Below, in pieces: positions 1-64,000 of a stretch of 64,000 nt of DNA. This DNA is from Candidatus Poribacteria bacterium (GTDB lineage Bacteria > Poribacteria > WGA-4E > WGA-3G). The position numbers were made by a program, and so were the translations under genes. Location of the stretch: positions 1-64,000 of the forward strand of contig PYJC01000106.1 of the NCBI GenBank assembly GCA_003635255.1, given 5' to 3'. The notes under the pieces were generated by a model. The model ran no database searches, was not told the origin of the DNA, and saw only the letters and a list, made by a program, of their open reading frames with translations. Each line of letters starts with the position of its first letter. Position 1 is the stretch's first letter.

Positions 1-213
1 ACGTTTCTGTTTCGACTTTTCTGTTTTCACAGCAATCGGTAAACGCGTCGCAATTTCATTGATACGAAAGGTTTTCGCTGTGCACACGGCGATGATCGCT
101 AAGAAAAGGTTTCGGAAACTCGGTTTTTTCAGACTAATGGACTTGAAGATTTCTCGAAAATGCGTTATCATAGTTTTCGGATTTGCCCGGTTCGGGGCAT
201 ATCTGTTTTTCAT
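1..213 (-). CDS. Transposase, N-terminal fragment (runs off left edge)
   Basis: Reading the minus strand from the ATG at 213 gives an open frame of 71 codons to the window edge. It begins MKNRYAPNRANPK and continues through a segment with RINEIATRLP and KTEKSKQKR. This N-terminal pattern (basic start, then a short helix followed by a Lys/Gln/Arg-rich stretch) is what I know from IS4/IS701-like DDE transposases. The catalytic part would lie left of the window. A strong ribosome binding site, AAGGAGG, sits at about 219-226. The family assignment rests on N-terminal resemblance only. The plus-strand open frame at 59-340 overlaps it and looks like a shadow. Confidence 0.6.
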   Translation of the reverse strand, partial: MKNRYAPNRANPKTMITHFREIFKSISLKKPSFRNLFLAIIAVCTAKTFRINEIATRLPIAVKTEKSKQKR

Positions 214-275
214 AAAATACCTCCTTACATTTTTATCAGTCGCTGATAAATATTGGGTCGTAAGGAGGTATTTTA
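213..275. repeat. Nested inverted repeat over the transposase ribosome binding site
   Basis: Perfect 16-bp arms lie at 213-228 and 260-275 (TAAAATACCTCCTTAC and its reverse complement). Inside them is a second perfect 8-bp stem, 232-239 with 243-250, around a TCG loop. The left outer arm contains the Shine-Dalgarno sequence and touches the start codon of the minus-strand transposase. A transcript entering from upstream would therefore fold the binding site into a hairpin. In IS10 and IS50 such structures block translation from read-through transcripts; applying that here is inference. The repeat could also be part of the element's end. Confidence 0.75.
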
Positions 276-379
276 CTATAATTCCACTGCCTTTCCCATA
301 CATTTTCAGTCAAATACCTGCTAACACAACGCTTCTCTAAAAAATGGGGGTAGGTGAGGGGTTATTATAGGAGGAATTT

Positions 380-1378
380 ATGAATATGAAATGCATGCGA
401 TCTTATATAGTATTAGGGATGGTGTTTTTGCTAAGTAGCGGTCTGCTCATCCACGGTGGTTGGGCAGATGATCAAGACATCCTCTCTTTTGTTTCTAAAA
501 AAGGTGAAGACAGTCCTATCATTCTCATGAATACCCAAGGCGCGATCCTCGAAAGGTTGGCAACAGATCCGGGAAAGCCATCCGAATTTACTTGGTCTCC
601 CAATGGACGTTCGATTGTCTATGACTCCTGGCACGGTGGAAATTTTGATATTTATGTGATGGATGTGGAAACAAATACACACCGTCAGTTGACTTTTGAT
701 GGTATCAGGGATCAGCAGCCTGTGTGGTCTCCGAATGGGAAATGGATTGCATTCATCTCGGACCGTGCGGGGGGCGAGACTATCTACAGAATGGATGTCA
801 ATGGAGAGAATGTGAAGCAACTCACAAACAAGAAAGATTGCCGCAAACCGGCTTGGTCGCCAGATAGCCAATGGATTGCCTTTAGTTCAGAACACTCTCT
901 TTACGTGATGGATGCTGGCGGTAGAAGGTTGAGGGAACTCACATGGACTAAGCGCTTCTCCGAATGTTCATGGTCACCCGATGGCAAACAGATCGCTTTT
1001 ACCTCAAGTGCCCCTAATGGGCGCACGGAAGTTTTCAGCATTGACGTAAATGGAAAGAACCGCCGCCAACTCACGCAGTCGGACCAACTGTCAATCATTT
1101 GGGACCCTGTGTGGTCACCGAGTGGAGAATGGATCGCCTATATCGTGGGTCAGATCCCATTCGGAGGTGCGGGGGCAAATCAAATCAAGACTAACGGAGT
1201 CGTCAGTATTGTTAATACAGTAAACGGTGCGGGTGGGAAACCGATTGAGGCAACAAAAGGATTGCCAAAGCAGTCTCTCCAGTGGGTACCCAAACAACTT
1301 CTCTCCGTATCGCCAAATGCAGAGAAGCAGACGACCTTGTGGGGTAGGCTCAAGCAAGCGGAAAATGCTGCCAAGTAG
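380..1378 (+). CDS. Exported PD40/TolB-like beta-propeller protein with WG-tail (paralogue 1)
   Basis: The 332-residue protein has a Sec signal peptide (basic start, hydrophobic stretch, cleavage probably after GGWA near residue 29). PD40-type repeats follow, marked by recurring WSPNGKWIAF and WSPDGKQIAF motifs, as in the TolB C-terminal propeller. It lacks the TolB N-terminal domain, so it is not TolB itself. The C-terminus ends in SPNAEKQTTLWGRLK plus seven residues, the tail shared with six other exported proteins here. The start is supported by TAGGAGGAATTT just upstream. It is the first of four related propeller genes on this strand. The ligand and final location are unknown; an extracytoplasmic binding or scaffolding role is inferred. 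Confidence 0.85.
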   Translation: MNMKCMRSYIVLGMVFLLSSGLLIHGGWADDQDILSFVSKKGEDSPIILMNTQGAILERLATDPGKPSEFTWSPNGRSIVYDSWHGGNFDIYVMDVETNTHRQLTFDGIRDQQPVWSPNGKWIAFISDRAGGETIYRMDVNGENVKQLTNKKDCRKPAWSPDSQWIAFSSEHSLYVMDAGGRRLRELTWTKRFSECSWSPDGKQIAFTSSAPNGRTEVFSIDVNGKNRRQLTQSDQLSIIWDPVWSPSGEWIAYIVGQIPFGGAGANQIKTNGVVSIVNTVNGAGGKPIEATKGLPKQSLQWVPKQLLSVSPNAEKQTTLWGRLKQAENAAK

Positions 1379-1609
1379 TTGCTGTATATCGAAGAAATTT
1401 GTTGTAACTTCCATGGATCTCTTGTATTTTATAGTAGATTCTGTAATTACTTATACACTCAGCATCGGTGCCGTTAGGAATGCAGATCGCAAGAAACCCC
1501 CCTTTATTCCCCCCTTATCAGGGGGCAGGGGGCAGATGAGTACACCGCAAAACCGCACCATAAGCGGTCAATTTTACAAAAAACAACCCTCTCGGACCCG
1601 AGACCGGTA

Positions 1610-1630
1610 GGTTCGGTTTCTAACCGAACC
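1610..1630. repeat. Perfect 9-bp hairpin
   Basis: GGTTCGGTT at 1610-1618 pairs with AACCGAACC at 1622-1630 around the loop TCT. No T-run follows on either strand, so it is not an obvious intrinsic terminator. It belongs to a set of short perfect intergenic hairpins with differing stems found elsewhere in the window (9036, 47174, 49051, 55510, 58315). Confidence 0.7.
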
Positions 1631-1672
1631 GGATTTTACACAGAGACCGTGAAACCTTCAAAACCCTCTTCA

Positions 1673-1748
1673 GTCGCGTAGCGACGAAATGTTTATAGCA
1701 GCGGTATCAAACAAGGATCCAAGCCCCGTAGGGGCGATATGTTTATAA
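1673..1748. repeat. Two hairpin repeats with different stems but conserved loop and tail
   Basis: Copy 1 (1673-1697) is GTCGC-GTA-GCGAC followed by GAAATGTTTATA. Copy 2 (1723-1747) is GCCCC-GTA-GGGGC followed by GATATGTTTATA. The stems differ at three positions per arm but each remains perfectly self-complementary. The GTA loop and the 12-base tail are nearly identical. The two copies start exactly 50 bp apart. Confidence 0.75.
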
Positions 1749-1903
1749 TAACTGTTCTAAAATACCGTGAAAACTCCCTAAATTGACACCTATGGCGCGG
1801 TGTTTTTGCTGGGGTGTTTCTTCTAGGAAACGGTACCTACCAGCGGAAACCGAAAGTATGTATTTATTTTTAAAATTTACGATAACCTGTTAAGGAGTAC
1901 ATA

Positions 1904-2731
1904 ATGAGATTTGCTATCTGGACGATTATTGGATATGCGCTCTTTTTAGGAACGCTATCTGTCTCCGCTGGGACGTTCTTTGAGACATTTGATAACTTTA
2001 ACTTAAAGGATTGGGAAGAAGTTACCGAGCGGAATGCTCCCGTTGGCGAATGGCGGGGTATCAATGGTGTGCTGCACGCAGAAAGCAAAGATGACGCGAT
2101 CCGAATGCTCGTTATAAAAGATGCAGCGTGGCACGATTACGAAGTAGCGTTAGATGTCATGCCACTTGACAGACAGGGACGTGGACACATTGTGCTGGCT
2201 GCACGCGTCAATCAGACGCATGCGATTGTTTTTGCGATTGGCAATATCTTCTGGAATGCGCCTTCACCCATAGTTTCAGGTTTCATTTTTAAATTGAACA
2301 CCGGAAGAAGAGTAGGACTCCCACTGATACTTGTGAAAATACAAGATTTGTTCAACGGACGCCCGCAGGGTGAAATTGTGGATGAGCTTTTGCGGGTTGG
2401 TGTGGTTACAGATATATGTACAACAGTTTGGCCGCATCCGTTTCTTGAAAGAGGAAAGTGGACCCAGTTAGAGCTGCGTGTCGTCGATAAAAGTTTTATG
2501 TTCTCGGTTAACGGAGAAGTGGTTTTATATCTCACCTGTCTCTTTGACACCTTCGCTTTCTTGGAGGAAGACCTTAATGTTGGGAGTGTCGGTTTCGGTG
2601 TTGCAGGCTATACTGCTCGGTTTGACAACCTCAAAATCACCGGCGAAGATGTGCCGAATCACGGCAATTTGTCGGTTCAACCCCAAGGCAAATTGGCAAT
2701 GACATGGGGTCAAATCAAGTCAGAGCAGTGA
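1904..2731 (+). CDS. Exported LamG/DUF1080-like protein with WG-tail
   Basis: The 275-residue protein has a Sec signal peptide (MRFAIWTIIGYALFLGTLSV, then SAG). The body looks like a concanavalin-type jelly roll of the 3-keto-disaccharide hydrolase (DUF1080) or LamG type: an FDNFNLKDWEEV start, a middle GKWTQLELRVVDKSF segment and a closing ARFDNLKITG strand. I see no catalytic signature, so carbohydrate binding is the safer guess. It ends with VQPQGKLAMTWGQIK and three further residues, the same tail as the neighbouring propeller proteins despite the unrelated fold. AAGGAG precedes the ATG at good spacing. It sits between propeller paralogues 1 and 2, 19 bp before the next gene. Confidence 0.8.
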   Translation: MRFAIWTIIGYALFLGTLSVSAGTFFETFDNFNLKDWEEVTERNAPVGEWRGINGVLHAESKDDAIRMLVIKDAAWHDYEVALDVMPLDRQGRGHIVLAARVNQTHAIVFAIGNIFWNAPSPIVSGFIFKLNTGRRVGLPLILVKIQDLFNGRPQGEIVDELLRVGVVTDICTTVWPHPFLERGKWTQLELRVVDKSFMFSVNGEVVLYLTCLFDTFAFLEEDLNVGSVGFGVAGYTARFDNLKITGEDVPNHGNLSVQPQGKLAMTWGQIKSEQ

Positions 2732-2750
2732 GAAAAATAAAAAAATAGTA

Positions 2751-3719
2751 ATGCGGTTTACACTATTTTTTTTCATTTTCAGTCTAATACTGTTGTGTGG
2801 CGATATTTGTCCTGTCTTTAGCAAAGCACCGGACACAGCGAAAATAGCGTTTAGTTCTTTCCGTGATGGCAATGTAGAGGTCTACCTCATGAATCCAGAT
2901 GGGAGTGAACAGGTGAATTTGACGCACCATCGAGCAGAGGATATTGATCCTGTTTGGTCCCCCACAGGTGAACACATCCTCTTCGTCTCAGATCGCATTC
3001 GGGTTAGCGACTTATATCTCATGGAACCCGATGGTTCAAATGTCAGGCGGGTTTTCAGGAAGGTAGCACAGAGGGAACACCCAACATGGTCTCCTGATGG
3101 CAGAAGGATTGCTTATGAACGCGTTGAATTTGATGAGAGTTGGATCTATATTGCTAACATAGATGGGACAAATGAAGAACGAATAATCCTTGGTCGTGAC
3201 CCTGCGTGGTCTCCTGATGGCACCGAAATAGCGTTTTTTACCGGACTCGCTGGGCACACCCGAATTTGGCTTTTCAATCTCCACACGCGGCAACAAAAAT
3301 CACTGCTTCCTGACAATGCAATCCAGTGGATGTGGTATCCCGCATGGTCGCCTTCCGGGGATAAACTTGCTTTTGCTTGGCTAAATCACTTCCCATTTAT
3401 CGGTTTTGTTGAGCGTCAGACGATCTATATTGTGAATCGTGATGGTACAGGCATTGAGCAGATTGTTGATGAAGCCGGTCCGAGAGCAAACGAGCCAGCG
3501 TGGTCCCCAAGTGGAGACATGCTGCTTTATTCCCAGCGTCTTGAAAACAATCGTTCCCAAATCTTCAAAATCGCTTTGGTTGGCGGGGACCCAGTGCAAC
3601 TGACACATATTGATTGGAATTATGGAGGCGATTGGTTCGATCCAGCGTATGCGTTACCCGTCTCACCACAGTCGCAGTTGCTAACAACGGTATGGGGAGA
3701 AGTGAAGAAGAAAAACTGA
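2751..3719 (+). CDS. Exported PD40/TolB-like beta-propeller protein with WG-tail (paralogue 2)
   Basis: This 322-residue protein has a signal peptide followed by KAPDTAKIAFSSFRDGN, the first PD40 blade. About six blades with WSPTGEHILF and WSPDGRRIAY motifs follow. The tail VSPQSQLLTTVWGEVK plus KKN closes the protein. It is closest to the next gene (shared KIxFxSxRxGxxEVYxM start and DWFDPAYALPVSPQ before the tail), which suggests a recent tandem duplication. The ribosome binding site is weak (A-rich spacer), fitting translation as a downstream member of an operon with the LamG-like gene 19 bp upstream. It is exported; function unknown. Confidence 0.85.
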   Translation: MRFTLFFFIFSLILLCGDICPVFSKAPDTAKIAFSSFRDGNVEVYLMNPDGSEQVNLTHHRAEDIDPVWSPTGEHILFVSDRIRVSDLYLMEPDGSNVRRVFRKVAQREHPTWSPDGRRIAYERVEFDESWIYIANIDGTNEERIILGRDPAWSPDGTEIAFFTGLAGHTRIWLFNLHTRQQKSLLPDNAIQWMWYPAWSPSGDKLAFAWLNHFPFIGFVERQTIYIVNRDGTGIEQIVDEAGPRANEPAWSPSGDMLLYSQRLENNRSQIFKIALVGGDPVQLTHIDWNYGGDWFDPAYALPVSPQSQLLTTVWGEVKKKN

Positions 3720-3741
3720 AGTCGTTTTTTCGGAGGCATCT

Positions 3742-4749
3742 ATGAGACGATATAAGTGTTTATCTGTCTTATGTGTATTAAGTGTGGTCCTATTATACAC
3801 AAACGTTTGCGATGTCCGCGCAAAAGTGCCTGAGACTGCCAAAATTGTGTTTACCTCCATACGAAATGGCGATCGCGAAGTCTATATTATGGATGCTAAC
3901 GGACAAAACAAAACCAACCTTACCGAACACCCAGGAGATGATATTCAACCTACTTGGTCACCGACAGGTGAACGCATCCTTTTTGTGTCAAACCGAGAAG
4001 GCAAGCACGACCTATATCTAATGAAACCAGATGGAAGTGATATCAAGCGTGTATTTGAAGAAAAGTCTCACCGTGTCGCCCCGATCTGGTCGCCAGATGG
4101 GAAACGGATTGCCTACGTCCACAACGGACTTCAACGGACGCTAAATATTGCTACAAAAGATGGGAAAGATCTTGAGGTGTTGACAACTGTAGACGATCTT
4201 CTCTATGTCAATCTTGCTTGGTCTCCGGACGGTACACAGATCGCCTTTGATAATATCGTCCGGACGAGTAGAACACATATTGTTAATTTACAGACGCGAA
4301 CGGTGGAGCCGCTACTTCCAGAACTTCACTTTGTAATACTCAACGTCGAGTGGTCTCCGGATGGGAAACAACTTGCGTTCGCTGGCGTGAGGTGCGTTGA
4401 GAACCAAGCGTGTCGTTTTAAAGGCTTTGATGATCTAACAGTGTATGTTGTTAATACGGATGGTACGGGTTTGAAACAGGTGGTCGCTAAAGAGGATTTC
4501 GGTGCTGACAATCCAGTGTGGTCTCCACAAGGGAATGCCTTGCTTTATCAACGAAAAGTTAAAGTTATTCTCGGAAATTTCAAGGAGACACAACTCTTCA
4601 GACACATATTCGGTCGTGATAAGCCGAAACAACTGACTGGCATCAGTCGAAATTTTTATGCGGATTGGTTTGATCCGGCGTATGCATTGCCCGTCTCACC
4701 ACAACCAAAGTTGCTCACCACACAGTGGGGAGAAATCAAAAAGGAATAG
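3742..4749 (+). CDS. Exported PD40/TolB-like beta-propeller protein with WG-tail (paralogue 3)
   Basis: The 335-residue protein has a signal peptide (ending near VCDVRAK), then PD40 blades such as WSPTGERILF, WSPDGKRIAY and WSPDGKQLAF. It has a small insertion with two cysteines (GVRCVENQACRFKG, about residues 213-226) absent from its neighbours, which could form a disulfide outside the cytoplasm. The tail is VSPQPKLLTTQWGEIK plus KE. CGGAGG lies just upstream of the ATG. The gene starts 22 bp after paralogue 2 and is probably co-transcribed with it. Confidence 0.85.
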   Translation: MRRYKCLSVLCVLSVVLLYTNVCDVRAKVPETAKIVFTSIRNGDREVYIMDANGQNKTNLTEHPGDDIQPTWSPTGERILFVSNREGKHDLYLMKPDGSDIKRVFEEKSHRVAPIWSPDGKRIAYVHNGLQRTLNIATKDGKDLEVLTTVDDLLYVNLAWSPDGTQIAFDNIVRTSRTHIVNLQTRTVEPLLPELHFVILNVEWSPDGKQLAFAGVRCVENQACRFKGFDDLTVYVVNTDGTGLKQVVAKEDFGADNPVWSPQGNALLYQRKVKVILGNFKETQLFRHIFGRDKPKQLTGISRNFYADWFDPAYALPVSPQPKLLTTQWGEIKKE

Positions 4750-4800
4750 ACTCTTACTGCTTACATTTTTAGGAAACCGAGCAAAGAGGAATTCGTCAAG

Positions 4801-5841
4801 ATGAAACACGCATTGCGTTATACGGTATTATGGGGTATGTTGATTCTATTGTTGGGGAATGTCCAAGCGGCTGGAACCGGAACACTCTCTTTTTCCTCCA
4901 GCCCCCGGAGCCCTGACCTCTATCTCGTAGATAGTACAGGGCAGAATCTTCGGAGACTTGTAACCGATAAGATAAATAAACATTCACCCACTTGGTCGCC
5001 GGATGGACGTTTTTTTGCATATCAATCTAAAGACGATGGGGATCCTGATATCTATGTGATGGATGTCAGAAACAAGACATCCCGCCAATTGACAAACCAT
5101 CCCGATAGGGACCTATCGCCTGTGTGGTCCCCGAATGGCAAATGGATTGCCTTTGTCTCTGACCGAACCGGTGATCTGGATATCTATAGAATAGATGTAG
5201 ACGGTTCAAATCTAATACGATTGACAAAATGGGGCGATAATAAATACCCTGCCTGGTCACCAGACAGTCAATGGATTGCTTTTATCTCTTCTCGAAATGA
5301 AAAGAAGTTTCTCTCTGTAATGAATGCTGATGGAAATAAGTTAAGACAACTCGGAGACGCATCTTTCAAGTGGGGTGGATGTACTTGGTCCCCTGATGGA
5401 ACACAGATTGCGTTTGCTGCTTGGGATCCTGAAGTAGAAGGGATAAACATCTTCATCGTTGACACGGATGGAAAAAACAAGCACCATCTAACCCGAGAAG
5501 AACCAAAGGATCTTCTCTTCGATCCAAAAGTACCACTCGCTTATCAACCTGCATGGTCACCTGATGGTCATTGCATTGCCTATATTTTGGAATATCTACG
5601 TGTACCTAAACCCGAAAATCCCCAAAAAGTCCAAAAAGATAGAAAGGTCATCTTCCCTCTGGTTCCTCGGGACGGTGTTATCTGCGTCACAAACGCCGTA
5701 GATGGAGGTACGGGAAAACCTCTTCTGATAACAAAAGAGTTGTCATCCGATTTATCTCCTGCGTGGGTGCCGGAACCCTTTTTCCCAGTTTCGCCGCGAT
5801 CGCAGTTATTATCAACACAGTGGGGACAACTGAAAAAATAG
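4801..5841 (+). CDS. Exported PD40/TolB-like beta-propeller protein with WG-tail (paralogue 4)
   Basis: The 346-residue protein has a signal peptide ending near VQAAG, then PD40 blades with WSPDGRFFAY, WSPNGKWIAF and WSPDSQWIAF. Its blades resemble paralogue 1 (380-1378) more than 2 and 3; both have a DIYVMDV segment, an INAVDGGTGKP-like segment and WVP before the tail. The C-terminus is VSPRSQLLSTQWGQLK plus K. AAGAGG is about 10 bases before the ATG. It is the last tail-bearing gene of this cluster; the sigma-factor gene follows after 178 bp. Confidence 0.85.
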   Translation: MKHALRYTVLWGMLILLLGNVQAAGTGTLSFSSSPRSPDLYLVDSTGQNLRRLVTDKINKHSPTWSPDGRFFAYQSKDDGDPDIYVMDVRNKTSRQLTNHPDRDLSPVWSPNGKWIAFVSDRTGDLDIYRIDVDGSNLIRLTKWGDNKYPAWSPDSQWIAFISSRNEKKFLSVMNADGNKLRQLGDASFKWGGCTWSPDGTQIAFAAWDPEVEGINIFIVDTDGKNKHHLTREEPKDLLFDPKVPLAYQPAWSPDGHCIAYILEYLRVPKPENPQKVQKDRKVIFPLVPRDGVICVTNAVDGGTGKPLLITKELSSDLSPAWVPEPFFPVSPRSQLLSTQWGQLKK

Positions 5842-5920
5842 TTGTTTTTTTACATTTAAAAAACACTTCTAAGCGATCCGATCCTGCATGGAATTTGCCA
5901 AAATTCTACGGGTATCGGAT

Positions 5921-5966
5921 TTTTTTTCAAGATATGCACCTTTTTGCCCTCAAAATTGTATCATTA
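5921..5966 (+). promoter_or_regulatory. Promoter-like element upstream of the sigma gene (copy 1)
   Basis: A 46-bp stretch (T-run, then ATGCACCTTTTTGCCCTC and AAAATTGTATCATTA) is repeated nearly exactly at 9113-9157, where it precedes the first lipoprotein gene. TGCACC (5935-5940) and TATCAT (5959-5964) are 18 bp apart in both copies, a spacing compatible with a promoter. Conserved repetition in front of a sigma gene and a neighbouring gene suggests autoregulation by that sigma factor; this is inference. Confidence 0.5.
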
Positions 5967-6019
5967 ATAATTTGAATGTAAACACAATCACGTTTATGCG
6001 TGAGTCATGGGGAATTCTT

Positions 6020-9000
6020 ATGGTGGAAAACGATGTTCAACTGATTCACAGAATTTTATCGGGTGATGAAGAGGCATTCAGTGCTTTGGTGCGAAAGTAC
6101 CAAAAGAGCGTTCACGCGCTTGCGTGGCGAAAAATTGGCGATTTTCACATCGCTGAAGAGATTGCCCAAGATGCTTTTCTCCAAGCATACAAGAACCTCG
6201 CGACGCTGAGGAATCCCAGTCAGTTTGCTGGATGGCTTTATGTGATTGCCAATAACCTTTGCAAGCGGTGGCATCAAAGCAACAAACCTGTGATGCAATC
6301 CCTGGAGGCCACATCTGTAGCAGAGGTAGGGAGATCTTCTTATAAACGTTACGTATCGGAGCAACGGGAGGCGGAAGCCGTGGAACATCGCTACGAAATC
6401 GTCAAAGAACTGCTGGAAAAACTGCCGGAGAGTGAACGCACTGTGGTGACACTCCACTATCTCGGTGAAATGACAGTGAAAGAGATTGGCAACTTCTTGG
6501 GGGTCTCCGTGAATACAATTAAGAGTCGGATTCGCCGGGCACGGGAGCGTTTACAAGCCGAAGAGCATCTAATTAGCGAAACGCTCGGAAGCGTCCAGAT
6601 GCCTGCCGATTTCATTGAGGGTATTATGCGGCAAGTTGCCGACATCAAACCAGCACCCCCTCAGGTAGGGAAACCGCTGCTACCGTGGGCGGCTTTTGGC
6701 ACAGCTGCCGTCTTCATATTGCTAATGCTCGGTGTCGGGTCTCAATACCTCGCTCGTTTCCAGAGACCTTACAACTTGAACGCCCAATCGGAAACCACTG
6801 TTGAAATCATTGATGCGCCCATTGTCCTTGATACACAGGCGGAACCGGATGTGCGAAACCGAGCCGGACTTTTCGATACCCCGGGTACGGACAGCGGCGC
6901 CGGTGTACAAATTTCAAAGCCGGTTGTGCCGGTTCCGACTGTGCAGATAGAGAAGGAAGTGCCCCCGACGCTGAAGCAGCAGTGGAAACACGCAAATGCA
7001 CCGGGTTTCGGGCCAGTGTTCGGCTTACTCGCCAGCTCAAAAAACGACATCTACGCCGCTTCACACCTCGGTATCTATAGGTTGACACCCGACACCTCTA
7101 CATGGGCGTTCATTAGTCCGGCAGCCGCTGTTAACCTTCCAACCGATTTTAGGGACTACAACACGATACCCATGGCTGAGAGAGGCGACACGCTCTACCT
7201 TGTCTCTGGTGATGAAGTGTTTAGTTCAAGCAATAGCGGAGAGACATGGACATCGCTTGGGGATCGCCCGAAAGGAGCCGCTATGGGATTAGCAATAACC
7301 GATGAAGCCTTCTACCTTGCACTTCGAAATGACGGAATCTTCCGATCCGAAGATAGAGGGAAGCAGTGGACCCTATTGAATGATGAAGTTACAAAGGTAA
7401 AAATCTTTGCCTTGGCTACGCTTGAAAACACAGTGTTTGTCGGGACAAATCAGGGACTCTACCGTATCAAGCCAAGACACGGTTTAGAAAAATTGCCACT
7501 GAATACCACGAATGCTATCCATTCTTTGGCAGTTTCCGAAAATAACCTTTATGTCGGGACAGGACCCGATCTTTTCAATTCTTCTCTAACGAAGGCATCC
7601 GTACAAGAAGCGATAGATAAGAAGCAAAATGTGTGGGAAATTTTCCATTCAGCCGACTTGGGGAATTCGTGGGCTGACATAACACCTAAAATCGAATCAC
7701 CTTTTATAAGGCTATCACCCGGTGTTAAAGTCCTCACTGCTGGAAACACGCTTTTAGCAATCGGATACGTCGGCTTCCATCTCCGATCAATGGATGGTGG
7801 AAAAACATGGTCAGGTGCCGATCAGAAGCCGAGCCCGGTTGCAATTATGAATTCAATACTTTTGAGTATGTTCCCTGCTGTCGGCGTGGACGAAGACACT
7901 GTATTCACGGCGGGAATTTTCGGACTTAATCGTTCAACCGATGCTGGCGAATCGTGGCAGCCTTTTATGACAGGAATGATAGCGACCAGAATATCTAACC
8001 TCATCGCGTTCAAAAACGCTCTCTACGGGAATACCGGCACGAAGATCGCCAAATCCACAGATGGCGGAATGTCGTGGCAAACCTTGCATTTCGATCCTAA
8101 TAAGTTGACATCAATGTGGAAAAAACAATTGATGCACGCTCGCGGGTTCCTGCTCCTTCCAAGACTAACGGTTTCTGATGATGTACTTTACGGCATCACA
8201 TCAATCCCAGGTGTCGAAGATACCGCCTGCATTTTCCATCTCTCTGCGGGTGGCACTGATCTGGTGCTTGTTCAAGGTACCCCGACTTTTAGCGAAAGTC
8301 TCTCTATAGAAATGCCAGGATCTGAACGGCAGGAGGGTGCCGAAGAAAATATAGCGGATGACACCGCGAACGATCCTGAAAAAACGGGTGCGTTGCCAGA
8401 ATCAACTCGCCAGAATACATCGTTTCCTCGTGCGTTTGCGGTCAGCGGCGATGCATTCTATGTGGAATATCAGGGGCGGCTCCTGCGGTGGAGACGCGGC
8501 GAATCCGAATGGTTCGTCGCTGGACTGGTAGACATCGACGCGTCTGCCAAAAATGATGGCACCGATCCCTTCATTCTCGCTGTTTCAGGTGAAACCGTCT
8601 ACGTCGGCAAACGCGACGGTCATCTGTTCCAATCATTTGACGAGGGAAACATGTGGGAAGACGTGACATTAAGGCTGCCTTTTGAATTTGAGCATTTCAA
8701 CGAGATAGTTTTTGACGGTTCAACGGTCTATGTCGCTACGGACGCAGGTGTTTTAACATCAGCGGACGGCAATAACTGGCGCGCGATAACGGATAAAACC
8801 GGGACCCGGACTATTATAGATCGCATCGCTGTCGTTGACACGACGATTTATGGGGCTGGTGATGCCGGGGTCTATCAATTGGATACTCGAGGCAAATGGG
8901 AACAAATCTTACCAGAGGTGCCACACAGTGTCATCTCCGTTGTCATCAATGGTGATAAACTTTATATCGCTACCAAACAGAGCGGGATGTTTCAGGCATC

Positions 9001-9022
9001 GCTTGAAAAAGAAAACGATTGA
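6020..9022 (+). CDS. Membrane-anchored ECF sigma factor fused to a BNR-type beta-propeller
   Basis: This 1000-residue protein joins an ECF sigma factor to an extracytoplasmic propeller. Sigma region 2 spans about residues 10-90 (with DAFLQAYKNL and GWLYVIANNL). Region 4 spans about 128-180 (LPESERTVVTLHYLGEM, then a helix-turn-helix with VSVNTIKSRIRRAR). One transmembrane helix lies at about 221-243 (WAAFGTAAVFILLMLGVG). From about residue 340 onward there are at least eight Asp-box/BNR-like repeats (SSNSGETWTSL, SEDRGKQWTLL, STDAGESWQPF, STDGGMSWQTL), as in sialidase or Ycf48 propellers. I chose ATG 6020 (GGGGAA upstream) over frame extension to 5888, which adds non-sigma sequence. No separate anti-sigma gene is nearby. 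Signal-dependent release is inferred. Confidence 0.85.
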   Translation: MVENDVQLIHRILSGDEEAFSALVRKYQKSVHALAWRKIGDFHIAEEIAQDAFLQAYKNLATLRNPSQFAGWLYVIANNLCKRWHQSNKPVMQSLEATSVAEVGRSSYKRYVSEQREAEAVEHRYEIVKELLEKLPESERTVVTLHYLGEMTVKEIGNFLGVSVNTIKSRIRRARERLQAEEHLISETLGSVQMPADFIEGIMRQVADIKPAPPQVGKPLLPWAAFGTAAVFILLMLGVGSQYLARFQRPYNLNAQSETTVEIIDAPIVLDTQAEPDVRNRAGLFDTPGTDSGAGVQISKPVVPVPTVQIEKEVPPTLKQQWKHANAPGFGPVFGLLASSKNDIYAASHLGIYRLTPDTSTWAFISPAAAVNLPTDFRDYNTIPMAERGDTLYLVSGDEVFSSSNSGETWTSLGDRPKGAAMGLAITDEAFYLALRNDGIFRSEDRGKQWTLLNDEVTKVKIFALATLENTVFVGTNQGLYRIKPRHGLEKLPLNTTNAIHSLAVSENNLYVGTGPDLFNSSLTKASVQEAIDKKQNVWEIFHSADLGNSWADITPKIESPFIRLSPGVKVLTAGNTLLAIGYVGFHLRSMDGGKTWSGADQKPSPVAIMNSILLSMFPAVGVDEDTVFTAGIFGLNRSTDAGESWQPFMTGMIATRISNLIAFKNALYGNTGTKIAKSTDGGMSWQTLHFDPNKLTSMWKKQLMHARGFLLLPRLTVSDDVLYGITSIPGVEDTACIFHLSAGGTDLVLVQGTPTFSESLSIEMPGSERQEGAEENIADDTANDPEKTGALPESTRQNTSFPRAFAVSGDAFYVEYQGRLLRWRRGESEWFVAGLVDIDASAKNDGTDPFILAVSGETVYVGKRDGHLFQSFDEGNMWEDVTLRLPFEFEHFNEIVFDGSTVYVATDAGVLTSADGNNWRAITDKTGTRTIIDRIAVVDTTIYGAGDAGVYQLDTRGKWEQILPEVPHSVISVVINGDKLYIATKQSGMFQASLEKEND

Positions 9023-9035
9023 TGTTGACAGTGGG

Positions 9036-9052
9036 GGTTGGGTAACCCAACC
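9036..9052. repeat. Short perfect hairpin after the sigma gene
   Basis: GGTTGGGT (9036-9043) and ACCCAACC (9045-9052) flank a single A. It lies 14 bp after the sigma gene stop and is not followed by a T-run. It may slow or protect the mRNA end, or be one of the dispersed intergenic hairpins. Confidence 0.55.
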
Positions 9053-9112
9053 TCTACTAAAAAGTCTTTTCATTTCTTATTTCATCGCCAGTCTGATTCC
9101 GTTTTTCCAACT

Positions 9113-9157
9113 TTTTTTCGAGTATGCACCTTTTCGCCCTCAAAATTGTATCATTAT
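9113..9157 (+). promoter_or_regulatory. Promoter-like element upstream of the lipoprotein gene (copy 2)
   Basis: This is the second copy of the 5921-5966 element, differing by one gap and a few substitutions. TGCACC is at 9126-9131 and TATCAT at 9150-9155, again 18 bp apart. The ATG of the lipoprotein is 34 bp after TATCAT. It probably gives the lipoprotein genes a transcript start shared in logic with the sigma gene. Confidence 0.5.
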
Positions 9158-9188
9158 AGTAAAATCCGAAAATATAAGGAGAAAAAAC

Positions 9189-10118
9189 ATGGTATACTTC
9201 CGATCGCAATATCAGTATCTGTTCAATCTATTGACCGTTTGTGTCCTTCTCGGGGTTGCAGTCGTCTGCGGCTGTTCGGAATCCAAAAACCGCAACGCGT
9301 TAGCCCCGGCAGAAACAGTGACGCAACCAATCTCTGAAGAAATGGTGGCAGAAGTGCTGGCGGCTGTAGAAAAAAATATATTTGCCGCAGAAAAAGAATT
9401 CGCACCGCAATTTGAGGCAGTGCCAATGGCACCGATGCTAAGGCCCCCGACAATCGCAGAGGTGATGGCACAGTTGCGTGCGGAATTTCCTGGCAACGTT
9501 TTAGACGACGACTTCACAAGGATTCGAGAAATCATCGCGTCAGAAACTTATATAGACTACTTGAAACGTACCTATCCACAGGAAAATCAGTTTCAGAATT
9601 TCGATGAGTTTTGGGCGTTAGCGTCCGTGGAGGCGGCGCGGTACCTGGAATTTTTGAATAAGTATTTTAAGCCACCTCTGCCTCCTCCGACGGCAGAGGA
9701 TGTTGATGTGCTTCACTATATGACTTTGTTTGAGCGCAATCTAAACGTCCGCCTATATCACGAGCCAGTCCAAGTAAAAGGAACTATGATGGATATGATG
9801 ATGAATGAACCTGTGCACAGTTGGTTAGAGCAACGCTTTGTTGGTACCGGTAAGGTAGGTATTCTTCTTTTAATAAAACTTTTGGTCTATCACAGCATTC
9901 TGGTCGATGAACTGCAAGAGGAAGATCGGGAAAAGATCCATGCCCTTTTTGTTGAACATGGCACGCAAAAAGGCTTTTTACGGGTCGCGCTCCAAGAACC
10001 GGTGAGCCTCGGATATGTCCTCAAAGATTTTACAGACGTTCAGGTGTTCCGAAAATGGGTTGATGGAGAATTCCATGAAGTCGCCTGGTGGAAGCAAAAT
10101 GAGGAGAATGAAAAATAG
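9189..10118 (+). CDS. Lipoprotein of unknown function (pair member 1)
   Basis: The 309-residue protein starts at ATG 9189, preceded by AAGGAG. It has a lipoprotein signal peptide with lipobox VCGC and the lipidated Cys near residue 29. A proline/alanine-rich linker follows. The central region (LDDDFTRIREIIASETYIDY, then FDEFWALASVEAARYLEFL) and the C-terminal block GYVLKDFTDVQVFRKWVDG match the next gene closely, so the two are tandem paralogues. I recognise no named domain. A frame extension back to 8835 would overlap the sigma gene by about 190 bp and lacks the signal peptide at its start, so it was rejected. Confidence 0.8.
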   Translation: MVYFRSQYQYLFNLLTVCVLLGVAVVCGCSESKNRNALAPAETVTQPISEEMVAEVLAAVEKNIFAAEKEFAPQFEAVPMAPMLRPPTIAEVMAQLRAEFPGNVLDDDFTRIREIIASETYIDYLKRTYPQENQFQNFDEFWALASVEAARYLEFLNKYFKPPLPPPTAEDVDVLHYMTLFERNLNVRLYHEPVQVKGTMMDMMMNEPVHSWLEQRFVGTGKVGILLLIKLLVYHSILVDELQEEDREKIHALFVEHGTQKGFLRVALQEPVSLGYVLKDFTDVQVFRKWVDGEFHEVAWWKQNEENEK

Positions 10119-10210
10119 GGACACGTCCGCCTGCAGTCTTACGCTATGGCAGGCAGCGTGTTACGGTGAGTGCCCGCTGGTCCATCCTAACCTTCGGAGG
10201 ATATAACGAA

Positions 10211-11008
10211 ATGCCATACTTTGAATGTCAACACTTTTTTAACCGCCTATCAGCCTGTCTCTTTTTAGGGATCTCACTCTTTTTCGCGTGTCAATCGAGT
10301 CCCGACCCGGACGTTGTAAAGCCCGAAAAAGGAGACATTGAGACAGAAAATCGTATTGAGACAATTGCACGACCCCTAACGCCCGAAGAGACGTTTGAAC
10401 AACTCAAGCAGGAAAACCCCGCTAACATTTTAGATAACGACTTCAAAACGCTCCAACACCTCATCGCGTCCAAAACTTATTTAGACTTTCTCAGACGTAA
10501 CCATCCGATAGAAGCTCAATATCAGACTTATGATGCGTTCTGGGAAATCGCATCGGCTCATCCATCGCGATACATGCCATTTTTGGAGCAGGCTCTTGAG
10601 AAACCTGACGAAGAAGATGCCGCGAATACACATCTTTTCGCTGTACACTACAGACATGTTCTGACGCGTGAATACCATGGCGAAAACCGTGATGAGTTTC
10701 AAGACGAATTGAAGAAGTTGATGGACGGTCCCGGAATGAATATAGGATTTAAGCATTTTGTAGATGCAGAGCGGAATGTTTTGAATGGGTTGGATCTCAT
10801 TTTCTTTACCTTGGAACTCATGCTTTACGTTGGAGAAACTGATCGGACGGATGCTGTGCTTGCTAAGGAACTGCTTGATAAACATGGCGAACATGACGCA
10901 CTTATTTGGCTCGCGCTTGAGGATCCCGTATTAATCGGATATATTCTCAAAGATTTTACGGACGTTCAAGTGTTCCAAAGATGGATGGCTGGCGAATTTC
11001 ATCCATAG
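10211..11008 (+). CDS. Lipoprotein of unknown function (pair member 2)
   Basis: The 265-residue protein starts at ATG 10211 with CGGAGG about 10 bases upstream. Its lipobox LFFAC places the lipidated Cys near residue 27. It shares with the preceding protein the block LDNDFKTLQHLIASKTYLDF, a YDAFWEIASAHPSRYMPFL segment and the end GYILKDFTDVQVFQRWMAG. The conserved blocks are mostly helical and acidic. It is probably anchored to a membrane facing the periplasm. Its place between a membrane sigma factor and a lipoprotein protease suggests an envelope-sensing role; that is inference only. Confidence 0.8.
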   Translation: MPYFECQHFFNRLSACLFLGISLFFACQSSPDPDVVKPEKGDIETENRIETIARPLTPEETFEQLKQENPANILDNDFKTLQHLIASKTYLDFLRRNHPIEAQYQTYDAFWEIASAHPSRYMPFLEQALEKPDEEDAANTHLFAVHYRHVLTREYHGENRDEFQDELKKLMDGPGMNIGFKHFVDAERNVLNGLDLIFFTLELMLYVGETDRTDAVLAKELLDKHGEHDALIWLALEDPVLIGYILKDFTDVQVFQRWMAGEFHP

Positions 11009-11059
11009 GGTCAATTTAGCGTGTACGATAACAAAATTTTTATCTTTGGAGGAATCAAA

Positions 11060-13036
11060 GTGAAACGTATTCTCGTTTTCGCAAGCATAGCGATTGCGAT
11101 GCTATACCAACTTGGCTGTTCTCTTGATGAAGAGCAAACACAATCTGAAAATCCCATAACCGACGATTCAACAGCCGTTCTTAACGCCCCACGCTTTGTC
11201 GGAAACGTTGTACTGAAAAATATGTATGAGGATGAAGCTGGGAAACTAACAAGCAAAACACCACTGGAAATCATTACCGTGCTTGAAGGCACTGGCAAAG
11301 TCAGTCTTCAGGCTCAATTTCGGGCAGTTAAAAACGGGCCTTTTGGATCACCCGTCTACGAATGTGAACTGATTGATGAATCAGCAGAGATTGCCCGCGG
11401 CATGTCAGGCAGTCCTGTAGGTCCCCCGGGCCGCGTCATGGGTGCGCTCGCCTTCGCATACATATATAGCAAACCACCGCATCGGTTCTTCGTCACACCC
11501 ATTGATTATATGGAGACAGCCGTAAACCATCCAACATTTGGTGAGTTTTTGAATGGAGAGGCGGCACCCGCTGCACCTGCAATGGCGATGAATGCTCTGT
11601 ACGCGCCTGTTAAAACACCTGTGATAATGACAGGGATTCAGCCCCACAGAATTCAAGAACTTTCTTCGCATCTCTCTGGCTCAAAATTCGATTTTGTTGA
11701 ATTGCTTGGTGATATCGGCGGCGCGCCTGGAGCACCGCCTGCAGGGGCTACAACAAAACTCTTTGCGGGGGATATGATTGGTGCTGCCGTAGCCACAGGA
11801 GATGTTACGAGCCTCATCGGTTATGGAACAGTGACACAGGTTTATGACGATAAATTTGTAGCCTTCGGTCACCCATTCTTTGCAGATGGGAAGTCTGCAT
11901 TACCGGTATATAGAGCTGTAACGCATGGAATCGTGTCCAACTTGGTGGCATCAAGTAAATCTGTCTCAGCGTATGGAAATCCGATCGGGACAATAACTAA
12001 AGACCTACATCCTGGGATTGTAGGGGAACTCGGTCCGGGGCCCCCAATGATTCCTGTGAAGGTCTCCTATCACCCGGTTAACAACACGCCTATAGAAAAA
12101 CATCACGTTGTGGCTTATGGGCAAGAATGGGCGATTTCGTATGTCACGGCGGTCACAATGGACGCAATTCGGATGGAGCGGAACGCTGCAACCGTTGAAG
12201 GAACTGTGACGCTTCACTTTCAAGAAACCGAAACTGTGTATACAGAAAAATTTCGGACCGCCTCTTCAAACCCATTTTTAGATGTGTTCAGAAAGACGGG
12301 TTCAATTATTGATGCGTTCACCAATACACTTACAAATAGCGCGGGCAAAGCAACATTGAAAGCGGCATCGATTGCTATCGTGGACAAACCGCAAATTGCC
12401 ACAGCCGAAATTGACGAAATTATTGTGCCTGCTGAAGTGATGCCTGGAGAAAGCCTCACGGTTTCGGTTGTGCTACTTCCGCACTGGAGTGCTGCCGGTG
12501 CTAAGCGGATAATTCAAAGAGATGTTATACTTGACATCCCTGACGGCTTTCCAACAGGTGAAGCAAACCTCACGGTTTCCGCCGCCGATGAATCGGCTGA
12601 CGATACTGAATTTACACAACTCTTCGGCGATATTTTTGATGAACTCTTAGGCGAGGAAGAAGATGATGCTGAAAAACCGTTGCCAAGGAACCTCGACGAA
12701 CTCATCCGTCAGAAGGAAGAAGATCAGATGGATGCGGGGTTAATTACAATAACCCTTACACCATCGGCTTTTGGCGGTGGATTCCCATTACCTGAAGATT
12801 TACCGCTGCCAGAGGGCTTCCCACTCCCACAGAATGGCGAAGAAGGTGAAGGAGATGACGGAGAAATTCCAGAAGGTTTTCCATTGTCGGAAGACTTCCC
12901 ACTCCCAGACGCTTCTGCCGAACAACCCATAGAAACTGAACTCATTATTGAAGGCTTTATCGTAACAGGGGCTAAAGAGGCACAGATTACGATTAAAGTA
13001 GGAAACATGGGAGCGGGTGTGCTGCCAGCGCAATAA
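11060..13036 (+). CDS. Lipoprotein with SpoIVB-like (S55) serine protease domain
   Basis: The 658-residue protein starts at GTG 11060 (GGAGG upstream), giving a lipoprotein signal with lipobox YQLGC (Cys 20). Residues 114-119 read GMSGSP, the catalytic-serine motif of SpoIVB-type peptidases. It is followed by a VMGALAF strand and, further on, FVAFGHPFFADG and GTITKDLHPGIVGELG, also typical of the family. In Bacillus, SpoIVB cleaves a regulator to trigger sigma-K release. The C-terminal third has an acidic segment and a degenerate Pro-Leu-rich repeat (PLPEDLPLPEGFPLP, about residues 574-620). It follows the lipoprotein pair and the membrane sigma gene on one strand. Activity is inferred from motifs. 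Confidence 0.8.
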   Translation: MKRILVFASIAIAMLYQLGCSLDEEQTQSENPITDDSTAVLNAPRFVGNVVLKNMYEDEAGKLTSKTPLEIITVLEGTGKVSLQAQFRAVKNGPFGSPVYECELIDESAEIARGMSGSPVGPPGRVMGALAFAYIYSKPPHRFFVTPIDYMETAVNHPTFGEFLNGEAAPAAPAMAMNALYAPVKTPVIMTGIQPHRIQELSSHLSGSKFDFVELLGDIGGAPGAPPAGATTKLFAGDMIGAAVATGDVTSLIGYGTVTQVYDDKFVAFGHPFFADGKSALPVYRAVTHGIVSNLVASSKSVSAYGNPIGTITKDLHPGIVGELGPGPPMIPVKVSYHPVNNTPIEKHHVVAYGQEWAISYVTAVTMDAIRMERNAATVEGTVTLHFQETETVYTEKFRTASSNPFLDVFRKTGSIIDAFTNTLTNSAGKATLKAASIAIVDKPQIATAEIDEIIVPAEVMPGESLTVSVVLLPHWSAAGAKRIIQRDVILDIPDGFPTGEANLTVSAADESADDTEFTQLFGDIFDELLGEEEDDAEKPLPRNLDELIRQKEEDQMDAGLITITLTPSAFGGGFPLPEDLPLPEGFPLPQNGEEGEGDDGEIPEGFPLSEDFPLPDASAEQPIETELIIEGFIVTGAKEAQITIKVGNMGAGVLPAQ

Positions 13037-13136
13037 TAATCTCAGAGCGGCTCAACGAAAGACTGAAAACAAGAAATCCGAGATTCAGATAGGTGGTTTT
13101 ACACACCAAGCTGTTCTCGGGAAAGGATGCATTCAG

Positions 13137-14765
13137 ATGAGAAAAATAAGCCTTTCAATTTTAACCCTACTCTCCATTTTTACGCTTACTTTACCTGTTG
13201 CCTCTGCCGAAGAGTATTTCCATACGCGGACTCTCAAGGGACATAAATTTTCTGTCTCTGCAGTGGCATTCAAAGACGATAGCACACTTGTCAGTGTGGG
13301 GACCGATAGCGTCCTTCACTTTTGGAATCTTGATACGGGTGCACCAGACTGGCATACCGAAGTGGGTCTCTTCTTAATCTCTGATATTGCGATATCATCG
13401 CATGACTCGCGTTTTGTCGTTTATGCTGGCGGACTGTTTTTTCGCCCTTATATTGGGATGTCTTACACAGATGACGGAGACATAAGAGGTTACCTCGTAG
13501 GACATACGAACACTGTCAATGCGCTGTCCTTTAAACCAGGGAGTTCCACCCTTGCCAGTGGGAGCGACGACGACACAATTCGTATCTGGGATTTAACATG
13601 GGACGCATGGAAAAGTCGACCCGTACGGACGCTGCGTGGACATAAGAATAACGTTGAAGCGGTTGTGTGGAGCCCTGATGGAACTAGGCTCGCCAGTGGA
13701 AGTCGAGACCGGACCGTCCGCTTGTGGAACCCAGACAACGGTGCCAACACCGCTATACTTCGCGGACATACGAATACTGTGAACTCGGTTGCGTGGAGTC
13801 CTGACGGAACTAGGCTCGCCAGTGCAAGCAACGATGACACAATCCGCTTATGGGACCCAACGGACACGGATTCCCCGCTGTACGTTTTGGAAGGTCATAC
13901 CGGTAACGTCAATACGTTGGCATTCCATCCAACCGAGGCAATCCTTGCCAGTGGCAGTAGCGATGACACAATCCGCTTATGGGACGCTACCACTGGTCTC
14001 CACAAAGCCACTCTGAAAGGGCATACAGGTGGTGTTAATACAATAGCGTGGAACTCTGATGGATCACTTCTTGTGAGTGGCAGTAATGACGACACAATCA
14101 GATTGTGGGAACCACTCGCAGCAGTAGATGTAACAGGCGACGGTAGTGTCACATATCTTGACATTATTGAGGTGGGGGAGAACTATGGAAAAACTGTTGT
14201 AGATGGAGCAAACCCACGCGCGGACGTCAACAAAGATGGTGTCGTTAATATTGAGGACCTCATTGTTGTTGCTAAGGCAGTGGACTCCCAAGCACCAGTA
14301 GATTCCCAAGCGGCACCTATTCTTACACAGAATCCACACGATTTCTCCGTCACTGCAGAAGATGTCCAGCAGTGGATCCAAAATGCACAGGATGTTAGTG
14401 CGGATCCACAGACGATTGTTATCTTAGAACGACTTTTGGCAGTTGGGACACGGATGGCACAACCAACACCGGAAAAAACAGTTCTTTTGGCGAACTATCC
14501 CAACCCCTTCAATCCAGAGACCTGGATACCCTATCAGTTGGCACAACCAGCGGAGGTCGTTGTTTTCATTCATACTGCGAACGGTGCTTTGGTCCGGACA
14601 CTGCCCTTAGGCGAAATGCCTGCAGGGGTCTATCAGAGTAGAGCCCGTGCTGCTTATTGGGATGGTAAGAATGCCCACGGAGAGCCAGTCGCAAGTGGCG
14701 TCTATTTTTATACGCTCAAAGCAGGGCAGTTCACCGCCACGCGTAAGATGTTAATTCGGAAGTAA
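13137..14765 (+). CDS. Secreted WD40 protein with dockerin-like repeats and FlgD-like tail
   Basis: The 542-residue protein has a signal peptide (cleavage probably after VASA, about residue 24). WD40 repeats follow (about residues 30-325; LWNPDNG, LWDPTDT, LWDATTG, LWEPLA). Next come two calcium-loop motifs, DVTGDGSVTYLDI and DVNKDGVVNIEDL (about 328-382), like a type I dockerin. The C-terminal 95 residues begin NYPNPFNPETWIPYQL and end in ASGVYFYTLKAG and RKMLIRK, the FlgD/Por-type tail associated with type IX-like sorting in other phyla. I chose ATG 13137 because the longer frame overlaps the previous gene. This tail differs from the WG-tail. Secretion is likely; partners are unknown. Confidence 0.82.
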   Translation: MRKISLSILTLLSIFTLTLPVASAEEYFHTRTLKGHKFSVSAVAFKDDSTLVSVGTDSVLHFWNLDTGAPDWHTEVGLFLISDIAISSHDSRFVVYAGGLFFRPYIGMSYTDDGDIRGYLVGHTNTVNALSFKPGSSTLASGSDDDTIRIWDLTWDAWKSRPVRTLRGHKNNVEAVVWSPDGTRLASGSRDRTVRLWNPDNGANTAILRGHTNTVNSVAWSPDGTRLASASNDDTIRLWDPTDTDSPLYVLEGHTGNVNTLAFHPTEAILASGSSDDTIRLWDATTGLHKATLKGHTGGVNTIAWNSDGSLLVSGSNDDTIRLWEPLAAVDVTGDGSVTYLDIIEVGENYGKTVVDGANPRADVNKDGVVNIEDLIVVAKAVDSQAPVDSQAAPILTQNPHDFSVTAEDVQQWIQNAQDVSADPQTIVILERLLAVGTRMAQPTPEKTVLLANYPNPFNPETWIPYQLAQPAEVVVFIHTANGALVRTLPLGEMPAGVYQSRARAAYWDGKNAHGEPVASGVYFYTLKAGQFTATRKMLIRK

Positions 14766-14786
14766 ACAAGGTCATGTTTCCAGCAG

Positions 14787-14812
14787 AGTGGTGATTTTCA
14801 GGAATCGCCACT
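14787..14812. terminator. Hairpin between convergent genes, possible bidirectional terminator
   Basis: AGTGGTGATT (14787-14796) and AATCGCCACT (14803-14812) form a 10-bp stem with one G-T pair and a 6-base loop. It lies between the ends of the WD40-dockerin gene and the oppositely oriented oxidoreductase. There is no clear T-run, so termination is plausible but unproven. Confidence 0.4.
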
Positions 14813-14891
14813 CACTACAACTAAGGGATTTCGACAGTAAAGCATCTTTTGCGCTCGTGCTTCGCTACAGTGTTTTGTCCGCATTGCCATG

Positions 14892-16322
14892 TTATGGGAT
14901 CAATTTGCGCAACGTCTGAATCAGTGTGCTCTCCGAAAACCATTTGCCCGCCACACGCCATACACTGCTCGAAAACGTCGGGTACACATGAATCATCCCG
15001 CTCAACTTTCGCAACGGAATCCCTTGTTGCATCGCCAGCACATATTCATGCACAACCTCACCCGCATTTGCCCCGACGAGGTGAACCCCCAATATTTTCC
15101 CAGTCCACCGAGTCGCAATAACTTTACTGAATCCATGTGTCTCACCTTCCGCAACAGCCCTGTCAACGTCCGATTGGTCGAGTGTGAACACGTCAACATC
15201 CCCGTATCTCTCGCGTGCTTCTGCCTCAGTCAACCCACAACGTGCAACCTCTGGGTCACAGAAGGTAGTCCACGGCACGACAGCATAGTTGATTGTGTTG
15301 GAAAGCGGAAAAAAGATATTTCGGAGGAGCAACTGCGCTTGGAAGGCAGCGACGTGTGTGAACAGGTAATGTCCGATCACATCGCCCGCGGCGTAGATAT
15401 TTTTGACGTTTGTCTGGAGTCTATTGTTAACTTCGATCCCGCGGCTGCCTATCTGCACGCCGATTTTATCAAGTGCTAACCCCTCCACATTCGGCGCACG
15501 TCCTGCTGCGATTAGGATATTGTCAAACGTCTGTTCCGTCGTCTCGTTCTCACTGTTGCTGAATGTTACGCTTGTGCCATCTGGTTTCCCTTTCACAACT
15601 TGTGTTATATTGGTATTGAGTCGGATTGTGATCCCTTCCTCGCGGAGATAGTGCAGCATCTGTTCGGAGACATCGGTATCCTCTTTTGTGAGGATACGTT
15701 CGCTGCGTTGTGCAATTGTCACATCGGCACCGAGCCGATGAAACGCCTGACCAAGTTCAACACCAATCGGACCGGCACCGACGACAAGCAGCCGTTCTGG
15801 AAACGCTTCCAAATCCCAAACAGTTTCGCTGTCGAGATAGTCGCAGGATTCCAATCCGGGTATAGGCGGTGCAATTGGACGAGAACCGGTACTAATCACA
15901 AACTTTTTACTTTTGAGTGTGCGTGTCTCTCCACTTTCGGTATCTGCTACAACAAAGGTATCAGACGATTCAAAATGCCCGTCTCCGAAGATGACCTCGA
16001 CCCCCATTTCACGGAACCGTCCTGGGTTGTCGTGTTCCTCTTCTATGGCGTGTTGTGTCCCCCGCACATACTTCATCACACGCTGCCAGTCAGGCGTGGC
16101 ATCAGGGACAGCAATGCCATATTTCGTCGCATTCCGGATGGAATTCGCTACCTTCGCCGCTTTCAGGAGGGCTTTAGAAGGGACGCACCCCGTCCAGAGA
16201 CAGTCGCCGCCGATGCGATGCTTCTCCACGAGCGCGGTCTTTTTACCTAATTTTGCTCCCGCCACGGCAAGCACAAGTCCCGCACTGCCGCCGCCAATGA
16301 TCGTCAAATCGTACGTATCCAC
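14892..16322 (-). CDS. FAD-dependent pyridine nucleotide-disulfide oxidoreductase (Lpd/MerA-like)
   Basis: The 476-residue protein starts with an FAD-binding Rossmann motif (IIGGGSAGLVLAVAGAKLG) and carries the redox-active disulfide CLWTGC at about residues 43-48 (GGDCLWTGCVPSK). A second nucleotide-binding motif is VVGAGPIGVELGQAF, followed by IYAAGDV. The C-terminal dimer domain has an HVYPTFS segment. Length and order match dihydrolipoamide dehydrogenase and mercuric reductase-like enzymes; there is no N-terminal metal domain and no C-terminal Cys pair for mercury. No acyltransferase genes are nearby, so the substrate is unknown. The start is GTG at 16322, five bases after the stop of the upstream amidohydrolase, so the two are co-transcribed. 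Confidence 0.85.
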   Translation of the reverse strand: MDTYDLTIIGGGSAGLVLAVAGAKLGKKTALVEKHRIGGDCLWTGCVPSKALLKAAKVANSIRNATKYGIAVPDATPDWQRVMKYVRGTQHAIEEEHDNPGRFREMGVEVIFGDGHFESSDTFVVADTESGETRTLKSKKFVISTGSRPIAPPIPGLESCDYLDSETVWDLEAFPERLLVVGAGPIGVELGQAFHRLGADVTIAQRSERILTKEDTDVSEQMLHYLREEGITIRLNTNITQVVKGKPDGTSVTFSNSENETTEQTFDNILIAAGRAPNVEGLALDKIGVQIGSRGIEVNNRLQTNVKNIYAAGDVIGHYLFTHVAAFQAQLLLRNIFFPLSNTINYAVVPWTTFCDPEVARCGLTEAEARERYGDVDVFTLDQSDVDRAVAEGETHGFSKVIATRWTGKILGVHLVGANAGEVVHEYVLAMQQGIPLRKLSGMIHVYPTFSSSVWRVAGKWFSESTLIQTLRKLIP

Positions 16323-16326
16323 AATT

Positions 16327-17883
16327 TTATTTACCCCACGTTGACCGACGCAGTACCCTACCAGGCAGCTGTCCCGTCACGTTCCCATCTTCGACAACTG
16401 AAACGCCGTTGACGAACACCCAGTTTACACCGACGGGCGATTGCACTGGATCAAACCATGTAGATTTATCTGCAACGGTCTCTGGATCGAAAACGACGAT
16501 GTCCGCGGCGAGTCCTTGGCTGATTTTGCCGCGGTCGAAAATTCGGAAACGTTCCGCGGGGAAACCGCTCATCTTGTAAATCGCTTCTTTCAGTGAGACG
16601 AGTTGACGTTCACGCACAAACTTACCGAGATACTGCACGAAACACCCGTAACTCCGAGGGTGTGGATGTGGGATGTTATAAACACCATCGCTCGCGATCA
16701 TCATACGCGGATGGCTTGCTGTCTGATTTAAGATACGTTCGTTTTCTTCAGGCGGTGTCGCCCACGGCATTACAAAGGTCTCAATCGCGGCTTCTTGGCA
16801 GATAAAGTCAAAGGCGAATTCTTCGTTAGATTTACCCTCACTTTTAGCGGCTTCAGCAAGCGTCATGCCGATAAACCGACCCGAACGGTTGTAACCCACA
16901 ATCTGGCTGCCGTCGCGTAATTCACCGCGTAGGTGTGCGATCGATTTTTCTCGGACTTCGGGATCCTCAAGGTGTGCTAACATATCGTCAGGTGCACCGG
17001 TCTGATACTCCATCGGGAGCATCATTGCGAGATGCGTCATGCCAGCGGGATAGAGATAGGATTCAAAGGTCAAATCGATCTGTTCTTTCTCAACACGTTC
17101 AAGTATATCAACGACTTCATCGTCCACACGTTCATGCGAGATATGCACAGGAATCCCGGCGCGTCGCGCAATCTCAATCGTCTCTTCCCACGCCTGTTTT
17201 CTCCCGAGAATGCGGTATCGGATATGCGCGGCATAGATTGCGTCGTAGGCTTGAGCGATACTTGAGAGATACACGAGTTCGTTCAGGTCGGCATTCGCTG
17301 AGGGTTGATAATCCAACCCTAAGCAGAGACTACAAGCACCTTCCGCTAACCACCTATGGGTTATGCGCGACATCGCTAAAAGTTCATCACTTGTTGCCGG
17401 CCGCGGATCCCAACCCATCACACCGAGCCGAACAGCGCAGTGTGGTACTTGCGGGTAGAGGTTCGCAGGGATACGTCCGTGGAACATATCGAGATACGCT
17501 TCAGCGGTCTGCCAGTTGAGTGGTAGTTCGGCATCGCCATAAGCGAATTGGGTGTAGTGCCACAGTTCTTTCGCCTGCTCCGGTGGTAAAGGTGCCCAGC
17601 CAAAACCGTCTGGCGCAGCCAAGTGTGTCGTCACACCCTGACTGACTGCGGCAAACTGGTCGCGTCCACCGAGCAGGGCAATCTCTGAATGTACATGCAC
17701 ATCGACGAAACCGGGACAAACAACCTGTCCTTTTGCTGAAATCCGTCTCGGTGTTTCTGCCTTCTCAAGGTCACCAATCGCGGCGATTTGATCGTCTTGA
17801 ATACCGAGGTCTGCAACAAAAGGTTCCCGTCTACCGGTTCCATCAACAATATTTCCACCAGAAAGGATTGTATCAAATTTCAT
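16327..17883 (-). CDS. Amidohydrolase, D-aminoacylase/N-acyl-D-amino-acid deacylase family
   Basis: The 518-residue enzyme has the N-terminal beta-sandwich strand GGNIVDGTGR, then the metal-binding FVDVHVHSE (HxH). Mid-protein there is IPVHISHERVDDE, and later IASDGVYNIPHPHPRSYGCF, the pattern of D-aminoacylase-type cytoplasmic metal hydrolases. The closing strand segment IFDRGKISQGLAADIVVFDP is the usual return to the small domain. It would hydrolyse N-acyl-D-amino acids or a related amide. GAGGAG lies before the ATG, and a minus-strand promoter (17908-17936) fits the start. It leads a two-gene operon with the FAD oxidoreductase. The C-terminal STWGK looks like the WG-tail but is judged coincidental. 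Confidence 0.85.
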   Translation of the reverse strand: MKFDTILSGGNIVDGTGRREPFVADLGIQDDQIAAIGDLEKAETPRRISAKGQVVCPGFVDVHVHSEIALLGGRDQFAAVSQGVTTHLAAPDGFGWAPLPPEQAKELWHYTQFAYGDAELPLNWQTAEAYLDMFHGRIPANLYPQVPHCAVRLGVMGWDPRPATSDELLAMSRITHRWLAEGACSLCLGLDYQPSANADLNELVYLSSIAQAYDAIYAAHIRYRILGRKQAWEETIEIARRAGIPVHISHERVDDEVVDILERVEKEQIDLTFESYLYPAGMTHLAMMLPMEYQTGAPDDMLAHLEDPEVREKSIAHLRGELRDGSQIVGYNRSGRFIGMTLAEAAKSEGKSNEEFAFDFICQEAAIETFVMPWATPPEENERILNQTASHPRMMIASDGVYNIPHPHPRSYGCFVQYLGKFVRERQLVSLKEAIYKMSGFPAERFRIFDRGKISQGLAADIVVFDPETVADKSTWFDPVQSPVGVNWVFVNGVSVVEDGNVTGQLPGRVLRRSTWGK

Positions 17884-17907
17884 AAAACACTCCTCTATTG
17901 TTGATTC

Positions 17908-17936
17908 AGTCTATCATCAGAAGCGGTATATGTCAA
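17908..17936 (-). promoter_or_regulatory. Sigma-70-type promoter of the amidohydrolase operon
   Basis: On the minus strand TTGACA (17931-17936 complement) is followed after exactly 17 bp by TAGACT (17908-17913 complement), 25 bp before the start codon at 17883. Confidence 0.7.
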
Positions 17937-17990
17937 CAGAAAACTTAGGTAGAAACGTCTTTCAAATCACGATTCTCACCACGATTTCCT

Positions 17991-18019
17991 TTGACAAAAA
18001 ACCCGATGATTGATACAAT
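17991..18019 (+). promoter_or_regulatory. Sigma-70-type promoter
   Basis: TTGACA (17991-17996), a 17-bp spacer and TACAAT (18014-18019) point toward the lipoprotein gene at 18136. A repeat segment lies in the roughly 100-bp leader. Confidence 0.7.
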
Positions 18020-18033
18020 AACAGAAGATAGTT

Positions 18034-18070
18034 TGCCTCGCAGTGAGAGTTATCGGTTATCAGTTTTCAG
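18034..18070. repeat. Dispersed repeat (TGCCTCGCAGTGAGAGTT plus TTATCGGTTATCAG)
   Basis: TGCCTCGCAGTGAGAGTT at 18034-18051 matches 24154-24171 at 17 of 18 positions. The following TATCGGTTATCAGTTTTC recurs in variants at 24115-24150 and 25273-25290. It lies in the leader of the downstream lipoprotein. Confidence 0.65.
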
Positions 18071-18135
18071 CCCTTAACTTCCCTGTAAACGCGACATCTT
18101 TCTTGATCCATTAACCCACAATAGGAGGAAAACGC

Positions 18136-18630
18136 ATGCGTCAAGCCCACACTTTCATCAAGACATTGCCCGCAGATCGGTATTCCATATTAGGGATAGC
18201 CCTACTGTCATTGACGATGGCGTTGAGCGGTTGTGGTGAGGATCCTTCTGGGGGCAGCGGCTTTACAGATTTAGGACGCGGTGAACCTACTATAATTGAT
18301 TCCGCCTTAGCGATTAGTGTCTTTGATGACAGACCTGACGGTATCACGGATACTTTCTCCGCAGCGCACAACGACCAAGTGTATTTATGGATCTTATGGG
18401 CGAATATCACAGAAGAACATACAGTTGAAGTCTCGTGGTACTCACCGGAGGAGGGGCCTGACGATCCGGCGTTTTGGACCGAGAAACAGACTTTTACATC
18501 AACAACCGGCGATAAAATTACATGGTTTTATGTCGATCTACCAGAACCAGACATTATAGGTGAGTGGTTCGTTGAAGTCCACCTTGATGGCGATCTCTTT
18601 GAACGGAGCTATGTCTTCTGGGTAAGATAG
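18136..18630 (+). CDS. Small lipoprotein of unknown function
   Basis: The 164-residue protein has a long N-region, then a hydrophobic stretch ending in the lipobox LSGC (Cys about 34). The mature part has an Ig-like or jelly-roll look, with alternating strands such as HTVEVSWYSPEEGP and KITWFYVDLPEP, and ends in SYVFWVR. I recognise no family. GGAGGAAAACGC precedes the ATG. It has its own consensus promoter at 17991 and is followed 33 bp later by the Gfo/Idh/MocA gene, possibly in one transcript. Confidence 0.75.
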   Translation: MRQAHTFIKTLPADRYSILGIALLSLTMALSGCGEDPSGGSGFTDLGRGEPTIIDSALAISVFDDRPDGITDTFSAAHNDQVYLWILWANITEEHTVEVSWYSPEEGPDDPAFWTEKQTFTSTTGDKITWFYVDLPEPDIIGEWFVEVHLDGDLFERSYVFWVR

Positions 18631-18663
18631 TAAACGCGAACAACCACCAAATGGAGAAAAATC

Positions 18664-19749
18664 ATGGATAGACTCAGAATCGCACATATCGGCACAGGTA
18701 GACGCGGTGCCGGCACTTATCTTCCCCTTATCTCAAAATTGACGGATGATCTGGAGTTAGTCGCTGTTTGCGATCCACGCGAAGAAAGCGTTACAGAACA
18801 AGGTGAAAAATACGACGTTCCCGCTTATACAGACACCGCGCAGATGTTGGACACAATAAAACCTGATATCTGCGCAATAGTGATTACACCGAGCAACAAT
18901 CACATCCCCGGTTTGCTCTGCTCCGAACGGGGTATCAGTTACTGTACAGAGACACCCATTGATACCGACCTCGGATGGGCGGACAAGATGATTGCCTCCG
19001 CACAAGCGAACGGCATAAAACTGGAGGTCAACGAAAACTATTATCGCGTGCCTACAGAGCGGATCAAACGGGAAATGATTTTGGCAGGGGTCTTCGGTAA
19101 AGTCAATGTCGCTTACAATGACTTCCGGGGGCACGGCTATCACGGGATAGGACTTATCCGTAGTTACGTCGGTTTCGACAATGAACCTGTACAAGTTTAC
19201 GGTTTCCGAAAGGGATATGACGTTCAGGAGCATGTCTGGCGGAAAGGGCAACCCACGCGCGATACTGAGGATTGGCAACATGCCGTGATTGAGTTTGCCG
19301 ATGGTGCTGTCGGCATCTTCAATTTCAGCGGTCTCTCCTACGGTTCACCTCTACGCGGTTTTAACGGTTCTAAATTCTACGCCGAGCGCGGAATGTGTTT
19401 CCGAAACGACGCTGTCATCTTGAATGACACTGCCGATGAACAGCGCGCGATTACCATCTCACGTAGAACCGATACCGTTGATGCCTACGAAACCTTAGCC
19501 GCCCTCGTTGCTGATACTGATCCCGAAGTGGTATGGGAAAATCCGTTACGAAATTATCCGCTCAGCGATGGCGAAATCACTGTTGCTTCGGAACTGATGA
19601 GTCTTGTTAATGCCGTTCGCAATGATACGGAACCCGAATACGGTGCCTACAACGGTCGTAAAGATCGGGAGATTGATGTCGCGATGGCACGTTCATGGTC
19701 AAACAACGGCGCACCTGTTACCTTTCCCTTTGAATATGAAAAACGTTAA
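18664..19749 (+). CDS. Gfo/Idh/MocA-family oxidoreductase with an altered EKP motif
   Basis: The 361-residue protein has an N-terminal NAD(P)-binding fold (IAHIGTGRRGAGTYL, then VAVCDPRE) and a typical alpha/beta C-terminal domain (PTERIKREMILAGVFGKV). Family members oxidise or dehydrate sugars and similar polyols. In most, the cofactor-proximal motif is E-K-P with an important lysine; here it is E-T-P at residues 96-98. The enzyme may therefore have changed chemistry or be a non-catalytic member. The paralogue at 43862 keeps EKP. AAATGGAGAAAAATC precedes the ATG. Neighbours do not reveal a substrate. Confidence 0.8.
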   Translation: MDRLRIAHIGTGRRGAGTYLPLISKLTDDLELVAVCDPREESVTEQGEKYDVPAYTDTAQMLDTIKPDICAIVITPSNNHIPGLLCSERGISYCTETPIDTDLGWADKMIASAQANGIKLEVNENYYRVPTERIKREMILAGVFGKVNVAYNDFRGHGYHGIGLIRSYVGFDNEPVQVYGFRKGYDVQEHVWRKGQPTRDTEDWQHAVIEFADGAVGIFNFSGLSYGSPLRGFNGSKFYAERGMCFRNDAVILNDTADEQRAITISRRTDTVDAYETLAALVADTDPEVVWENPLRNYPLSDGEITVASELMSLVNAVRNDTEPEYGAYNGRKDREIDVAMARSWSNNGAPVTFPFEYEKR

Positions 19750-19788
19750 AACATCGCATTCTCTACAACGCCGTGCGTTACATTTTGC

Positions 19789-19817
19789 TTGCCGTTTGTG
19801 CCGAGATTCTGTATACT
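19789..19817 (+). promoter_or_regulatory. Sigma-70-type promoter
   Basis: TTGCCG (19789-19794), a 17-bp spacer and TATACT (19812-19817) lie about 40 bp upstream of the ATG at 19859. It probably drives the tandem paralogues and perhaps the hemB-containing run behind them. Confidence 0.55.
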
Positions 19818-19858
19818 TTTAAAAAGTGAAGAAGCACAAAATGCAAAAGGAGTTTTTC

Positions 19859-20758
19859 ATGTTGAAAAAAAGTAGGTCGGTTTTCGTTCTTTTATTAATC
19901 TTCGGTTTCAGTGCGACATTGATGGGAAATGAGTGGGCAAACTACTATTTCCCAGATGCAGTCGGCAGCTACTGGATCTATGAAGATCAAGACGGTGAGG
20001 AATTAACGCGCTACGCTATTGAACCAGAAGAGATAGATGGGGAAACTTATCGTGCTTTTAGTTATGAGCCTGTCTTGGAAGATTGGGCAGACTATCGGTA
20101 TTATGTGCATCCCTATTTCTACCAAGTCGGTGACGAGTGGGTGGCATACTTTGTCGGTGAAGATATCGAAAACGCGACACGCGCAATCACAGAGCAGCAA
20201 TGGAATGAAGTTGTTACAGTAATGAAACAAGAAATGAATAACCAACTGCCACCCGGTGTAACTATCGACCTTGATGTGACATACGAACTCGATGTCCAAT
20301 CACAAGACTATTTCTATTTTCTACCAACGCCTGTGACCTACAATGAGGAGTGGGAGGCGTTGCAGGTTGATACGAAAGTGGATTTGCAGATCAATATTAC
20401 AAGCAATTTGGAAGGCTTTCCACCACAAAACCAGGCGATCACAATGTTCCTGACCCTTGTTGAGACTGGGAATGTGACTGGCACAGAGACAGTCGAAACA
20501 TCCGCTGGTACGTTTGAGGATTGTCTAAAGATTGAATATAAAGTAGATGCCTCAATAGAGACGAACCCAGAGATACCAGAAGCCAAGACCATGTTCGCAG
20601 ATGTATACAGTGGATCGTTGACAACGCTTTGGCTGGCGCCTAATGTCGGTATTGTTAAAATGCTACAGGAATCTGAAAGTACTGATACCGTAAGAACCCT
20701 TGAATTAACAAACTATGAAATCAAGTCTACCGAGTCAGAAAGCGGTGAAAGCAAGTAA
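19859..20758 (+). CDS. Exported protein of unknown function (tandem paralogue A)
   Basis: The 299-residue protein has a Sec signal peptide (MLKKSRSVFVLLLIFGFSAT). The mature part begins [20 protein letters not shown] and reads like a secreted beta-rich domain, with [20 protein letters not shown] and a [13 protein letters not shown] segment. The next gene is homologous along the whole length. I know this pattern (yyfP..GsyWvY, [10 protein letters not shown], wlapgVGiVk) only as an uncharacterised secreted family. I start at ATG 19859, with AAAAGGAG just upstream, rather than at GTG 19826, which adds 11 residues before the signal peptide. Confidence 0.8.
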   Translation: MLKKSRSVFVLLLIFGFSATLMGNEWANYYFPDAVGSYWIYEDQDGEELTRYAIEPEEIDGETYRAFSYEPVLEDWADYRYYVHPYFYQVGDEWVAYFVGEDIENATRAITEQQWNEVVTVMKQEMNNQLPPGVTIDLDVTYELDVQSQDYFYFLPTPVTYNEEWEALQVDTKVDLQINITSNLEGFPPQNQAITMFLTLVETGNVTGTETVETSAGTFEDCLKIEYKVDASIETNPEIPEAKTMFADVYSGSLTTLWLAPNVGIVKMLQESESTDTVRTLELTNYEIKSTESESGESK

Positions 20759-20825
20759 TTCGCTTTTTGAATAGCTGCAGTCGGGAATTGTTGAATTCTA
20801 CCGAGCGTAGCAAAAGGAACCTCTC

Positions 20826-21752
20826 ATGCTAAAAAAAATCAGGTCTATTTTCATTCTCCTATTTATCTTCGGTTTCAGCGCGACGTTGATGGGAAATGAG
20901 TGGGCGAACTACTACTTTCCAGATGTAGCAGGCAGCTACTGGACATATCAAGACCAAGACGGTAACGAATTAACGCGCTATGCCATAGCACCCGAAGAAA
21001 TTGATGGCGAAACCTATCGTGCTTTCAGCTACGATCCGCCTTTGGAAGACTGGGCGGACTTTGAGCATTACACTCACCCCTATTTTTATCAGATCGGTGA
21101 CGACTGGGTGGCGTACTTTGTCGGCTCCGAAATTGAGAATGCAATTAAGGCATCCACAGCTCAAGACATGGAAGATGTTCTACCATTGATGCGTGAACAA
21201 ATCATGCAGGATTTACCTGACGGAGTAAATACCTCCGTTGATTTGACTTACGATATTGAGGTCGGATCGCAAGATTATTTTTATCTTCTACCGACACCCG
21301 CTACCTATAATGAAGAATGGACGGCACTTGAGATAAATGTCGAACTGAGCCTGACAATAAATTTTGAGGGCGTACCTGAGGAATTGCTCGGCGGTGCAGC
21401 ACCGACTATTAAAACGCATAGCAGCGTCGTAGAGACTGGAGTCGTTACCGGCACGGAAACCGTCGAAACACCCGCTGGCACGTTTGAAGATTGCTTGATA
21501 ATTGAATACCAGACAGATGAAACGACTCAGATGACAATATCCGTGCCGGGACTTGGCGAACCGCCACCCGAAGAGAAAAAAGGCACGACTGTGACGACAC
21601 TCTGGTTGGCTCCTAATGTCGGTATCGTCAAATTTAAGCACGCGCACCCGGATGCTGATGAGGCAAAGGAAGAACTTGGATTAATACCCGAGGGAGAGCA
21701 AATGCTTGAATTAACCGAGTATGAAATCAAAGTCTCGCCTTCGGAGGAATGA
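20826..21752 (+). CDS. Exported protein of unknown function (tandem paralogue B)
   Basis: The 308-residue protein closely parallels the previous gene: signal peptide [20 protein letters not shown], mature start [20 protein letters not shown], then [18 protein letters not shown] and [13 protein letters not shown]. The copies diverge most in the middle and around the proline-rich [12 protein letters not shown] insert. AAAGGAACC precedes the ATG. Its stop codon overlaps the hemB start (ATGA), so hemB is probably translated in coupling with it. That gives the heme gene an odd envelope-protein leader gene. Confidence 0.8.
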
Positions 21753-22723
21753 TGCGCACTTTCCCTACCTATCGTCCGAGGCGACTTCGCGGAAATGAAA
21801 ATCTGCGGCGATTGGTTCGCGAAGCGGCACTCTCTATCAACGATCTCATTTACCCGATGTTCGTCGTTCATGGACATAATACGGCAACCGAAATTTCTGC
21901 GATGCCGGGATGCTATCAGTATTCGGTTGATACCCTTGTCATCGCTGCGAAGGAACTCGCTGCGCTCGGAATCCCCGGAACCATTCTGTTCGGCATTCCA
22001 GAATCGAAGGATCCACTCGGTACTGAGGCTTATGCCGATGACGGTATTATCCAACAGGCTGTCCGCGCAATTAAAGATGTCGTGCCGGACCTGCTTGTGA
22101 TGACAGATGTCTGTCTCTGTGAATACACCGACCACGGGCATTGTGGGGTCATTGAAGATGGCGATGTACAAAACGATCCGACGCTGGAATTGCTCGTTAA
22201 AGAGAGCCTCTCACACGCGCGCGCCGGTGCTGATGTCATCGCCCCCTCAGATATGATGGACGGTCGCGTCGGTGTGATTCGCGAAGCATTGGACGAAAAT
22301 GGGTATGAGAATATACCGATTATGGCATACTCAGCGAAATATGCGTCCGCCTTTTACGGTCCCTTTCGCGAAGCGGCAGAATCCGCACCTCAGTTTGGGG
22401 ACCGCCGATCCTATCAGATGGATCCACCGAATGCAGAGGAGGCACTACGGGAAGTCGCACTGGACATTCAAGAAGGCGCGGACATTCTCATGGTGAAACC
22501 CGCACTCTCTTATCTGGATGTGATCCATCGGGTCAAGACAGCGTTTCAGGTGCCTGTTGCTGCCTACAACGTCAGTGGAGAATATGCTATGGTTAAAGCG
22601 GCAGCACAAAACGGTTGGATTGATGAAGAACGGGTTGCCTTGGAACTTTTAACGAGCATCAAGCGCGCAGGCGCGGATATGATTTTAACGTACTTCGCAA
22701 AATCCGTTGTTGAATGGCTATGA
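21749..22723 (+). CDS. hemB: Porphobilinogen synthase (delta-aminolevulinic acid dehydratase)
   Basis: The 324-residue protein has normal length for HemB, which condenses two 5-aminolevulinate molecules to porphobilinogen in the cytoplasm. The two Schiff-base lysines are visible: Lys197 in MAYSAKYAS and Lys250 in [23 protein letters not shown] carries the cysteines of the zinc-type active-site metal motif. [12 protein letters not shown] is also diagnostic. The ATG overlaps the stop of the preceding gene. GGAGG at 21743-21747 is only one base from ATG 21749 and four from ATG 21752, so the second Met may be the true start. Confidence 0.95.
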
Positions 22724-22726
22724 ATT

Positions 22727-22804
22727 GGCTGTCAGCCATCAACTATCAGTAAAAGTTAAACAAACGCTTCTTTACTGACCGCTGAAAGCCGATAGCCGAT
22801 AGCG
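22727..22804. repeat. Repeat-rich spacer between hemB and hemL
   Basis: GGCTGTCAGCC (22727-22737) is a small hairpin. GCTGAAAGCCGATAGCCGATAGC lies around 22781-22803. Both belong to the dispersed GCTGAtgGCTGAt / TATCGGTTATCAG family seen at 24115, 25325, 40486, 40606 and 50386. Confidence 0.5.
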
Positions 22805-22827
22805 ATAAAAAATTTGGAGGAAATGGT

Positions 22828-24114
22828 TTGGAGAGCAGTAAATCCTTAGCTGCATGGCAAAAATCACAGCAGTTTATCCCCGGTGGGGTCAACAGCCCTG
22901 TCCGAAATTTTAGTAAGGTCGGTGGACACCCTCGTTTCATCGCACGTGGCGAAGGCTCAAAAATATACGACATTGATGGGAACGCATATATTGACTATGT
23001 CGCCTCTTGGGGTCCCTTGGTTTTGGGGCATGCGCATCCAAGCGTTGTGGCGGCTGTCAGTACAGCAGCGTCGAACGGCACGAGTTTCGGCGCGCCAACA
23101 ATACTGGAGACAGAACTCGCCGAAACCATTGTCAACGCAGTGCCATCAATTGAACAGGTACGCCTCGTCAACTCAGGCACTGAGGCAACAATGAGCGCAA
23201 TTCGCGTCGCACGCGGGTATACCGGTCGCGATAAAATCCTCAAGATCGACGGATGCTACCACGGTCATGTGGACTACCTGTTGGCAAAAGCCGGATCCGG
23301 TGTTGCAACGTTTGGGCTTTCTGATAGTGGTGGCGTGCCGGAGGATTTTGCACGGAATACCCTTACTGTTCCTTTCAACAATCCCGATGCTGTCCGCGAA
23401 GCAATAGAAGCCAACCCAGACGAAATCGCCTGTCTCATTCTCGAACCGATTATGGGTAATATGGGTATCATCCCACCTCGTGAAGGGTACCTCAATCAAC
23501 TCCGCGAAATCACTGAAGAACACGGTATCGTGCTAATCTTCGATGAAGTTATCACTGGCTTTCGAGTGGCGTATGGCGGTGCGCAATCTTTCTATAACGT
23601 CACACCCGACATGACCTGTTTAGGGAAAATTATCGGTGGCGGTTTACCTGTTGGCGCGTACGGCGGAAAACGGGAGATCATGCAGTGTGTCGCCCCAGAA
23701 GGCGAGGTCTATCAGGCAGGAACGTTGTCTGGCAATCCGTTGGCGGTTACTGCAGGTATAACGACACTCAAAAGGCTCGCTGAACCGGGGGTTTATGAAC
23801 ACCTCGAAACCCGAGCTGCTGTGCTTGCAGCGGGTCTCGCCGAGGCAACCAAAAAACACGGGATTGACGCTTGGCACAGTCGCATCGGTTCAATGCTGAT
23901 GCTCTATTTCACATCGGAAACCGTTACGGATGCCGATGGCGCACGCACAGCGGATACTGAACGTTATCAGCAATACTTCTGGGGACTCGTAGAGAGCGGG
24001 GTCTATGTCGCTCCGTCTCAGTTCGAGGCAGGGTTCGTCTCTTTGGTCCATTCCGAAGACGATATCAACGAAACTGTTCAAGCCGCAACACAAGTATTGG
24101 CGAATCTCGTTTAG
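22828..24114 (+). CDS. hemL: Glutamate-1-semialdehyde 2,1-aminomutase
   Basis: This 428-residue PLP enzyme converts glutamate-1-semialdehyde to 5-aminolevulinate, the step after HemA in the C5 route. Visible markers are [13 protein letters not shown] at the start, [10 protein letters not shown]-like sequence near residue 65, [17 protein letters not shown] and the PLP lysine Lys267 in [15 protein letters not shown]. The conserved [10 protein letters not shown] follows. The start is TTG at 22828, with GGAGG seven bases upstream; the ATG at 22823 is out of frame. It is separated from hemB by a repeat-bearing 104-bp spacer. Confidence 0.95.
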
Positions 24115-24268
24115 GAGTTATCGGTTATCGGTTATCGCTTATCAGTTAAAGAGTGCCTCGTAGTGAGAGTTGTGGCAGGAACAGAAAAGGTAACCATTAC
24201 AGGTTCTTAACCGATAACTGAAAGATTTTTCGCAGAAAAATCGTACTGAAAACTGACAACCATTATAT
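24115..24268. repeat. Repeat-rich spacer between hemL and the prenyl synthase
   Basis: The spacer holds three near-tandem TTATCGGTTATC-type units (24118-24145), TGCCTCGTAGTGAGAGTT (24154-24171, matching 18034-18051), inverted versions (AACCGATAACTG near 24210) and a perfect hairpin, GATTTTTC-GCA-GAAAAATC, near 24223-24241. No gene is seen. Confidence 0.6.
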
Positions 24269-24269
24269 T

Positions 24270-25253
24270 ATGTCCAACTTTGATCAAATTGTTAAATTAA
24301 TTGCCGATGACCTGAGTGCCGTTGAGGTAAAACTCACCGAGCAGACCGCCAGCGAGTACAGTTTCGTTGATATGGCAGTCCAACATGTCGTAGAGGGCGG
24401 TGGTAAACGGCTCCGTCCTATTCTCGTTGTGCTCTCTGCTAAAGTCTGTGGCTACGAAGGGCGCGATGCACATACGCTTGCCGCTGTCGTAGAACTCATC
24501 CATGTCGCATCACTCGTTCACGACGATGTGCTTGATGAAGCCGCGATCCGCCGTGGACGTGAGACGCTACAGACAAAATGGGGCAATAAGGTCGCAGTAC
24601 TCGTCGGGGATTACCTCCATGCACGTGTTCTTTCAATGCTTGTCTCCCGCCGTTCCGATGACCCAGCGATGGCGGTCCTCGCTGATACCACACAGGCGAT
24701 GTGCGAAGGTGAGGTGATACACGCATACAAGAGTGGCGATTTTGACATCTCTGAAGCCGAATACCTGAAAATTATCAGTTTCAAAACCGGTAAATTAATT
24801 GCGGCATCCTGTACCCTCGGGGCGCACCTCGGAAACCCAACAGATACAAAACAAATTGAGGCACTCACGGTCTATGGACAGCAGATTGGAACCGCTTTCC
24901 AAATTGTAGATGACGTGCTCGATTTCACAGAGGATCCAGATAAGTTGGGAAAAAATACGTTCGGTGACCTCCGTGAAGGGAAACTTACCTTTCCAATTAT
25001 TTATGCTCGGACTGTCTGTAATGATGATGAAAAGCAGCGGCTTGAAAAAGTCCTGAATCCTAACACAGATGAAACAGAAGCGATCACTTTTGTTGAATCC
25101 CTATTCCAACGATATGGTGTTGAGGCTCACTGCTTGGCAGTTGCCCAAGACTACGCTGACCATGCCAAAGCGGCGTTGGCAAGTCTACCGGAGACACCTC
25201 CTCGCATCGCACTGGAACAACTCGCAGACTACGTCGTTTCACGCGAGTCATGA
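24270..25253 (+). CDS. Trans-polyprenyl diphosphate synthase
   Basis: The 327-residue protein shows both aspartate-rich motifs of trans-isoprenyl synthases: LVHDDVLDEAAIRRG and FQIVDDVLDFTED. It also has GGKRLRP near the start and KTGKLIAASCTLGA. The family condenses isopentenyl diphosphate with allylic primers to make quinone side chains or similar products. Length and motifs fit IspB/HepT-like long-chain enzymes, but chain length cannot be read from sequence. The ribosome binding site is weak. It sits inside a tetrapyrrole gene cluster, which may reflect joint supply of respiratory cofactors (heme and quinone). Confidence 0.9.
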   Translation: MSNFDQIVKLIADDLSAVEVKLTEQTASEYSFVDMAVQHVVEGGGKRLRPILVVLSAKVCGYEGRDAHTLAAVVELIHVASLVHDDVLDEAAIRRGRETLQTKWGNKVAVLVGDYLHARVLSMLVSRRSDDPAMAVLADTTQAMCEGEVIHAYKSGDFDISEAEYLKIISFKTGKLIAASCTLGAHLGNPTDTKQIEALTVYGQQIGTAFQIVDDVLDFTEDPDKLGKNTFGDLREGKLTFPIIYARTVCNDDEKQRLEKVLNPNTDETEAITFVESLFQRYGVEAHCLAVAQDYADHAKAALASLPETPPRIALEQLADYVVSRES

Positions 25254-25260
25254 GGAGTAG

Positions 25261-25358
25261 TTCTGGGTTTTTAGTTATCAGTTTTCGGTTAAAGAGAAGT
25301 TTGATTAACCCGAGTTCCTCCTAACTGACGGCTGATGGCTGACAACTGACAGCCATTA
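25261..25358. repeat. Repeat-rich spacer
   Basis: TTAGTTATCAGTTTTCGGTT (25271-25290) and TGACGGCTGATGGCTGACAA (from 25325) belong to the same dispersed family as the two preceding spacers. No gene is visible. Confidence 0.5.
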
Positions 25359-25360
25359 AA

Positions 25361-26536
25361 ATGTTTTATCCTGCGCACATAAACCTTCAAGACCGAAAAT
25401 GCCTCGTTGTCGGTGGCGGTACTGTTGCGGAGCGGAAAGTCGTCGCTATGCTCGTTAGCGGTGGTGATGTTACTGTGATTAGTCCGGACGCAACGGAATT
25501 AGTAGCGTTTCTGGCGCGTATCGGCACAATCCGTTGGCACAAGCGGCAGCTAAAGACAGGCGATACGCTCGGCTATTTCCTCGTCTGCGCTGCCACGGAT
25601 TTCACGGATATTAACACTACGGTCTATACAGAAGCGTCCGAAAAGCACAAGATTCGTTTAGTCAATGTAGTTGACGTTATTCCACAATGTACCTTCGCCG
25701 CTGCTTCTGTTGTAACAGACGGCGAGTTGATGCTTAGCATCTCAACAAGTGGTAAAAGCCCCGCGACGAGCCGCCGTATCCGTGAACACTTTGAGGAGAT
25801 ACTGAATGCGACTTCCTTATACACACTCGGATATGAAGATGGAAAACCGGTGCCGATTGAGAATCAAGGGTTACCTTATCCTGTCTATCTGTTATTGGAG
25901 AATCGCACATGTGTTGTTTTATGTGAGCAGAAAACGCCGGAAGTTGAACGCCGCATTTCCCTGTTAAACCGATGTGGTGCTTCTGTTGTTCAAATGGCAC
26001 CTGACAAAATGAAACCGCATCATCTTGAAAATGCGTTCCTTGTTGTTGCTGACAAGCCCGCCGTTGTAAATACATCCTGTGGAAGTGAAGCCGCATTCAT
26101 TCGTGAATACCTTGATGAACCGAGTGCTGGCACCCACTTTACTCCTGATCTCGTGATAGATGGCAATCTGATAATTAGTGTATCAACTCGAAACTGCAAA
26201 GATATTGATAAAGCGAAACGGCTTCATAAGAAACTCGCCAACCCGTTTGAAAACAACGGCTACGGCGCATTTATCGAATTCCTTGGAACGCGTCGCTCTG
26301 AGATTCTCAAGGCTTTGCCAACGCCTAAAAAACGCGCCGACTTCTTTGAAAGGCTCATTAACACTGTTGAAGATTCGGTATCGGGGTTACAAACCCCTCC
26401 TACAACATGCTGTCTCGGTCTCACAAACCCTGAGTGTTCTGCGGAATGTCTTTTCAACTGGGTCCGGCACGGCAAGTTGGAACGCGCCAACGCCCTTACC
26501 TCCAAACTACTTGACAAAGCGGACGAAGGTTGTTAA
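25361..26536 (+). CDS. Precorrin-2 dehydrogenase-like protein with a duplicated, degenerate second domain
   Basis: The 391-residue protein begins like the CysG/Met8p NAD-dependent precorrin-2 dehydrogenase: LQDRKCLVVGGGTVAERKVV, then CTFAAASVVTDGELMLSIST and SPATSRRIREHFEE (about residues 1-150). This enzyme makes sirohydrochlorin in siroheme synthesis. A second copy of the fold follows (about 170-285): LENRTCVVLCEQKTPEVERR, then FTPDLVIDGNLIISVST. It has lost the glycine-rich NAD loop. The end has a CysG-like LPTPKKRADFFERL helix and a cysteine cluster (TCCLGLTNPECSAEC). Normal family members are 150-210 residues. The cobA-hemD fusion downstream makes its substrate. Confidence 0.82.
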   Translation: MFYPAHINLQDRKCLVVGGGTVAERKVVAMLVSGGDVTVISPDATELVAFLARIGTIRWHKRQLKTGDTLGYFLVCAATDFTDINTTVYTEASEKHKIRLVNVVDVIPQCTFAAASVVTDGELMLSISTSGKSPATSRRIREHFEEILNATSLYTLGYEDGKPVPIENQGLPYPVYLLLENRTCVVLCEQKTPEVERRISLLNRCGASVVQMAPDKMKPHHLENAFLVVADKPAVVNTSCGSEAAFIREYLDEPSAGTHFTPDLVIDGNLIISVSTRNCKDIDKAKRLHKKLANPFENNGYGAFIEFLGTRRSEILKALPTPKKRADFFERLINTVEDSVSGLQTPPTTCCLGLTNPECSAECLFNWVRHGKLERANALTSKLLDKADEGC

Positions 26537-26654
26537 AGTTGCACAAAAACGAAAAAAGCGCGCCTTTTCAAACTTTCAAAATAGTTGCGAACGGTTTTGA
26601 TCACCTCACGCGGATGAGCGACATTTCTGCCCTCATAAGAGAAAGAAGAAAATC

Positions 26655-27476
26655 ATGAATACGCCAAACGATTTTGAATTGAAGCAAAAAAAATATATAC
26701 CTATCTTTCCAAAAGCGATCGGAAAACCGACCGTTTACATTGAAGGTTACCCTTGTGAGGATGACGAGCCTATGGCCGCAACTGGATTTCATGCAGATCA
26801 GATCCGTATCTTTTCTGATCAAATCTCGCGATACTTTGCGATCAACCCACACATTTACATTGGCGTTGACAGTTTTATCTATTACCGTGAAGGCGACATC
26901 AGAAAATTCGTTGCACCTGATGTTTACGTAGTGTTTGGAGTTGATAAATTTCCACAGCGGCGGAGTTTTTATACGTGGTCAGAAGGTGCCGTTCCTGCTG
27001 CTGTTTTTGAATTTCTTTCTGATACCACTGCGCATCAAGATCGAGATGAAAAAGTCCGCCTCTATCTGACAGATATAGGTGTTCAAGATTACTTTATCCA
27101 CCAACCTGAAATGGAGAAGCCTGCGGAGTTTCGAGGATGGAGCCGGACGCCATCGGGCGGCATCGTCGAACTTGCGCCGGACGCACGGGGAGGCTTGTTC
27201 AGTGATGCGTTGAATCTCTATTTTCGGTGGGCGGATCAATTGGATACCCACGTCCGGCTGTTACGTCCCTATCTCCCTGATGGAACCCTGATTACAACTT
27301 CTATAGAGGAACATCACCTACGAGTGGCAGCGGAAACGTTGGTAGAAAAAGAAGCGGAACGACGACAAGCGGCAGAAAGACTCGCCAGAGAGGAAACGGA
27401 ACGCCGACAAGCTGTTGAGGCTGAGTTAGAACGTCTCCAGGCACAACTCGCTAACCGTCAAAATGAAAACGGATGA
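26655..27476 (+). CDS. Uma2-family (DUF820) putative endonuclease
   Basis: The 273-residue protein has the Uma2 core: FVAPDVYVVFGVDK, EGAVPAAVFEFLSDTT, DEKVRLYLTDIGVQDYFI. These carry the Asp and Glu/Lys residues of a PD-(D/E)xK-like fold. The last 55 residues are a charged coiled coil (EKEAERRQAAERLAREETE). Uma2 proteins are abundant in cyanobacteria and some uncultured phyla; their role is unsettled. GAGAAAGAAGAAAATC precedes the ATG. It is a foreign element in function among the tetrapyrrole genes, suggesting insertion into the cluster. Confidence 0.8.
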   Translation: MNTPNDFELKQKKYIPIFPKAIGKPTVYIEGYPCEDDEPMAATGFHADQIRIFSDQISRYFAINPHIYIGVDSFIYYREGDIRKFVAPDVYVVFGVDKFPQRRSFYTWSEGAVPAAVFEFLSDTTAHQDRDEKVRLYLTDIGVQDYFIHQPEMEKPAEFRGWSRTPSGGIVELAPDARGGLFSDALNLYFRWADQLDTHVRLLRPYLPDGTLITTSIEEHHLRVAAETLVEKEAERRQAAERLAREETERRQAVEAELERLQAQLANRQNENG

Positions 27477-27539
27477 CCCCTCCAAAGGACAGTCAGAGCG
27501 ATCTGCTGTCTATCCCTATTGTTTCAAAAAGCACAGCGT

Positions 27540-28382
27540 ATGATCAATTTTCTTTTTCTCGTTACCCTTCTAATATACTTAGCAGCAAGCATTTTCCAGA
27601 CGCTTTCGTTGGCGATCAGTAACCGGAGCGAAGCAGCTATCATCCGTCCGACGATTGAACGCGTCGCTTTTTGGGGTACCAGTATCGGTTTCGCCTTTCT
27701 GACGCTCTTTATTGCCTTATGGTGGCTAACACAAGGGCATTTCCCGATGACGCACTGGACCGACTCCACCGCTTTCTTTGCCTGGGCGATCACACTGATC
27801 TACCTTATCATCGTGCGTCTGACGCATCTCCGCACACTCGGCAGCTTTGTGATGCCTGTTGCATTCATTGCTATACTTATCTCATATAGTTTCGCGACAC
27901 ACACTGCTGCGCTCCCGGAACCGTTGCAAAACTATTGGCTTTTGGCACACACCTCCCTGATTTTTCTCGGCTACGCAGCGTTCATCGCTGCGTTTGGATT
28001 TGGATTAATGTACCTCATAGCCGAACGGAAAATTCGGAAAAAAACGGACACGCTTCTTGACAATCTGCTACCTTCCCTCGGAATCTCCGATGAACTCGGC
28101 TATCGTTGCACAATCCTCGGCGTGATTCTACTGACAATGGGGGTTATTGTTGGAAGCCTCTGGACCCAGTATATCCGGGATGTCCCGTGGCGATGGCTCG
28201 ATGCGAAGGTAATCTCCACCCTCGTGACTTGGTTTATCTATATTGCACAAATCGGTCTACGCCAGTTTTGGGGTTGGCACGGACGCAGAGCAGCGTACGC
28301 CGCAATCCTCGGTTTCGTCGCTGTCCTCTGTACCTATGTTGGGGTTGATCTCTTTTTAGACAGCATGCATACATATCGCTAA
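27540..28382 (+). CDS. CcsA/HemX-like membrane protein (cytochrome c assembly family)
   Basis: The 280-residue protein has about eight hydrophobic helices and the family segments FLGYAAFIAAFGFGLMYLIAE and GVIVGSLWTQYIRDVPWRWL, the latter a weak version of the tryptophan-rich heme-handling motif. HemX-type members are often encoded before hemA, as here, and can influence glutamyl-tRNA reductase levels; CcsA proper exports heme for cytochrome c. The start could be TTG 27519 or ATG 27540; neither has a strong ribosome binding site, and I use the ATG. The gene ends about 100 bp before hemA, which has its own promoter. Confidence 0.8.
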   Translation: MINFLFLVTLLIYLAASIFQTLSLAISNRSEAAIIRPTIERVAFWGTSIGFAFLTLFIALWWLTQGHFPMTHWTDSTAFFAWAITLIYLIIVRLTHLRTLGSFVMPVAFIAILISYSFATHTAALPEPLQNYWLLAHTSLIFLGYAAFIAAFGFGLMYLIAERKIRKKTDTLLDNLLPSLGISDELGYRCTILGVILLTMGVIVGSLWTQYIRDVPWRWLDAKVISTLVTWFIYIAQIGLRQFWGWHGRRAAYAAILGFVAVLCTYVGVDLFLDSMHTYR

Positions 28383-28408
28383 TTCCCAAAGACCCAAAGA
28401 TTCTGAAT

Positions 28409-28437
28409 TTGACACAACCCCTGATATGTGATATAAT
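28409..28437 (+). promoter_or_regulatory. Perfect-consensus sigma-70 promoter of hemA
   Basis: TTGACA (28409-28414), a 17-bp spacer and TATAAT (28432-28437) match the consensus at all 12 positions. The ATG of hemA is 52 bp after the -10 box. A new transcript for hemA-hemC-cobA/hemD is likely to start here. Confidence 0.85.
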
Positions 28438-28488
28438 TTACCAAACGCATAAAGAACGTTTCACTTTTTAGATTTTTTGGTCAAACGA

Positions 28489-29790
28489 ATGAACCAAATC
28501 GTCTCCATCGGAACGAGCCATCATGTTGCCCCGATCGACTTCAGGGAAAAATTGGCGTTTTCCGAAGCACAAATTATAGAATCTCTCCAGCACTTTCGTG
28601 AATCTGATCAGGTGCAAGAGGCAGTCATTCTCTCTACTTGTAATCGCGTAGAGATCTATGCTGTCGCGAACGCAGTACGCAACGCTGATGCCGCTGCCAA
28701 AATTCTGGCTGAATTCCTTTCCCGCTATCACCAGATCGGCGTGGAATCCCTTAAGAAATGGACGTATCTCCATCATAACTTGGAGACAATCCGGCATCTT
28801 TTTAGAGTAACCGCAAGTCTCGATTCTATGGTAGTCGGTGAGTCCCAAATATTGGGTCAAGTCAAAGAGGCTTACGATGCATCGCGGGAAGCGGGCGGTG
28901 CAGGGACAATTCTTAACCGTCTTTTTACTAAAGCCTTTAGCGTCGGTAAACGCATCCGTTCCGAAACGACTATCGCTACGGGTGCTGTTTCTATTAGTTA
29001 CGCCGCCGTTGAACTCGCAAAAAAGATTTTCAACACACTCGAAGGCAAGACTGTTGCGATTGTCGGTGCGGGTGAAATGAGTGAACTGACCGCGAAGCAT
29101 CTCGTTTCAAACGGTGTTTCTAACGTGATTGTCGCAAATCGCACTTATGAACGTGCCGTCAAAGTCGCAGAGAAGTTTAATGGCACACCTCTTCCTTATG
29201 ATAGCGATCTCAGTTTCCTTATTGATGCCGATATCGTCATTAGTTCCACCGATGCCCCCGATTATCTCATCAAACGACGCCCACTTGCTGAGGTTATGCG
29301 GAAACGGAAACACCGATATATGTTCCTCATTGACATCGCCGTGCCACGTGATATTGAACCGGACGTGAGTAAGATTGATCACGCCTTCCTTTACAATATT
29401 GACGACCTTGAAACCGTGGTCGCTTCCAATCTCAAGGATCGACAGCAAGAAGCGACTCGCGCAGAACAGATTGTCACCGATGAGGCGAAGCGGTTCTATG
29501 ATCAATTGCAAATCTTTCAGGTTAACCCTACTATTAAGGCACTCCACCAGCAGTTTCGGGAGATCGCTGATACCGAGTTGCAAGCGTGTTTCTACAAAAC
29601 GACACTCTCTGATCAGCAAGAGGCAGCCGTAGCCTCTATGACGCAGGCGATCGTCAAAAAACTCCTCCATTACCCCATGCAGAATCTCCGCTGTGCCGTC
29701 AACGACGGAGACACCGACCACGGACAGTACATCCAAGCCTTACAGGAATTGTTCGCTTTAGATGTTAACGATGATAATTCAGATATGTAG
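28489..29790 (+). CDS. hemA: Glutamyl-tRNA reductase
   Basis: The 433-residue enzyme starts the C5 pathway by reducing glutamyl-tRNA to glutamate-1-semialdehyde with NADPH. Key features: GTSHHVAPIDFREKLAF at the start, the catalytic Cys51 in LSTCNRVEIYAV, GESQILGQVKEAY, and the NADPH-binding IVGAGEMSELTAKHL. The C-terminal dimerisation helices follow. I prefer ATG 28489 to TTG 28477. A perfect-consensus promoter lies upstream, marking hemA as the likely strongly transcribed entry gene of the pathway here. Confidence 0.95.
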   Translation: MNQIVSIGTSHHVAPIDFREKLAFSEAQIIESLQHFRESDQVQEAVILSTCNRVEIYAVANAVRNADAAAKILAEFLSRYHQIGVESLKKWTYLHHNLETIRHLFRVTASLDSMVVGESQILGQVKEAYDASREAGGAGTILNRLFTKAFSVGKRIRSETTIATGAVSISYAAVELAKKIFNTLEGKTVAIVGAGEMSELTAKHLVSNGVSNVIVANRTYERAVKVAEKFNGTPLPYDSDLSFLIDADIVISSTDAPDYLIKRRPLAEVMRKRKHRYMFLIDIAVPRDIEPDVSKIDHAFLYNIDDLETVVASNLKDRQQEATRAEQIVTDEAKRFYDQLQIFQVNPTIKALHQQFREIADTELQACFYKTTLSDQQEAAVASMTQAIVKKLLHYPMQNLRCAVNDGDTDHGQYIQALQELFALDVNDDNSDM

Positions 29791-29910
29791 AGTCAAATTC
29801 CATCAAAAGCGATATAACTTTACGCAAATCCTGTTTCTGACAGGGATCCCCGCCCGGTACTGGAAAGCGGAAAAATGGAGCGGAACCCGGATATTTAAAA
29901 AGGAATTTTG

Positions 29911-30837
29911 ATGCACAACTCGCTCGTAATCGGCACCCGTGGTAGCCAACTCGCACTTTGGCAGACACAATTTGTCAAAGATCAATTGGAACGTCTTTTT
30001 CCAAATCTTGAAATTCACGTCAAGATTATCAAAACTACCGGTGACACCGTTCAAGACCGTTCATTGGTCGGTTTAGGTAAAGGCGTTTTTACCAAAGAAA
30101 TCGAAAACGCGCTCTTAGCAGGCGACATTGATCTTGCGGTTCATAGCTTGAAAGATCTTCCTACAGAATTGCCCCAAGGACTTTGTATTGCGGCTATTCC
30201 GACGCGAGAAGATCCGCGTGATGTACTTATCACTGCTTCGGAGCTGCCTTTGACCGAATTGCTGAATGGCGCGAAAATTGGCACTACAAGCCCGCGTCGA
30301 AAAGCACAACTCCTCCACATACGTCCAGATCTACAAGTCGTTGATGTTCGTGGCAACGTAGATACACGGTTACGTAAACTTCACGAAACCGACCTTGATG
30401 GGATTATCCTTGCCGCAGCCGGCATCAAACGTCTCGGGAAGCCGGAGGTTATTACACAGTTTTTTGATGTAGAGCGGATGGTGCCAGCGGTTGGACAAGG
30501 CGCACTCGCGATTGAAACACGGGAAGCGGATAATCGGATTGAGAAATTGCTCGCGCCCTTGAACGATCAAGAGACAGCGGCAGAAATCACTGCTGAAAGG
30601 GCCGTTTTGGAAAATCTCGGCGGTGGATGCCAAGTACCGATTGGCGCCTATGCCAAACACGTTGATGGCGAACTCTCGCTCATCAGCGTGGTTTGCCACC
30701 CAGAGGGTGCCCTGCGTATTGTGGAAAGGGCAAAAGGGGAACTCAGTGCCGCGCAGCACTTAGGTGAGGTTGTTGCTGAAAAACTCCGAGAGAGTGGAGC
30801 AACTGGACTGTTGATGGCACAAGGTAACTTGCAATGA
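29911..30837 (+). CDS. hemC: Porphobilinogen deaminase (hydroxymethylbilane synthase)
   Basis: The 308-residue protein polymerises four porphobilinogens to hydroxymethylbilane in the cytoplasm. Markers are IGTRGSQLALWQTQ, KTTGDTVQDRSL, AVHSLKDLPT with the active-site Asp region, and the dipyrromethane-cofactor cysteine Cys240 in LGGGCQVPIG. AAGGA is seven bases before ATG 29911. The stop overlaps the start of the next gene (ATGA), indicating translational coupling with the enzyme that uses its product. Confidence 0.96.
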   Translation: MHNSLVIGTRGSQLALWQTQFVKDQLERLFPNLEIHVKIIKTTGDTVQDRSLVGLGKGVFTKEIENALLAGDIDLAVHSLKDLPTELPQGLCIAAIPTREDPRDVLITASELPLTELLNGAKIGTTSPRRKAQLLHIRPDLQVVDVRGNVDTRLRKLHETDLDGIILAAAGIKRLGKPEVITQFFDVERMVPAVGQGALAIETREADNRIEKLLAPLNDQETAAEITAERAVLENLGGGCQVPIGAYAKHVDGELSLISVVCHPEGALRIVERAKGELSAAQHLGEVVAEKLRESGATGLLMAQGNLQ

Positions 30838-32357
30838 ACCCATCTCCGAACAAACCCACCACAGGTATCGTTTACATCGTAGGTGCCGGGCCCGGCGATA
30901 AAAAACTTATTACGCTCAAAGGGGTGGAGTGTCTCCAGCGCGCCGATGTCGTTATCTACGACCTTCTGTTGAACAATATATTGCTGGAACATTGTTCCCC
31001 GCACACCGAAAAGATCCAAGCCCCCGACCCGAGAATCCGAGCAACCCGACAGGATGAACTCAATCGGCTATTGGTTGAGCATGCGAAAGCCGGTAAAGTG
31101 GTTGTCCGCCTCAAGGGCGGAGATCCTTATATCTTTGGACGTGGTGGCGAAGAAGCGGTTGCACTCACCGAAGCGGGTCTTCCGTTTGAGATTGTCCCGG
31201 GAATCACTTCTGCGATTGCTGCGTCGGCTTATGCTGGCATCCCAGTTACACATCGCGACTACGCCTCATCAGTCGCTTTTGTTACGGGACATTCCGCTGC
31301 ACTGCGACCCGATTCAAACATCAATTGGGAACAACTTGCGACAGCAGTGGACACACTTGTGGTCTACATGGGAGTTGCACACCTCCGCCAGATTGTGGAA
31401 CGGTTGATAGCGCATGGGAGAGATCCGCACACACCTGTCAGTTTAGTTCGCGTCGGCACAACACCACAACAGCACGTCGTCCAAGGCACCCTTGATACTA
31501 TTGTCGAGAAGGTGGCGACAGCACAACTTAAAAGTCCGGCAGTTATCGTTATCGGAGCGGTGAACCGGCTTCGTGAACAACTCCGATGGTTCGATACCAA
31601 ACCGCTTTTCGGGAAACGCATCCTTGTCACACGCGCCCGCGCACAGGCGAGTGAATTCGCAGATCTCTTGGAGGCAAACGGTGCCGAAGTTATCCAATTC
31701 CCGACGATAGAGATTCATCCTCTTGAAATTGACAGTACGTATATTCGCACTATAAACGCATACGATTGGGTTATCTTTACGAGTGTCAATGCCGTTGAGA
31801 TTTTCTATGAATGTTTACAAGAGAATGGAAGGGATGTCCGAGCGTTCGGTACAAGCAAAATCTGTGCTGTTGGACCAAAGACAGTTGACGCGCTCAACCG
31901 CATCGGTATTCATCCCGATTTCGTTCCAACGCACTCCCGCGGAAGTGCTATTGCTGCTGATATAGCGGACGTAAGTGGGAAGAGGATCCTTCTGCCGCGG
32001 ACAAAGATCGCCACTGCCGATCTCCCTGACGGCTTGCGAGAAAGAGGCGCGCATGTTGATGATGTTCCCCTTTACGATACAGTCAAAGTAGCACGCGAAA
32101 ATCGCGATGAAATTGAAGCGGATCTCTTAAACGGCAAAATTGATCTCGTCACATTCACCAGTTCTTCGACAGTTACTAACTTCTTAGAAATGTTCCCAGC
32201 ACATACACCTGATGCCTTATTGGCAGATGTGCAAGTCGCGGTCATCGGTCCCACAACACAGAAAACGGCAGTGGCATATGGACTTCACGTTAATGTGGTC
32301 GCAAAGACAGCCTCAGTCGAGAGTCTTGTAGAAGCGATTCTCGCGTCCACTTTGTAG
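30834..32357 (+). CDS. cobA-hemD: Uroporphyrinogen-III C-methyltransferase / uroporphyrinogen-III synthase fusion
   Basis: The 507-residue protein is a fusion. Residues about 10-250 are an SAM-dependent uroporphyrinogen methyltransferase (VYIVGAGPGDKKLITLKG, VVRLKGGDPYIFGRGGEE, VPGITSAIAASAYAGIPVTH). Residues about 260-505 are HemD-like uroporphyrinogen-III synthase (RILVTRARAQASEFADLLE, WVIFTSVNAVEIF, FTSSSTVTNFLEMF). It closes hydroxymethylbilane to uroporphyrinogen III and methylates it to precorrin-2. Such fusions occur in several phyla. It overlaps hemC by 4 bp. Together with the precorrin-2 dehydrogenase-like gene this points to siroheme or an alternative heme branch. Confidence 0.93.
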   Translation: MNPSPNKPTTGIVYIVGAGPGDKKLITLKGVECLQRADVVIYDLLLNNILLEHCSPHTEKIQAPDPRIRATRQDELNRLLVEHAKAGKVVVRLKGGDPYIFGRGGEEAVALTEAGLPFEIVPGITSAIAASAYAGIPVTHRDYASSVAFVTGHSAALRPDSNINWEQLATAVDTLVVYMGVAHLRQIVERLIAHGRDPHTPVSLVRVGTTPQQHVVQGTLDTIVEKVATAQLKSPAVIVIGAVNRLREQLRWFDTKPLFGKRILVTRARAQASEFADLLEANGAEVIQFPTIEIHPLEIDSTYIRTINAYDWVIFTSVNAVEIFYECLQENGRDVRAFGTSKICAVGPKTVDALNRIGIHPDFVPTHSRGSAIAADIADVSGKRILLPRTKIATADLPDGLRERGAHVDDVPLYDTVKVARENRDEIEADLLNGKIDLVTFTSSSTVTNFLEMFPAHTPDALLADVQVAVIGPTTQKTAVAYGLHVNVVAKTASVESLVEAILASTL

Positions 32358-32373
32358 GAGGGTGTTTTTGCTT

Positions 32374-32406
32374 GGGGTATTTGCTGGAGTATTTCTGCGG
32401 ATTTCC
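32374..32406. repeat. Dispersed repeat, copy 1 (pairs with 49154-49186)
   Basis: TGGGGTATTTGCTGGAGTAT followed by TTCTGCGGATTTC matches 49154-49186 at nearly all of 33 positions. It lies between the convergent ends of cobA-hemD and the Nramp-like gene, where it might also take part in termination. Confidence 0.6.
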
Positions 32407-32428
32407 TTAAGTAACCCCGAAACCTTGC

Positions 32429-33928
32429 CTACCCGAAAATTGGGAAAACATAAGGCACGAGCACTTTTTGCCAGACAGTAACCGTCCCAAAAACCGAATA
32501 GAACCCCGCACACAACACCAATCCAACCTGTTTCCACATAGGCGGTTGTATCTCTGGCGGTAAGAATTTCCTGTTGACGTAAAGCGTATGTAACGCCGTA
32601 ATCACCAATAGATAGCCACCAATTGTTGCCGATACAAGGATCATAAAGAACGGTTTGGCGAGATACATCGCGATCACACCCCACAGGATATAGACACCGA
32701 GAATCGGATAATAGATCCATTTCGCGTTGTGTTCTCCAAGGTTTCGCGCACGCTTCAAGCCTGTCCATATAATATCCGTATAGGTGCGGGGCACACCGTC
32801 CACACCACCGAGTTGGGTTGAGAACAGCACCCAGAAACCACACACCAATGTGAGATACCACATCACTCTACCACCTTCTCTCGCGAGTCCATCCGCTTGG
32901 AAGCCTGCTGCCGACCACTGATCCATCTCCTGTCCAGCAGGCACAAACGCTATTGTGAGCATCGCTGGCAGCGCAATGCCGATGAAACACCCGATGAGCC
33001 AGATACCGTACTGCTCGAAACGGACGTATTTCCACCACTCTTTGAAACGTGTAAGATTCTCCGGTGTGATGCGAAACACCTTGCCCCAATGCGAAAGCGT
33101 CACATTTTGTCCACCGATCATTGAGGGGATCGCGCCGACGAGGCTGCTCATGCCCCACCCTTTATCGCGCACATAATTCGTGATGGTAACATTGCCCAAA
33201 CCACCACTCCCTGCGTAAGCCGCAAAGGCTCCAAGCAACAACCAATCGACCTGTCCACTCTCTCCTTGGGACTGAAGTGCCTCGAAACCGAGGAACCCTT
33301 TGATAGTCGTCCACCACACGCTTGGTGGCACCATAAACAGATCAATGACGACAAGGTAACTGATAATCCAGATGACCATGAAGAGTTGCACTTTCTCAAG
33401 AGCGTTGTAAATCTTCCCGCCGAATAACACAATCCCCAAGCAAGCGAAAAAGATGAGGTATGCAAAGATTCTCACTGTCCCGCCGTCTGCATCTTGCGGC
33501 ATATAGCCGAGCCACGCCGCAGCGAGTGCTGTCGCGGCAGTCATCGCCCAACCGGGCCATATCCCGAAAAAGTTAATACCAGAATAGAAAGATGCCCAAA
33601 ATGGCGCGCCCGGCTTGCAGCGCATGTAACCACTCAACATCGGTTCGCCGGTATAAAGCGTATAGCGGATCGCCTCCGTGTTGAGAATTACCTGAAGCAA
33701 GATAGCGATCGTTGCTACCCAAAGCAACGTCCCCCCGTATTGGGCAGTGATTGCGGGACCTAAAAGCCACTCTCCACTGCCGATTGAGCCACCTAACGCG
33801 ATAATACCTGGACCTAAGATGCTTCGGAACGCTTTTCCAAATTGATATTTCGGTGGTTCAGGGAGGTCGGTTACGTCCCAATCGGGAAGCGCGCCCCCCG
33901 CTACACGTTCATCATTAGTATCTGCCAT
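32429..33928 (-). CDS. Nramp-like membrane transporter lacking the canonical metal motifs
   Basis: The 499-residue protein has about 11-12 hydrophobic helices. The first resembles Nramp helix 1 (SILGPGIIALGGSIGSGEWL), but the family's metal-binding DPGN is replaced by GGSIGSGEW, and I cannot find the helix-6 MPH motif (the matching region reads MIGGQNVTLSHW). It thus resembles the divergent Nramp-related group rather than a Mn/Fe transporter; the substrate is unknown. No clear ribosome binding site upstream. It follows the Ldh2-type dehydrogenase gene on the same strand by 20 bp, so transporter and enzyme may act on one organic substrate (inference). Confidence 0.75.
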   Translation of the reverse strand: MADTNDERVAGGALPDWDVTDLPEPPKYQFGKAFRSILGPGIIALGGSIGSGEWLLGPAITAQYGGTLLWVATIAILLQVILNTEAIRYTLYTGEPMLSGYMRCKPGAPFWASFYSGINFFGIWPGWAMTAATALAAAWLGYMPQDADGGTVRIFAYLIFFACLGIVLFGGKIYNALEKVQLFMVIWIISYLVVIDLFMVPPSVWWTTIKGFLGFEALQSQGESGQVDWLLLGAFAAYAGSGGLGNVTITNYVRDKGWGMSSLVGAIPSMIGGQNVTLSHWGKVFRITPENLTRFKEWWKYVRFEQYGIWLIGCFIGIALPAMLTIAFVPAGQEMDQWSAAGFQADGLAREGGRVMWYLTLVCGFWVLFSTQLGGVDGVPRTYTDIIWTGLKRARNLGEHNAKWIYYPILGVYILWGVIAMYLAKPFFMILVSATIGGYLLVITALHTLYVNRKFLPPEIQPPMWKQVGLVLCAGFYSVFGTVTVWQKVLVPYVFPIFG

Positions 33929-33948
33929 ATCTACTCCTTATTGCTTTG

Positions 33949-34983
33949 CTACTCTTGCCACTCCCAACAAATAGGGATATCAAGTTTCTCAGCGATGCCA
34001 GCGAGTCCTCGTAAGTGATCTACATGGATCGGAATACCGTTTTCAAGGTAATTGTCGTAGTTGTTCCACTCAATCTCGCCGGGAAGGTAGGCTTGTTCCA
34101 CACCTTCTGCTGTTTTCGAGGCGTGAATTTTGTCGATACCTTGCTGAATCTCTTCAACGTAGCCACCATAATCGGTGAAACTCGCAATGCTCAGCGCGAA
34201 AAAGAAATGTTCAGACGGATCTCCCGATTTATTACACGCCATCAAGCCGCCGCTCAGCGGACCGGCAAGAATACCCATAATGAGTGCCAAACCGTAACCC
34301 CGGGGTCCCGCTGCAGGTGCTAAGAATCGTCCTTTGTCTGGATTGCTGGTCGGTTGTCCTGTATCATCTATGAGCCATCCCTCTGGAATCGGTTTGCCGT
34401 ACATCCGAAGGGTGCCGATCTTGCCCCATGCCGAAACACCACACGCCATATCCAAAACAATCGGATGCCCATCACCAGTGGGCAAGGCGTAACTCATAGC
34501 GTTGTTGGCGACCACAGCCTCCGCACCGCCGGGTGCAACAATAGAGGCACCGCCTGTGTTCGTTGTCGAGAACCCAATCATCTGGTTTGATGCCGCCATG
34601 ATTGCGTAGCACGCTGCTGCACCGAAATGTCCCGCATTACGGACACCCGCCGCTGCAATACCGGTTGTCTTTGCTTTCTCCATTGCTGTCTCCATAGCGA
34701 GCGTGCTTGCCAAGTGCCCCATGCCGTTGTCTCCGTCAACGACAGCGAAACTCGGTCCCTCTGTTGCGATACGGAGTTCAGGTTTCGGGTTCATCTTCCC
34801 ATCAAGGACGAGGTTGAGATAACCGGGCAAAGCGCGTGTGCCGTGTGAATGCACACCCCGCAAATCGGTCTGTACTTGATGGCTCGCGATCGTCTCCGCA
34901 TCTTCTGAGCGCAGTCCGGCTTTTTCACAGAGCGTCCGAGCGAAGTCGTGTAACTTCGCTGAATCGACTACAATCTCCTGCAT
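33949..34983 (-). CDS. Ldh2/MDH2-family NAD(P)-dependent 2-hydroxyacid dehydrogenase
   Basis: The 344-residue protein matches the malate/L-lactate dehydrogenase (YlbC/ComC/AllD) family: DLRGVHSHGTRALPGYL with the catalytic His, then GMGHLAST, GGASIVAPGGAEAVVANN and LDMACGVSAWGK, and GYGLALIMGILAGPLSGG. These enzymes oxidise malate, lactate, ureidoglycolate or similar acids in the cytoplasm. I start at ATG 34983 (GGAGAAAACGTT upstream); the frame extends 31 codons further without family similarity. It heads a two-gene unit with the Nramp-like transporter. Confidence 0.88.
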   Translation of the reverse strand: MQEIVVDSAKLHDFARTLCEKAGLRSEDAETIASHQVQTDLRGVHSHGTRALPGYLNLVLDGKMNPKPELRIATEGPSFAVVDGDNGMGHLASTLAMETAMEKAKTTGIAAAGVRNAGHFGAAACYAIMAASNQMIGFSTTNTGGASIVAPGGAEAVVANNAMSYALPTGDGHPIVLDMACGVSAWGKIGTLRMYGKPIPEGWLIDDTGQPTSNPDKGRFLAPAAGPRGYGLALIMGILAGPLSGGLMACNKSGDPSEHFFFALSIASFTDYGGYVEEIQQGIDKIHASKTAEGVEQAYLPGEIEWNNYDNYLENGIPIHVDHLRGLAGIAEKLDIPICWEWQE

Positions 34984-35143
34984 AACGTTTTCTCCAATCG
35001 TGAATTCACTGCGTATTTTAGCAAAGGTGGACTTCCATATCAAGTACAATCCAGATTTCTCAATTGATCCCAACATTTATTTGGACAAATCTATTCGATT
35101 TACGTTAAAATTTACGCAATAAAAGAAGATGGAGGAAGTACAC

Positions 35144-35686
35144 ATGCATCAACACAACACCTTCAAAACGAACACAAAAACACATTTCCTGCCTTTTGTT
35201 CTTATGTTTACCTGTTTGATCCTTTCTTCGTGCGCGGATAATCCATTGCAACCTGTCAGTAGCGAAGAAGAACAACGGGTAAAAGCGGAACTGAATGATC
35301 GCTCATTCCGCCAATTTGACCCTTCTAAAGATGCTGACAAGCGAAAAGCCGTTATCATTGATTTCTTTAACGGCGTTAGTCTTTGGGCACAATACGCTGA
35401 AGGGATGTATGCCCTCGACGAGTGGGAAATTTCAGCGGAAGATTATCGTATTGAAAAGGCGGGTTCGGAATACCGAATTTATTTTGAGGCACCACGTTCT
35501 GCACAAATACTTCCCACACAGTGCGACGATTGCATTGAAACCACGGGGATTTCAATCTCGATCCAAAATCTTTTCGATAGTGAGAAGATAAGGTTCAAAT
35601 TGAATATCAACAACGATAATTTTCCGCGCCCGTTCCCCATATTTGAATCGTGGACAAAATTTAATGAGGATGAGTATTTTGATTAG
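35144..35686 (+). CDS. Small lipoprotein of unknown function
   Basis: The 180-residue protein has a lipoprotein signal peptide with lipobox LSSC (Cys about 31). The mature part is acidic, with an early EEEQRVKAELNDRSFRQFDP segment and a CDDC pair (about residues 125-128). I recognise no family. GGAGG at 35131-35135 is the right distance from ATG 35144, so I prefer this to ATG 35129, which overlaps the binding site. It stands alone between divergent and co-oriented neighbours. Confidence 0.72.
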   Translation: MHQHNTFKTNTKTHFLPFVLMFTCLILSSCADNPLQPVSSEEEQRVKAELNDRSFRQFDPSKDADKRKAVIIDFFNGVSLWAQYAEGMYALDEWEISAEDYRIEKAGSEYRIYFEAPRSAQILPTQCDDCIETTGISISIQNLFDSEKIRFKLNINNDNFPRPFPIFESWTKFNEDEYFD

Positions 35687-35953
35687 GGATGTTTGGTTCA
35701 CCGATAAGAGCGAACCTCAAATGCTCTCTTTTCTGTCCAAAGAGATTGAAGCCTTGCGAAGCGAATTAGCAGTAACGATCCCGATATGGTAATCTGAAGA
35801 ACACATATAGTAGTCCATAGATGTTGAGAATTGAGCGATGATAGCGTTTATAGTTTGCGTATTAATTCTATTACATGCCACGCTGCTGGAGCAAAATAAC
35901 GCTTGATTCCAAGTGCCATATCAGGCTAAAATAACGGTGGAGGATAAACAACC

Positions 35954-37252
35954 ATGTTCCGAAAGGGATTATCGTTCGCCGTTTTTGGCTTTGTCGTTCT
36001 GGTTAGCGTTGCATCGGATATTGTTGCACAAACACCTCAAGACCTCTATGCCCGCGGTATGCAAGCGATGCGTCAAGGAAAATACCAACAGGCGATTCAG
36101 GAACTTCAGCGTGCGGTTACGTTGCAACCAGATTATGCCAAAGCACACGCCGCTTTAGGTACACTTTACCTCCAACTCGGCAATTTTCCCGCATCTGAGA
36201 AGGCACTGACGCTTGCACTAAATATCAATCCAGACCTGTTACAGGCTGAGGCGAACCTTGCGGCACTTTACACGAAAACTGAACGCCTCGACGACGCTAT
36301 TCGGGTCTATCAGAATCTGCTGCAGCGGCATCCAGAATCGCTTCAGGTGCGGCTCGGTATCGCGTCCACCTATCAGCAAGCCGAGCGTTTCCCAGAGGCG
36401 ATTGAAGCCTACCTCGAAAGCCTAAAACATTCCCCGAACCTCGCCGCAGCGATGACGAATCTCGCCTCCTGTTATGAAGCGACTGAAGACGAAGCACAGG
36501 CAATCCACTATTATAAAGCCGCTTTAGCCGTTGAACCGAACCTCCCGATGGCGAATGGCAATTTAGGTGCCATCTACCAAGAACGGGGTGAGCTCGACGC
36601 AGCACTTCCACTCTTAGAAAAGGCTATCCGCCAGAATCCGCAGTTTACGGCAGCGCGTTATCGGCTCGGTTTAGTTCTCACAAAGAAGCGGGAGTTCCAG
36701 CGTGCCGCAGCGGAATACCAGCGGGTTATTGCGCAACAACGCGATCATGTCGGTGCCTACTACAATCTCGCACAGGCACTCTTTCGACTCAAAAAACGGG
36801 AGGAAGGCAAACGGGCAATGGAAGCCTACCGTCGCCTCAATGAAATCGCACAGGAGATTGATACCCGTGAACGCGCAATCGTCATGGAACCCAGCAACCC
36901 ACAGCAGCAGTTTCGACTCGGACTTGTTTATGCAAAGTATGGGAAAATAGACAAAGCAGTTTCAGCCTTTAAGGCAACCTTAGAACTCGACAGCAATGCA
37001 CACTACGCACTGAACGGTTTAGCCCGACTCTATATCCTGCAAAACGTCCAGTTACAGGATGCAGTTGGATATGCTCAGAAGGCGTTCAGTTTGTCACCAG
37101 CACCACAATATCTACAGACCCTCGCTTTGGCGCATTTTAAGGCGGGACAGCGGGAAAGTGCACTAAAAACGATCCGTACCGCCATCGAAATGGAACCCGA
37201 AAACGAGGCTTTTCAGCAGACATTAGCAGAGATCCAAAAGGCAGATGAATAA
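35954..37252 (+). CDS. Exported tetratricopeptide-repeat protein
   Basis: The 432-residue protein has a signal peptide (FGFVVLVSVASDIVAQ, cleavage near residue 24), then about ten TPR units in series, for example ARGMQAMRQGKYQQAIQELQ, AHAALGTLYLQLGNFPASEK and QFRLGLVYAKYGKIDKAVSA. It is a periplasmic or surface protein-interaction scaffold. GGAGG lies 11 bases before the ATG. The next gene starts 8 bp inside it, an overlap that suggests strict co-translation with the FG-GAP/ASPIC protein. TPR plus ASPIC/UnbV pairs are common in Planctomycetes-like and Acidobacteria genomes; their joint role is not known. Confidence 0.88.
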   Translation: MFRKGLSFAVFGFVVLVSVASDIVAQTPQDLYARGMQAMRQGKYQQAIQELQRAVTLQPDYAKAHAALGTLYLQLGNFPASEKALTLALNINPDLLQAEANLAALYTKTERLDDAIRVYQNLLQRHPESLQVRLGIASTYQQAERFPEAIEAYLESLKHSPNLAAAMTNLASCYEATEDEAQAIHYYKAALAVEPNLPMANGNLGAIYQERGELDAALPLLEKAIRQNPQFTAARYRLGLVLTKKREFQRAAAEYQRVIAQQRDHVGAYYNLAQALFRLKKREEGKRAMEAYRRLNEIAQEIDTRERAIVMEPSNPQQQFRLGLVYAKYGKIDKAVSAFKATLELDSNAHYALNGLARLYILQNVQLQDAVGYAQKAFSLSPAPQYLQTLALAHFKAGQRESALKTIRTAIEMEPENEAFQQTLAEIQKADE

Positions 37253-38927
37253 ACGAAAGCGTTCAATAAATATCTTAATTCTCCTTCTCATCACAGTCGT
37301 TTTAAAAGGTATCATAGACCCGCCAGCGATGGCAGATACAAGCATCCAATTCGTTGATGTGACGCAGGAAGCCGGTATTCACTGGAAACACGTTGACGGT
37401 CGGAGTGGACAGAAATACTTTATGGAGACGCTCGGATCAGGTGCCGCTTTTTTTGACTACGATGCTGATGGCGATGCTGATCTGTACTTCGTTAACGGCG
37501 CGCCACTCCCGGGTTACGTTGCTGAAGAGGTTCCAACCAATTGCCTCTATCAAAACAACGGCGATGGCACCTTCACGGATATCACCGAAATAGCAGGCGT
37601 TGGTGACACCGGCTACGGGCATGGATGCGCAGTGGGAGATTACAATAACGACGGTCAATTGGATCTTTACGTCACAAACTACGGCACCAATCGACTCTAT
37701 CGCAATAACGGAGACGGCACTTTTACAGATGTCGCGGAAATAGCAGGTGTGACGGAGCCTCGTTGGAGTTCCAGTTGTGCTTTCGCTGACTACGACCGCG
37801 ATGGTCACCTCGATCTCTATGTCGTCAACTACATCGTCTTTGACATTGACGAAAACCCGTGGTGTGGGCTTAAGGAGAAGGGAATCCGTGCCTACTGCGA
37901 ACCTGATAACTTTCCTGCACAGTCAGATACGCTGTTTCGCAACAACGGAGACGGAACCTTTACCGATGTCACGAAATCGGCAGGCATTTATAATATCACT
38001 GGTAAAGGATTGGGTGTTGTCTGGGGCGACTATAATAACGACGGCGCGCCAGACATCTATGTCGCTAACGATTCCACAGAAAACCTCTTTTATCATAACA
38101 GTGGCGATGGCACTTTTGAGGAGGTTGGTTTCATAATTGGCGTGGCACTCAGCGAAGACGGTGCCGCTGAAAACGGCATGGGAACAGCCTTTGGCGATTG
38201 GAACAACGACGGATGGTTTGACCTTACCGTCACCAACTACGCACAACAGACGAATACGCTCTATTATAACGATGCTGATGGCTTTTTTACTGATACAACC
38301 GCCACAACAAAAACAGCACAAGTTACTTATCCTTACCTCGGTTGGGCAACCGCCTTTATTGATTACGACAACGATGGCTACCAAGACCTCTTCGTTGCTA
38401 ACGGACATCTTCACGAGAATCTCGCCGAACTCGGACAACAAGGCACTTATGGGCAGCGCAATTTGCTCTTCCGAAACAACTATGACGGCACCTTTGCTGA
38501 AGTTTCAGAGACCCTCGGTCCCGGCATGCGGCTTGAAGATGTGAGCCGCGGTGCTACCTTTGCTGACTACGATTTGGATGGCGATATTGATATTGTAGTT
38601 ACGAATTCAAACACTGTTCCTCGTCTTTTACGCAATGATGGTGGTAACGAAAAAAACTGGATGCAGGTCCGTTTAGTTGCGACGAAGGGTACCACAGATG
38701 CAATCGGTGCACGTGTCAGGATCAAAATAGGAGACCTCACACAGACGCGTGAGGTGCGAAGCGGTGACGGTTATCTATCCCAACGAGATCTCACGCTCCA
38801 TTTCGGTATTGGCGATTATGCCCAGGTGGACAGCATTGAGGTGCGGTGGCAAAGCGGCATGCGGCAACTGATCAAATCTGTGTCTGCAAATCAAGTGCTA
38901 TCCCTTAAGGAAGGTGAAAATGAATAA
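37245..38927 (+). CDS. Exported FG-GAP/VCBS propeller protein with ASPIC/UnbV domain
   Basis: The 560-residue protein has a signal peptide and then seven calcium-binding repeats of the D-x-D-x-D-G type (DYDADGDADLYF, DYNNDGQLDLYV, DYDRDGHLDLYV, DYNNDGAPDIYV, DWNNDGWFDLTV, DYDNDGYQDLFV, DYDLDGDIDIVV). These fit an integrin-like seven-bladed propeller. The last 90 residues are the ASPIC/UnbV domain (GARVRIKIGDLTQTREVRSG, LTLHFGIG, VRWQSG). It overlaps the TPR gene by 8 bp and the ComEA-like gene by 8 bp. A surface adhesion or cofactor-binding role is possible; the substrate is unknown. Confidence 0.9.
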   Translation: MNKRKRSINILILLLITVVLKGIIDPPAMADTSIQFVDVTQEAGIHWKHVDGRSGQKYFMETLGSGAAFFDYDADGDADLYFVNGAPLPGYVAEEVPTNCLYQNNGDGTFTDITEIAGVGDTGYGHGCAVGDYNNDGQLDLYVTNYGTNRLYRNNGDGTFTDVAEIAGVTEPRWSSSCAFADYDRDGHLDLYVVNYIVFDIDENPWCGLKEKGIRAYCEPDNFPAQSDTLFRNNGDGTFTDVTKSAGIYNITGKGLGVVWGDYNNDGAPDIYVANDSTENLFYHNSGDGTFEEVGFIIGVALSEDGAAENGMGTAFGDWNNDGWFDLTVTNYAQQTNTLYYNDADGFFTDTTATTKTAQVTYPYLGWATAFIDYDNDGYQDLFVANGHLHENLAELGQQGTYGQRNLLFRNNYDGTFAEVSETLGPGMRLEDVSRGATFADYDLDGDIDIVVTNSNTVPRLLRNDGGNEKNWMQVRLVATKGTTDAIGARVRIKIGDLTQTREVRSGDGYLSQRDLTLHFGIGDYAQVDSIEVRWQSGMRQLIKSVSANQVLSLKEGENE

Positions 38928-39318
38928 TGTGGAGAACGCTGTTGAACGCCATTATTGGAGGGCAGTTACTTTCCTCGTGATCCTGATTTTAGCGGGGGCA
39001 GGCTTTTGGGGCGTGCGGCGGTTCGCACCTGCGGTGTTCCTCGGAAAACCAGATCTGATCGCTGTACCGAATGACGAAAATTCGCAAAATCGAACGACAA
39101 AGCAGGCAGCCGTAAACAAACCCGTCCTTCTTAACATCAATACCGCTTCTGTGGCGGAACTCCAAACCCTCCCCAATATCGGTGAATCAACAGCGCAAAG
39201 GATTGTGGATTACCGAACGCAGCACGGCAACTTCGCCAATGTAGATGCCCTCCAGAACGTTAGGGGTATCGGAGCAAAGACGCTGGAAAAACTAAAGCCT
39301 TTCGTTGATGCCAAGTAG
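38920..39318 (+). CDS. ComEA-like helix-hairpin-helix DNA-binding protein
   Basis: The 132-residue protein has one N-terminal membrane helix (AVTFLVILILAGAGFWGV), a linker, and a C-terminal ComEA-type double helix-hairpin-helix: LLNINTASVAELQTLPNIGE, then ALQNVRGIGAKTLEKLKPF. ComEA binds incoming DNA outside the inner membrane during natural transformation. Here it is the last gene of a TPR-ASPIC operon, an unusual partner set. I choose ATG 38920, which has AAGGAAGG upstream, over GTG 38914. No other competence gene is seen in the window. Confidence 0.85.
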   Translation: MNNVENAVERHYWRAVTFLVILILAGAGFWGVRRFAPAVFLGKPDLIAVPNDENSQNRTTKQAAVNKPVLLNINTASVAELQTLPNIGESTAQRIVDYRTQHGNFANVDALQNVRGIGAKTLEKLKPFVDAK

Positions 39319-39330
39319 TACCACATTCTT

Positions 39331-39360
39331 GTTGGACGTAGTTCCCGTGCGTCGTCCAAC
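39331..39360. terminator. Hairpin between convergent comEA-like and cyclo-ligase genes
   Basis: GTTGGACG (39331-39338) pairs with CGTCCAAC (39353-39360) around a 14-base loop that itself can extend the stem. It is placed between converging stops; there is no clear T-run. Terminator function is tentative. Confidence 0.4.
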
Positions 39361-39363
39361 GTT

Positions 39364-39936
39364 CTATTCACGAATGTCTATCCTATCGGTCTCTGTAAAA
39401 ATGTGTTTAACCGGTACATCCCATCCTTGCGGGTATGTATCTGCTATGACTTGTATCTGGTATGCCAGTCCGATGGGGATAGCGTGTCGACACTCTGTAA
39501 GAAAGCGGTCATAGAACCCCTTGCCGTATCCGAGGCGATACCCTTTGCAATCGAAGGCGATGCCGGGAACAATGATGAGTTGAAGCTGCACGATAGGGAA
39601 AATGGGGCATGTAGTGTTAGGTTCCAACATACCGTAACGGTGGCGGACCAACTCGGTTTTTGATCCCTGAATTCGCCGGGGTATAAGTCGGTTTTGATCC
39701 GTATCTACAACAGGCACGCAGACCTGTTTTTCTGCATGGAGTAACTTTTCAAGGAGATCATGGGTTTCAACCTCGCTCCGCATACTCAGATAGAGCATCA
39801 CAGTATCGAAACCCTCACTTTGTATCCAACGCACGACGGAATCGGTAATCTGTTGGCTGAATGTAGCACGGACTTCTGGTGCAAGTCCATCTCGCTGGCG
39901 AAGCGTTTCAGCGCGGATGTGTTCCCGTTCCATCAT
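39364..39936 (-). CDS. 5-formyltetrahydrofolate cyclo-ligase
   Basis: The 190-residue protein matches the family that converts 5-formyl-THF to methenyl-THF with ATP. Visible are the basic N-terminal RAETLRQRDGL, a central TVMLYLSMRSEVETHDLLEK and the signature RLGYGKGFYDRFL. Length is normal. The ATG at 39936 is the first of two adjacent Met codons, with AGAGGA upstream. It is 30 bp downstream of the EutN/CcmL gene on the same strand and probably shares its promoter. Confidence 0.92.
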   Translation of the reverse strand: MMEREHIRAETLRQRDGLAPEVRATFSQQITDSVVRWIQSEGFDTVMLYLSMRSEVETHDLLEKLLHAEKQVCVPVVDTDQNRLIPRRIQGSKTELVRHRYGMLEPNTTCPIFPIVQLQLIIVPGIAFDCKGYRLGYGKGFYDRFLTECRHAIPIGLAYQIQVIADTYPQGWDVPVKHIFTETDRIDIRE

Positions 39937-39966
39937 CTTATCCTCTGTAGGTGCGCCGGTCTGTTC

Positions 39967-40254
39967 CTATTTTTGATACCGAACTTTTCCAGCAACTTCT
40001 ACGATATCAACAATCGCCATGATGACAGCATCAACCGGTTTGTTCCCTGTAACATGCGTCTGCCGGGCAGAACTCCCTGTTGCGACGAGGACAATTTCGC
40101 CGATACCCGCACCAACCGCATCCACAGCGACTGTATATTTCCGGTCAACTTCTCCATTCAGATCCACATCTTGGACAACCATCAGCTTACTTCCAATGAG
40201 TTTTTCATCTTTCTGCGTCGCGACGACTGTCCCGGTAACTTTTCCAAGGATCAT
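39967..40254 (-). CDS. EutN/CcmL-family bacterial microcompartment vertex protein (solitary)
   Basis: The 95-residue protein begins MILGKVTGTVVATQKDE and continues GSKLMVVQDVDLNG, TVAVDAVGAGIGEIVLVATG, SSARQTHV and PVDAVIMAIVDIVE, the full EutN/CcmL pentamer pattern. These proteins cap the vertices of polyhedral microcompartment shells. I start at the internal ATG 40254; the longer frame adds 44 unrelated residues. No hexameric shell protein (BMC domain) or encapsulated enzyme is recognisable in the 64 kb. It may support a shell encoded elsewhere or have another role. A near-consensus promoter lies at 40358-40386. Confidence 0.9.
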   Translation of the reverse strand: MILGKVTGTVVATQKDEKLIGSKLMVVQDVDLNGEVDRKYTVAVDAVGAGIGEIVLVATGSSARQTHVTGNKPVDAVIMAIVDIVEVAGKVRYQK

Positions 40255-40357
40255 TGAATTAAAAACCTTTCTTATGGGGTGAGGTCTCTGTTCCGCGCTA
40301 CTTTTCCTCCACCACCGAGTTTGAAACGATTCGCTTTGCCCCGTTTGTGTATGTAAA

Positions 40358-40386
40358 ATTATACACGAAACTCGTTGAAATTTCAA
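40358..40386 (-). promoter_or_regulatory. Sigma-70-type promoter of the EutN-cyclo-ligase operon
   Basis: On the minus strand TTGAAA (40381-40386 complement), 17 bp and TATAAT (40358-40363 complement) form a near-consensus promoter about 100 bp upstream of the EutN start. Confidence 0.7.
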
Positions 40387-40485
40387 GCCACAATCTATAA
40401 AGTCAGGGTTATTCAGTTTTCCCTAGCCGTGGCAGGACTTGATGAATCAACTACCGAGGTCCAGCAAAAAACCTATCTCTTTGCC

Positions 40486-40632
40486 GACTGCTGATGGCTG
40501 ATGGCTGAATGCCTCTGTGTATAAAGTGCATCCAAAAATGTGTATAAGTTAGAACCGTTCCGTTCTCCCATAGTTTCGATTTTCTACAGAAGATTTCTTC
40601 GCTACACTGCTGACGGTTGATGGCTGAATGCC
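40486..40632. repeat. Two copies of a GACTGCTGATGGCTGA-type repeat
   Basis: GACTGCTGATGGCTGATGGC plus TGAATGCC (40486-40513) and ACTGCTGACGGTTGATGGCT plus GAATGCC (40606-40632) lie 120 bp apart in the 465-bp divergent gap between the EutN-like and glycine-oxidase-like genes. The repeat recurs in variants near 22781, 25325 and 50386. The rest of the gap holds the two promoters and no gene. Confidence 0.6.
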
Positions 40633-40642
40633 TTAAGCCAGA

Positions 40643-40671
40643 TTGACAAACACCGGATAATGTGCTAAACT
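40643..40671 (+). promoter_or_regulatory. Sigma-70-type promoter
   Basis: TTGACA (40643-40648), a 17-bp spacer and TAAACT (40666-40671) precede the TTG start at 40720 by about 48 bp. Confidence 0.65.
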
Positions 40672-40719
40672 ATCTGTAACTTGTAGTTGTTGCGATTTTC
40701 TGATAAAGCGGAGGACAAC

Positions 40720-41826
40720 TTGAACCGAGATCATGCAGAGGTCATTGTTATCGGCGGAGGAATTATTGGATGTGCAATTGCTTACAATCTTGCCAAACGC
40801 GGCGTGGAACCGCTGCTGATTGACAAAGCACCTACCGTTGGTACAGAAGCCTCTTGGGCTGGCGCGGGAATTCTGACTTCACACGCCTCAACCCATGAAC
40901 CGTATCCCACACTATGCCGCGCGAGCCTCGCCCTCTATCCAGCGTTAGCAGAGGAACTTCGAGCGGAAACCCAGATAGATATCGAGTTCATCCAGTCTGG
41001 GACACTGTCGGTCTTTTTCAACGAAACTGAAGCAGCGGGATTAATAGGACTTGCGGACCGGCGCGTAAAACGTGGCTTTTCAGCGGAAGTTTTGACAGCT
41101 GAACAAGCGTTGCAGTTAGAACCAACTCTCTCAAACTCCATTGTCGGGGCAGTGCTGTTTCCTGAGGATGCACAAGTACGCAACCCGAAGATGGTGACCG
41201 CGCTTGCAAAGGGTGCTGCGAAACGCGGTGCGAAGTTCCAATTGGGCAACCCTGTTACAAACTTTATCCGAGAAGATACGCGCGTCATCGGTGTCGTCGT
41301 GAACGGCGAAACCTTGTACGCGGACACCTTTGTGATCGCCGCTGGGTGCTGGACAGGAACACTGACGGCTCAACTTGATGTGTCAATACAGATTGAACCT
41401 GCGAAGGGACAGATTGTTCTCGTTGAAGCGATGCCACCGCCTTTTCAACACATCGTTGATGGATTGGGTATCTATATCGTACCGAGAGCAGATGGCAAAA
41501 TTCTACTCGGTGCGACTGTGGAATACGTCGGCTACGACAAAACCGCGACTGTAGACGGCGCAAAGCAGATGATTGACGCTGGAATCGCCATCGCACCACA
41601 ACTTGCGCACAGTACCTTTGTACAAACATGGGCGGGTTTACGTCCTTATGCCAAAAAGGGGCCTCTTCTCGGTTATCTGCCCGGGTATGACAACGTTGTT
41701 TTAGCATCTGGACATTTCAAAAACGGCATACTTCTCGCGCCAATCACAGGGCAACTCATCGCTGAACTGCTCACAACCGATCAACCTTCATTATCACTGG
41801 AGCCGTTTCAGCCAGAAGAGGTGTAG
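40720..41826 (+). CDS. FAD-dependent amino-acid oxidase, glycine oxidase (ThiO)-like
   Basis: The 368-residue protein has an N-terminal FAD motif (EVIVIGGGIIGCAIAYNLAKRG), the ASWAGAGILTSHAS segment typical of ThiO/DadA-type enzymes, and the C-terminal QTWAGLRPYAKKGPLLGYLPG with GHFKNGILLAPITGQLIAELL. Glycine oxidase makes dehydroglycine for thiamine thiazole synthesis; no other thi gene is nearby, so sarcosine or another amine is possible. I take TTG 40720 as start because GGAGG is eight bases upstream and the FAD motif follows at once. Confidence 0.85.
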   Translation: MNRDHAEVIVIGGGIIGCAIAYNLAKRGVEPLLIDKAPTVGTEASWAGAGILTSHASTHEPYPTLCRASLALYPALAEELRAETQIDIEFIQSGTLSVFFNETEAAGLIGLADRRVKRGFSAEVLTAEQALQLEPTLSNSIVGAVLFPEDAQVRNPKMVTALAKGAAKRGAKFQLGNPVTNFIREDTRVIGVVVNGETLYADTFVIAAGCWTGTLTAQLDVSIQIEPAKGQIVLVEAMPPPFQHIVDGLGIYIVPRADGKILLGATVEYVGYDKTATVDGAKQMIDAGIAIAPQLAHSTFVQTWAGLRPYAKKGPLLGYLPGYDNVVLASGHFKNGILLAPITGQLIAELLTTDQPSLSLEPFQPEEV

Positions 41827-41940
41827 GAAAAACACAGTGTACGCTTCGGAAAATCGTGATTAAGAAAAAAAATATATTTTTTTGAATTTTAAATGAATTG
41901 TTTCAAAATGTACGGGTTTAACTATTAAGAGTTTTTTTTA

Positions 41941-41971
41941 AAATAAAAAAGGGGTATCAAATATTACCCCT
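41941..41971 (-). terminator. Intrinsic terminator on the minus strand
   Basis: On the minus strand AGGGGTA pairs with TACCCCT (41965-41971 and 41950-41956) and is followed by TTTTTTATTTTA. This is a good rho-independent terminator for leftward transcription, but no leftward gene is recognised to its right. On the plus strand it lies in the leader of the sigma gene. Confidence 0.5.
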
Positions 41972-42005
41972 ATCTGATGACTAACCTAATAGGAGGGTTA
42001 CAGTA

Positions 42006-42272
42006 ATGTATCAAAGTGTTTTGTGTTTAACAACGGCACCGTCTCAGACTTGGGCGGTTGGTAAAAGTGTATGGAATAGCGGTAGTAGAGGTAACAATAG
42101 GGATTGTGCTTTAGGAGAGTGCACCTCAAGGAAGGCACGGGCATCTAAAACTGCCGACGTGCACCGTTGTTGGACTACGACTCGATTATGGAGAAGGCAC
42201 AGGCCAAGGAGCGAACAAGCAGGCATCTTCCTATACCTTGGAATGGAAGGAGGGTTACGCGCCTTCGCTTGA
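42006..42272 (+). CDS. Possible small leader ORF upstream of the ECF sigma gene
   Basis: The 88-codon frame starts at ATG 42006 with AGGAGGG about nine bases upstream, one of the best ribosome binding sites in the window. The predicted product (MYQSVLCLTTAPSQTWAVGK, then Arg/Ser-rich) matches no family I know and could be non-functional. Its stop (TGA 42270-42272) lies five bases before a hairpin covering the ribosome binding site of the sigma gene, which suggests a leader peptide acting by position rather than by product. The RNA can also fold (GGCACGGGCA with TGCCGACGTGC, near 42136-42167). Confidence 0.4.
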   Translation: MYQSVLCLTTAPSQTWAVGKSVWNSGSRGNNRDCALGECTSRKARASKTADVHRCWTTTRLWRRHRPRSEQAGIFLYLGMEGGLRAFA

Positions 42273-42276
42273 AACG

Positions 42277-42292
42277 CTCCTCGTTTGAGGAG
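42277..42292 (+). promoter_or_regulatory. Hairpin masking the sigma ribosome binding site
   Basis: CTCCTC (42277-42282), loop GTTT, GAGGAG (42287-42292). The 3' arm is the Shine-Dalgarno sequence of the sigma gene (ATG 42299). When folded it would hide the site; a ribosome finishing the leader ORF at 42272 would open it. Confidence 0.6.
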
Positions 42293-42298
42293 ACAAGC

Positions 42299-42889
42299 AT
42301 GATACATACCGACGAGCAGTTGATGCTCTCTGTGAAGGATGGAAACAGAGACGCATTCCGAATTTTAACCGAACGACATTATACAAACACTTTAAACTTT
42401 ATCTATCGGTTTGTCAAAAATCGAACACTTGCGGAAGACCTCTGCCAGGAAACATTCTTACGGTTATGGCGTTGCGTCCCATCGTACCGACCCATTGCCA
42501 AATTCAGAACATTCCTTTATCACATCGCCAAGAACGTCTGTTTGAAACAGTTGGCGAAAGAGCAGCGGAACCCTCAGGTTGAATCATTGGATACACATTA
42601 TGGAGACGACGATGAATACTCTCCTCCAATTGCTGTTGCTATAGCGGATACACGTTATTCCCCGGAGGGACTGATCATTGCCAAAGAGACTTACGAGGCG
42701 ATTCAGACTGCAATCGCCAAGTTATCGAAGGAACATCAAGTGGTGTTCCGCTTGACAGAAGTTCAAGGAATGTCGTATCAGGAGGTCGCGACGATCCTCG
42801 AATGTCCGATCGGTACCGTTGCCTCGCGAAAAAACGCCGCGATTCAACAACTCCGGAAATTTTTAGCACCTTATAGAGCAAACTTATAA
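42299..42889 (+). CDS. ECF-type RNA polymerase sigma factor
   Basis: The 196-residue protein has sigma region 2 (about residues 8-80: DEQLMLSVKDGNRDAFRIL, DLCQETFLRLWRC, KFRTFLYHIAKNVC) and region 4 (about 132-188: LSKEHQVVFRLTEVQGMSY, ATILECPIGTVASRKNAA). There is no extra domain. No anti-sigma gene lies next to it. ATG 42299 has GAGGAG upstream, within a hairpin. A strong terminator follows at 42928. Expression may depend on translational coupling to the leader ORF (inference). Confidence 0.9.
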   Translation: MIHTDEQLMLSVKDGNRDAFRILTERHYTNTLNFIYRFVKNRTLAEDLCQETFLRLWRCVPSYRPIAKFRTFLYHIAKNVCLKQLAKEQRNPQVESLDTHYGDDDEYSPPIAVAIADTRYSPEGLIIAKETYEAIQTAIAKLSKEHQVVFRLTEVQGMSYQEVATILECPIGTVASRKNAAIQQLRKFLAPYRANL

Positions 42890-42927
42890 TATCAAAGTCT
42901 TTGGACTTTGCATGTCTAAACCGTTCT

Positions 42928-42965
42928 GCACTCTGGCGTACAACCCCACGTCAGAGTGCTTTTTT
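42928..42965 (+). terminator. Intrinsic terminator after the ECF sigma gene
   Basis: GCACTCTGGCGT (42928-42939) and ACGTCAGAGTGC (42948-42959) form a 12-bp stem with one G-T pair and an 8-base loop, followed by six T. A second 7-bp hairpin, CAAAGTC-TTTG-GACTTTG, lies at 42893-42910 just after the stop codon. Confidence 0.85.
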
Positions 42966-43096
42966 ACGAGCCTAAGACTTAGATGAAACAATTCGATGGA
43001 CAATTGAGATAAGTTGGTTTATGATGTGACGTGAGATGAGAAAGAAAAAGCCCCATTCTTCTTGGTAAATTTCGGACGACAGAAAGAGATAGAACG

Positions 43097-43816
43097 ATGC
43101 AAAGCGCACATTCTAAAATCAAAGCACTCACCTTCGATGTCTTCGGCACAGTTGTGGACTGGTACAGTTCAATTGTTGCCGAAGGCGAAGAATTTCGGAA
43201 CACCCACGGTATTGATATCGATTGGGCAGAGTTTGCCTTGAAATGGCGTGCCGGATACGGACCTGCGATGGACAAAGTTCGGCGTGGCGAATTACCGTGG
43301 CAGAACATTGACGCACTGCATCGGCTTATCTTGGAGCGTCTTTTGGAGGAATTTAAAATCGTCGGTTTGAGTGAAACCGATAAAGATCATCTAAATCGGG
43401 TCTGGCATCGCCTCAAACCGTGGCCCGATGCTGTCAATGGCTTGGCACGGCTGCGCAAGCGGTATATCGTCGCAACGCTTTCCAATGGCAACGTCGCACT
43501 ATTGACGAACATGGCAAAATTCGCAGGGCTGCCGTGGGATTGTATCCTGTCTGCCGAGCTAACACAGCATTACAAACCAGATCCTGAAGTTTATCAGACC
43601 GCTGCCGATCTACTCGGTCTGTCTCCGAATGAAGTTATGATGGTCGCCGCGCATCCTGGCGATCTTCGAGCCTCACAGGCTGTCGGTTTTCAAACTGCGT
43701 TGGTGCCGCGTCCTTTAGAATATGGACCTGACAACGTCCGAAAGGTGGCAGCACATTCCTCCGACCTTGTCGCGAGTGATTTTAATGAATTGGCGGATCT
43801 ATTGAGTATAGAATGA
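43097..43816 (+). CDS. HAD-family hydrolase, type II haloacid dehalogenase-like
   Basis: The 239-residue protein has the nucleophile motif TFDVFGTVVDWYSS (Asp near residue 13), the Asn/Ser motif ATLSNGNVALL, the lysine in LTQHYKPDPEVYQTA and the acidic-site region MVAAHPGDLRASQAVGFQTA. These match L-2-haloacid dehalogenases, which remove halide from short haloacids in the cytoplasm; many family members act on other substrates. It is followed 45 bp later by a Gfo/Idh/MocA gene. Confidence 0.85.
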   Translation: MQSAHSKIKALTFDVFGTVVDWYSSIVAEGEEFRNTHGIDIDWAEFALKWRAGYGPAMDKVRRGELPWQNIDALHRLILERLLEEFKIVGLSETDKDHLNRVWHRLKPWPDAVNGLARLRKRYIVATLSNGNVALLTNMAKFAGLPWDCILSAELTQHYKPDPEVYQTAADLLGLSPNEVMMVAAHPGDLRASQAVGFQTALVPRPLEYGPDNVRKVAAHSSDLVASDFNELADLLSIE

Positions 43817-43861
43817 AGAAAGACGTTTGAATCACGAAAAACAGGAGTCATAGAACACATT

Positions 43862-44881
43862 ATGGACAAAATCCGAATCGCTTTTATCGGCTGTGGCGGC
43901 ATGTCGTCGCAATTGCAACAGTGTATACCGATGGTGCCAGAATTTGAATTTGTTGCTACGTGTGACCTCGTTGAAGAGAAGGCGGAATCAAATGCCCGAA
44001 GATTCGGCGCGCTCCGGCACTATACCGATTACAATGAGATGTTCAAAAATGAAGATCTCTACGCTGTAGCTGTTGTGGGGAGACCGGAGGACAAACTCCA
44101 TCGAGACATCGGTATTGAATGTCTCAAGCAAGGGTATCACATCTACACCGAAAAGCCGCCCGCTACCACCGCTGAAGGCGCGAAGATGCTCGTTGATGCG
44201 TCCGTTGAAACCGGTAAGACAGGTATGGTCGGCACAATGTGGCGACATGCTCCGGCGAATCAAATTGCCAAACAGTTGATGGACGAAGAAGCGTTCGGTG
44301 AAACCTGTCAATATCATACCCGATACCTCGCCCCAGGTCCGCGGCTTCAGGAGGCAGGATCGCCTTTTGCGTGGCCCTTTATGCTCGATCAAGCAATTCA
44401 TCCAACCGATTGCATGCGTTTCTTTATGGGACAGGTCAGCGAAGTCTTCGCGATGGGCACGGTTGACGCAGCATCCAGTACGGTCTCAATCTCCATTAAT
44501 CTACGTTATGAAAACGGCGGTATCGGCACGATGACACTCGGCACGGGTCCGGTTTTAGAAGCGATGGTTTTTGTCAAAGGCACCGGCAATCAAGCGATCC
44601 AGGTGTTAGAGACGCGCAAATTGCGCCTTTATCGTAATCCGACATGGCTCGGCTTCGGTGGTGGTTATGCAGATACACCCACTGAAGAGTGGGACCTCAA
44701 TACCGCATATCACGGCATCGGCAGACCCGGTTATCTTGAAGAGATGCAGCATTGGGCGAGATCGCTGCAAGCAGGAACACAGCCACACGCCAGTCTTGAA
44801 GATTCCTATCAGAACATGCGCGTTTTGGAGGCGATTAGCCGTAGCGTTGAGATGGGAGAAGTTGTTCAAATTCCAGTATAA
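43862..44881 (+). CDS. Gfo/Idh/MocA-family oxidoreductase
   Basis: The 339-residue protein has an N-terminal NAD(P)-binding fold (IRIAFIGCGGMSSQLQQ, FVATCDLVEEKA), the canonical EKP at residues 97-99 (YTEKPPATTAEGAKML), and the C-terminal alpha/beta domain with MLDQAIHPTDCMRFFMG. The HPTD region carries the usual active-site His and Asp. It probably oxidises a sugar or polyol; the substrate is not shown by neighbours. ATG 43862 has weak upstream AGGAG. Unlike the 18664 member it keeps the motif lysine. Confidence 0.88.
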   Translation: MDKIRIAFIGCGGMSSQLQQCIPMVPEFEFVATCDLVEEKAESNARRFGALRHYTDYNEMFKNEDLYAVAVVGRPEDKLHRDIGIECLKQGYHIYTEKPPATTAEGAKMLVDASVETGKTGMVGTMWRHAPANQIAKQLMDEEAFGETCQYHTRYLAPGPRLQEAGSPFAWPFMLDQAIHPTDCMRFFMGQVSEVFAMGTVDAASSTVSISINLRYENGGIGTMTLGTGPVLEAMVFVKGTGNQAIQVLETRKLRLYRNPTWLGFGGGYADTPTEEWDLNTAYHGIGRPGYLEEMQHWARSLQAGTQPHASLEDSYQNMRVLEAISRSVEMGEVVQIPV

Positions 44882-44955
44882 CCTTGACAGATAGAGACAT
44901 TTAGCATTTTCGGAACTTTGACCCTTAAGTAAGGTTTTGTATGTGGAGGTAGATC

Positions 44956-45162
44956 ATGAGACAGGTATTTGTATATCCGGGTGAAGATGGGTACTGGGTT
45001 GCTGAATGCCCCAGTTTGCCCGGTTGTATCAGTCAAGCCGAAACAAGACAGGACGCCATAAGTAACATCAAAGAAGCGATTGAGGGATACATTATTTCTC
45101 TCAAAGAAGATGGGCTGCCTGTTCCTGACGAACACTTTGAGGCATTACTGTTAGCAGTATAA
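44956..45162 (+). CDS. hicB: HicB-family antitoxin-like protein
   Basis: The 68-residue protein has the HicB RNase H-like core: VFVYPGEDGYWVAECPSLPG, then QAETRQDAISNIKEAIEGYI. In HicAB systems HicB neutralises the mRNA-cleaving HicA toxin. This short form has no added DNA-binding domain. GGAGGTAGATC precedes the ATG. A HicA-like frame follows immediately, but without an ordinary start codon, so the pair may be decayed. Confidence 0.85.
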   Translation: MRQVFVYPGEDGYWVAECPSLPGCISQAETRQDAISNIKEAIEGYIISLKEDGLPVPDEHFEALLLAV

Positions 45163-45386
45163 GTAGGTTACCACGAATTTCTGGCAGGGAATGTGTTAAA
45201 ACACTTACTAAAGTTGGTTTTTATCTAAAGCGGCAACATGGCAGCTATATGATTTTGCGTCGGGATGATCCGTTCGCACAAGTAGTTGTTCCTGACCACA
45301 AAGAACTGGATAGAGGGACCTTGCGTAGCATTATCAGACAGGCACATCTTGGAGTTGATGAATTCTTGGAATTGCATTCATCTTGA
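45144..45386 (+). pseudogene. hicA: HicA-like toxin frame without a canonical start codon
   Basis: From 45168 the frame reads LPRISGRECVKTLTKVGFYL, then KRQHGSYMILRRDDP and VVVPDHKELDRGTL, a complete HicA double-stranded RNA-binding-like fold with the catalytic His in QHGSY, ending at TGA 45384-45386. Between the in-frame stop at 45138-45140 and 45168 there is no ATG, GTG or TTG. Only ATT 45144 or ATA 45159 could initiate, and the first in-frame ATG is inside the core. HicA genes often begin with GTG-AGG-TTA-CCA; here AGT-AGG-TTA-CCA suggests that loss of one G removed the start. The body is intact, so the loss looks recent. Confidence 0.7.
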
Positions 45387-45439
45387 CAACCTTACATTCA
45401 TTGCGTAGCAAGGTCTTAGAAATTAAAGAAGAAACCACA

Positions 45440-46336
45440 ATGAACTGGGCACCCCGCGTAAAACCTATCAAAATCCGTCGACTTTATCGGTATACGCGAC
45501 TCGGCATCTATGATGATTTGTTATTACACGATGTCGGTTGGGAACTTTATGCGCGTTGTACGGACATCGCTACAGTCGCTGATGTTTACCGCGAAGGACG
45601 TGTGCCATGTCCAGAGTGTAGCACGAAGATAGCGCGTCGGATTGATCCACTCTTTAGTACCGGCGAGGGTGGGACGCATGAGAACTGGTTTTACTGCCCG
45701 CATTGCGCGAAGCGACTCCTCTGGCGTGACTGCCGACAAGCACTCCGAGACACCCCGCGATGCTTTGATTGTCGCAGTGTCCTGCAAAAAGCAGACGACT
45801 TGGAGTGTGTTTGCGGTAAAACTTGGTCCCCTGCAGCTTACAAGCAATCGATGAGAACCCGCGTCCGTCTGCCGTGTCCACACTGTCTTAACCTTATCCG
45901 TAAACCAGATCCACCGCCAAGGGGTCGAACTGTCAGAACGCGGAAGTCCAGATCTGAGTTGCAATGTCCGAAGTGTCAAGCCGTCGCTCTCCACCAACAC
46001 GGCAACATCGAATGTACAGCCTGCGGCTATAAACGTCGGTGGCGAGATTACCGCAAGAGTTTAAAAAAGAAGGACGAGAAACTCGAATGTCCAAACTGTA
46101 GGTATACTTTCGGATGGCAAGCGTGGCGTCAAAGTGCCCGTTCGCTAAGAACCGGCAACCCGAGACCCGCGCGCGACTTCATTAAAAGATGGCTCAGATG
46201 CCACACACCACAACAGCGTATGATACAAATTGATACGCTACTTCAAACCTTACACGGTAGAGGTCCCTTAGCACCACTCTTTATTGATAGTGGTGAACAC
46301 AACATCCGCCAGATGCTTGACGATTTGGCGTCATAG
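45440..46336 (+). CDS. Cytoplasmic multi-zinc-ribbon protein of unknown function
   Basis: The 298-residue protein holds at least seven CxxC knuckles in series (CPEC, CPHC, CFDC, CPHC, CPKC, CTAC, CPNC), alternating with repeated R-x-Y-R/W-R-x-C/S-x-x-x-L segments such as LLWRDCRQALRD and KRRWRDYRKSLKK. Three to four zinc ribbons of an AlwI/transposase-type or nucleic-acid-binding look are likely. There is no signal peptide. I prefer ATG 45440; a 57-base upstream extension overlaps the hicA stop. I do not recognise a named family. Confidence 0.72.
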   Translation: MNWAPRVKPIKIRRLYRYTRLGIYDDLLLHDVGWELYARCTDIATVADVYREGRVPCPECSTKIARRIDPLFSTGEGGTHENWFYCPHCAKRLLWRDCRQALRDTPRCFDCRSVLQKADDLECVCGKTWSPAAYKQSMRTRVRLPCPHCLNLIRKPDPPPRGRTVRTRKSRSELQCPKCQAVALHQHGNIECTACGYKRRWRDYRKSLKKKDEKLECPNCRYTFGWQAWRQSARSLRTGNPRPARDFIKRWLRCHTPQQRMIQIDTLLQTLHGRGPLAPLFIDSGEHNIRQMLDDLAS

Positions 46337-46350
46337 AGGAGAAACGAATC

Positions 46351-47109
46351 ATGAAAATTCTATTTTGTATAACCCTCGTTATCGGTTTGGTAATACCCGG
46401 CACACTCTGGGCGAAGAATATGGCACTCGAATTAGATGGTAAAACGGCTATCGAAGTCCCGAACAGTGACAGCCTGAATCCCAAAAACGCGATAACGATA
46501 GAAGCGTGGATGAACATGAGCAAACCTGTCGGGGAATGCCTCGCAAAGGACTGGGGCGGCAAAAGAGATTACATCTTTCCAGAGATTGTCCAAAATGGAA
46601 ACGGATTACGGTTTGTCCTCTGGCCCGGCACAAAAATCCTTGATGTCCCCGGATTGAAGCCGAACGAATGGCAGCATGTCGTGGGGGTCTGGGATGGTAA
46701 AGAGATGCGGACATATATTGATGGCGAGGAGAAGGGAGCACTTGCCTTTGAGGCAAAGGAATTAGCGGCAACCGAGGCTTCGCTGTATATCGGTGTCGGT
46801 GATAGCCAAAATTGGTTCTGTACAGGAGCCATTGATGAAATCCGTATCTGGGAAGTCGCTCGGACCGAAGATGAGATTAATGAATTCATGATGAAGGTCC
46901 TCGACGGTGATGAAAAGGGCTTGAACGCACACTACACTTTCGATGAAGGTGATGCCAACGATAATACCAAAAACGGAAACGATGGCAAGGGCGGGTTCGG
47001 GAAGCCGAATTATATTGATGTCACCAATGACTTAGATCTCGAGCCACTTTCTGTGGATCCGGGAGATAAACTGACAACAACGTGGGCATGGGTGAAACAG
47101 ACCCGATGA
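46351..47109 (+). CDS. Exported LamG-domain protein with WG-tail
   Basis: The 252-residue protein has a signal peptide (LFCITLVIGLVIPGTLWA), then a LamG/concanavalin-like domain: ALELDGKTAIEVPNSDSLNP, ITIEAWMNM, WQHVVGVWDGKEMRTYIDG, GAIDEIRIW. These domains commonly bind glycans. The C-terminus is VDPGDKLTTTWAWVK plus QTR, a variant of the tail with Ala for Gly after the Trp. GAGGAGAAACGAATC precedes the ATG; 14 bp separate it from the zinc-ribbon gene. Confidence 0.85.
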   Translation: MKILFCITLVIGLVIPGTLWAKNMALELDGKTAIEVPNSDSLNPKNAITIEAWMNMSKPVGECLAKDWGGKRDYIFPEIVQNGNGLRFVLWPGTKILDVPGLKPNEWQHVVGVWDGKEMRTYIDGEEKGALAFEAKELAATEASLYIGVGDSQNWFCTGAIDEIRIWEVARTEDEINEFMMKVLDGDEKGLNAHYTFDEGDANDNTKNGNDGKGGFGKPNYIDVTNDLDLEPLSVDPGDKLTTTWAWVKQTR

Positions 47110-47173
47110 TTGGTTTTGAAATGGCGAGTGTTTTATCCGCCTCCAAAATTAGGGGATACCTTGGTTTGTAGTA

Positions 47174-47189
47174 GGGCAATTCATTGCCC
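47174..47189. repeat. Short perfect hairpin
   Basis: GGGCAAT (47174-47180), TC, ATTGCCC (47183-47189), flanked by GTA on the left. It lies in the 169-bp gap after the LamG gene. No T-run follows. It is one of the dispersed short hairpins. Confidence 0.6.
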
Positions 47190-47278
47190 GTTATTAACCT
47201 ACACACGTGCGATAAATCACACTATTACGAACCTAAACTAAAATTCAAAATGAATAGAACATTGGATGAGGTGCTAAC

Positions 47279-48049
47279 GTGCCAAAAGACGAACACCAAA
47301 TGCAAGTCATAAACGATGAATTTCTGAGGCGAGCGGCGCAACTACAAATCGCCCCTGGACCGGTGGGTGATGATGTACCTGAATGGACAATCGACGGTAT
47401 TGAAGAGCTTCCTGGATTCTTCAATTCAACCGCTGATATCTGGGATCAAAAGTTTGGCGCGGAACCCGATGATCCGTTCTATCAGGCTGTTGCCCTTCAG
47501 ATACCACAGACAGAGGCATCACTTGACATTCTGGATCTCGGTTGCGGGACGGGGATTCAACTTGAGTTCGTTTTTAAAAGGGCACCCAATGCCAAAGTTA
47601 CAGCAGTTGATAGAGCACCGAACATGCTTAAGCAGCTCCACGCGAAATTCGCTAATAAAACCGAACAATTGAAATTACAGCAAGGTTCTTTATTGGAACT
47701 TACGTTTGGGTGTCACGCGTATGACTACGCTATTTCTACATTGACCATGCATCACTTCCTTCCAGAGAAAAAAGTCGCTATCTACAAAGAGGTAAGAAAG
47801 GCTTTGCGAACGACTGGCGTTTACATAGAAGGCGATCAGACCAACACAGTTAAAGGGGAGAAAAGTACACTCTATTGGTACGATAGGTGGATTGCGAAGC
47901 TTCCGGGTGGTGATAGTGCTGAGTGGAATTACGATATTACACTGTCACCGGAAACACAAGCCCGTATCCTTCAAGAAGCAGGATTTTCTGAAGTCCAACT
48001 TACATGGCATCATCCGGCAGAAGGGGCTGTTCATGTGGCTAAATATTGA
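47279..48049 (+). CDS. Class I SAM-dependent methyltransferase
   Basis: The 256-residue protein has the SAM-binding motif LDILDLGCGTGIQLEFVF (about residues 81-98), the acidic residue at AVDRAPNMLKQL, and ISTLTMHHFLPEKK. It resembles small-molecule methyltransferases of the UbiE/type-11 group; the substrate is unknown. The start is GTG 47279 with GATGAGG upstream; ATG 47300 is an alternative. A second, unrelated methyltransferase follows after 133 bp. Confidence 0.85.
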   Translation: MPKDEHQMQVINDEFLRRAAQLQIAPGPVGDDVPEWTIDGIEELPGFFNSTADIWDQKFGAEPDDPFYQAVALQIPQTEASLDILDLGCGTGIQLEFVFKRAPNAKVTAVDRAPNMLKQLHAKFANKTEQLKLQQGSLLELTFGCHAYDYAISTLTMHHFLPEKKVAIYKEVRKALRTTGVYIEGDQTNTVKGEKSTLYWYDRWIAKLPGGDSAEWNYDITLSPETQARILQEAGFSEVQLTWHHPAEGAVHVAKY

Positions 48050-48182
48050 GGTGCTTGATATAGTAAGACTATGTAGGATCAAGCGGCAAAAGTGGACTGA
48101 AGAAAATAGGCATCGCTTCGCCACTTGATTAACACCTTGGTATTCCGAAAATTCTACTACACCCAAAACAAGGAATAAAAAA

Positions 48183-49004
48183 TTGTATCAATTTTCAGAT
48201 GAGATTCTTTCGTTCTATAGACAGACGCAAGAGTCGGAAAGGCTGGCGAATGATGTTAGAGGACAGATAGAGTTTACGCGGACCCAAGAGATTATCACGC
48301 GTTATTTGCCCAATCCACCCGCAGTGGTGTTGGATATCGGTGGCGGTTCGGGTCCCTATGCCTGTTGGTTAGCAACGGCAGGCTATGAGGTTCACCTCGT
48401 GGATCCTGTAGATTTACATATTGAACAGGCGAAGGCAGCCTCTGATCAGCAACCAGAACACCCGATTGCCAGTATATCGCTTGGTGACGCACGAGAACTG
48501 CGTTTTTCGTCAGGGGCAGCAGATGCTGTGCTGTTATTGGGACCGCTCTATCATCTGATTGAGAAAAGTGAACGGCTGCTGGCACTGAGAGAAGCGTATC
48601 GTGTCTTACAAAACGGTGGTGTCATGGTTGCCGCTGGCATTTCACGTTTCGCTTCTCTCCTTGATTTTTTCTGCAAGGACCGATTGGGCAACTCGGTCTC
48701 CAGAGATATTGTTCAACAAGACCTTGAAACGGGTTACCATCGCAACCCAACTGAGAATTTAGAATTTTTTACGGATGCATATCTTCACCGCCCGGACGAA
48801 CTCAGATCTGAATTGATCGAAGCCGGTTTCCAGCATCAGGCGACGCTTGCTGTGCAAGGACCGACATGGCTTTTTGAGTCGGTTGAAAGTTATTGGTCAG
48901 ATCCTGACCAGCGTACCGCCGTTTTAGACTTAATTCGGAAGGTCGAAGCAGAGCCGTCAATACTCGGCATGAGTTCGCATATCCTTGCGATAGGCAGAAA
49001 ATAA
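48183..49004 (+). CDS. Class I SAM-dependent methyltransferase
   Basis: The 273-residue protein has the motif AVVLDIGGGSGPYACWLATA (about residues 43-62), then VHLVDPVDLHIEQAK and AVLLLGPLYHLIEK, typical of type-11 methyltransferases. There is no clear substrate domain. The start is TTG 48183, preceded by AAGGA. It shares only fold-level similarity with the previous methyltransferase. Confidence 0.85.
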   Translation: MYQFSDEILSFYRQTQESERLANDVRGQIEFTRTQEIITRYLPNPPAVVLDIGGGSGPYACWLATAGYEVHLVDPVDLHIEQAKAASDQQPEHPIASISLGDARELRFSSGAADAVLLLGPLYHLIEKSERLLALREAYRVLQNGGVMVAAGISRFASLLDFFCKDRLGNSVSRDIVQQDLETGYHRNPTENLEFFTDAYLHRPDELRSELIEAGFQHQATLAVQGPTWLFESVESYWSDPDQRTAVLDLIRKVEAEPSILGMSSHILAIGRK

Positions 49005-49320
49005 AATGCTTGAGAATGTTGTATTAGATAGGATTTACGCAGCCCCTACTGCAGGCGGGGTTTTAAACCCCGCCTGCAATGCGTCATACGTCCGTTATCA
49101 TGGAAAAGCGCGTAAGTCCTGTTAGAGTAACCCAAGTTGCTACTAACGGATTTTGGGGTATTTGCTTGGGTATTTCTGCGGATTTCAACACAGTTTTTCA
49201 GACACTTTCCTCACCCCAGAGGGTGGAATGTCTATAGAAAAAGGTATATCAACGTCCTGCACTCCAGCGGAGTGTTATGTAAGTAAATAGGTGGCTTGTG
49301 TCAGAGTAGGAGCATATTCC
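49005..49320. other. 316-bp intergenic region with repeats
   Basis: It contains a 27-base near-perfect palindrome (GCAGGCGGGGTTT at 49051-49063, AAACCCCGCCTGC at 49065-49077) and the second copy (49154-49186) of the repeat at 32374-32406. No gene is recognised. The first half may end transcription of the methyltransferase gene. Confidence 0.6.
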
Positions 49321-49530
49321 ATGATAACAGATGAACAACTCAAAGTAGAAGGCTTAAAGGCTCTTACGGAAGCCTTGGGCGATGTCCAGGCTGAAAAGTT
49401 TATTGCATTGGTTATGCGTTCTCGGTTTGATTACACTAAATGGCAGAAGAAACTGTGGGGTGAAAAGAGCGTGGAGGAGATCAGTGATGCAGCAATGAAA
49501 TTGAGAAAATCAAAAGACGGAGATAGTTAA
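49321..49530 (+). CDS. Small protein of unknown function
   Basis: The 69-residue acidic-basic helical protein (MITDEQLKVEGLKALTEALG, then VQAEKFIALVMRSRFDYTKW and VEEISDAAMKLRK) looks like a small antitoxin or DNA-binding-type helix bundle, but I recognise no family. TAGGAGCATATTCC precedes the ATG. I prefer this start to GTG 49291. The next gene begins 2 bp after its stop. A toxin partner would be expected downstream; the gene there is an acetyltransferase instead. Confidence 0.6.
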   Translation: MITDEQLKVEGLKALTEALGDVQAEKFIALVMRSRFDYTKWQKKLWGEKSVEEISDAAMKLRKSKDGDS

Positions 49531-49532
49531 TA

Positions 49533-50387
49533 ATGCCTGAAGGTCAAGTGGTTCAAAAAACGGAAACCCTCGCTACGGTCAAATCACTGCAAACTGATTT
49601 TAAAGCACTCGGTATCAAAAAGGGGATGGTTTTACTCGTCCATTCGTCCTTAAGCGCGATCGGATGGGTCTGCGGCGGTGCTGTCGCTGTCATTATCGCG
49701 CTGCAGGAGGTCTTGGGCGAAACTGGGACACTTGCGATGCCCGCCCATTCAACCGACCTCAGCGATCCGAGCCAATGGGAGAATCCCCCTGTCCCCGAAT
49801 CGTGGTGGCAAACCATACGCGAAACGATGCCTGCCTATGATCCCGATTTAACACCCACCCGTTCAATGGGCAAAATTGCCGAAACGTTCCGAAAACAAAA
49901 CGGAGTTCTCCGCAGCGCGCATCCACAGAGTTCCTTTTGTGCCCGCGGTCCGCAAGCATCCTATATTATAAACAATCACGCTTTAGCTTATGGCATGGGT
50001 GAGAATTCACCGCTTGCCAGAATCTATGATTTACACGGTTCTGTACTGCTCCTTGGTGTTGATCATTCGAGGAATACATCCATACATCTCGCAGAGTACC
50101 GAGCGGATTTTCCGAGCAAACGCCTCGTCCAAGAAGGTGCCCCAATCTCACAGGCGGGTTCAAGGACATGGACCACCTTTGAAGATATTGATACAGACGA
50201 TTCAGATTTCGATCGCCTCGGCAAAGATTTTTTGCGTTCTGATGCGGGCAAGGTGGTTCGGTGTGGCAAGGTCGGTATCGCGGAGTGTCAACTCATGCCA
50301 CAATCTGCTGTCGTTGACTTCGCTGTTGATTGGCTTGAGAAAAATAGAGGAAATAAAGTGGAAAACATAAGTTTAACAGACTGCTAA
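49533..50387 (+). CDS. AAC(3)-family N-acetyltransferase
   Basis: The 284-residue protein matches aminoglycoside 3-N-acetyltransferases of the AAC(3)/YokD fold: LKALGIKKGMVLLVHSSLSA-like start, LGETGTLAMPAHS, RSMGKIAETFRK and LRSAHPQSSFCARGP with the conserved His, then ILLLGVDHSRNTS-like segment. They transfer acetyl from acetyl-CoA to an amine. Many environmental homologues do not act on antibiotics, so resistance should not be assumed. It starts 2 bp after the small helical gene. Confidence 0.85.
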   Translation: MPEGQVVQKTETLATVKSLQTDFKALGIKKGMVLLVHSSLSAIGWVCGGAVAVIIALQEVLGETGTLAMPAHSTDLSDPSQWENPPVPESWWQTIRETMPAYDPDLTPTRSMGKIAETFRKQNGVLRSAHPQSSFCARGPQASYIINNHALAYGMGENSPLARIYDLHGSVLLLGVDHSRNTSIHLAEYRADFPSKRLVQEGAPISQAGSRTWTTFEDIDTDDSDFDRLGKDFLRSDAGKVVRCGKVGIAECQLMPQSAVVDFAVDWLEKNRGNKVENISLTDC

Positions 50388-50409
50388 TCGCCGATAGCCG
50401 TTTAAAAAA

Positions 50410-50439
50410 TTGAATTTCTCATTTCGTATGTGTTATACT
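50410..50439 (+). promoter_or_regulatory. Sigma-70-type promoter
   Basis: TTGAAT (50410-50415), an 18-bp spacer and TATACT (50434-50439) precede ATG 50504 by about 65 bp. A CGCCGATAGCCG repeat fragment lies just upstream (50389-50400). Confidence 0.6.
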
Positions 50440-50503
50440 ATAAATATCCAAAGCTGCCACCTAACCAAGTGCGTTCATTATCTTCAAAGAAGGAGCGGAT
50501 ATC

Positions 50504-50713
50504 ATGTTAAGACGTTTTAACGAATGGCGTGCTGAACATGCGCAAAGCCTCGAAAAAGCCAAAGAACAAGGTATCGAACAAGGTATTGAGCAGGGGCGTG
50601 CAGAGGTATATGAAGCTATCGCCGCCTGGAATAAACGCCGACTCGCAGCCGAGGCGGAAGGTATCCCTTTCAATGAACCGCCTCCGTCACAGAACGGACA
50701 CCAGCACGAATAG
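50504..50713 (+). CDS. Small charged coiled-coil protein
   Basis: The 69-residue protein (MLRRFNEWRAEHAQSLEKAK) has a tandem EQGIEQGIEQGRAE element and ends in a Pro-rich, hydrophilic PFNEPPPSQNGHQHE. The EQGIEQG pattern occurs in the C-terminal tails of Rpn/PD-(D/E)xK-like proteins, so this may be a remnant or stand-alone tail. AAGGAGCGGATATC precedes the ATG. It is followed 17 bp later by the PhyH-like gene, probably in one transcript. Confidence 0.6.
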   Translation: MLRRFNEWRAEHAQSLEKAKEQGIEQGIEQGRAEVYEAIAAWNKRRLAAEAEGIPFNEPPPSQNGHQHE

Positions 50714-50730
50714 ACCCAAGGAGAAGTCAG

Positions 50731-51774
50731 ATGGAAGCCTTAAAAGAACTTCGTGTATCGAACGATGCGATGAATGATTCGGAAGAATTGCGTCACCGGA
50801 TATCAGAAGAAGGGTACCTCTTCTTCAAGAAGCTGCAAGATCCTGACAAACTCTGGGTGTTGCGGCGAGAGATGCTAACGACGATGCAGGAAGGCGGTTG
50901 GCTCGTCGCGGGGACCGACCCGATGGACGGCATCGCCGATATTTCCACGCAGTGTACCGAAGGCGATCCCGAATACACGGATGTATACCACGAGGTGTAT
51001 AAGTTACAAGCGTTCCACCGTTCTGGACACTGGCACGAAGTCGTCGATATGGTGGAGAAAATTGTCGGTAGAGAGGTGCTGCCGCATCCGCAGAAGATCG
51101 CACGCCTCTGGTTTCCTAAATACACGGCACACACAACCCCAATTCACCAAGACTTCGTTCACTTCCAAGGAAATTTCCAAACCTATACCTGTTGGGCACC
51201 CGTTGGAGATTGCCCGATTGAATTGGGTGGCTTAGCAGTCCTACCGGGTTCGCATAAAGTCGATAAGGTCATGGAGCACCACTTTTCGCTCGGTGCAGGG
51301 AGTCTGTGTGTTAATGAGGATGAGTTATCCGGTGAATGGCATTCCACAAACTATGAAGTTGGCGATACGCTCATATTCCCTGCTTTGACCATTCATAAAG
51401 CACTCCCGAATTTGACCGAGGATCGGCTCCGCGTGTCGCTCGACAACCGCTATCAGGCTGTTGATGACCCGATTGCTGAGCACATGCTGGAACCGCACCT
51501 GAATATCTTTAACTCCCTCAAATGGGAGGATGTCTATCGGAATTGGGAATCTGACGATCTGCAATATTATTGGAAAAATCACGATCTCACTGTCTTGCCA
51601 AGGGACTTCAGTTACGGGAACAAAGGATTTGAGGAAGCATTAGAATTGGCAAGAGCTGGAGATGAACGCGCCATCTTACACTTAAACCGATCAATCAAGC
51701 GCGACGCGACGACCGAATTGGCACAGCGCGCCGCAGCGGTTCTGCAAGAAATCAATGCCGGAGCGACACAGTAA
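50731..51774 (+). CDS. Phytanoyl-CoA dioxygenase (PhyH)-family enzyme
   Basis: The 347-residue protein belongs to the Fe(II)/2-oxoglutarate oxygenases. The metal motif is HQD in TTPIHQDFVHFQG, the distal His is in PALTIHKALPN, and the 2-oxoglutarate Arg is in LTEDRLRVSLDNRY. ELGGLAVLPGSHK is also typical. The C-terminal 80 residues extend beyond the usual family length. These enzymes hydroxylate small molecules; the substrate is not apparent. AAGGAGAAGTCAG precedes the ATG. Confidence 0.88.
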   Translation: MEALKELRVSNDAMNDSEELRHRISEEGYLFFKKLQDPDKLWVLRREMLTTMQEGGWLVAGTDPMDGIADISTQCTEGDPEYTDVYHEVYKLQAFHRSGHWHEVVDMVEKIVGREVLPHPQKIARLWFPKYTAHTTPIHQDFVHFQGNFQTYTCWAPVGDCPIELGGLAVLPGSHKVDKVMEHHFSLGAGSLCVNEDELSGEWHSTNYEVGDTLIFPALTIHKALPNLTEDRLRVSLDNRYQAVDDPIAEHMLEPHLNIFNSLKWEDVYRNWESDDLQYYWKNHDLTVLPRDFSYGNKGFEEALELARAGDERAILHLNRSIKRDATTELAQRAAAVLQEINAGATQ

Positions 51775-51839
51775 TGAGTTTTCACTACGAAGACATCGTT
51801 CCGTTCGGCTATAGGGCAAGCCATCCATAGGGGCGGCCA

Positions 51840-52640
51840 ATGAAGATTAAAGCAGTAGTGTTATTTATAGTGATGTTCGCGACGGTAATCGTACTCGTTG
51901 GATGTGGTCCTAAGTTAATAGATTGTCCGGATAATTCGGGTGGGGCTGCTACTGTTAAGGTTGGTAGGGCGGAAAACGGGATGCTGTATGAATTTGGCGT
52001 GGTGGCAGTGCGGTACGACGAAACAACGCAACAAGAAACGGATCTTACGGATGATGTTCCTTCGGCTGCTGTGAATGCGTTTTTTGTTAAAAGTGGGTAT
52101 ACACCAAAAGTTAAAGGGCTTATTATAGATTATGAGGTTATTTCTTTCGACAGTGACATTGATCCCTATCCGATGTTGAAAAAATTAGGAAATATCCCAG
52201 GTGTTATAGAGACAGATTTGCATGTTTTCCATAAAACCTCTGAATTGCTGTACGCATCTTCCTTAGATTATATTGAAGAGGAAGCGGATAGAGATGTACC
52301 GTCGGGCAGGCGAGCAATAGTTGATGTCGGCAGGATGGAAGACGGATCGTTATATGAGTTCGGTGTGGTGCTGATACAGTATGATTGGATGCACACAACA
52401 GATCCTACCCCTGTAAAAGCCGTGAATGCGTTTTTTGTTGGTAAAGGGTATACACCGAAAATCCTAAATTCATTTTCCGATTTTGTAGTTATAGAGATCG
52501 GGGAGTGTGTTGATACCGCACCAATGCTGAAAGATATTGAAGCGATCCCAGGTGTTATCCGTGCAAGACTCAACCTGTTACACACCACCCTTGAGGTTCT
52601 ACGCGGCGAGACAGATGTCCCCGGTATGTCCGTGTTCTGA
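51840..52640 (+). CDS. Lipoprotein with two tandem copies of an unknown domain
   Basis: The 266-residue protein has lipobox LVGC (Cys about 21). Two copies of one domain follow: copy A (about residues 45-135) has GRAENGMLYEFGVVAVRYDE, AVNAFFVKSGYTPKVKG and PMLKKLGNIPGVIETDLHV; copy B (about 160-255) has GRMEDGSLYEFGVVLIQYDW, AVNAFFVGKGYTPKI and PMLKDIEAIPGVIRARLNL. I recognise no family for the domain. There is no strong ribosome binding site (GGGGCGGCCA). Confidence 0.75.
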   Translation: MKIKAVVLFIVMFATVIVLVGCGPKLIDCPDNSGGAATVKVGRAENGMLYEFGVVAVRYDETTQQETDLTDDVPSAAVNAFFVKSGYTPKVKGLIIDYEVISFDSDIDPYPMLKKLGNIPGVIETDLHVFHKTSELLYASSLDYIEEEADRDVPSGRRAIVDVGRMEDGSLYEFGVVLIQYDWMHTTDPTPVKAVNAFFVGKGYTPKILNSFSDFVVIEIGECVDTAPMLKDIEAIPGVIRARLNLLHTTLEVLRGETDVPGMSVF

Positions 52641-52683
52641 TGCTGATGGTAATTGTGTATTGGTGTTTCTGAATCACAGACTA

Positions 52684-53595
52684 CTATTTGTGTGTTGGTG
52701 TTTCGGAGAGGTCTTTGACGAATTCATAAGTCCAATCTACAGCCCGATAACCGCAGTTACTATAAAAGAGGAAGGCGCGGTGGTTATCCCAGGCAGTACT
52801 AATCGCTGCGTGCCGGTACCCGATTTTCTTCATCTCTTGAAGGGCATACTGAAGTAGATAGCGTCCCAACCCTTGTCCCTGAAACTCATCTTCAACACCG
52901 AGCCAGACGGTATGGAGCCAGTCTTGTGCGTCAGGATGGCTTGAAAACTCACCACCGCAGAGGTTTTCACAGATACCGACCTCTTCACCGTTTTGGTGGG
53001 CACGCACGGTGCAATTTGGTCGTTCTCCACGCCCCTCCTTCCACTCGGTAGAAAGCGTTACAGGTAGACTTGAAGGGATTGGGGTAACGGAATAGTCTTC
53101 CCAATCCAGAAAAACCTCGCCTTCAGAACGTTTATATCCGTTGAACCCCAAAAGTGCTTGCACCTGATCCAGGGCATCCGACAGATAGGCGTGTTCAAAA
53201 TGATAGAAACGATACCGATAATCTTGCCAAAAGGCGGTGATTTGGGAAATGTCATAAGTTTTCAGATAGGCTTCTGCCTTTTCAAGCACGGCTTGTCCAG
53301 CACGCCGGGCACCACGTTTGTAGCCCAAAAACCGAATAACGCCATCTACGCTTTCTTCTCTCTCGATCCCGACGTGAATAAACGCCTCCACAGTACTGTT
53401 CACCATTGCAACAAAGGCAGCTTCGGAATCAATTCCATCCTCCTTTTTATCGGCTTTACCGGTGGTAACCCCACGTATCGCAGTAGCGAATTCTTCCTCA
53501 TTTACTGGGTAGCAATGCGGTACGTTGGCGGTTAGACGGTTATAGAATTGTGTCACCGATGTTTGCAGATCAGGTGTATATTGCAGAATTTCCAT
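52684..53595 (-). CDS. GNAT-family acetyltransferase
   Basis: The 303-residue protein has a C-terminal GNAT core: WLGVEDEFQGQGLGRYLLQY with the acetyl-CoA loop (Q-G-Q-G-L-G) and HRAFLFYSNCGYRAVDW. The N-terminal half is a second, degenerate acyltransferase-like fold, so it may be a tandem GNAT. The substrate is unknown. GAGGAAATAG precedes the ATG. It ends 44 bp from the stop of the convergent lipoprotein gene. Confidence 0.85.
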   Translation of the reverse strand: MEILQYTPDLQTSVTQFYNRLTANVPHCYPVNEEEFATAIRGVTTGKADKKEDGIDSEAAFVAMVNSTVEAFIHVGIEREESVDGVIRFLGYKRGARRAGQAVLEKAEAYLKTYDISQITAFWQDYRYRFYHFEHAYLSDALDQVQALLGFNGYKRSEGEVFLDWEDYSVTPIPSSLPVTLSTEWKEGRGERPNCTVRAHQNGEEVGICENLCGGEFSSHPDAQDWLHTVWLGVEDEFQGQGLGRYLLQYALQEMKKIGYRHAAISTAWDNHRAFLFYSNCGYRAVDWTYEFVKDLSETPTHK

Positions 53596-53614
53596 CTATT
53601 TCCTCTATTCTCTT

Positions 53615-55465
53615 TTATCGCACTTCCCACAGCAGGATTGTTCCGTCATCGCTGCTGCTGGCAAGTGTGCGACCATCTGGGGAAAATACGACTGACTTAA
53701 TAGGCAGCGCGTGTCCTTCAAGTATTTGTCTATTCAGTCCTGTCTCTGTATCCCACAACCGAACCTTTCCATCTTCGCCTCCAATGGCAAGGATATCACC
53801 TTTTGGGGAGTATGCTACGAGAAGCCTCATCAGCTCTATATTCCGTCCCAATATCTCTTCATACTGTCTTGTCTTTATATCCCATAATTGGACACCCGAA
53901 CCTCCACTTGCGAGCGTTTTTCCATCCGGAGCGTACGCTATCGAGTGGACAGTATCTGCGTGCTCTGAAAGGGTCGATTTGTATTCTCCAGTCACTGCAT
54001 GCCAGAATCGGATTGTTCCATCACTGCTTCCACTTGCGAGCGTCCTTCCATCTGGTGAATACACGACCGAGTAAACAGATTCCTCGTGTCCGAGCAGCGT
54101 CTGAATCTGTTTTCCTGTATTCACATGCCACAGCCGAATCGTTCCATCATTACTTCCACTCGCCAGTGTCCAACCATCTGGTGAAAACGTTATGGATCGG
54201 ATATCACCTGTATGTCCTTCAAGTGTCAACTTGTGTTTTCCAGTGTCTGTGTCCCATAATTGGATCATGCCGTCCCAACTCCCACTCGCGACTGTCCGAT
54301 TGTCTGCTGAATATGCCACAGAAGTTATACCACTGTTATATCCTTCAAGTGTCAATTTGCGCTTTCTGGTATCTACATCCCACACCCAAATCGCGTCGTA
54401 ACACCCAGTCGCTAACATTTCTCCATTTGGTGAAAAAGCCAGAGAAGAGACAGGTCCCGAGTATCCAGAAAGCATAGCTTTATCTTGACCGGTGTCAACA
54501 TCCCACAATCGAACCGTCTCGTCCCAACTCGCGCTTACAAGTGTTTTTCCATCGGAAGAAAACATAACCGAATAGACTTTATCCGTATGTCCAGAAAACG
54601 TCTGTTTATGCTGCCCCGTGTGTGCATCCCATAACCGAACGCTCTTATCATCACCGCCACTCGCGAGTATGCGACCGTCTGGAGAAAACGCGACAGCATC
54701 TACACCGTCAGCGTGTCCGGCAAGCGTCGGTTTGTATTGCCCCGTTTCAATATCCCAGAACCGAATGCTCAGATCGTCACTCCCACTCGCCAGCATTTTA
54801 CCGTCGGGTGAGAATGCAACTGAATTAACCGTATTCGTATGCCCCAAAAAGGTATCTTTATGTTCTCCGGTGTCAACATCCCACAGCCGAATCGTTTGAT
54901 CAGAACTTCCACTCGCGACTGTTTTACTATCTGGAGAAAACGCAACTGAATGGACTGCATTTGTATGACCGGAAAGCATTCGTTTCAGTTTCCCGCTAGT
55001 TGTATCCCATAATCGAACCGTCTCGTCACTACTCCCGCTCGCGAGTGTATTTCCGTCTGGAGAGAACGCTAAGGAACGCACATTGGAGGTGTGTCCGGAA
55101 AGGACTGCTTCCTGTTCTCTTGTGCTGTTATTCCATAACCGAATTGTGTAGTCCTCTCTGAAACCTCCGCCACTTGCAAGGGTCGAACTATCGGGTGAAA
55201 AGGCAACCGCGCGGATTATACCTATATCTCCTCTGAGAAGCGCGACTTCGGTGCCCGTATGTGTGTCATAGAGCCAAATTCCTGCACTGCCCGCCACTGC
55301 GAGTGTCTTACCATCCGGTGCATAAGCGATATTCTCCATGAATCCTTTACCAAAACGCGCTTTAGCCCCTTCAGGCAAATTCAAGTTGGTATAATCTTGA
55401 GCAGAAGCATCCAGCGGAAACGATACAAAAAGGAGGGATAAGGTAATGATAAATATTGTTTTCAT
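53615..55465 (-). CDS. Secreted protein of fourteen WD40 repeats
   Basis: The 616-residue protein has a signal peptide (LSLLFVSFPLDASAQ), then 14 successive WD40 repeats, each ending in a motif like IRLWDVDTG or VRLWDAHTG, the last at the very C-terminus (ILLWEVR). Fourteen repeats fit two seven-bladed propellers. There is no added domain and no C-terminal sorting tail. The repeats are very similar to each other (SPDGKTLASGSSD in nearly all), suggesting recent internal amplification. It is 19 bp from the GNAT gene. It is likely a periplasmic or surface binding scaffold. Confidence 0.9.
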   Translation of the reverse strand: MKTIFIITLSLLFVSFPLDASAQDYTNLNLPEGAKARFGKGFMENIAYAPDGKTLAVAGSAGIWLYDTHTGTEVALLRGDIGIIRAVAFSPDSSTLASGGGFREDYTIRLWNNSTREQEAVLSGHTSNVRSLAFSPDGNTLASGSSDETVRLWDTTSGKLKRMLSGHTNAVHSVAFSPDSKTVASGSSDQTIRLWDVDTGEHKDTFLGHTNTVNSVAFSPDGKMLASGSDDLSIRFWDIETGQYKPTLAGHADGVDAVAFSPDGRILASGGDDKSVRLWDAHTGQHKQTFSGHTDKVYSVMFSSDGKTLVSASWDETVRLWDVDTGQDKAMLSGYSGPVSSLAFSPNGEMLATGCYDAIWVWDVDTRKRKLTLEGYNSGITSVAYSADNRTVASGSWDGMIQLWDTDTGKHKLTLEGHTGDIRSITFSPDGWTLASGSNDGTIRLWHVNTGKQIQTLLGHEESVYSVVYSPDGRTLASGSSDGTIRFWHAVTGEYKSTLSEHADTVHSIAYAPDGKTLASGGSGVQLWDIKTRQYEEILGRNIELMRLLVAYSPKGDILAIGGEDGKVRLWDTETGLNRQILEGHALPIKSVVFSPDGRTLASSSDDGTILLWEVR

Positions 55466-55509
55466 CTGTCTATCTCCGAGTCATCTACTTTATTTATTCT
55501 ATTTTTGGA

Positions 55510-55540
55510 CGGTAGGCGCGCTTACAAAGCGTGCCTACCG
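55510..55540. repeat. 14-bp hairpin
   Basis: CGGTAGGCGCGCTT (55510-55523), loop ACA, AAGCGTGCCTACCG (55527-55540) pair with one mismatch. It lies between the WD40 gene start and the metalloprotease end, both on the minus strand. There is no T-run. It is probably a member of the dispersed hairpin set. Confidence 0.65.
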
Positions 55541-55569
55541 AGTGAATCAAACCCAACACGAACGAGTCT

Positions 55570-58188
55570 TCAACGTCTTTGGACTTGGAAACTGGCATCC
55601 AACGCCTTCGCAACCCGGACCTGTGATTCTTCGAGGTGTGCCAAGCTATAATCATCGAGTCTCCCTTGAGCGTTTTGAAGGACACGCTGTATCTGCGTGT
55701 TGATTTCTTCGAGATGTAGGCGTGCGAGGGATCGCGCATCTTCGGGGGTGCCACTGTCGGCATCCAACACGAGTCTGATAAGCTGCTTGAGGTGTTCCCG
55801 CTGCAGTCCGCGCCGGAAACTGGAGATAAAGGTGTCCGTATTCGACCACTGCTTTTCGCCGACATTCCGGTCGAGTTCTACCCAAACCGCGTCCGTGATG
55901 CCTGAAAAGAGTTCTGGCAGTGTGAACACATCTTCACCCTCCGGAAACTTCAACTCTGTGTCCTGAATCCGCGCCAGAACATTCGGATAAAGCAGTCGTT
56001 CCAAGATAAAGGTTTGATTGCTCAAAATGACCCGATGCACCGGATAATCCAAACGCGTAGAACTCCCACTACTTGATCCCCAATCACTCCAACGCGTGAC
56101 AGCGAGACTGTTGAGTAGGTCAGCCGAGAAACCGAAGGCTTTGTCCGAGAGGGCGTATTCCTTGAGGAATTGGAGTGCTTCACGTTGTTTCGCCGCAGGA
56201 ACCGGCACGAAGGGTAAACGTCCATTTTCATCACCGCGGTGATCGCGATGGTGATACTGCCCGCCGATATAGCGACTTGCGAGATACATCGCACTCCCGT
56301 GCTCATAGAGTAGGGTATCGAACGCTCGCCGGACCCGTTGATAGCCCATTCCCTCTTTTATGACCTTGTCCGCAATTTTATCCCAAAGTTTGACGACAAC
56401 CTCGCGCCGTTGTTTGGCGAACTCAAATGGGTCAGCACCCAGATCCCAAAGATTTACCAGCGGATCCAGATTACGGTATTGATAGCCGTAAACATCTTCA
56501 TCTGTGCCGTAAGTGAGTTCCGGTCCTGCGACACGGGAAGCGATTTTACCCAACGCCTCCAATTCATCTTCAGGTTTGCTTGCCTCGATCGGTTTATAAG
56601 CATACTCAATCACCCAGTCATCCCAAGGACCGACTGTCGGTGAAAAGAAATGTCCTTGCTTTTCGCCTTCGGGAGCGATATTCACGCCTTCGTATTCCAT
56701 AACGGAACCGTAGAGGGGTTCGTCTTTCTTGGTGTTCAGTTCTTCAAGGGAGAAGATTGTACTCGCTTTAAAGTTGTGACGTAACCCTAACGTATGTCCG
56801 ACTTCGTGCATCACCAATAATTTCAGTGCTTCCGCGATATAAACTTCTGATAGTTCACCGCCTTCATCCGTTAACCCACGCGCCTGCAACACACTCGCCA
56901 TGAGGTTCATCTGATGTGCCAAGCCGGATGACATCTGACACCGAAAGTGGGAGGTGTGATCCATTGGATGATCGCGTTCATACGCCAGTTTATCGAAGAA
57001 GGTCCTGTAATCTTGCTGCCAGTATCTGATCCAGCCGTCACCCAAAAGGATATCAGCATCCAAGATCTCGCCTGTGAGTGGATTCACGCGGGAGGGACCA
57101 TACCCAAAAGTTGCCCCGACAATCCAACGGATCGTATTATAGCGTGCGTCTTCGGGGTCCCAATCTTCATAGTCTTGCTGAATCCGTGCTTCAATTGCGT
57201 CAACAAAACCCGCCTTTTCAAACGCCTTGTTCCATTCGAGAATTCCTTGTCGGATGTAGGGACGGTAGCGGTGTGGCACTGTTTTCTCGATGTAAAAGAT
57301 AATCGGTTTTTTCGGGGGTGAAAGTTTCGCGTCTTTGTCTGCTTTCTCCAGATGCCATCGCTGGACATAGCGGGTGAAGGGGGCATCACTGGTTTGAAGT
57401 GAATAGTCTTTGATCGCTGTCATAAAGTGCCCAAGCCGGTCATCAGCCAACCGAGGACGATAGTTGTTTTCTGGAAGTTTCGCGAGGCTGTAATGCAGCG
57501 TCAACTGAATCCCACGACTGTCAGGGACAGCCTCTATGTAGCGTGTTGATGTGTAGACGGCTTTGACTTTCAACTCGACATTCTTTGGGAACGCCTTGAT
57601 TTTTCCCCAAGTGCTACGCGTTCTGTCGAAAGCACCACCAATATAGCGTGCCAAGGGGGGTAAATCGGATATGAAAACGGGTGAAATGTTTACCAAAAGG
57701 CTTTTCCGTTGTGGATGGATACTTTCAATCTTGAGAGAAAATAGTACAGAGTCACTATAACCATACGCAACGGCTTGTGCGGTCGGTGTCCCTTTCTTAG
57801 CACGGAAACGGGTATTTTTTCGCACGAGATGCACATTGTCGCCGACACGTCGCCAAGCCAGCAGCCACTGATCCCATATCTCCCCTGCGGCGAGGTAGCT
57901 GTTCCCCATACCGCCTGAAATCGTAATCAGAAATAAAAAAGGCTGGTTCAGTTGTGCGGGTTGTATCTCGCAGTAGAGGTTCTCTTTCTTCTGGTATAGT
58001 TTGTAGAAACCCTCATAACTGGTGCTATCTTCAGTTACCTTTGCGAAATCTTGGAACTCTTTTTTTGTTTTTTTAGGTGTTTCCTGTGTTGTGGGTTTTG
58101 CGGGTTGTGCTGTTTCCTGAGCAGCTACCGAAAGGCAATAACTGCTTATTAGCGTTAAACAGATCCAAAAAGTCAATAGATATCGCAC
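55570..58188 (-). CDS. Exported HExxH zinc metalloprotease (DUF5117/DUF5118-like), paralogue 1
   Basis: The 872-residue protein has a signal peptide (FWICLTLISSYCLSVAAQ). The N-terminal third contains the EFQDFAKVTEDSTSYEGFYK segment and IQLTLHYSLAKLPENNYRPR. The catalytic zinc site is MHEVGHTLGLRHNFKAS (HExxHxxxxxH), about residues 470-486, with the third His in place. The C-terminal part has RRAFDTLLYEHGSAMYLASR, ending in SLAHLEESQVRVAKALDASF. Length and order match large secreted zinc proteases of the M10-like DUF5117 group. The next gene upstream is a close paralogue. Confidence 0.88.
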   Translation of the reverse strand: MRYLLTFWICLTLISSYCLSVAAQETAQPAKPTTQETPKKTKKEFQDFAKVTEDSTSYEGFYKLYQKKENLYCEIQPAQLNQPFLFLITISGGMGNSYLAAGEIWDQWLLAWRRVGDNVHLVRKNTRFRAKKGTPTAQAVAYGYSDSVLFSLKIESIHPQRKSLLVNISPVFISDLPPLARYIGGAFDRTRSTWGKIKAFPKNVELKVKAVYTSTRYIEAVPDSRGIQLTLHYSLAKLPENNYRPRLADDRLGHFMTAIKDYSLQTSDAPFTRYVQRWHLEKADKDAKLSPPKKPIIFYIEKTVPHRYRPYIRQGILEWNKAFEKAGFVDAIEARIQQDYEDWDPEDARYNTIRWIVGATFGYGPSRVNPLTGEILDADILLGDGWIRYWQQDYRTFFDKLAYERDHPMDHTSHFRCQMSSGLAHQMNLMASVLQARGLTDEGGELSEVYIAEALKLLVMHEVGHTLGLRHNFKASTIFSLEELNTKKDEPLYGSVMEYEGVNIAPEGEKQGHFFSPTVGPWDDWVIEYAYKPIEASKPEDELEALGKIASRVAGPELTYGTDEDVYGYQYRNLDPLVNLWDLGADPFEFAKQRREVVVKLWDKIADKVIKEGMGYQRVRRAFDTLLYEHGSAMYLASRYIGGQYHHRDHRGDENGRLPFVPVPAAKQREALQFLKEYALSDKAFGFSADLLNSLAVTRWSDWGSSSGSSTRLDYPVHRVILSNQTFILERLLYPNVLARIQDTELKFPEGEDVFTLPELFSGITDAVWVELDRNVGEKQWSNTDTFISSFRRGLQREHLKQLIRLVLDADSGTPEDARSLARLHLEEINTQIQRVLQNAQGRLDDYSLAHLEESQVRVAKALDASFQVQRR

Positions 58189-58240
58189 TGTTTTTTCTCC
58201 TGATCTTGGATGCAGCTTACAAGCGAAAACTTGTTGAGGT

Positions 58241-58377
58241 TGGCGGGGTTTGATGAAGATTAATTTATTAATTCGGTAATTCCGTATTCTGCACGAGGCG
58301 GGTATCCCCCCTGCAGGCGAGGATTGTATCCTCGCCTAATTACCGAAATATTTTCTTAAACTTCAACAACCCCGCCA
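58241..58377. mobile_element. 137-bp nested inverted-repeat element, MITE-like
   Basis: Perfect outer arms TGGCGGGGTT (58241-58250) and AACCCCGCCA (58368-58377); middle arms TTCGGTAATT (58272-58281) and AATTACCGAA (58338-58347); an inner hairpin AGGCGAGGAT (58315-58324) with ATCCTCGCCT (58328-58337) around TGT. It fills most of the gap between the two metalloprotease paralogues. No target-site duplication is clear. It could equally be a large RNA hairpin acting on mRNA processing. Confidence 0.5.
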
Positions 58378-58424
58378 GAAAATAGTTGGGTTTTATGAAA
58401 ATCCTGACCGAAACGTACGAGCGT

Positions 58425-61049
58425 TTAACGCCTCTGGACTTGGAAACTCGCATCCAGGGCCTTCGCGACTCGGACTTGCGATTCTTGAAGGTGTGCCAAG
58501 CTATAGTCGTCAAGTCTCCCTTGAGCGTTTTGAAGTACGCCTTGTATTTCACTGTTGATCTGTCCGAGATGATGCCGAGCAAGCGATCTGGCATCCTCAG
58601 GTGTCCCACTATCCGCATCCAGTATCAGCTTGATGAGTTGCTTCAGGTGTTCACGTTGCAGTGCACGACGGAAACTGGAGATGAATGCATCCGAGTTCGA
58701 CCACTGCTTTTCGCCGACATTTCGATCCAGTTCTGTCCAAACCGCATCCGTAATGCCTGAGAAGAGTTCTGGCAGTGTGAACGCATCGTCACCTTTCGGA
58801 AACTTCAACTCTGTGTCCTGAATACGTGCGAGGACGTTGGGATAAAGCAAGCGTCCCAAGATGCGGGTCTGGTTGTTTAAAATCACATTATGCACGGGGT
58901 AATCCAGACGTGTAGACCCCCCGGTCCCGGAGCCCCAATCGCTCCAACGCGTGACGGCGAGGCTGTTGAGTAGGTCAGCCGGAAAATCGAAGGCACTGTC
59001 CGAGAGCGCGTGTTCTTTGAGGAACTCAAGTGCTTCGCGCTGTTTCGCTGCAGGGACAGGCACGAACGGTAAACGACCGTTCTCATCGCCACGGTGATCG
59101 CGGTGGTGGTACTGCCCGCCGATATATCGGCTTGCAAGATACATTGAATAACCGTATTCACCGAGCAGTGACCCGAAGGCACGCCTGACCCGCTGATAAC
59201 CCATTCCCTCTTTTGTAACTTTGTCTGCAATCTTGTCCCAGAGCTCGACGACAATCTCGCGACGCTGTTTGGCAAATTCAAGCGGATCAGCACCGAGATC
59301 CCATCGATTGACCAGCGGATCTAAATCCCTGTACTGATATGTGGACGCATCGCCATCTGTGCCATACGTCAGTCCCGGCGTTGCGACACGGGAAGCGATC
59401 TTGCCTAACTCTTTTAATTCACCTTCGGAGTTGCCTGCATCGATTGATTTATAGGCGTACTCGATCACCCAATAGTCCCAGGGTCCAATGGTCGGTGTGT
59501 AGTAATGCCCCTGTTTTTCTCCTTTGGGCGCGATATTCACGGCATCGTATTCCATGACGGAACCGTGGATGGCTTCACCTTTTTTCTTGTTTAGTTCGTC
59601 GAGAGAAAATATCGTGCTCGCTTTAAAGTTATGCCGCAATCCCAACGTATGTCCGACTTCGTGCATCGTCAGCGATTTAAGTGCCTGACCGATAAACTCT
59701 TCCGGCAACTCACCGTCTTCATCGACCACGCCACGCGTCTGTAGGACGCTCGCCATGAATCCCATCTGGCGTGCCAACCCGGATGCCATCTGACAATGGA
59801 ACCGTGAAGAGTGATCCATCGGGTGGTCCCGTTCATGATCAAGTTCATCAAAGAATGTCGTATATTCGCGCTGCCACGATCTGATGAAGACATCGCTGAT
59901 AAGGATATCCGCGTCTAATATCTGACCAGTTAGTGGGTTCACGCGAGAGGGACCGATTGCGAAACCTGCGTCAACAACCCAGCGGATCGTGTTATAACGG
60001 GCATCTTCCGGGTCCCAATCCTCATAATCTTGTTGAATCCGTGCTTCAATCGCATCGACAAAGCCTGCCTTTTCAAACGCCTTGTTCCATTCCAGAATTC
60101 CCTGTCGAATGTAAGGACGAAAGCGATGCGGTACCGTTTTCTCAATGTAGAAAATGATCGGATCCATTGGTGGCGACAGTTTCGCCTTCTTGTCCGCTTT
60201 CTCCAAATGCCACCGGTTGACATACCGGACATAGGGTGCATCACTCGTTTGGAGTGAATAGTCTTTAACCACTGTCATGAAATGTCCGACACGGTCATCA
60301 GCAAGCCGCGGGCGATAGTTGTTAGATGGAAGTTTCGCAAGACTATAGTGCAAGGTCAACTGGATGCCACGACTGTCAGGAACCGTTTCTCTGCTGCCAC
60401 TCGCTGCATACACTGCTTGAACCCGCAGCTCAACGTTCTTCGGGAACGCTTTAATCGTTTCCCAAGTACTACGCGTTTTGTCAAATCGAGCACCGCCACC
60501 GATCCTACCCGCCATCGGCGGTAAATCGGACATAAAGACAGGCGAGATATTCACCAAGAGACTTCGCCGTTGTGGGTGTATACTCTCAATCTTAAGAGAA
60601 AATAGCACGGAATCGCTGTAACTATAGTCCACCGCTTGTGCGGTCGGTGTCCCTTTATCAGCACGGAAACGCACATTTTTCCGCACGAGATGCACACGGT
60701 CCCCTACACGTCGCCAGACAAGCAGCCACTCGTCCAACGTCATTCCTGAGATAAGGAATCCCCTGCCCAGACCGCGTGAGAGACTTATCATACATAGGAA
60801 AGGTTGGTCTAATTGTGCGGGTTGAATTTCGCAATAGAGATTCTCTTTTTTCTCGTAGAGCCTAAAGAAACCTTGATAACTTTTACTGTCTTCAGTAACT
60901 TTAGAAAAATCTTCAAACTCTTTTTTCTTTTTCGCGGGTGCTGCCTGTGCTTCAGATTTTGCGGGTTGTGCTGCCTCCTGCGCAGATACCGATAGGCAAT
61001 AACCGCTTATTAAGATTAAACAGATCCAAAAAGTCAATAAGTGTCGCAT
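58425..61049 (-). CDS. Exported HExxH zinc metalloprotease (DUF5117/DUF5118-like), paralogue 2
   Basis: The 874-residue protein is a close paralogue of the previous gene: signal peptide FWICLILISGYCLSVSAQ, EFEDFSKVTEDSKSYQGFFR, then MHEVGHTLGLRHNFKAS with all zinc ligands, and SLAHLQESQVRVAKALDASF at the end. I start at ATG 61049, with GGGAG upstream; the frame extends 29 codons further with no signal-peptide character. The two copies are similar along their full length, so this is a whole-gene tandem duplication with the hairpin element between. Confidence 0.88.
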   Translation of the reverse strand: MRHLLTFWICLILISGYCLSVSAQEAAQPAKSEAQAAPAKKKKEFEDFSKVTEDSKSYQGFFRLYEKKENLYCEIQPAQLDQPFLCMISLSRGLGRGFLISGMTLDEWLLVWRRVGDRVHLVRKNVRFRADKGTPTAQAVDYSYSDSVLFSLKIESIHPQRRSLLVNISPVFMSDLPPMAGRIGGGARFDKTRSTWETIKAFPKNVELRVQAVYAASGSRETVPDSRGIQLTLHYSLAKLPSNNYRPRLADDRVGHFMTVVKDYSLQTSDAPYVRYVNRWHLEKADKKAKLSPPMDPIIFYIEKTVPHRFRPYIRQGILEWNKAFEKAGFVDAIEARIQQDYEDWDPEDARYNTIRWVVDAGFAIGPSRVNPLTGQILDADILISDVFIRSWQREYTTFFDELDHERDHPMDHSSRFHCQMASGLARQMGFMASVLQTRGVVDEDGELPEEFIGQALKSLTMHEVGHTLGLRHNFKASTIFSLDELNKKKGEAIHGSVMEYDAVNIAPKGEKQGHYYTPTIGPWDYWVIEYAYKSIDAGNSEGELKELGKIASRVATPGLTYGTDGDASTYQYRDLDPLVNRWDLGADPLEFAKQRREIVVELWDKIADKVTKEGMGYQRVRRAFGSLLGEYGYSMYLASRYIGGQYHHRDHRGDENGRLPFVPVPAAKQREALEFLKEHALSDSAFDFPADLLNSLAVTRWSDWGSGTGGSTRLDYPVHNVILNNQTRILGRLLYPNVLARIQDTELKFPKGDDAFTLPELFSGITDAVWTELDRNVGEKQWSNSDAFISSFRRALQREHLKQLIKLILDADSGTPEDARSLARHHLGQINSEIQGVLQNAQGRLDDYSLAHLQESQVRVAKALDASFQVQRR

Positions 61050-61224
61050 CGTTTTTTCTCCCTTTTGGTGTAGCTTACAGTTTCCAAAATTTGCTGTTAT
61101 TATAAAGCAGGCAATCCATCTGGTGTCTCTCGCCACGAATTGCTGTGTTTTGCGCTATATGTATTGTTCTCATCTGAACAAGTATATCATTTTTCTCTGA
61201 TCTCTACTACATAAATTTCTCGCT

Positions 61225-61980
61225 TTAATGATAATGAATCCGACGGCTGCCGTCAAATGAAATGCGAGGCCAATCGCGTTCCCAGTTTTCGGAATGATAT
61301 GGGATATAGTGACACGCTAACGCATGTCTACGGGTGCCCGGTTTCAAAATTTTCGCGCCACCGTGAATCAGTTTCCCATCAAAGAGGATAACATCTCCTG
61401 CGTTCACCATAACTTGAATTATATCCGTACCATTTTCGCGAACGAGTTGTTTAACGGCTGGAAAATACCGGTTGTGTTGTTGTAACTCGTATGTTTCTCC
61501 CGGTAGCAGTGTCATCGGCACATCGTTTTTCGTGATTAACCGTCCCCTGTTTGAACCGGGCTGCACGATGAGCGGTCCGTTGTTCTCATCCACCTTGACC
61601 ATCGCAATCCATGCCGACATACAGTCCGGTAGGTAGTATTGATCTTGGTGAAACGGATGCTCCGACCCTTCATAAAAATGCATCGTCTGGATACCCTCCG
61701 GTTCGCCGCCAAAACAGTCTGTAAGCGGCTTATGTAAGCGGGAATCAATAAGTAAGTTTAATACGTGCGGGTCGTAGAGGTGCTGATTGAACGTGCGCGA
61801 TCCGTATTTGTCCTGCTGAAAGAATCCATCAAGCTGCTTACGTCCTGTATGGAGGTCCTCTAAGTGTTCAACAAAGTTTTCACACTCTTCGGGCGCAAGG
61901 ACACTTTCAAGGACAAGATACCCGTTTTCCTCGTAGAACGTTTTTTGCGCAGGGGTCAAACCTGACTGTTCAGATGCCAT
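61225..61980 (-). CDS. Phytanoyl-CoA dioxygenase (PhyH)-family enzyme
   Basis: The 251-residue protein has typical PhyH length. The Fe(II) motif is HQD in SEHPFHQDQYYLPD, the distal His is in DGKLIHGGAKILKPGTRRHA, and GPLIVQPGSNRGRL is the usual strand. It differs much from the 50731 enzyme, so it is a separate lineage. AAAGGAGGAAAA precedes the ATG. A small hydroxylated metabolite is the likely product; identity unknown. Confidence 0.9.
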   Translation of the reverse strand: MASEQSGLTPAQKTFYEENGYLVLESVLAPEECENFVEHLEDLHTGRKQLDGFFQQDKYGSRTFNQHLYDPHVLNLLIDSRLHKPLTDCFGGEPEGIQTMHFYEGSEHPFHQDQYYLPDCMSAWIAMVKVDENNGPLIVQPGSNRGRLITKNDVPMTLLPGETYELQQHNRYFPAVKQLVRENGTDIIQVMVNAGDVILFDGKLIHGGAKILKPGTRRHALACHYIPYHSENWERDWPRISFDGSRRIHYH

Positions 61981-62152
61981 TTTTCCTCCTTTAGAAGTTA
62001 ATAACGCTTTTTATGCGTTTCTCTTTCATTTTATCACAATTATTTAGTGAGAATGTAGTTAAATTTCTAAATGTACTTGATAGTTTTTGTTGAAGTTGTT
62101 AAGGTTAACATTCCAAGGACAAAATAGTGAGAAACTCTTAAAGGAACAATTT

Positions 62153-62902
62153 ATGAAAACAGTACCAAAGATTGTTGCAATTGGTGGCGGAGAAATTAGA
62201 GAAATGGAAACCGCTGCGATTGACAAACGCATTATCGAATTGACCGGTAAAACACAACCGAAGGCACTCTTCATTCCAACCGCCAGTAGTGACGCGCCCG
62301 GATACATCGAGACTTTCGAGAAAGTTTACGGTGAACATCTTGGATGCCAGACGCGGACGCTCACGCTCACTCAAAATCCGCCAGCATTTGATGAGATGTC
62401 CGCGTTGGTGTTGGATTCAGACCTCGTCTATGTGGGGGGTGGGAATACCTACAAGATGATGAAGCTATGGCGACGATTGGGATTAGATACCGTGTTGGTG
62501 GAAGCTGCGTCCCGTGGCACCGTTCTATCGGGTCTCAGTGCCGGTGCGATCTGCTGGTTTAAATACGGGCATAGCGATTCTCGGTCTTTCTCCAGCAACC
62601 CCGAATGGGACTATATCCGTGTCGGGGGACTCGGATTCATCAATGCGGTCTACTGTCCACATTATCACTTCGAGAAGCGAGAAACTTCCTTTTCACAAAT
62701 GATTGCAAAACGGGGTGGCATCGGCATCGCTTGTGATAATAACGCAGCGATTGAAATCGTTGGGGAACGCTACCGTATTCTCACCTCTGCGCCTAATGGA
62801 AAGGCATACAAGCTCTTCAACCGTAGCGGAAACGCCGTTATTACGGAATTATCTCAAAACAACGAGTATACGCCTTTAGCCGATCTTTTACGGCGAGGAT
62901 AA
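62153..62902 (+). CDS. Peptidase E (S51)-family protein
   Basis: The 249-residue protein has the S51 features: ALFIPTASSDAPGYIETF, VYVGGGNTYKMMKLWRRL and the nucleophile serine in GLSAGAICWFKYG. Family members are Asp-dipeptidases (PepE) or cyanophycinases; length fits PepE. It is cytoplasmic, with no signal peptide. I start at ATG 62153 with AAAGGAAC upstream; 62087 adds residues outside the fold. It converges on the LamG gene, 5 bp between stops. Confidence 0.88.
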   Translation: MKTVPKIVAIGGGEIREMETAAIDKRIIELTGKTQPKALFIPTASSDAPGYIETFEKVYGEHLGCQTRTLTLTQNPPAFDEMSALVLDSDLVYVGGGNTYKMMKLWRRLGLDTVLVEAASRGTVLSGLSAGAICWFKYGHSDSRSFSSNPEWDYIRVGGLGFINAVYCPHYHFEKRETSFSQMIAKRGGIGIACDNNAAIEIVGERYRILTSAPNGKAYKLFNRSGNAVITELSQNNEYTPLADLLRRG

Positions 62903-62907
62903 GACTA

Positions 62908-63765
62908 TCATTTTGTCTTTAATGCTCCCCAGAGGGTTGACAATTTTCCTTTAGGCGCAATGTCGTAAGGTTCGGTGGATTCAAAGTTCTGGAGCACTTC
63001 ATCCGCTGTGAGCGGACGATTGTAAAAACGGACTTCATCAATCATACCCATGAAGTGGCCTGTTGATTTTCCAGGAAACTTTCTTGCACCAAGGGTTACA
63101 GGTGCTGTAAATGGGGCAAATGCTCTGTCTCCACCTCCAAATCCATGGTTGCTTGTAGAACCGGATACACCGTCTATATAGACAATTCTTTTACCGTTTC
63201 CGCCGCCTTCATGTATCGTATAATCGTTTGTATAAACAATGTGGTGCCATTCACCATCAAAAACACCCACACTTCCTCCGCTACCAGCACCGCCGCATCC
63301 ATTTGGTCCTCCAATCCCAATGTAATGACGAAGCGTTCTCTCCCTAATCTCAAATCTAAATTTATCATTACTTCCATTGAGTTCTATTCCCCAATTAGGA
63401 CATTCCGCACCACGCGTATTAATGAGCGTCATCCAATCCTTCTTATTAGTGGTTTTAATCCAAGCTTCAAACGAAGCCGTGCCAAACTTTTTGCCGAAAT
63501 CTCCAAGCGTGGTTAGGTTTACAAAATCGCCAACACCGTCAAATTCGAGTGCCTCTCCTACCTGACCGGGAACAACTTTAGGATTTCCAATGATTTTACC
63601 ATTGTTGTCACCCCAAACATCTTTTACTGTTTTATTGATAATGTATGCTTTATCAAAGGTCCAATAGCTGACGAGCCCATCTGTTACAACAGACGCAGGT
63701 GCCGTATTGAGTGAGAAAATACCGATAATTATCGCAAATGTCATAGAGTAGATTCTGCTTTTCAT
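62908..63765 (-). CDS. Exported LamG-domain protein with WG-tail
   Basis: The 285-residue protein has a signal peptide (MTFAIIIGIFSLNTAPASVV) and a LamG domain: VSYWTFDKAYI, ALEFDGVGDFVNL, ASFEAWIKTT, GEWHHIVYTNDYTIHEGG, GMIDEVRFYNRPLTADEVLQ. A glycine-rich loop (GPNGCGGAGSGGSVG) sits mid-domain. The C-terminus is IAPKGKLSTLWGALK plus TK, the tail shared with six other proteins. I start at ATG 63765 (AAAGGAGTAATCACA upstream); the longer frame lacks a signal peptide start. Confidence 0.86.
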   Translation of the reverse strand: MKSRIYSMTFAIIIGIFSLNTAPASVVTDGLVSYWTFDKAYIINKTVKDVWGDNNGKIIGNPKVVPGQVGEALEFDGVGDFVNLTTLGDFGKKFGTASFEAWIKTTNKKDWMTLINTRGAECPNWGIELNGSNDKFRFEIRERTLRHYIGIGGPNGCGGAGSGGSVGVFDGEWHHIVYTNDYTIHEGGGNGKRIVYIDGVSGSTSNHGFGGGDRAFAPFTAPVTLGARKFPGKSTGHFMGMIDEVRFYNRPLTADEVLQNFESTEPYDIAPKGKLSTLWGALKTK

Positions 63766-64000
63766 TGTGATTACTCCTTTTGAAAGCGTGTTAAAACAAT
63801 CCAACCTGCCACCTATACATAACTTTTGTGGTTGAAGCAAACCGATCTACGAACTTACGTTATTTAGATTTAGCAAATTCCGTGCCAATCTGAACAATAC
63901 TATATTGACGGAGTTTTCTACAAAACGCAGAGGAGGCACTGCACGAAATAGGGCATTCTCTATACTTGACCGCACAAAATGGGGTGTACTTAATGACCAA
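63766..64000. other. Right-end non-coding stretch
   Basis: No gene is recognised to the window edge. It holds the leader of the LamG gene. TTGACCGCACAAAATGGGGT (from about 63967) could be part of a rightward promoter, but nothing to the right is visible. Confidence 0.4.

Follow-up and report, generated by a model that had tools for sequence, protein, structure and literature searches.

Many exported proteins of the Poribacteria end in a common tail of ~20 residues, the TTWG tail, which is strongly conserved, predicted to be disordered, attached to unrelated folds and present across the entire phylum. Its consensus is about V-x-P-x-x-K-L-T-T-x-W-G-x-[IL]-K, with V-x-P-x-[GD]-K-L-[TA]-T-T-W-[GA]-x-[LIV]-K as a variant writing. 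Judging from sequence comparisons and structure models, we hold the chances to be evenly balanced that the tail serves Poribacteria as a short linear address tag at the C-terminus, which would be read outside the cytoplasm to sort or hold proteins at the surface. Seven such tails occur in the window, the 64,000-nucleotide stretch of DNA that was analyzed as a whole (Table 1).

Position, conservation and predicted disorder of the tail

All seven tails were located at the C-termini of the genes named in the original prediction. The sequences it listed are real but were not given in gene order (VQPQGKLAMTWGQIK belongs to the gene at 1904 and SPNAEKQTTLWGRLK to the gene at 380). The tryptophan lies 5-11 residues before the stop in all seven, the spacing previously claimed. 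The seven proteins had also been described as carrying signal peptides and lacking a lipobox; each passes a crude signal-peptide test, and a lipobox was found in none. The division into four PD40 and three LamG/DUF1080-like proteins agrees with the Pfam matches, which are PD40 at 380, 2751, 3742 and 4801, 3keto-disac_hyd (formerly DUF1080) at 1904, and Laminin_G_3 at 46351 and 62908. The last of these genes probably starts at an internal ATG at 63765.

Table 1. Tails of the window and the proteins that end in them
Tail	Position	Strand	Protein
VSPNAEKQTTLWGRLKQAENAAK	1307..1378	+	PD40 protein 380-1378
VQPQGKLAMTWGQIKSEQ	2675..2731	+	3-keto-disaccharide-hydrolase-like protein 1904-2731
VSPQSQLLTTVWGEVKKKN	3660..3719	+	PD40 protein 2751-3719
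VSPQPKLLTTQWGEIKKE	4693..4749	+	PD40 protein 3742-4749
VSPRSQLLSTQWGQLKK	5788..5841	+	PD40 protein 4801-5841
VDPGDKLTTTWAWVKQTR	47053..47109	+	Laminin_G_3 protein 46351-47109
IAPKGKLSTLWGALKTK	62908..62961	-	Laminin_G_3 protein 62908-63840

An iterated profile, run over 9,039 open reading frames from 1.09 Mb of the genome to which the window belongs, returned 109 matches, 108 of which are C-terminal. An unanchored DNA pattern applied to other genomes gave 117 C-terminal matches (1-8 residues before the stop), two in short frames and none internal. Together these counts exclude chance. The less strict expression W[GA]x[LIVM]K has one mid-protein match in the window (STWGKIK, in 55570-58335 on the minus strand), which is devoid of the upstream part of the motif. 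Signal peptides are present in ~95% of carriers in the window's own genome (99 of 104, versus 253 of 762 other genes) and in 102 of 108 carriers elsewhere. The lipobox is absent from the 99 carriers with signal peptides and present in 36 of the 253 non-carriers with signal peptides. The enrichment expected by the original prediction was recovered, and the motif did not recur within proteins or in cytoplasmic proteins at a similar rate. In common with C-terminal sorting and anchoring tags generally, it occupies the C-termini of exported proteins only and is independent of fold. Several unrelated folds are represented among 107 carriers, including LamG (41), PD40 (26), 3keto-disac_hyd (9), F5/8C (3) and SGL (3), so the tail belongs to no single fold, as had been proposed. 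Within the LamG family, 41 of 44 proteins have the tail and one more carries it in diverged form. Extrapolation from the 109 carriers in 1.09 Mb gives ~280 per genome, far more than the seven tails first noticed.

The tail is among the most conserved segments of the proteins that carry it. Mean pairwise identity is 59% in the tail versus 28% in LamG bodies, where the best 15-column window reaches 45%. Synonymous codons are mixed in the DNA that encodes it, which rules out a DNA repeat spread via recombination; the constraint on the tail acts at the protein level. After the tryptophan come G/A-x-[LIV]-K and then a few further residues, mostly 1-7 and mostly polar. No hydrophobic segment occurs in any of 108 aligned tails, and the tail has neither a conserved cysteine nor a transmembrane helix. 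AlphaFold models of one protein from each of two folds predict disorder: pLDDT stays <50 at residues 330-338 and 340-346 in the PD40 protein (4801-5841) and at residues 187-252 in the Laminin_G_3 protein (46351-47109). In neither model does the tail belong to the confidently predicted part, which rules out that it forms the final strand of a known domain. Pfam and NCBIfam models did not match it, and a description was not found in the literature on the phylum and secretion, nor under the literal string TTTWG.

Distribution across genomes

The tail was present in all 85 Poribacteria genomes examined, spanning 22 genera, with 26 to more than 104 copies each. When the unanchored DNA pattern was run over 84,980 species, nearly all matches fell in Poribacteria, and ~330 genomes examined outside the phylum were negative. 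The exception is one sponge-associated Pseudomonadota lineage, to which the complete genome G086, with at least six tail proteins, belongs. There the tail sits on serine-protease-like and metalloprotease-ankyrin proteins. Among homologous metalloprotease-ankyrin proteins, L268 and L310 end in the tail and L335 ends in a dockerin followed by a type IX secretion system (T9SS) domain. Since L268 and L310 resemble lipoproteins, the tag is not the sole possible anchor in this lineage. Genome G213 was rejected as an independent carrier and likely represents contamination; its carrier contigs look poribacterial (contig C2 has a PD40 tail protein and a T9SS-domain protein) and its relatives are negative. 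The original prediction of an undescribed signal of the lineage stands with respect to exported carriers, fold independence, lineage-wide occurrence and the lack of Pfam or NCBIfam matches; the sorting, anchoring or interaction role that it proposed is putative.

These patterns bear on two readings that dispense with a dedicated sorting machine or with sorting altogether. The tail could be an assembly peptide, docking on or inserting into another exported protein as a linear motif in donor-strand style and so building a surface layer or network. A tail that combines predicted disorder in isolation with strong conservation would suit such a peptide, as would tail genes arranged in tandem clusters and carriers with mostly LamG, propeller and carbohydrate-binding-like folds. 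However, the same tag on proteases of another phylum is harder to accommodate, and the C-terminal slot common to the tail and T9SS sorting domains fits sorting better; we regard an assembly peptide as unlikely. Alternatively, the tail may be a handle for periplasmic quality control by a protease or chaperone, or a relic of gene duplication, given that tandem arrays of paralogues account for many carriers. This explanation is very improbable when set against a tail that, over 22 genera and unrelated folds, is more conserved than most protein bodies, that is encoded by randomized codons and that also occurs on unrelated proteases outside the phylum.

Poribacteria are dominant sponge symbionts (PMC3909097), and an address tag would bear on how they display proteins to the sponge host and the sea. 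Its presence on ~280 proteins per genome provides a candidate list of the displayed proteome and a bait for the receptor. A bolder proposal, for which we have only slender confidence, is that the tail defines a new class of C-terminal tag that is short, does not span the membrane, serves a whole phylum on ~5% of genes and is matched by a putative receptor. Such a tag would be portable: the Pseudomonadota lineage would equip exported proteases of its own with tags of poribacterial type (the TTWG tail, or a dockerin plus T9SS domain), perhaps so that they act on poribacterial surfaces or are held there.

Relation to type II and type IX secretion

If the tail is an address tag, Sec would export the carrier by its ordinary signal peptide, and the folded domain would bear a flexible linker with the motif and a few free residues at its end. 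A putative receptor of the envelope or cell surface would then recognize the exposed tag and sort or hold the protein at the cell surface. We infer that proteins with the tail alone most likely cross the outer membrane through the type II secretion system (T2SS). The minority that combine the motif with a T9SS domain would be exported through the T9SS; once a PorU-type sortase had cut that domain off, their new C-terminus would bear the same tag.

GspD scored above cut-off in all 16 tail-bearing genomes tried, G085 and G086 included, so that a T2SS accompanies the tail in every carrier genome examined; since GspD is widespread, this co-occurrence is weak evidence. In the window's own genome the T2SS operon has one tail gene between gspE and gspF, and two more directly follow gspD. 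Tail genes beside gspD were seen only here and in a second genome of the genus, and we rejected the neighborhood as a conserved arrangement; where a genome has ~280 tail genes, chance alone should place some of them next to secretion genes. Both observations could also indicate that T2SS parts in the periplasm read the tail as the export signal proper, and that it has no role after export. Folded beta-rich exoproteins are typical T2SS cargo, but we know of no universal linear T2SS signal. Moreover, an export signal leaves the composite of motif and T9SS domain unexplained and gains little from an adjacency that is not conserved, and we consider it decidedly improbable.

In 51 of 83 genomes the motif immediately precedes a T9SS type-A C-terminal domain, in about one protein per genome (a reversed-pattern control gave 0), with 7-8 residues between the lysine and PNPFNP. 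Tail and T9SS domain alternate on one homologous protein body. The motif is not the mere start of a T9SS domain, as most T9SS-domain proteins do not have it (30 of 70 do, a count that includes loci fetched for having the motif) and most genomes have more tails than T9SS domains. Poribacteria encode SprA-like proteins (82 of 83 genomes), Peptidase_C25 (82 of 83) and T9SS C-terminal domains (83 of 83). In the window's own genome a PorV-family protein scores above cut-off and the SprA-like copy reaches 158.5 bits against a cut-off of 200. These homologues bear on the claim, made in 2014, that Poribacteria have sorting domains of the Por type but lack the Por machinery (PMC3909097). The tail had been said to differ from known C-terminal signals; it matches no Pfam or NCBIfam model, but the contrast with Por/T9SS tails is less clean, because the motif adjoins T9SS domains and the lineage encodes these homologues. 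A tail gene lies beside a SprA-like gene in the window's own genus only, and this synteny was rejected as proof of T9SS dependence.

The poribacterial SprA/PorV/C25 system might read the tail directly, as a reduced T9SS C-terminal domain. We find this rather improbable, although the machinery, the junction and the alternation on homologous bodies favor it. The seven window proteins have no TIGR04183 or TIGR04131 match at E≤10, and the T9SS-domain signature is absent. In G086, SprA and TIGR04183 were not found despite its tail proteins (the SprA search, covering G085, G086 and G213, was run without a positive control). Furthermore, a full T9SS domain following the motif would be redundant under this reading.

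Comparison with known C-terminal signals

If the sorting role holds true, the address tag would represent a signal design unlike PEP-CTERM, MYXO-CTERM, LPXTG and the T9SS domain. As in the LPXTG cell-wall sorting signal, the tail is C-terminal, ends with few basic residues and contains an L-x-T-T-W-G stretch. It has, however, neither LPXTG nor a hydrophobic segment, and its carriers have an envelope of outer-membrane type, with a secretin and a SprA-like protein. In PEP-CTERM and GlyGly-CTERM regions, a transmembrane helix and basic residues form the core. The C-terminal helix and basic cluster of the class formed by PEP-CTERM, GlyGly-CTERM and MYXO-CTERM were seen in none of the 108 aligned tails, and NCBIfam CTERM models were not among the matches of the seven proteins at E≤10. 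Nevertheless, the tail resembles the PEP-CTERM/exosortase (PMC1569441) and GlyGly-CTERM/rhombosortase (PMC3237569) systems in being a short C-terminal homology region on unrelated exported proteins, with many copies per genome.

The T9SS type-A C-terminal domain (TIGR04183 / PF18962) is folded, spans ~80 residues and has PNPFNP and GxYxYxL...K motifs, which the much shorter tail does not have, yet both occupy the same C-terminal slot in the same genomes and the motif can directly precede the domain. MYXO-CTERM of the MYXO-CTERM/myxosortase system (PMC11980579) differs in its invariant cysteine motif, transmembrane helix, arginine-rich end and cleavage by a CPBP protease. Like the TTWG tail, it is universal in one phylum and occurs on dozens of exported proteins, and its surface sorting is predicted to proceed through the T2SS, the route that we infer for the tail.

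Carriers of the TTWG tail in the window genome

The seven tails that the original prediction had placed on proteins of two folds are all present in the window sequence, and Pfam domain assignments recovered four PD40 propellers and three LamG/DUF1080-type proteins (see table). None of the NCBIfam models of C-terminal sorting signals matched these seven proteins, even at E<=10, and a literature search found no paper describing the motif, approximately V-x-P-x-x-K-L-T-T-x-W-G-x-[IL]-K (the TTWG tail).

A profile of the seven tails produced at least 150 matches in the window genome, nearly all in open frames of 200-370 residues. An iterated profile, applied to a 1.09 Mb survey of this genome (61 loci, one of them the window; 9,039 ORFs, defined stop-to-stop), identified 109 carriers, with the motif C-terminal in 108. 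Positions relative to the Trp were occupied in these 108 tails by V-10 (81), P-8 (63), K-5 (86), L-4 (83), T-2 (92), T-1 (69), G+1 (84) or A (23), [LIV]+3 (105) and K+4 (107). Since 33 tail genes occurred in 39 loci (625 kb) picked irrespective of tails, about 280 are extrapolated for the 5.4 Mb genome.

Folds among 107 carriers were LamG (41), PD40 (26), 3keto-disac_hyd (9), F5/8 type C (3) and SGL (3), the remainder having no assignment within the families displayed. The tail ended 41 of the 44 LamG-family matches in this genome, and a diverged version ended one more. Large WD40 propellers with signal peptides lacked it, so the tail does not mark every exported protein. A crude test called signal peptides in 99/104 carriers with complete 5' ends versus 253/762 other genes, figures usable only as a contrast because the test over-calls; most carriers scored negative were truncated by the locus end or had a visible signal peptide. 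A lipobox was found in 0/99 carriers versus 36/253 others.

The tail V, W and K were invariant columns in an alignment of 57 LamG homologues (mean column identity 26%). Mean pairwise identity of LamG proteins was 59% across tail columns, 28% across the body and 45% in the body window that scored highest. The corresponding values for PD40 proteins were 52% (tail) and 31% (body), with one body window (54%) level with the tail. Every synonymous codon was in use, which places this conservation at the protein level. AlphaFold modelled the bodies of a LamG and a PD40 protein confidently, with pLDDT <50 over residues 187-252 and 330-346 (339 excepted), respectively.

Features of the window and of related loci
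Feature	Location	Strand	Remarks
PD40 propeller	genes at 380, 2751, 3742, 4801		Pfam; tail
3-keto-disaccharide-hydrolase domain (formerly DUF1080)	gene at 1904		Pfam; tail
Laminin_G_3	genes at 46351, 62908		Pfam; tail
ECF sigma-70 factor (regions 2 and 4), membrane segment and BNR/sortilin-like propeller	5888-9022	+	single ORF
Sigma-plus-WD40 fusions akin to 5888-9022	L038:5102-8122, L067:2597-5446		window genome
WD40 propeller with T9SS type-A C-terminal domain	13017-14765	+	ends NYPNPFNPETWIPYQL...TATRKMLIRK; no TTWG motif
Neighbouring paralogous exported proteins	55570-58188, 58425-61136	-	HExxH-type metalloprotease motifs; no TTWG tail
Tail gene, 3-keto-disaccharide-hydrolase family	L077:18242-19060	-	window genome; flanked by gspE and gspF, same strand
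SprA-like translocon, Peptidase_C25 protein, PorV-family protein	L286:10740-17375 (-), L288:10709-18018 (+)		Poribacteria
Metalloprotease-ankyrin set	L335, L268, L310, L385:18317-19495		Pseudomonadota lineage; TTWG tail or poribacterial-type dockerin plus T9SS domain

Distribution across genomes

The original prediction had proposed a search of related genomes for C-terminal enrichment. Tails matched in 85/85 genomes examined of the phylum Poribacteria (22 genera; 26 to at least 104 per genome). A search of 84,980 species genomes used a DNA pattern encoding K-L-T-T-T-W-G-x-[IL]-K, with no stop codon required. Among the matches listed, 79 of 80 loci were named Poribacteria and one a Pseudomonadota MAG; 117 of 119 distinct matches lay 1-8 residues before a stop, two fell in short frames and none was internal, so the motif is not equally common mid-protein. 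Signal peptides accompanied 102 of the 108 proteins matched in this list.

The tail was absent from 140/144 genomes around the Pseudomonadota MAG and from 193/195 around G213, a 1.7 Mb non-poribacterial genome. Contigs of G213 (L387, L388, L389) bear poribacterial-type tail and T9SS-domain proteins found in none of its relatives, and are probably MAG contamination. The tail-bearing Pseudomonadota genomes are G085, a MAG so named whose sponge origin is read from its isolate name, and its first-listed relative G086 (a single 2.84 Mb contig). Their tails sit on two families, metalloprotease-ankyrin proteins and exported proteins that read as serine-protease-like but have no Pfam match. G085 paralogues of the former terminate in the tail (L268) or in dockerin plus T9SS domain (L335), and the G086 homologue (L310) in the tail; one protein body can thus carry either the tail or the T9SS domain in its C-terminal slot. 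Neither SprA (searched without a positive control) nor T9SS domain was found in G086.

Secretion systems and the tail

GspD scored above cut-off in all 16 tail-bearing genomes tried, including both Pseudomonadota. The T2SS operon of the window genome (L077) reads gspE, tail gene, gspF, pseudopilins H/I/J, gspK, PilM-like, gspM-like (by position), gspD and two tail genes; a tail gene 3' of gspD occurred in one other genome only. These results are consistent with a C-terminal address tag that is read once the protein has been exported. As to the reading system, we favour by inference a route in which the carrier would leave via T2SS and then be retained at the surface.

T9SS components are also widespread. 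A SprA-like protein of ~2,200 residues and Peptidase_C25 each occurred in 82/83 genomes; in the window genome the former, at 158.5 bits, falls short of its 200-bit cut-off, and a C25 protein there adjoins a PorV-family protein that scores above its own cut-off. These genes conflict with the 2014 account (PMC3909097) according to which no Por structural genes had been found in Poribacteria. Among the loci read, a tail gene adjoins the SprA-like gene solely in the genus of the window genome.

The sole strong internal motif of the first survey lies directly upstream of a T9SS type-A domain (VEPIGKQTTTWGRIK-AAEVFQNYPNPFNPETWIPY, L076). The motif-plus-PNPFNP pattern, with a K-to-PNPFNP spacing of 7-8 residues, occurred in 51/83 genomes, mostly once each (reversed-pattern control, 0); the majority of matches are one orthologous FG-GAP/ASPIC-like protein, the rest WD40-like and unrelated proteins. 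Since T9SS domains are present in 83/83 genomes, 9 to >60 apiece, this arrangement is real but minor. A minority of proteins may be exported by T9SS yet share the tag: by analogy with Bacteroidota, the T9SS domain would be cleaved off, leaving a new C-terminus that resembles that of a tail-only protein.
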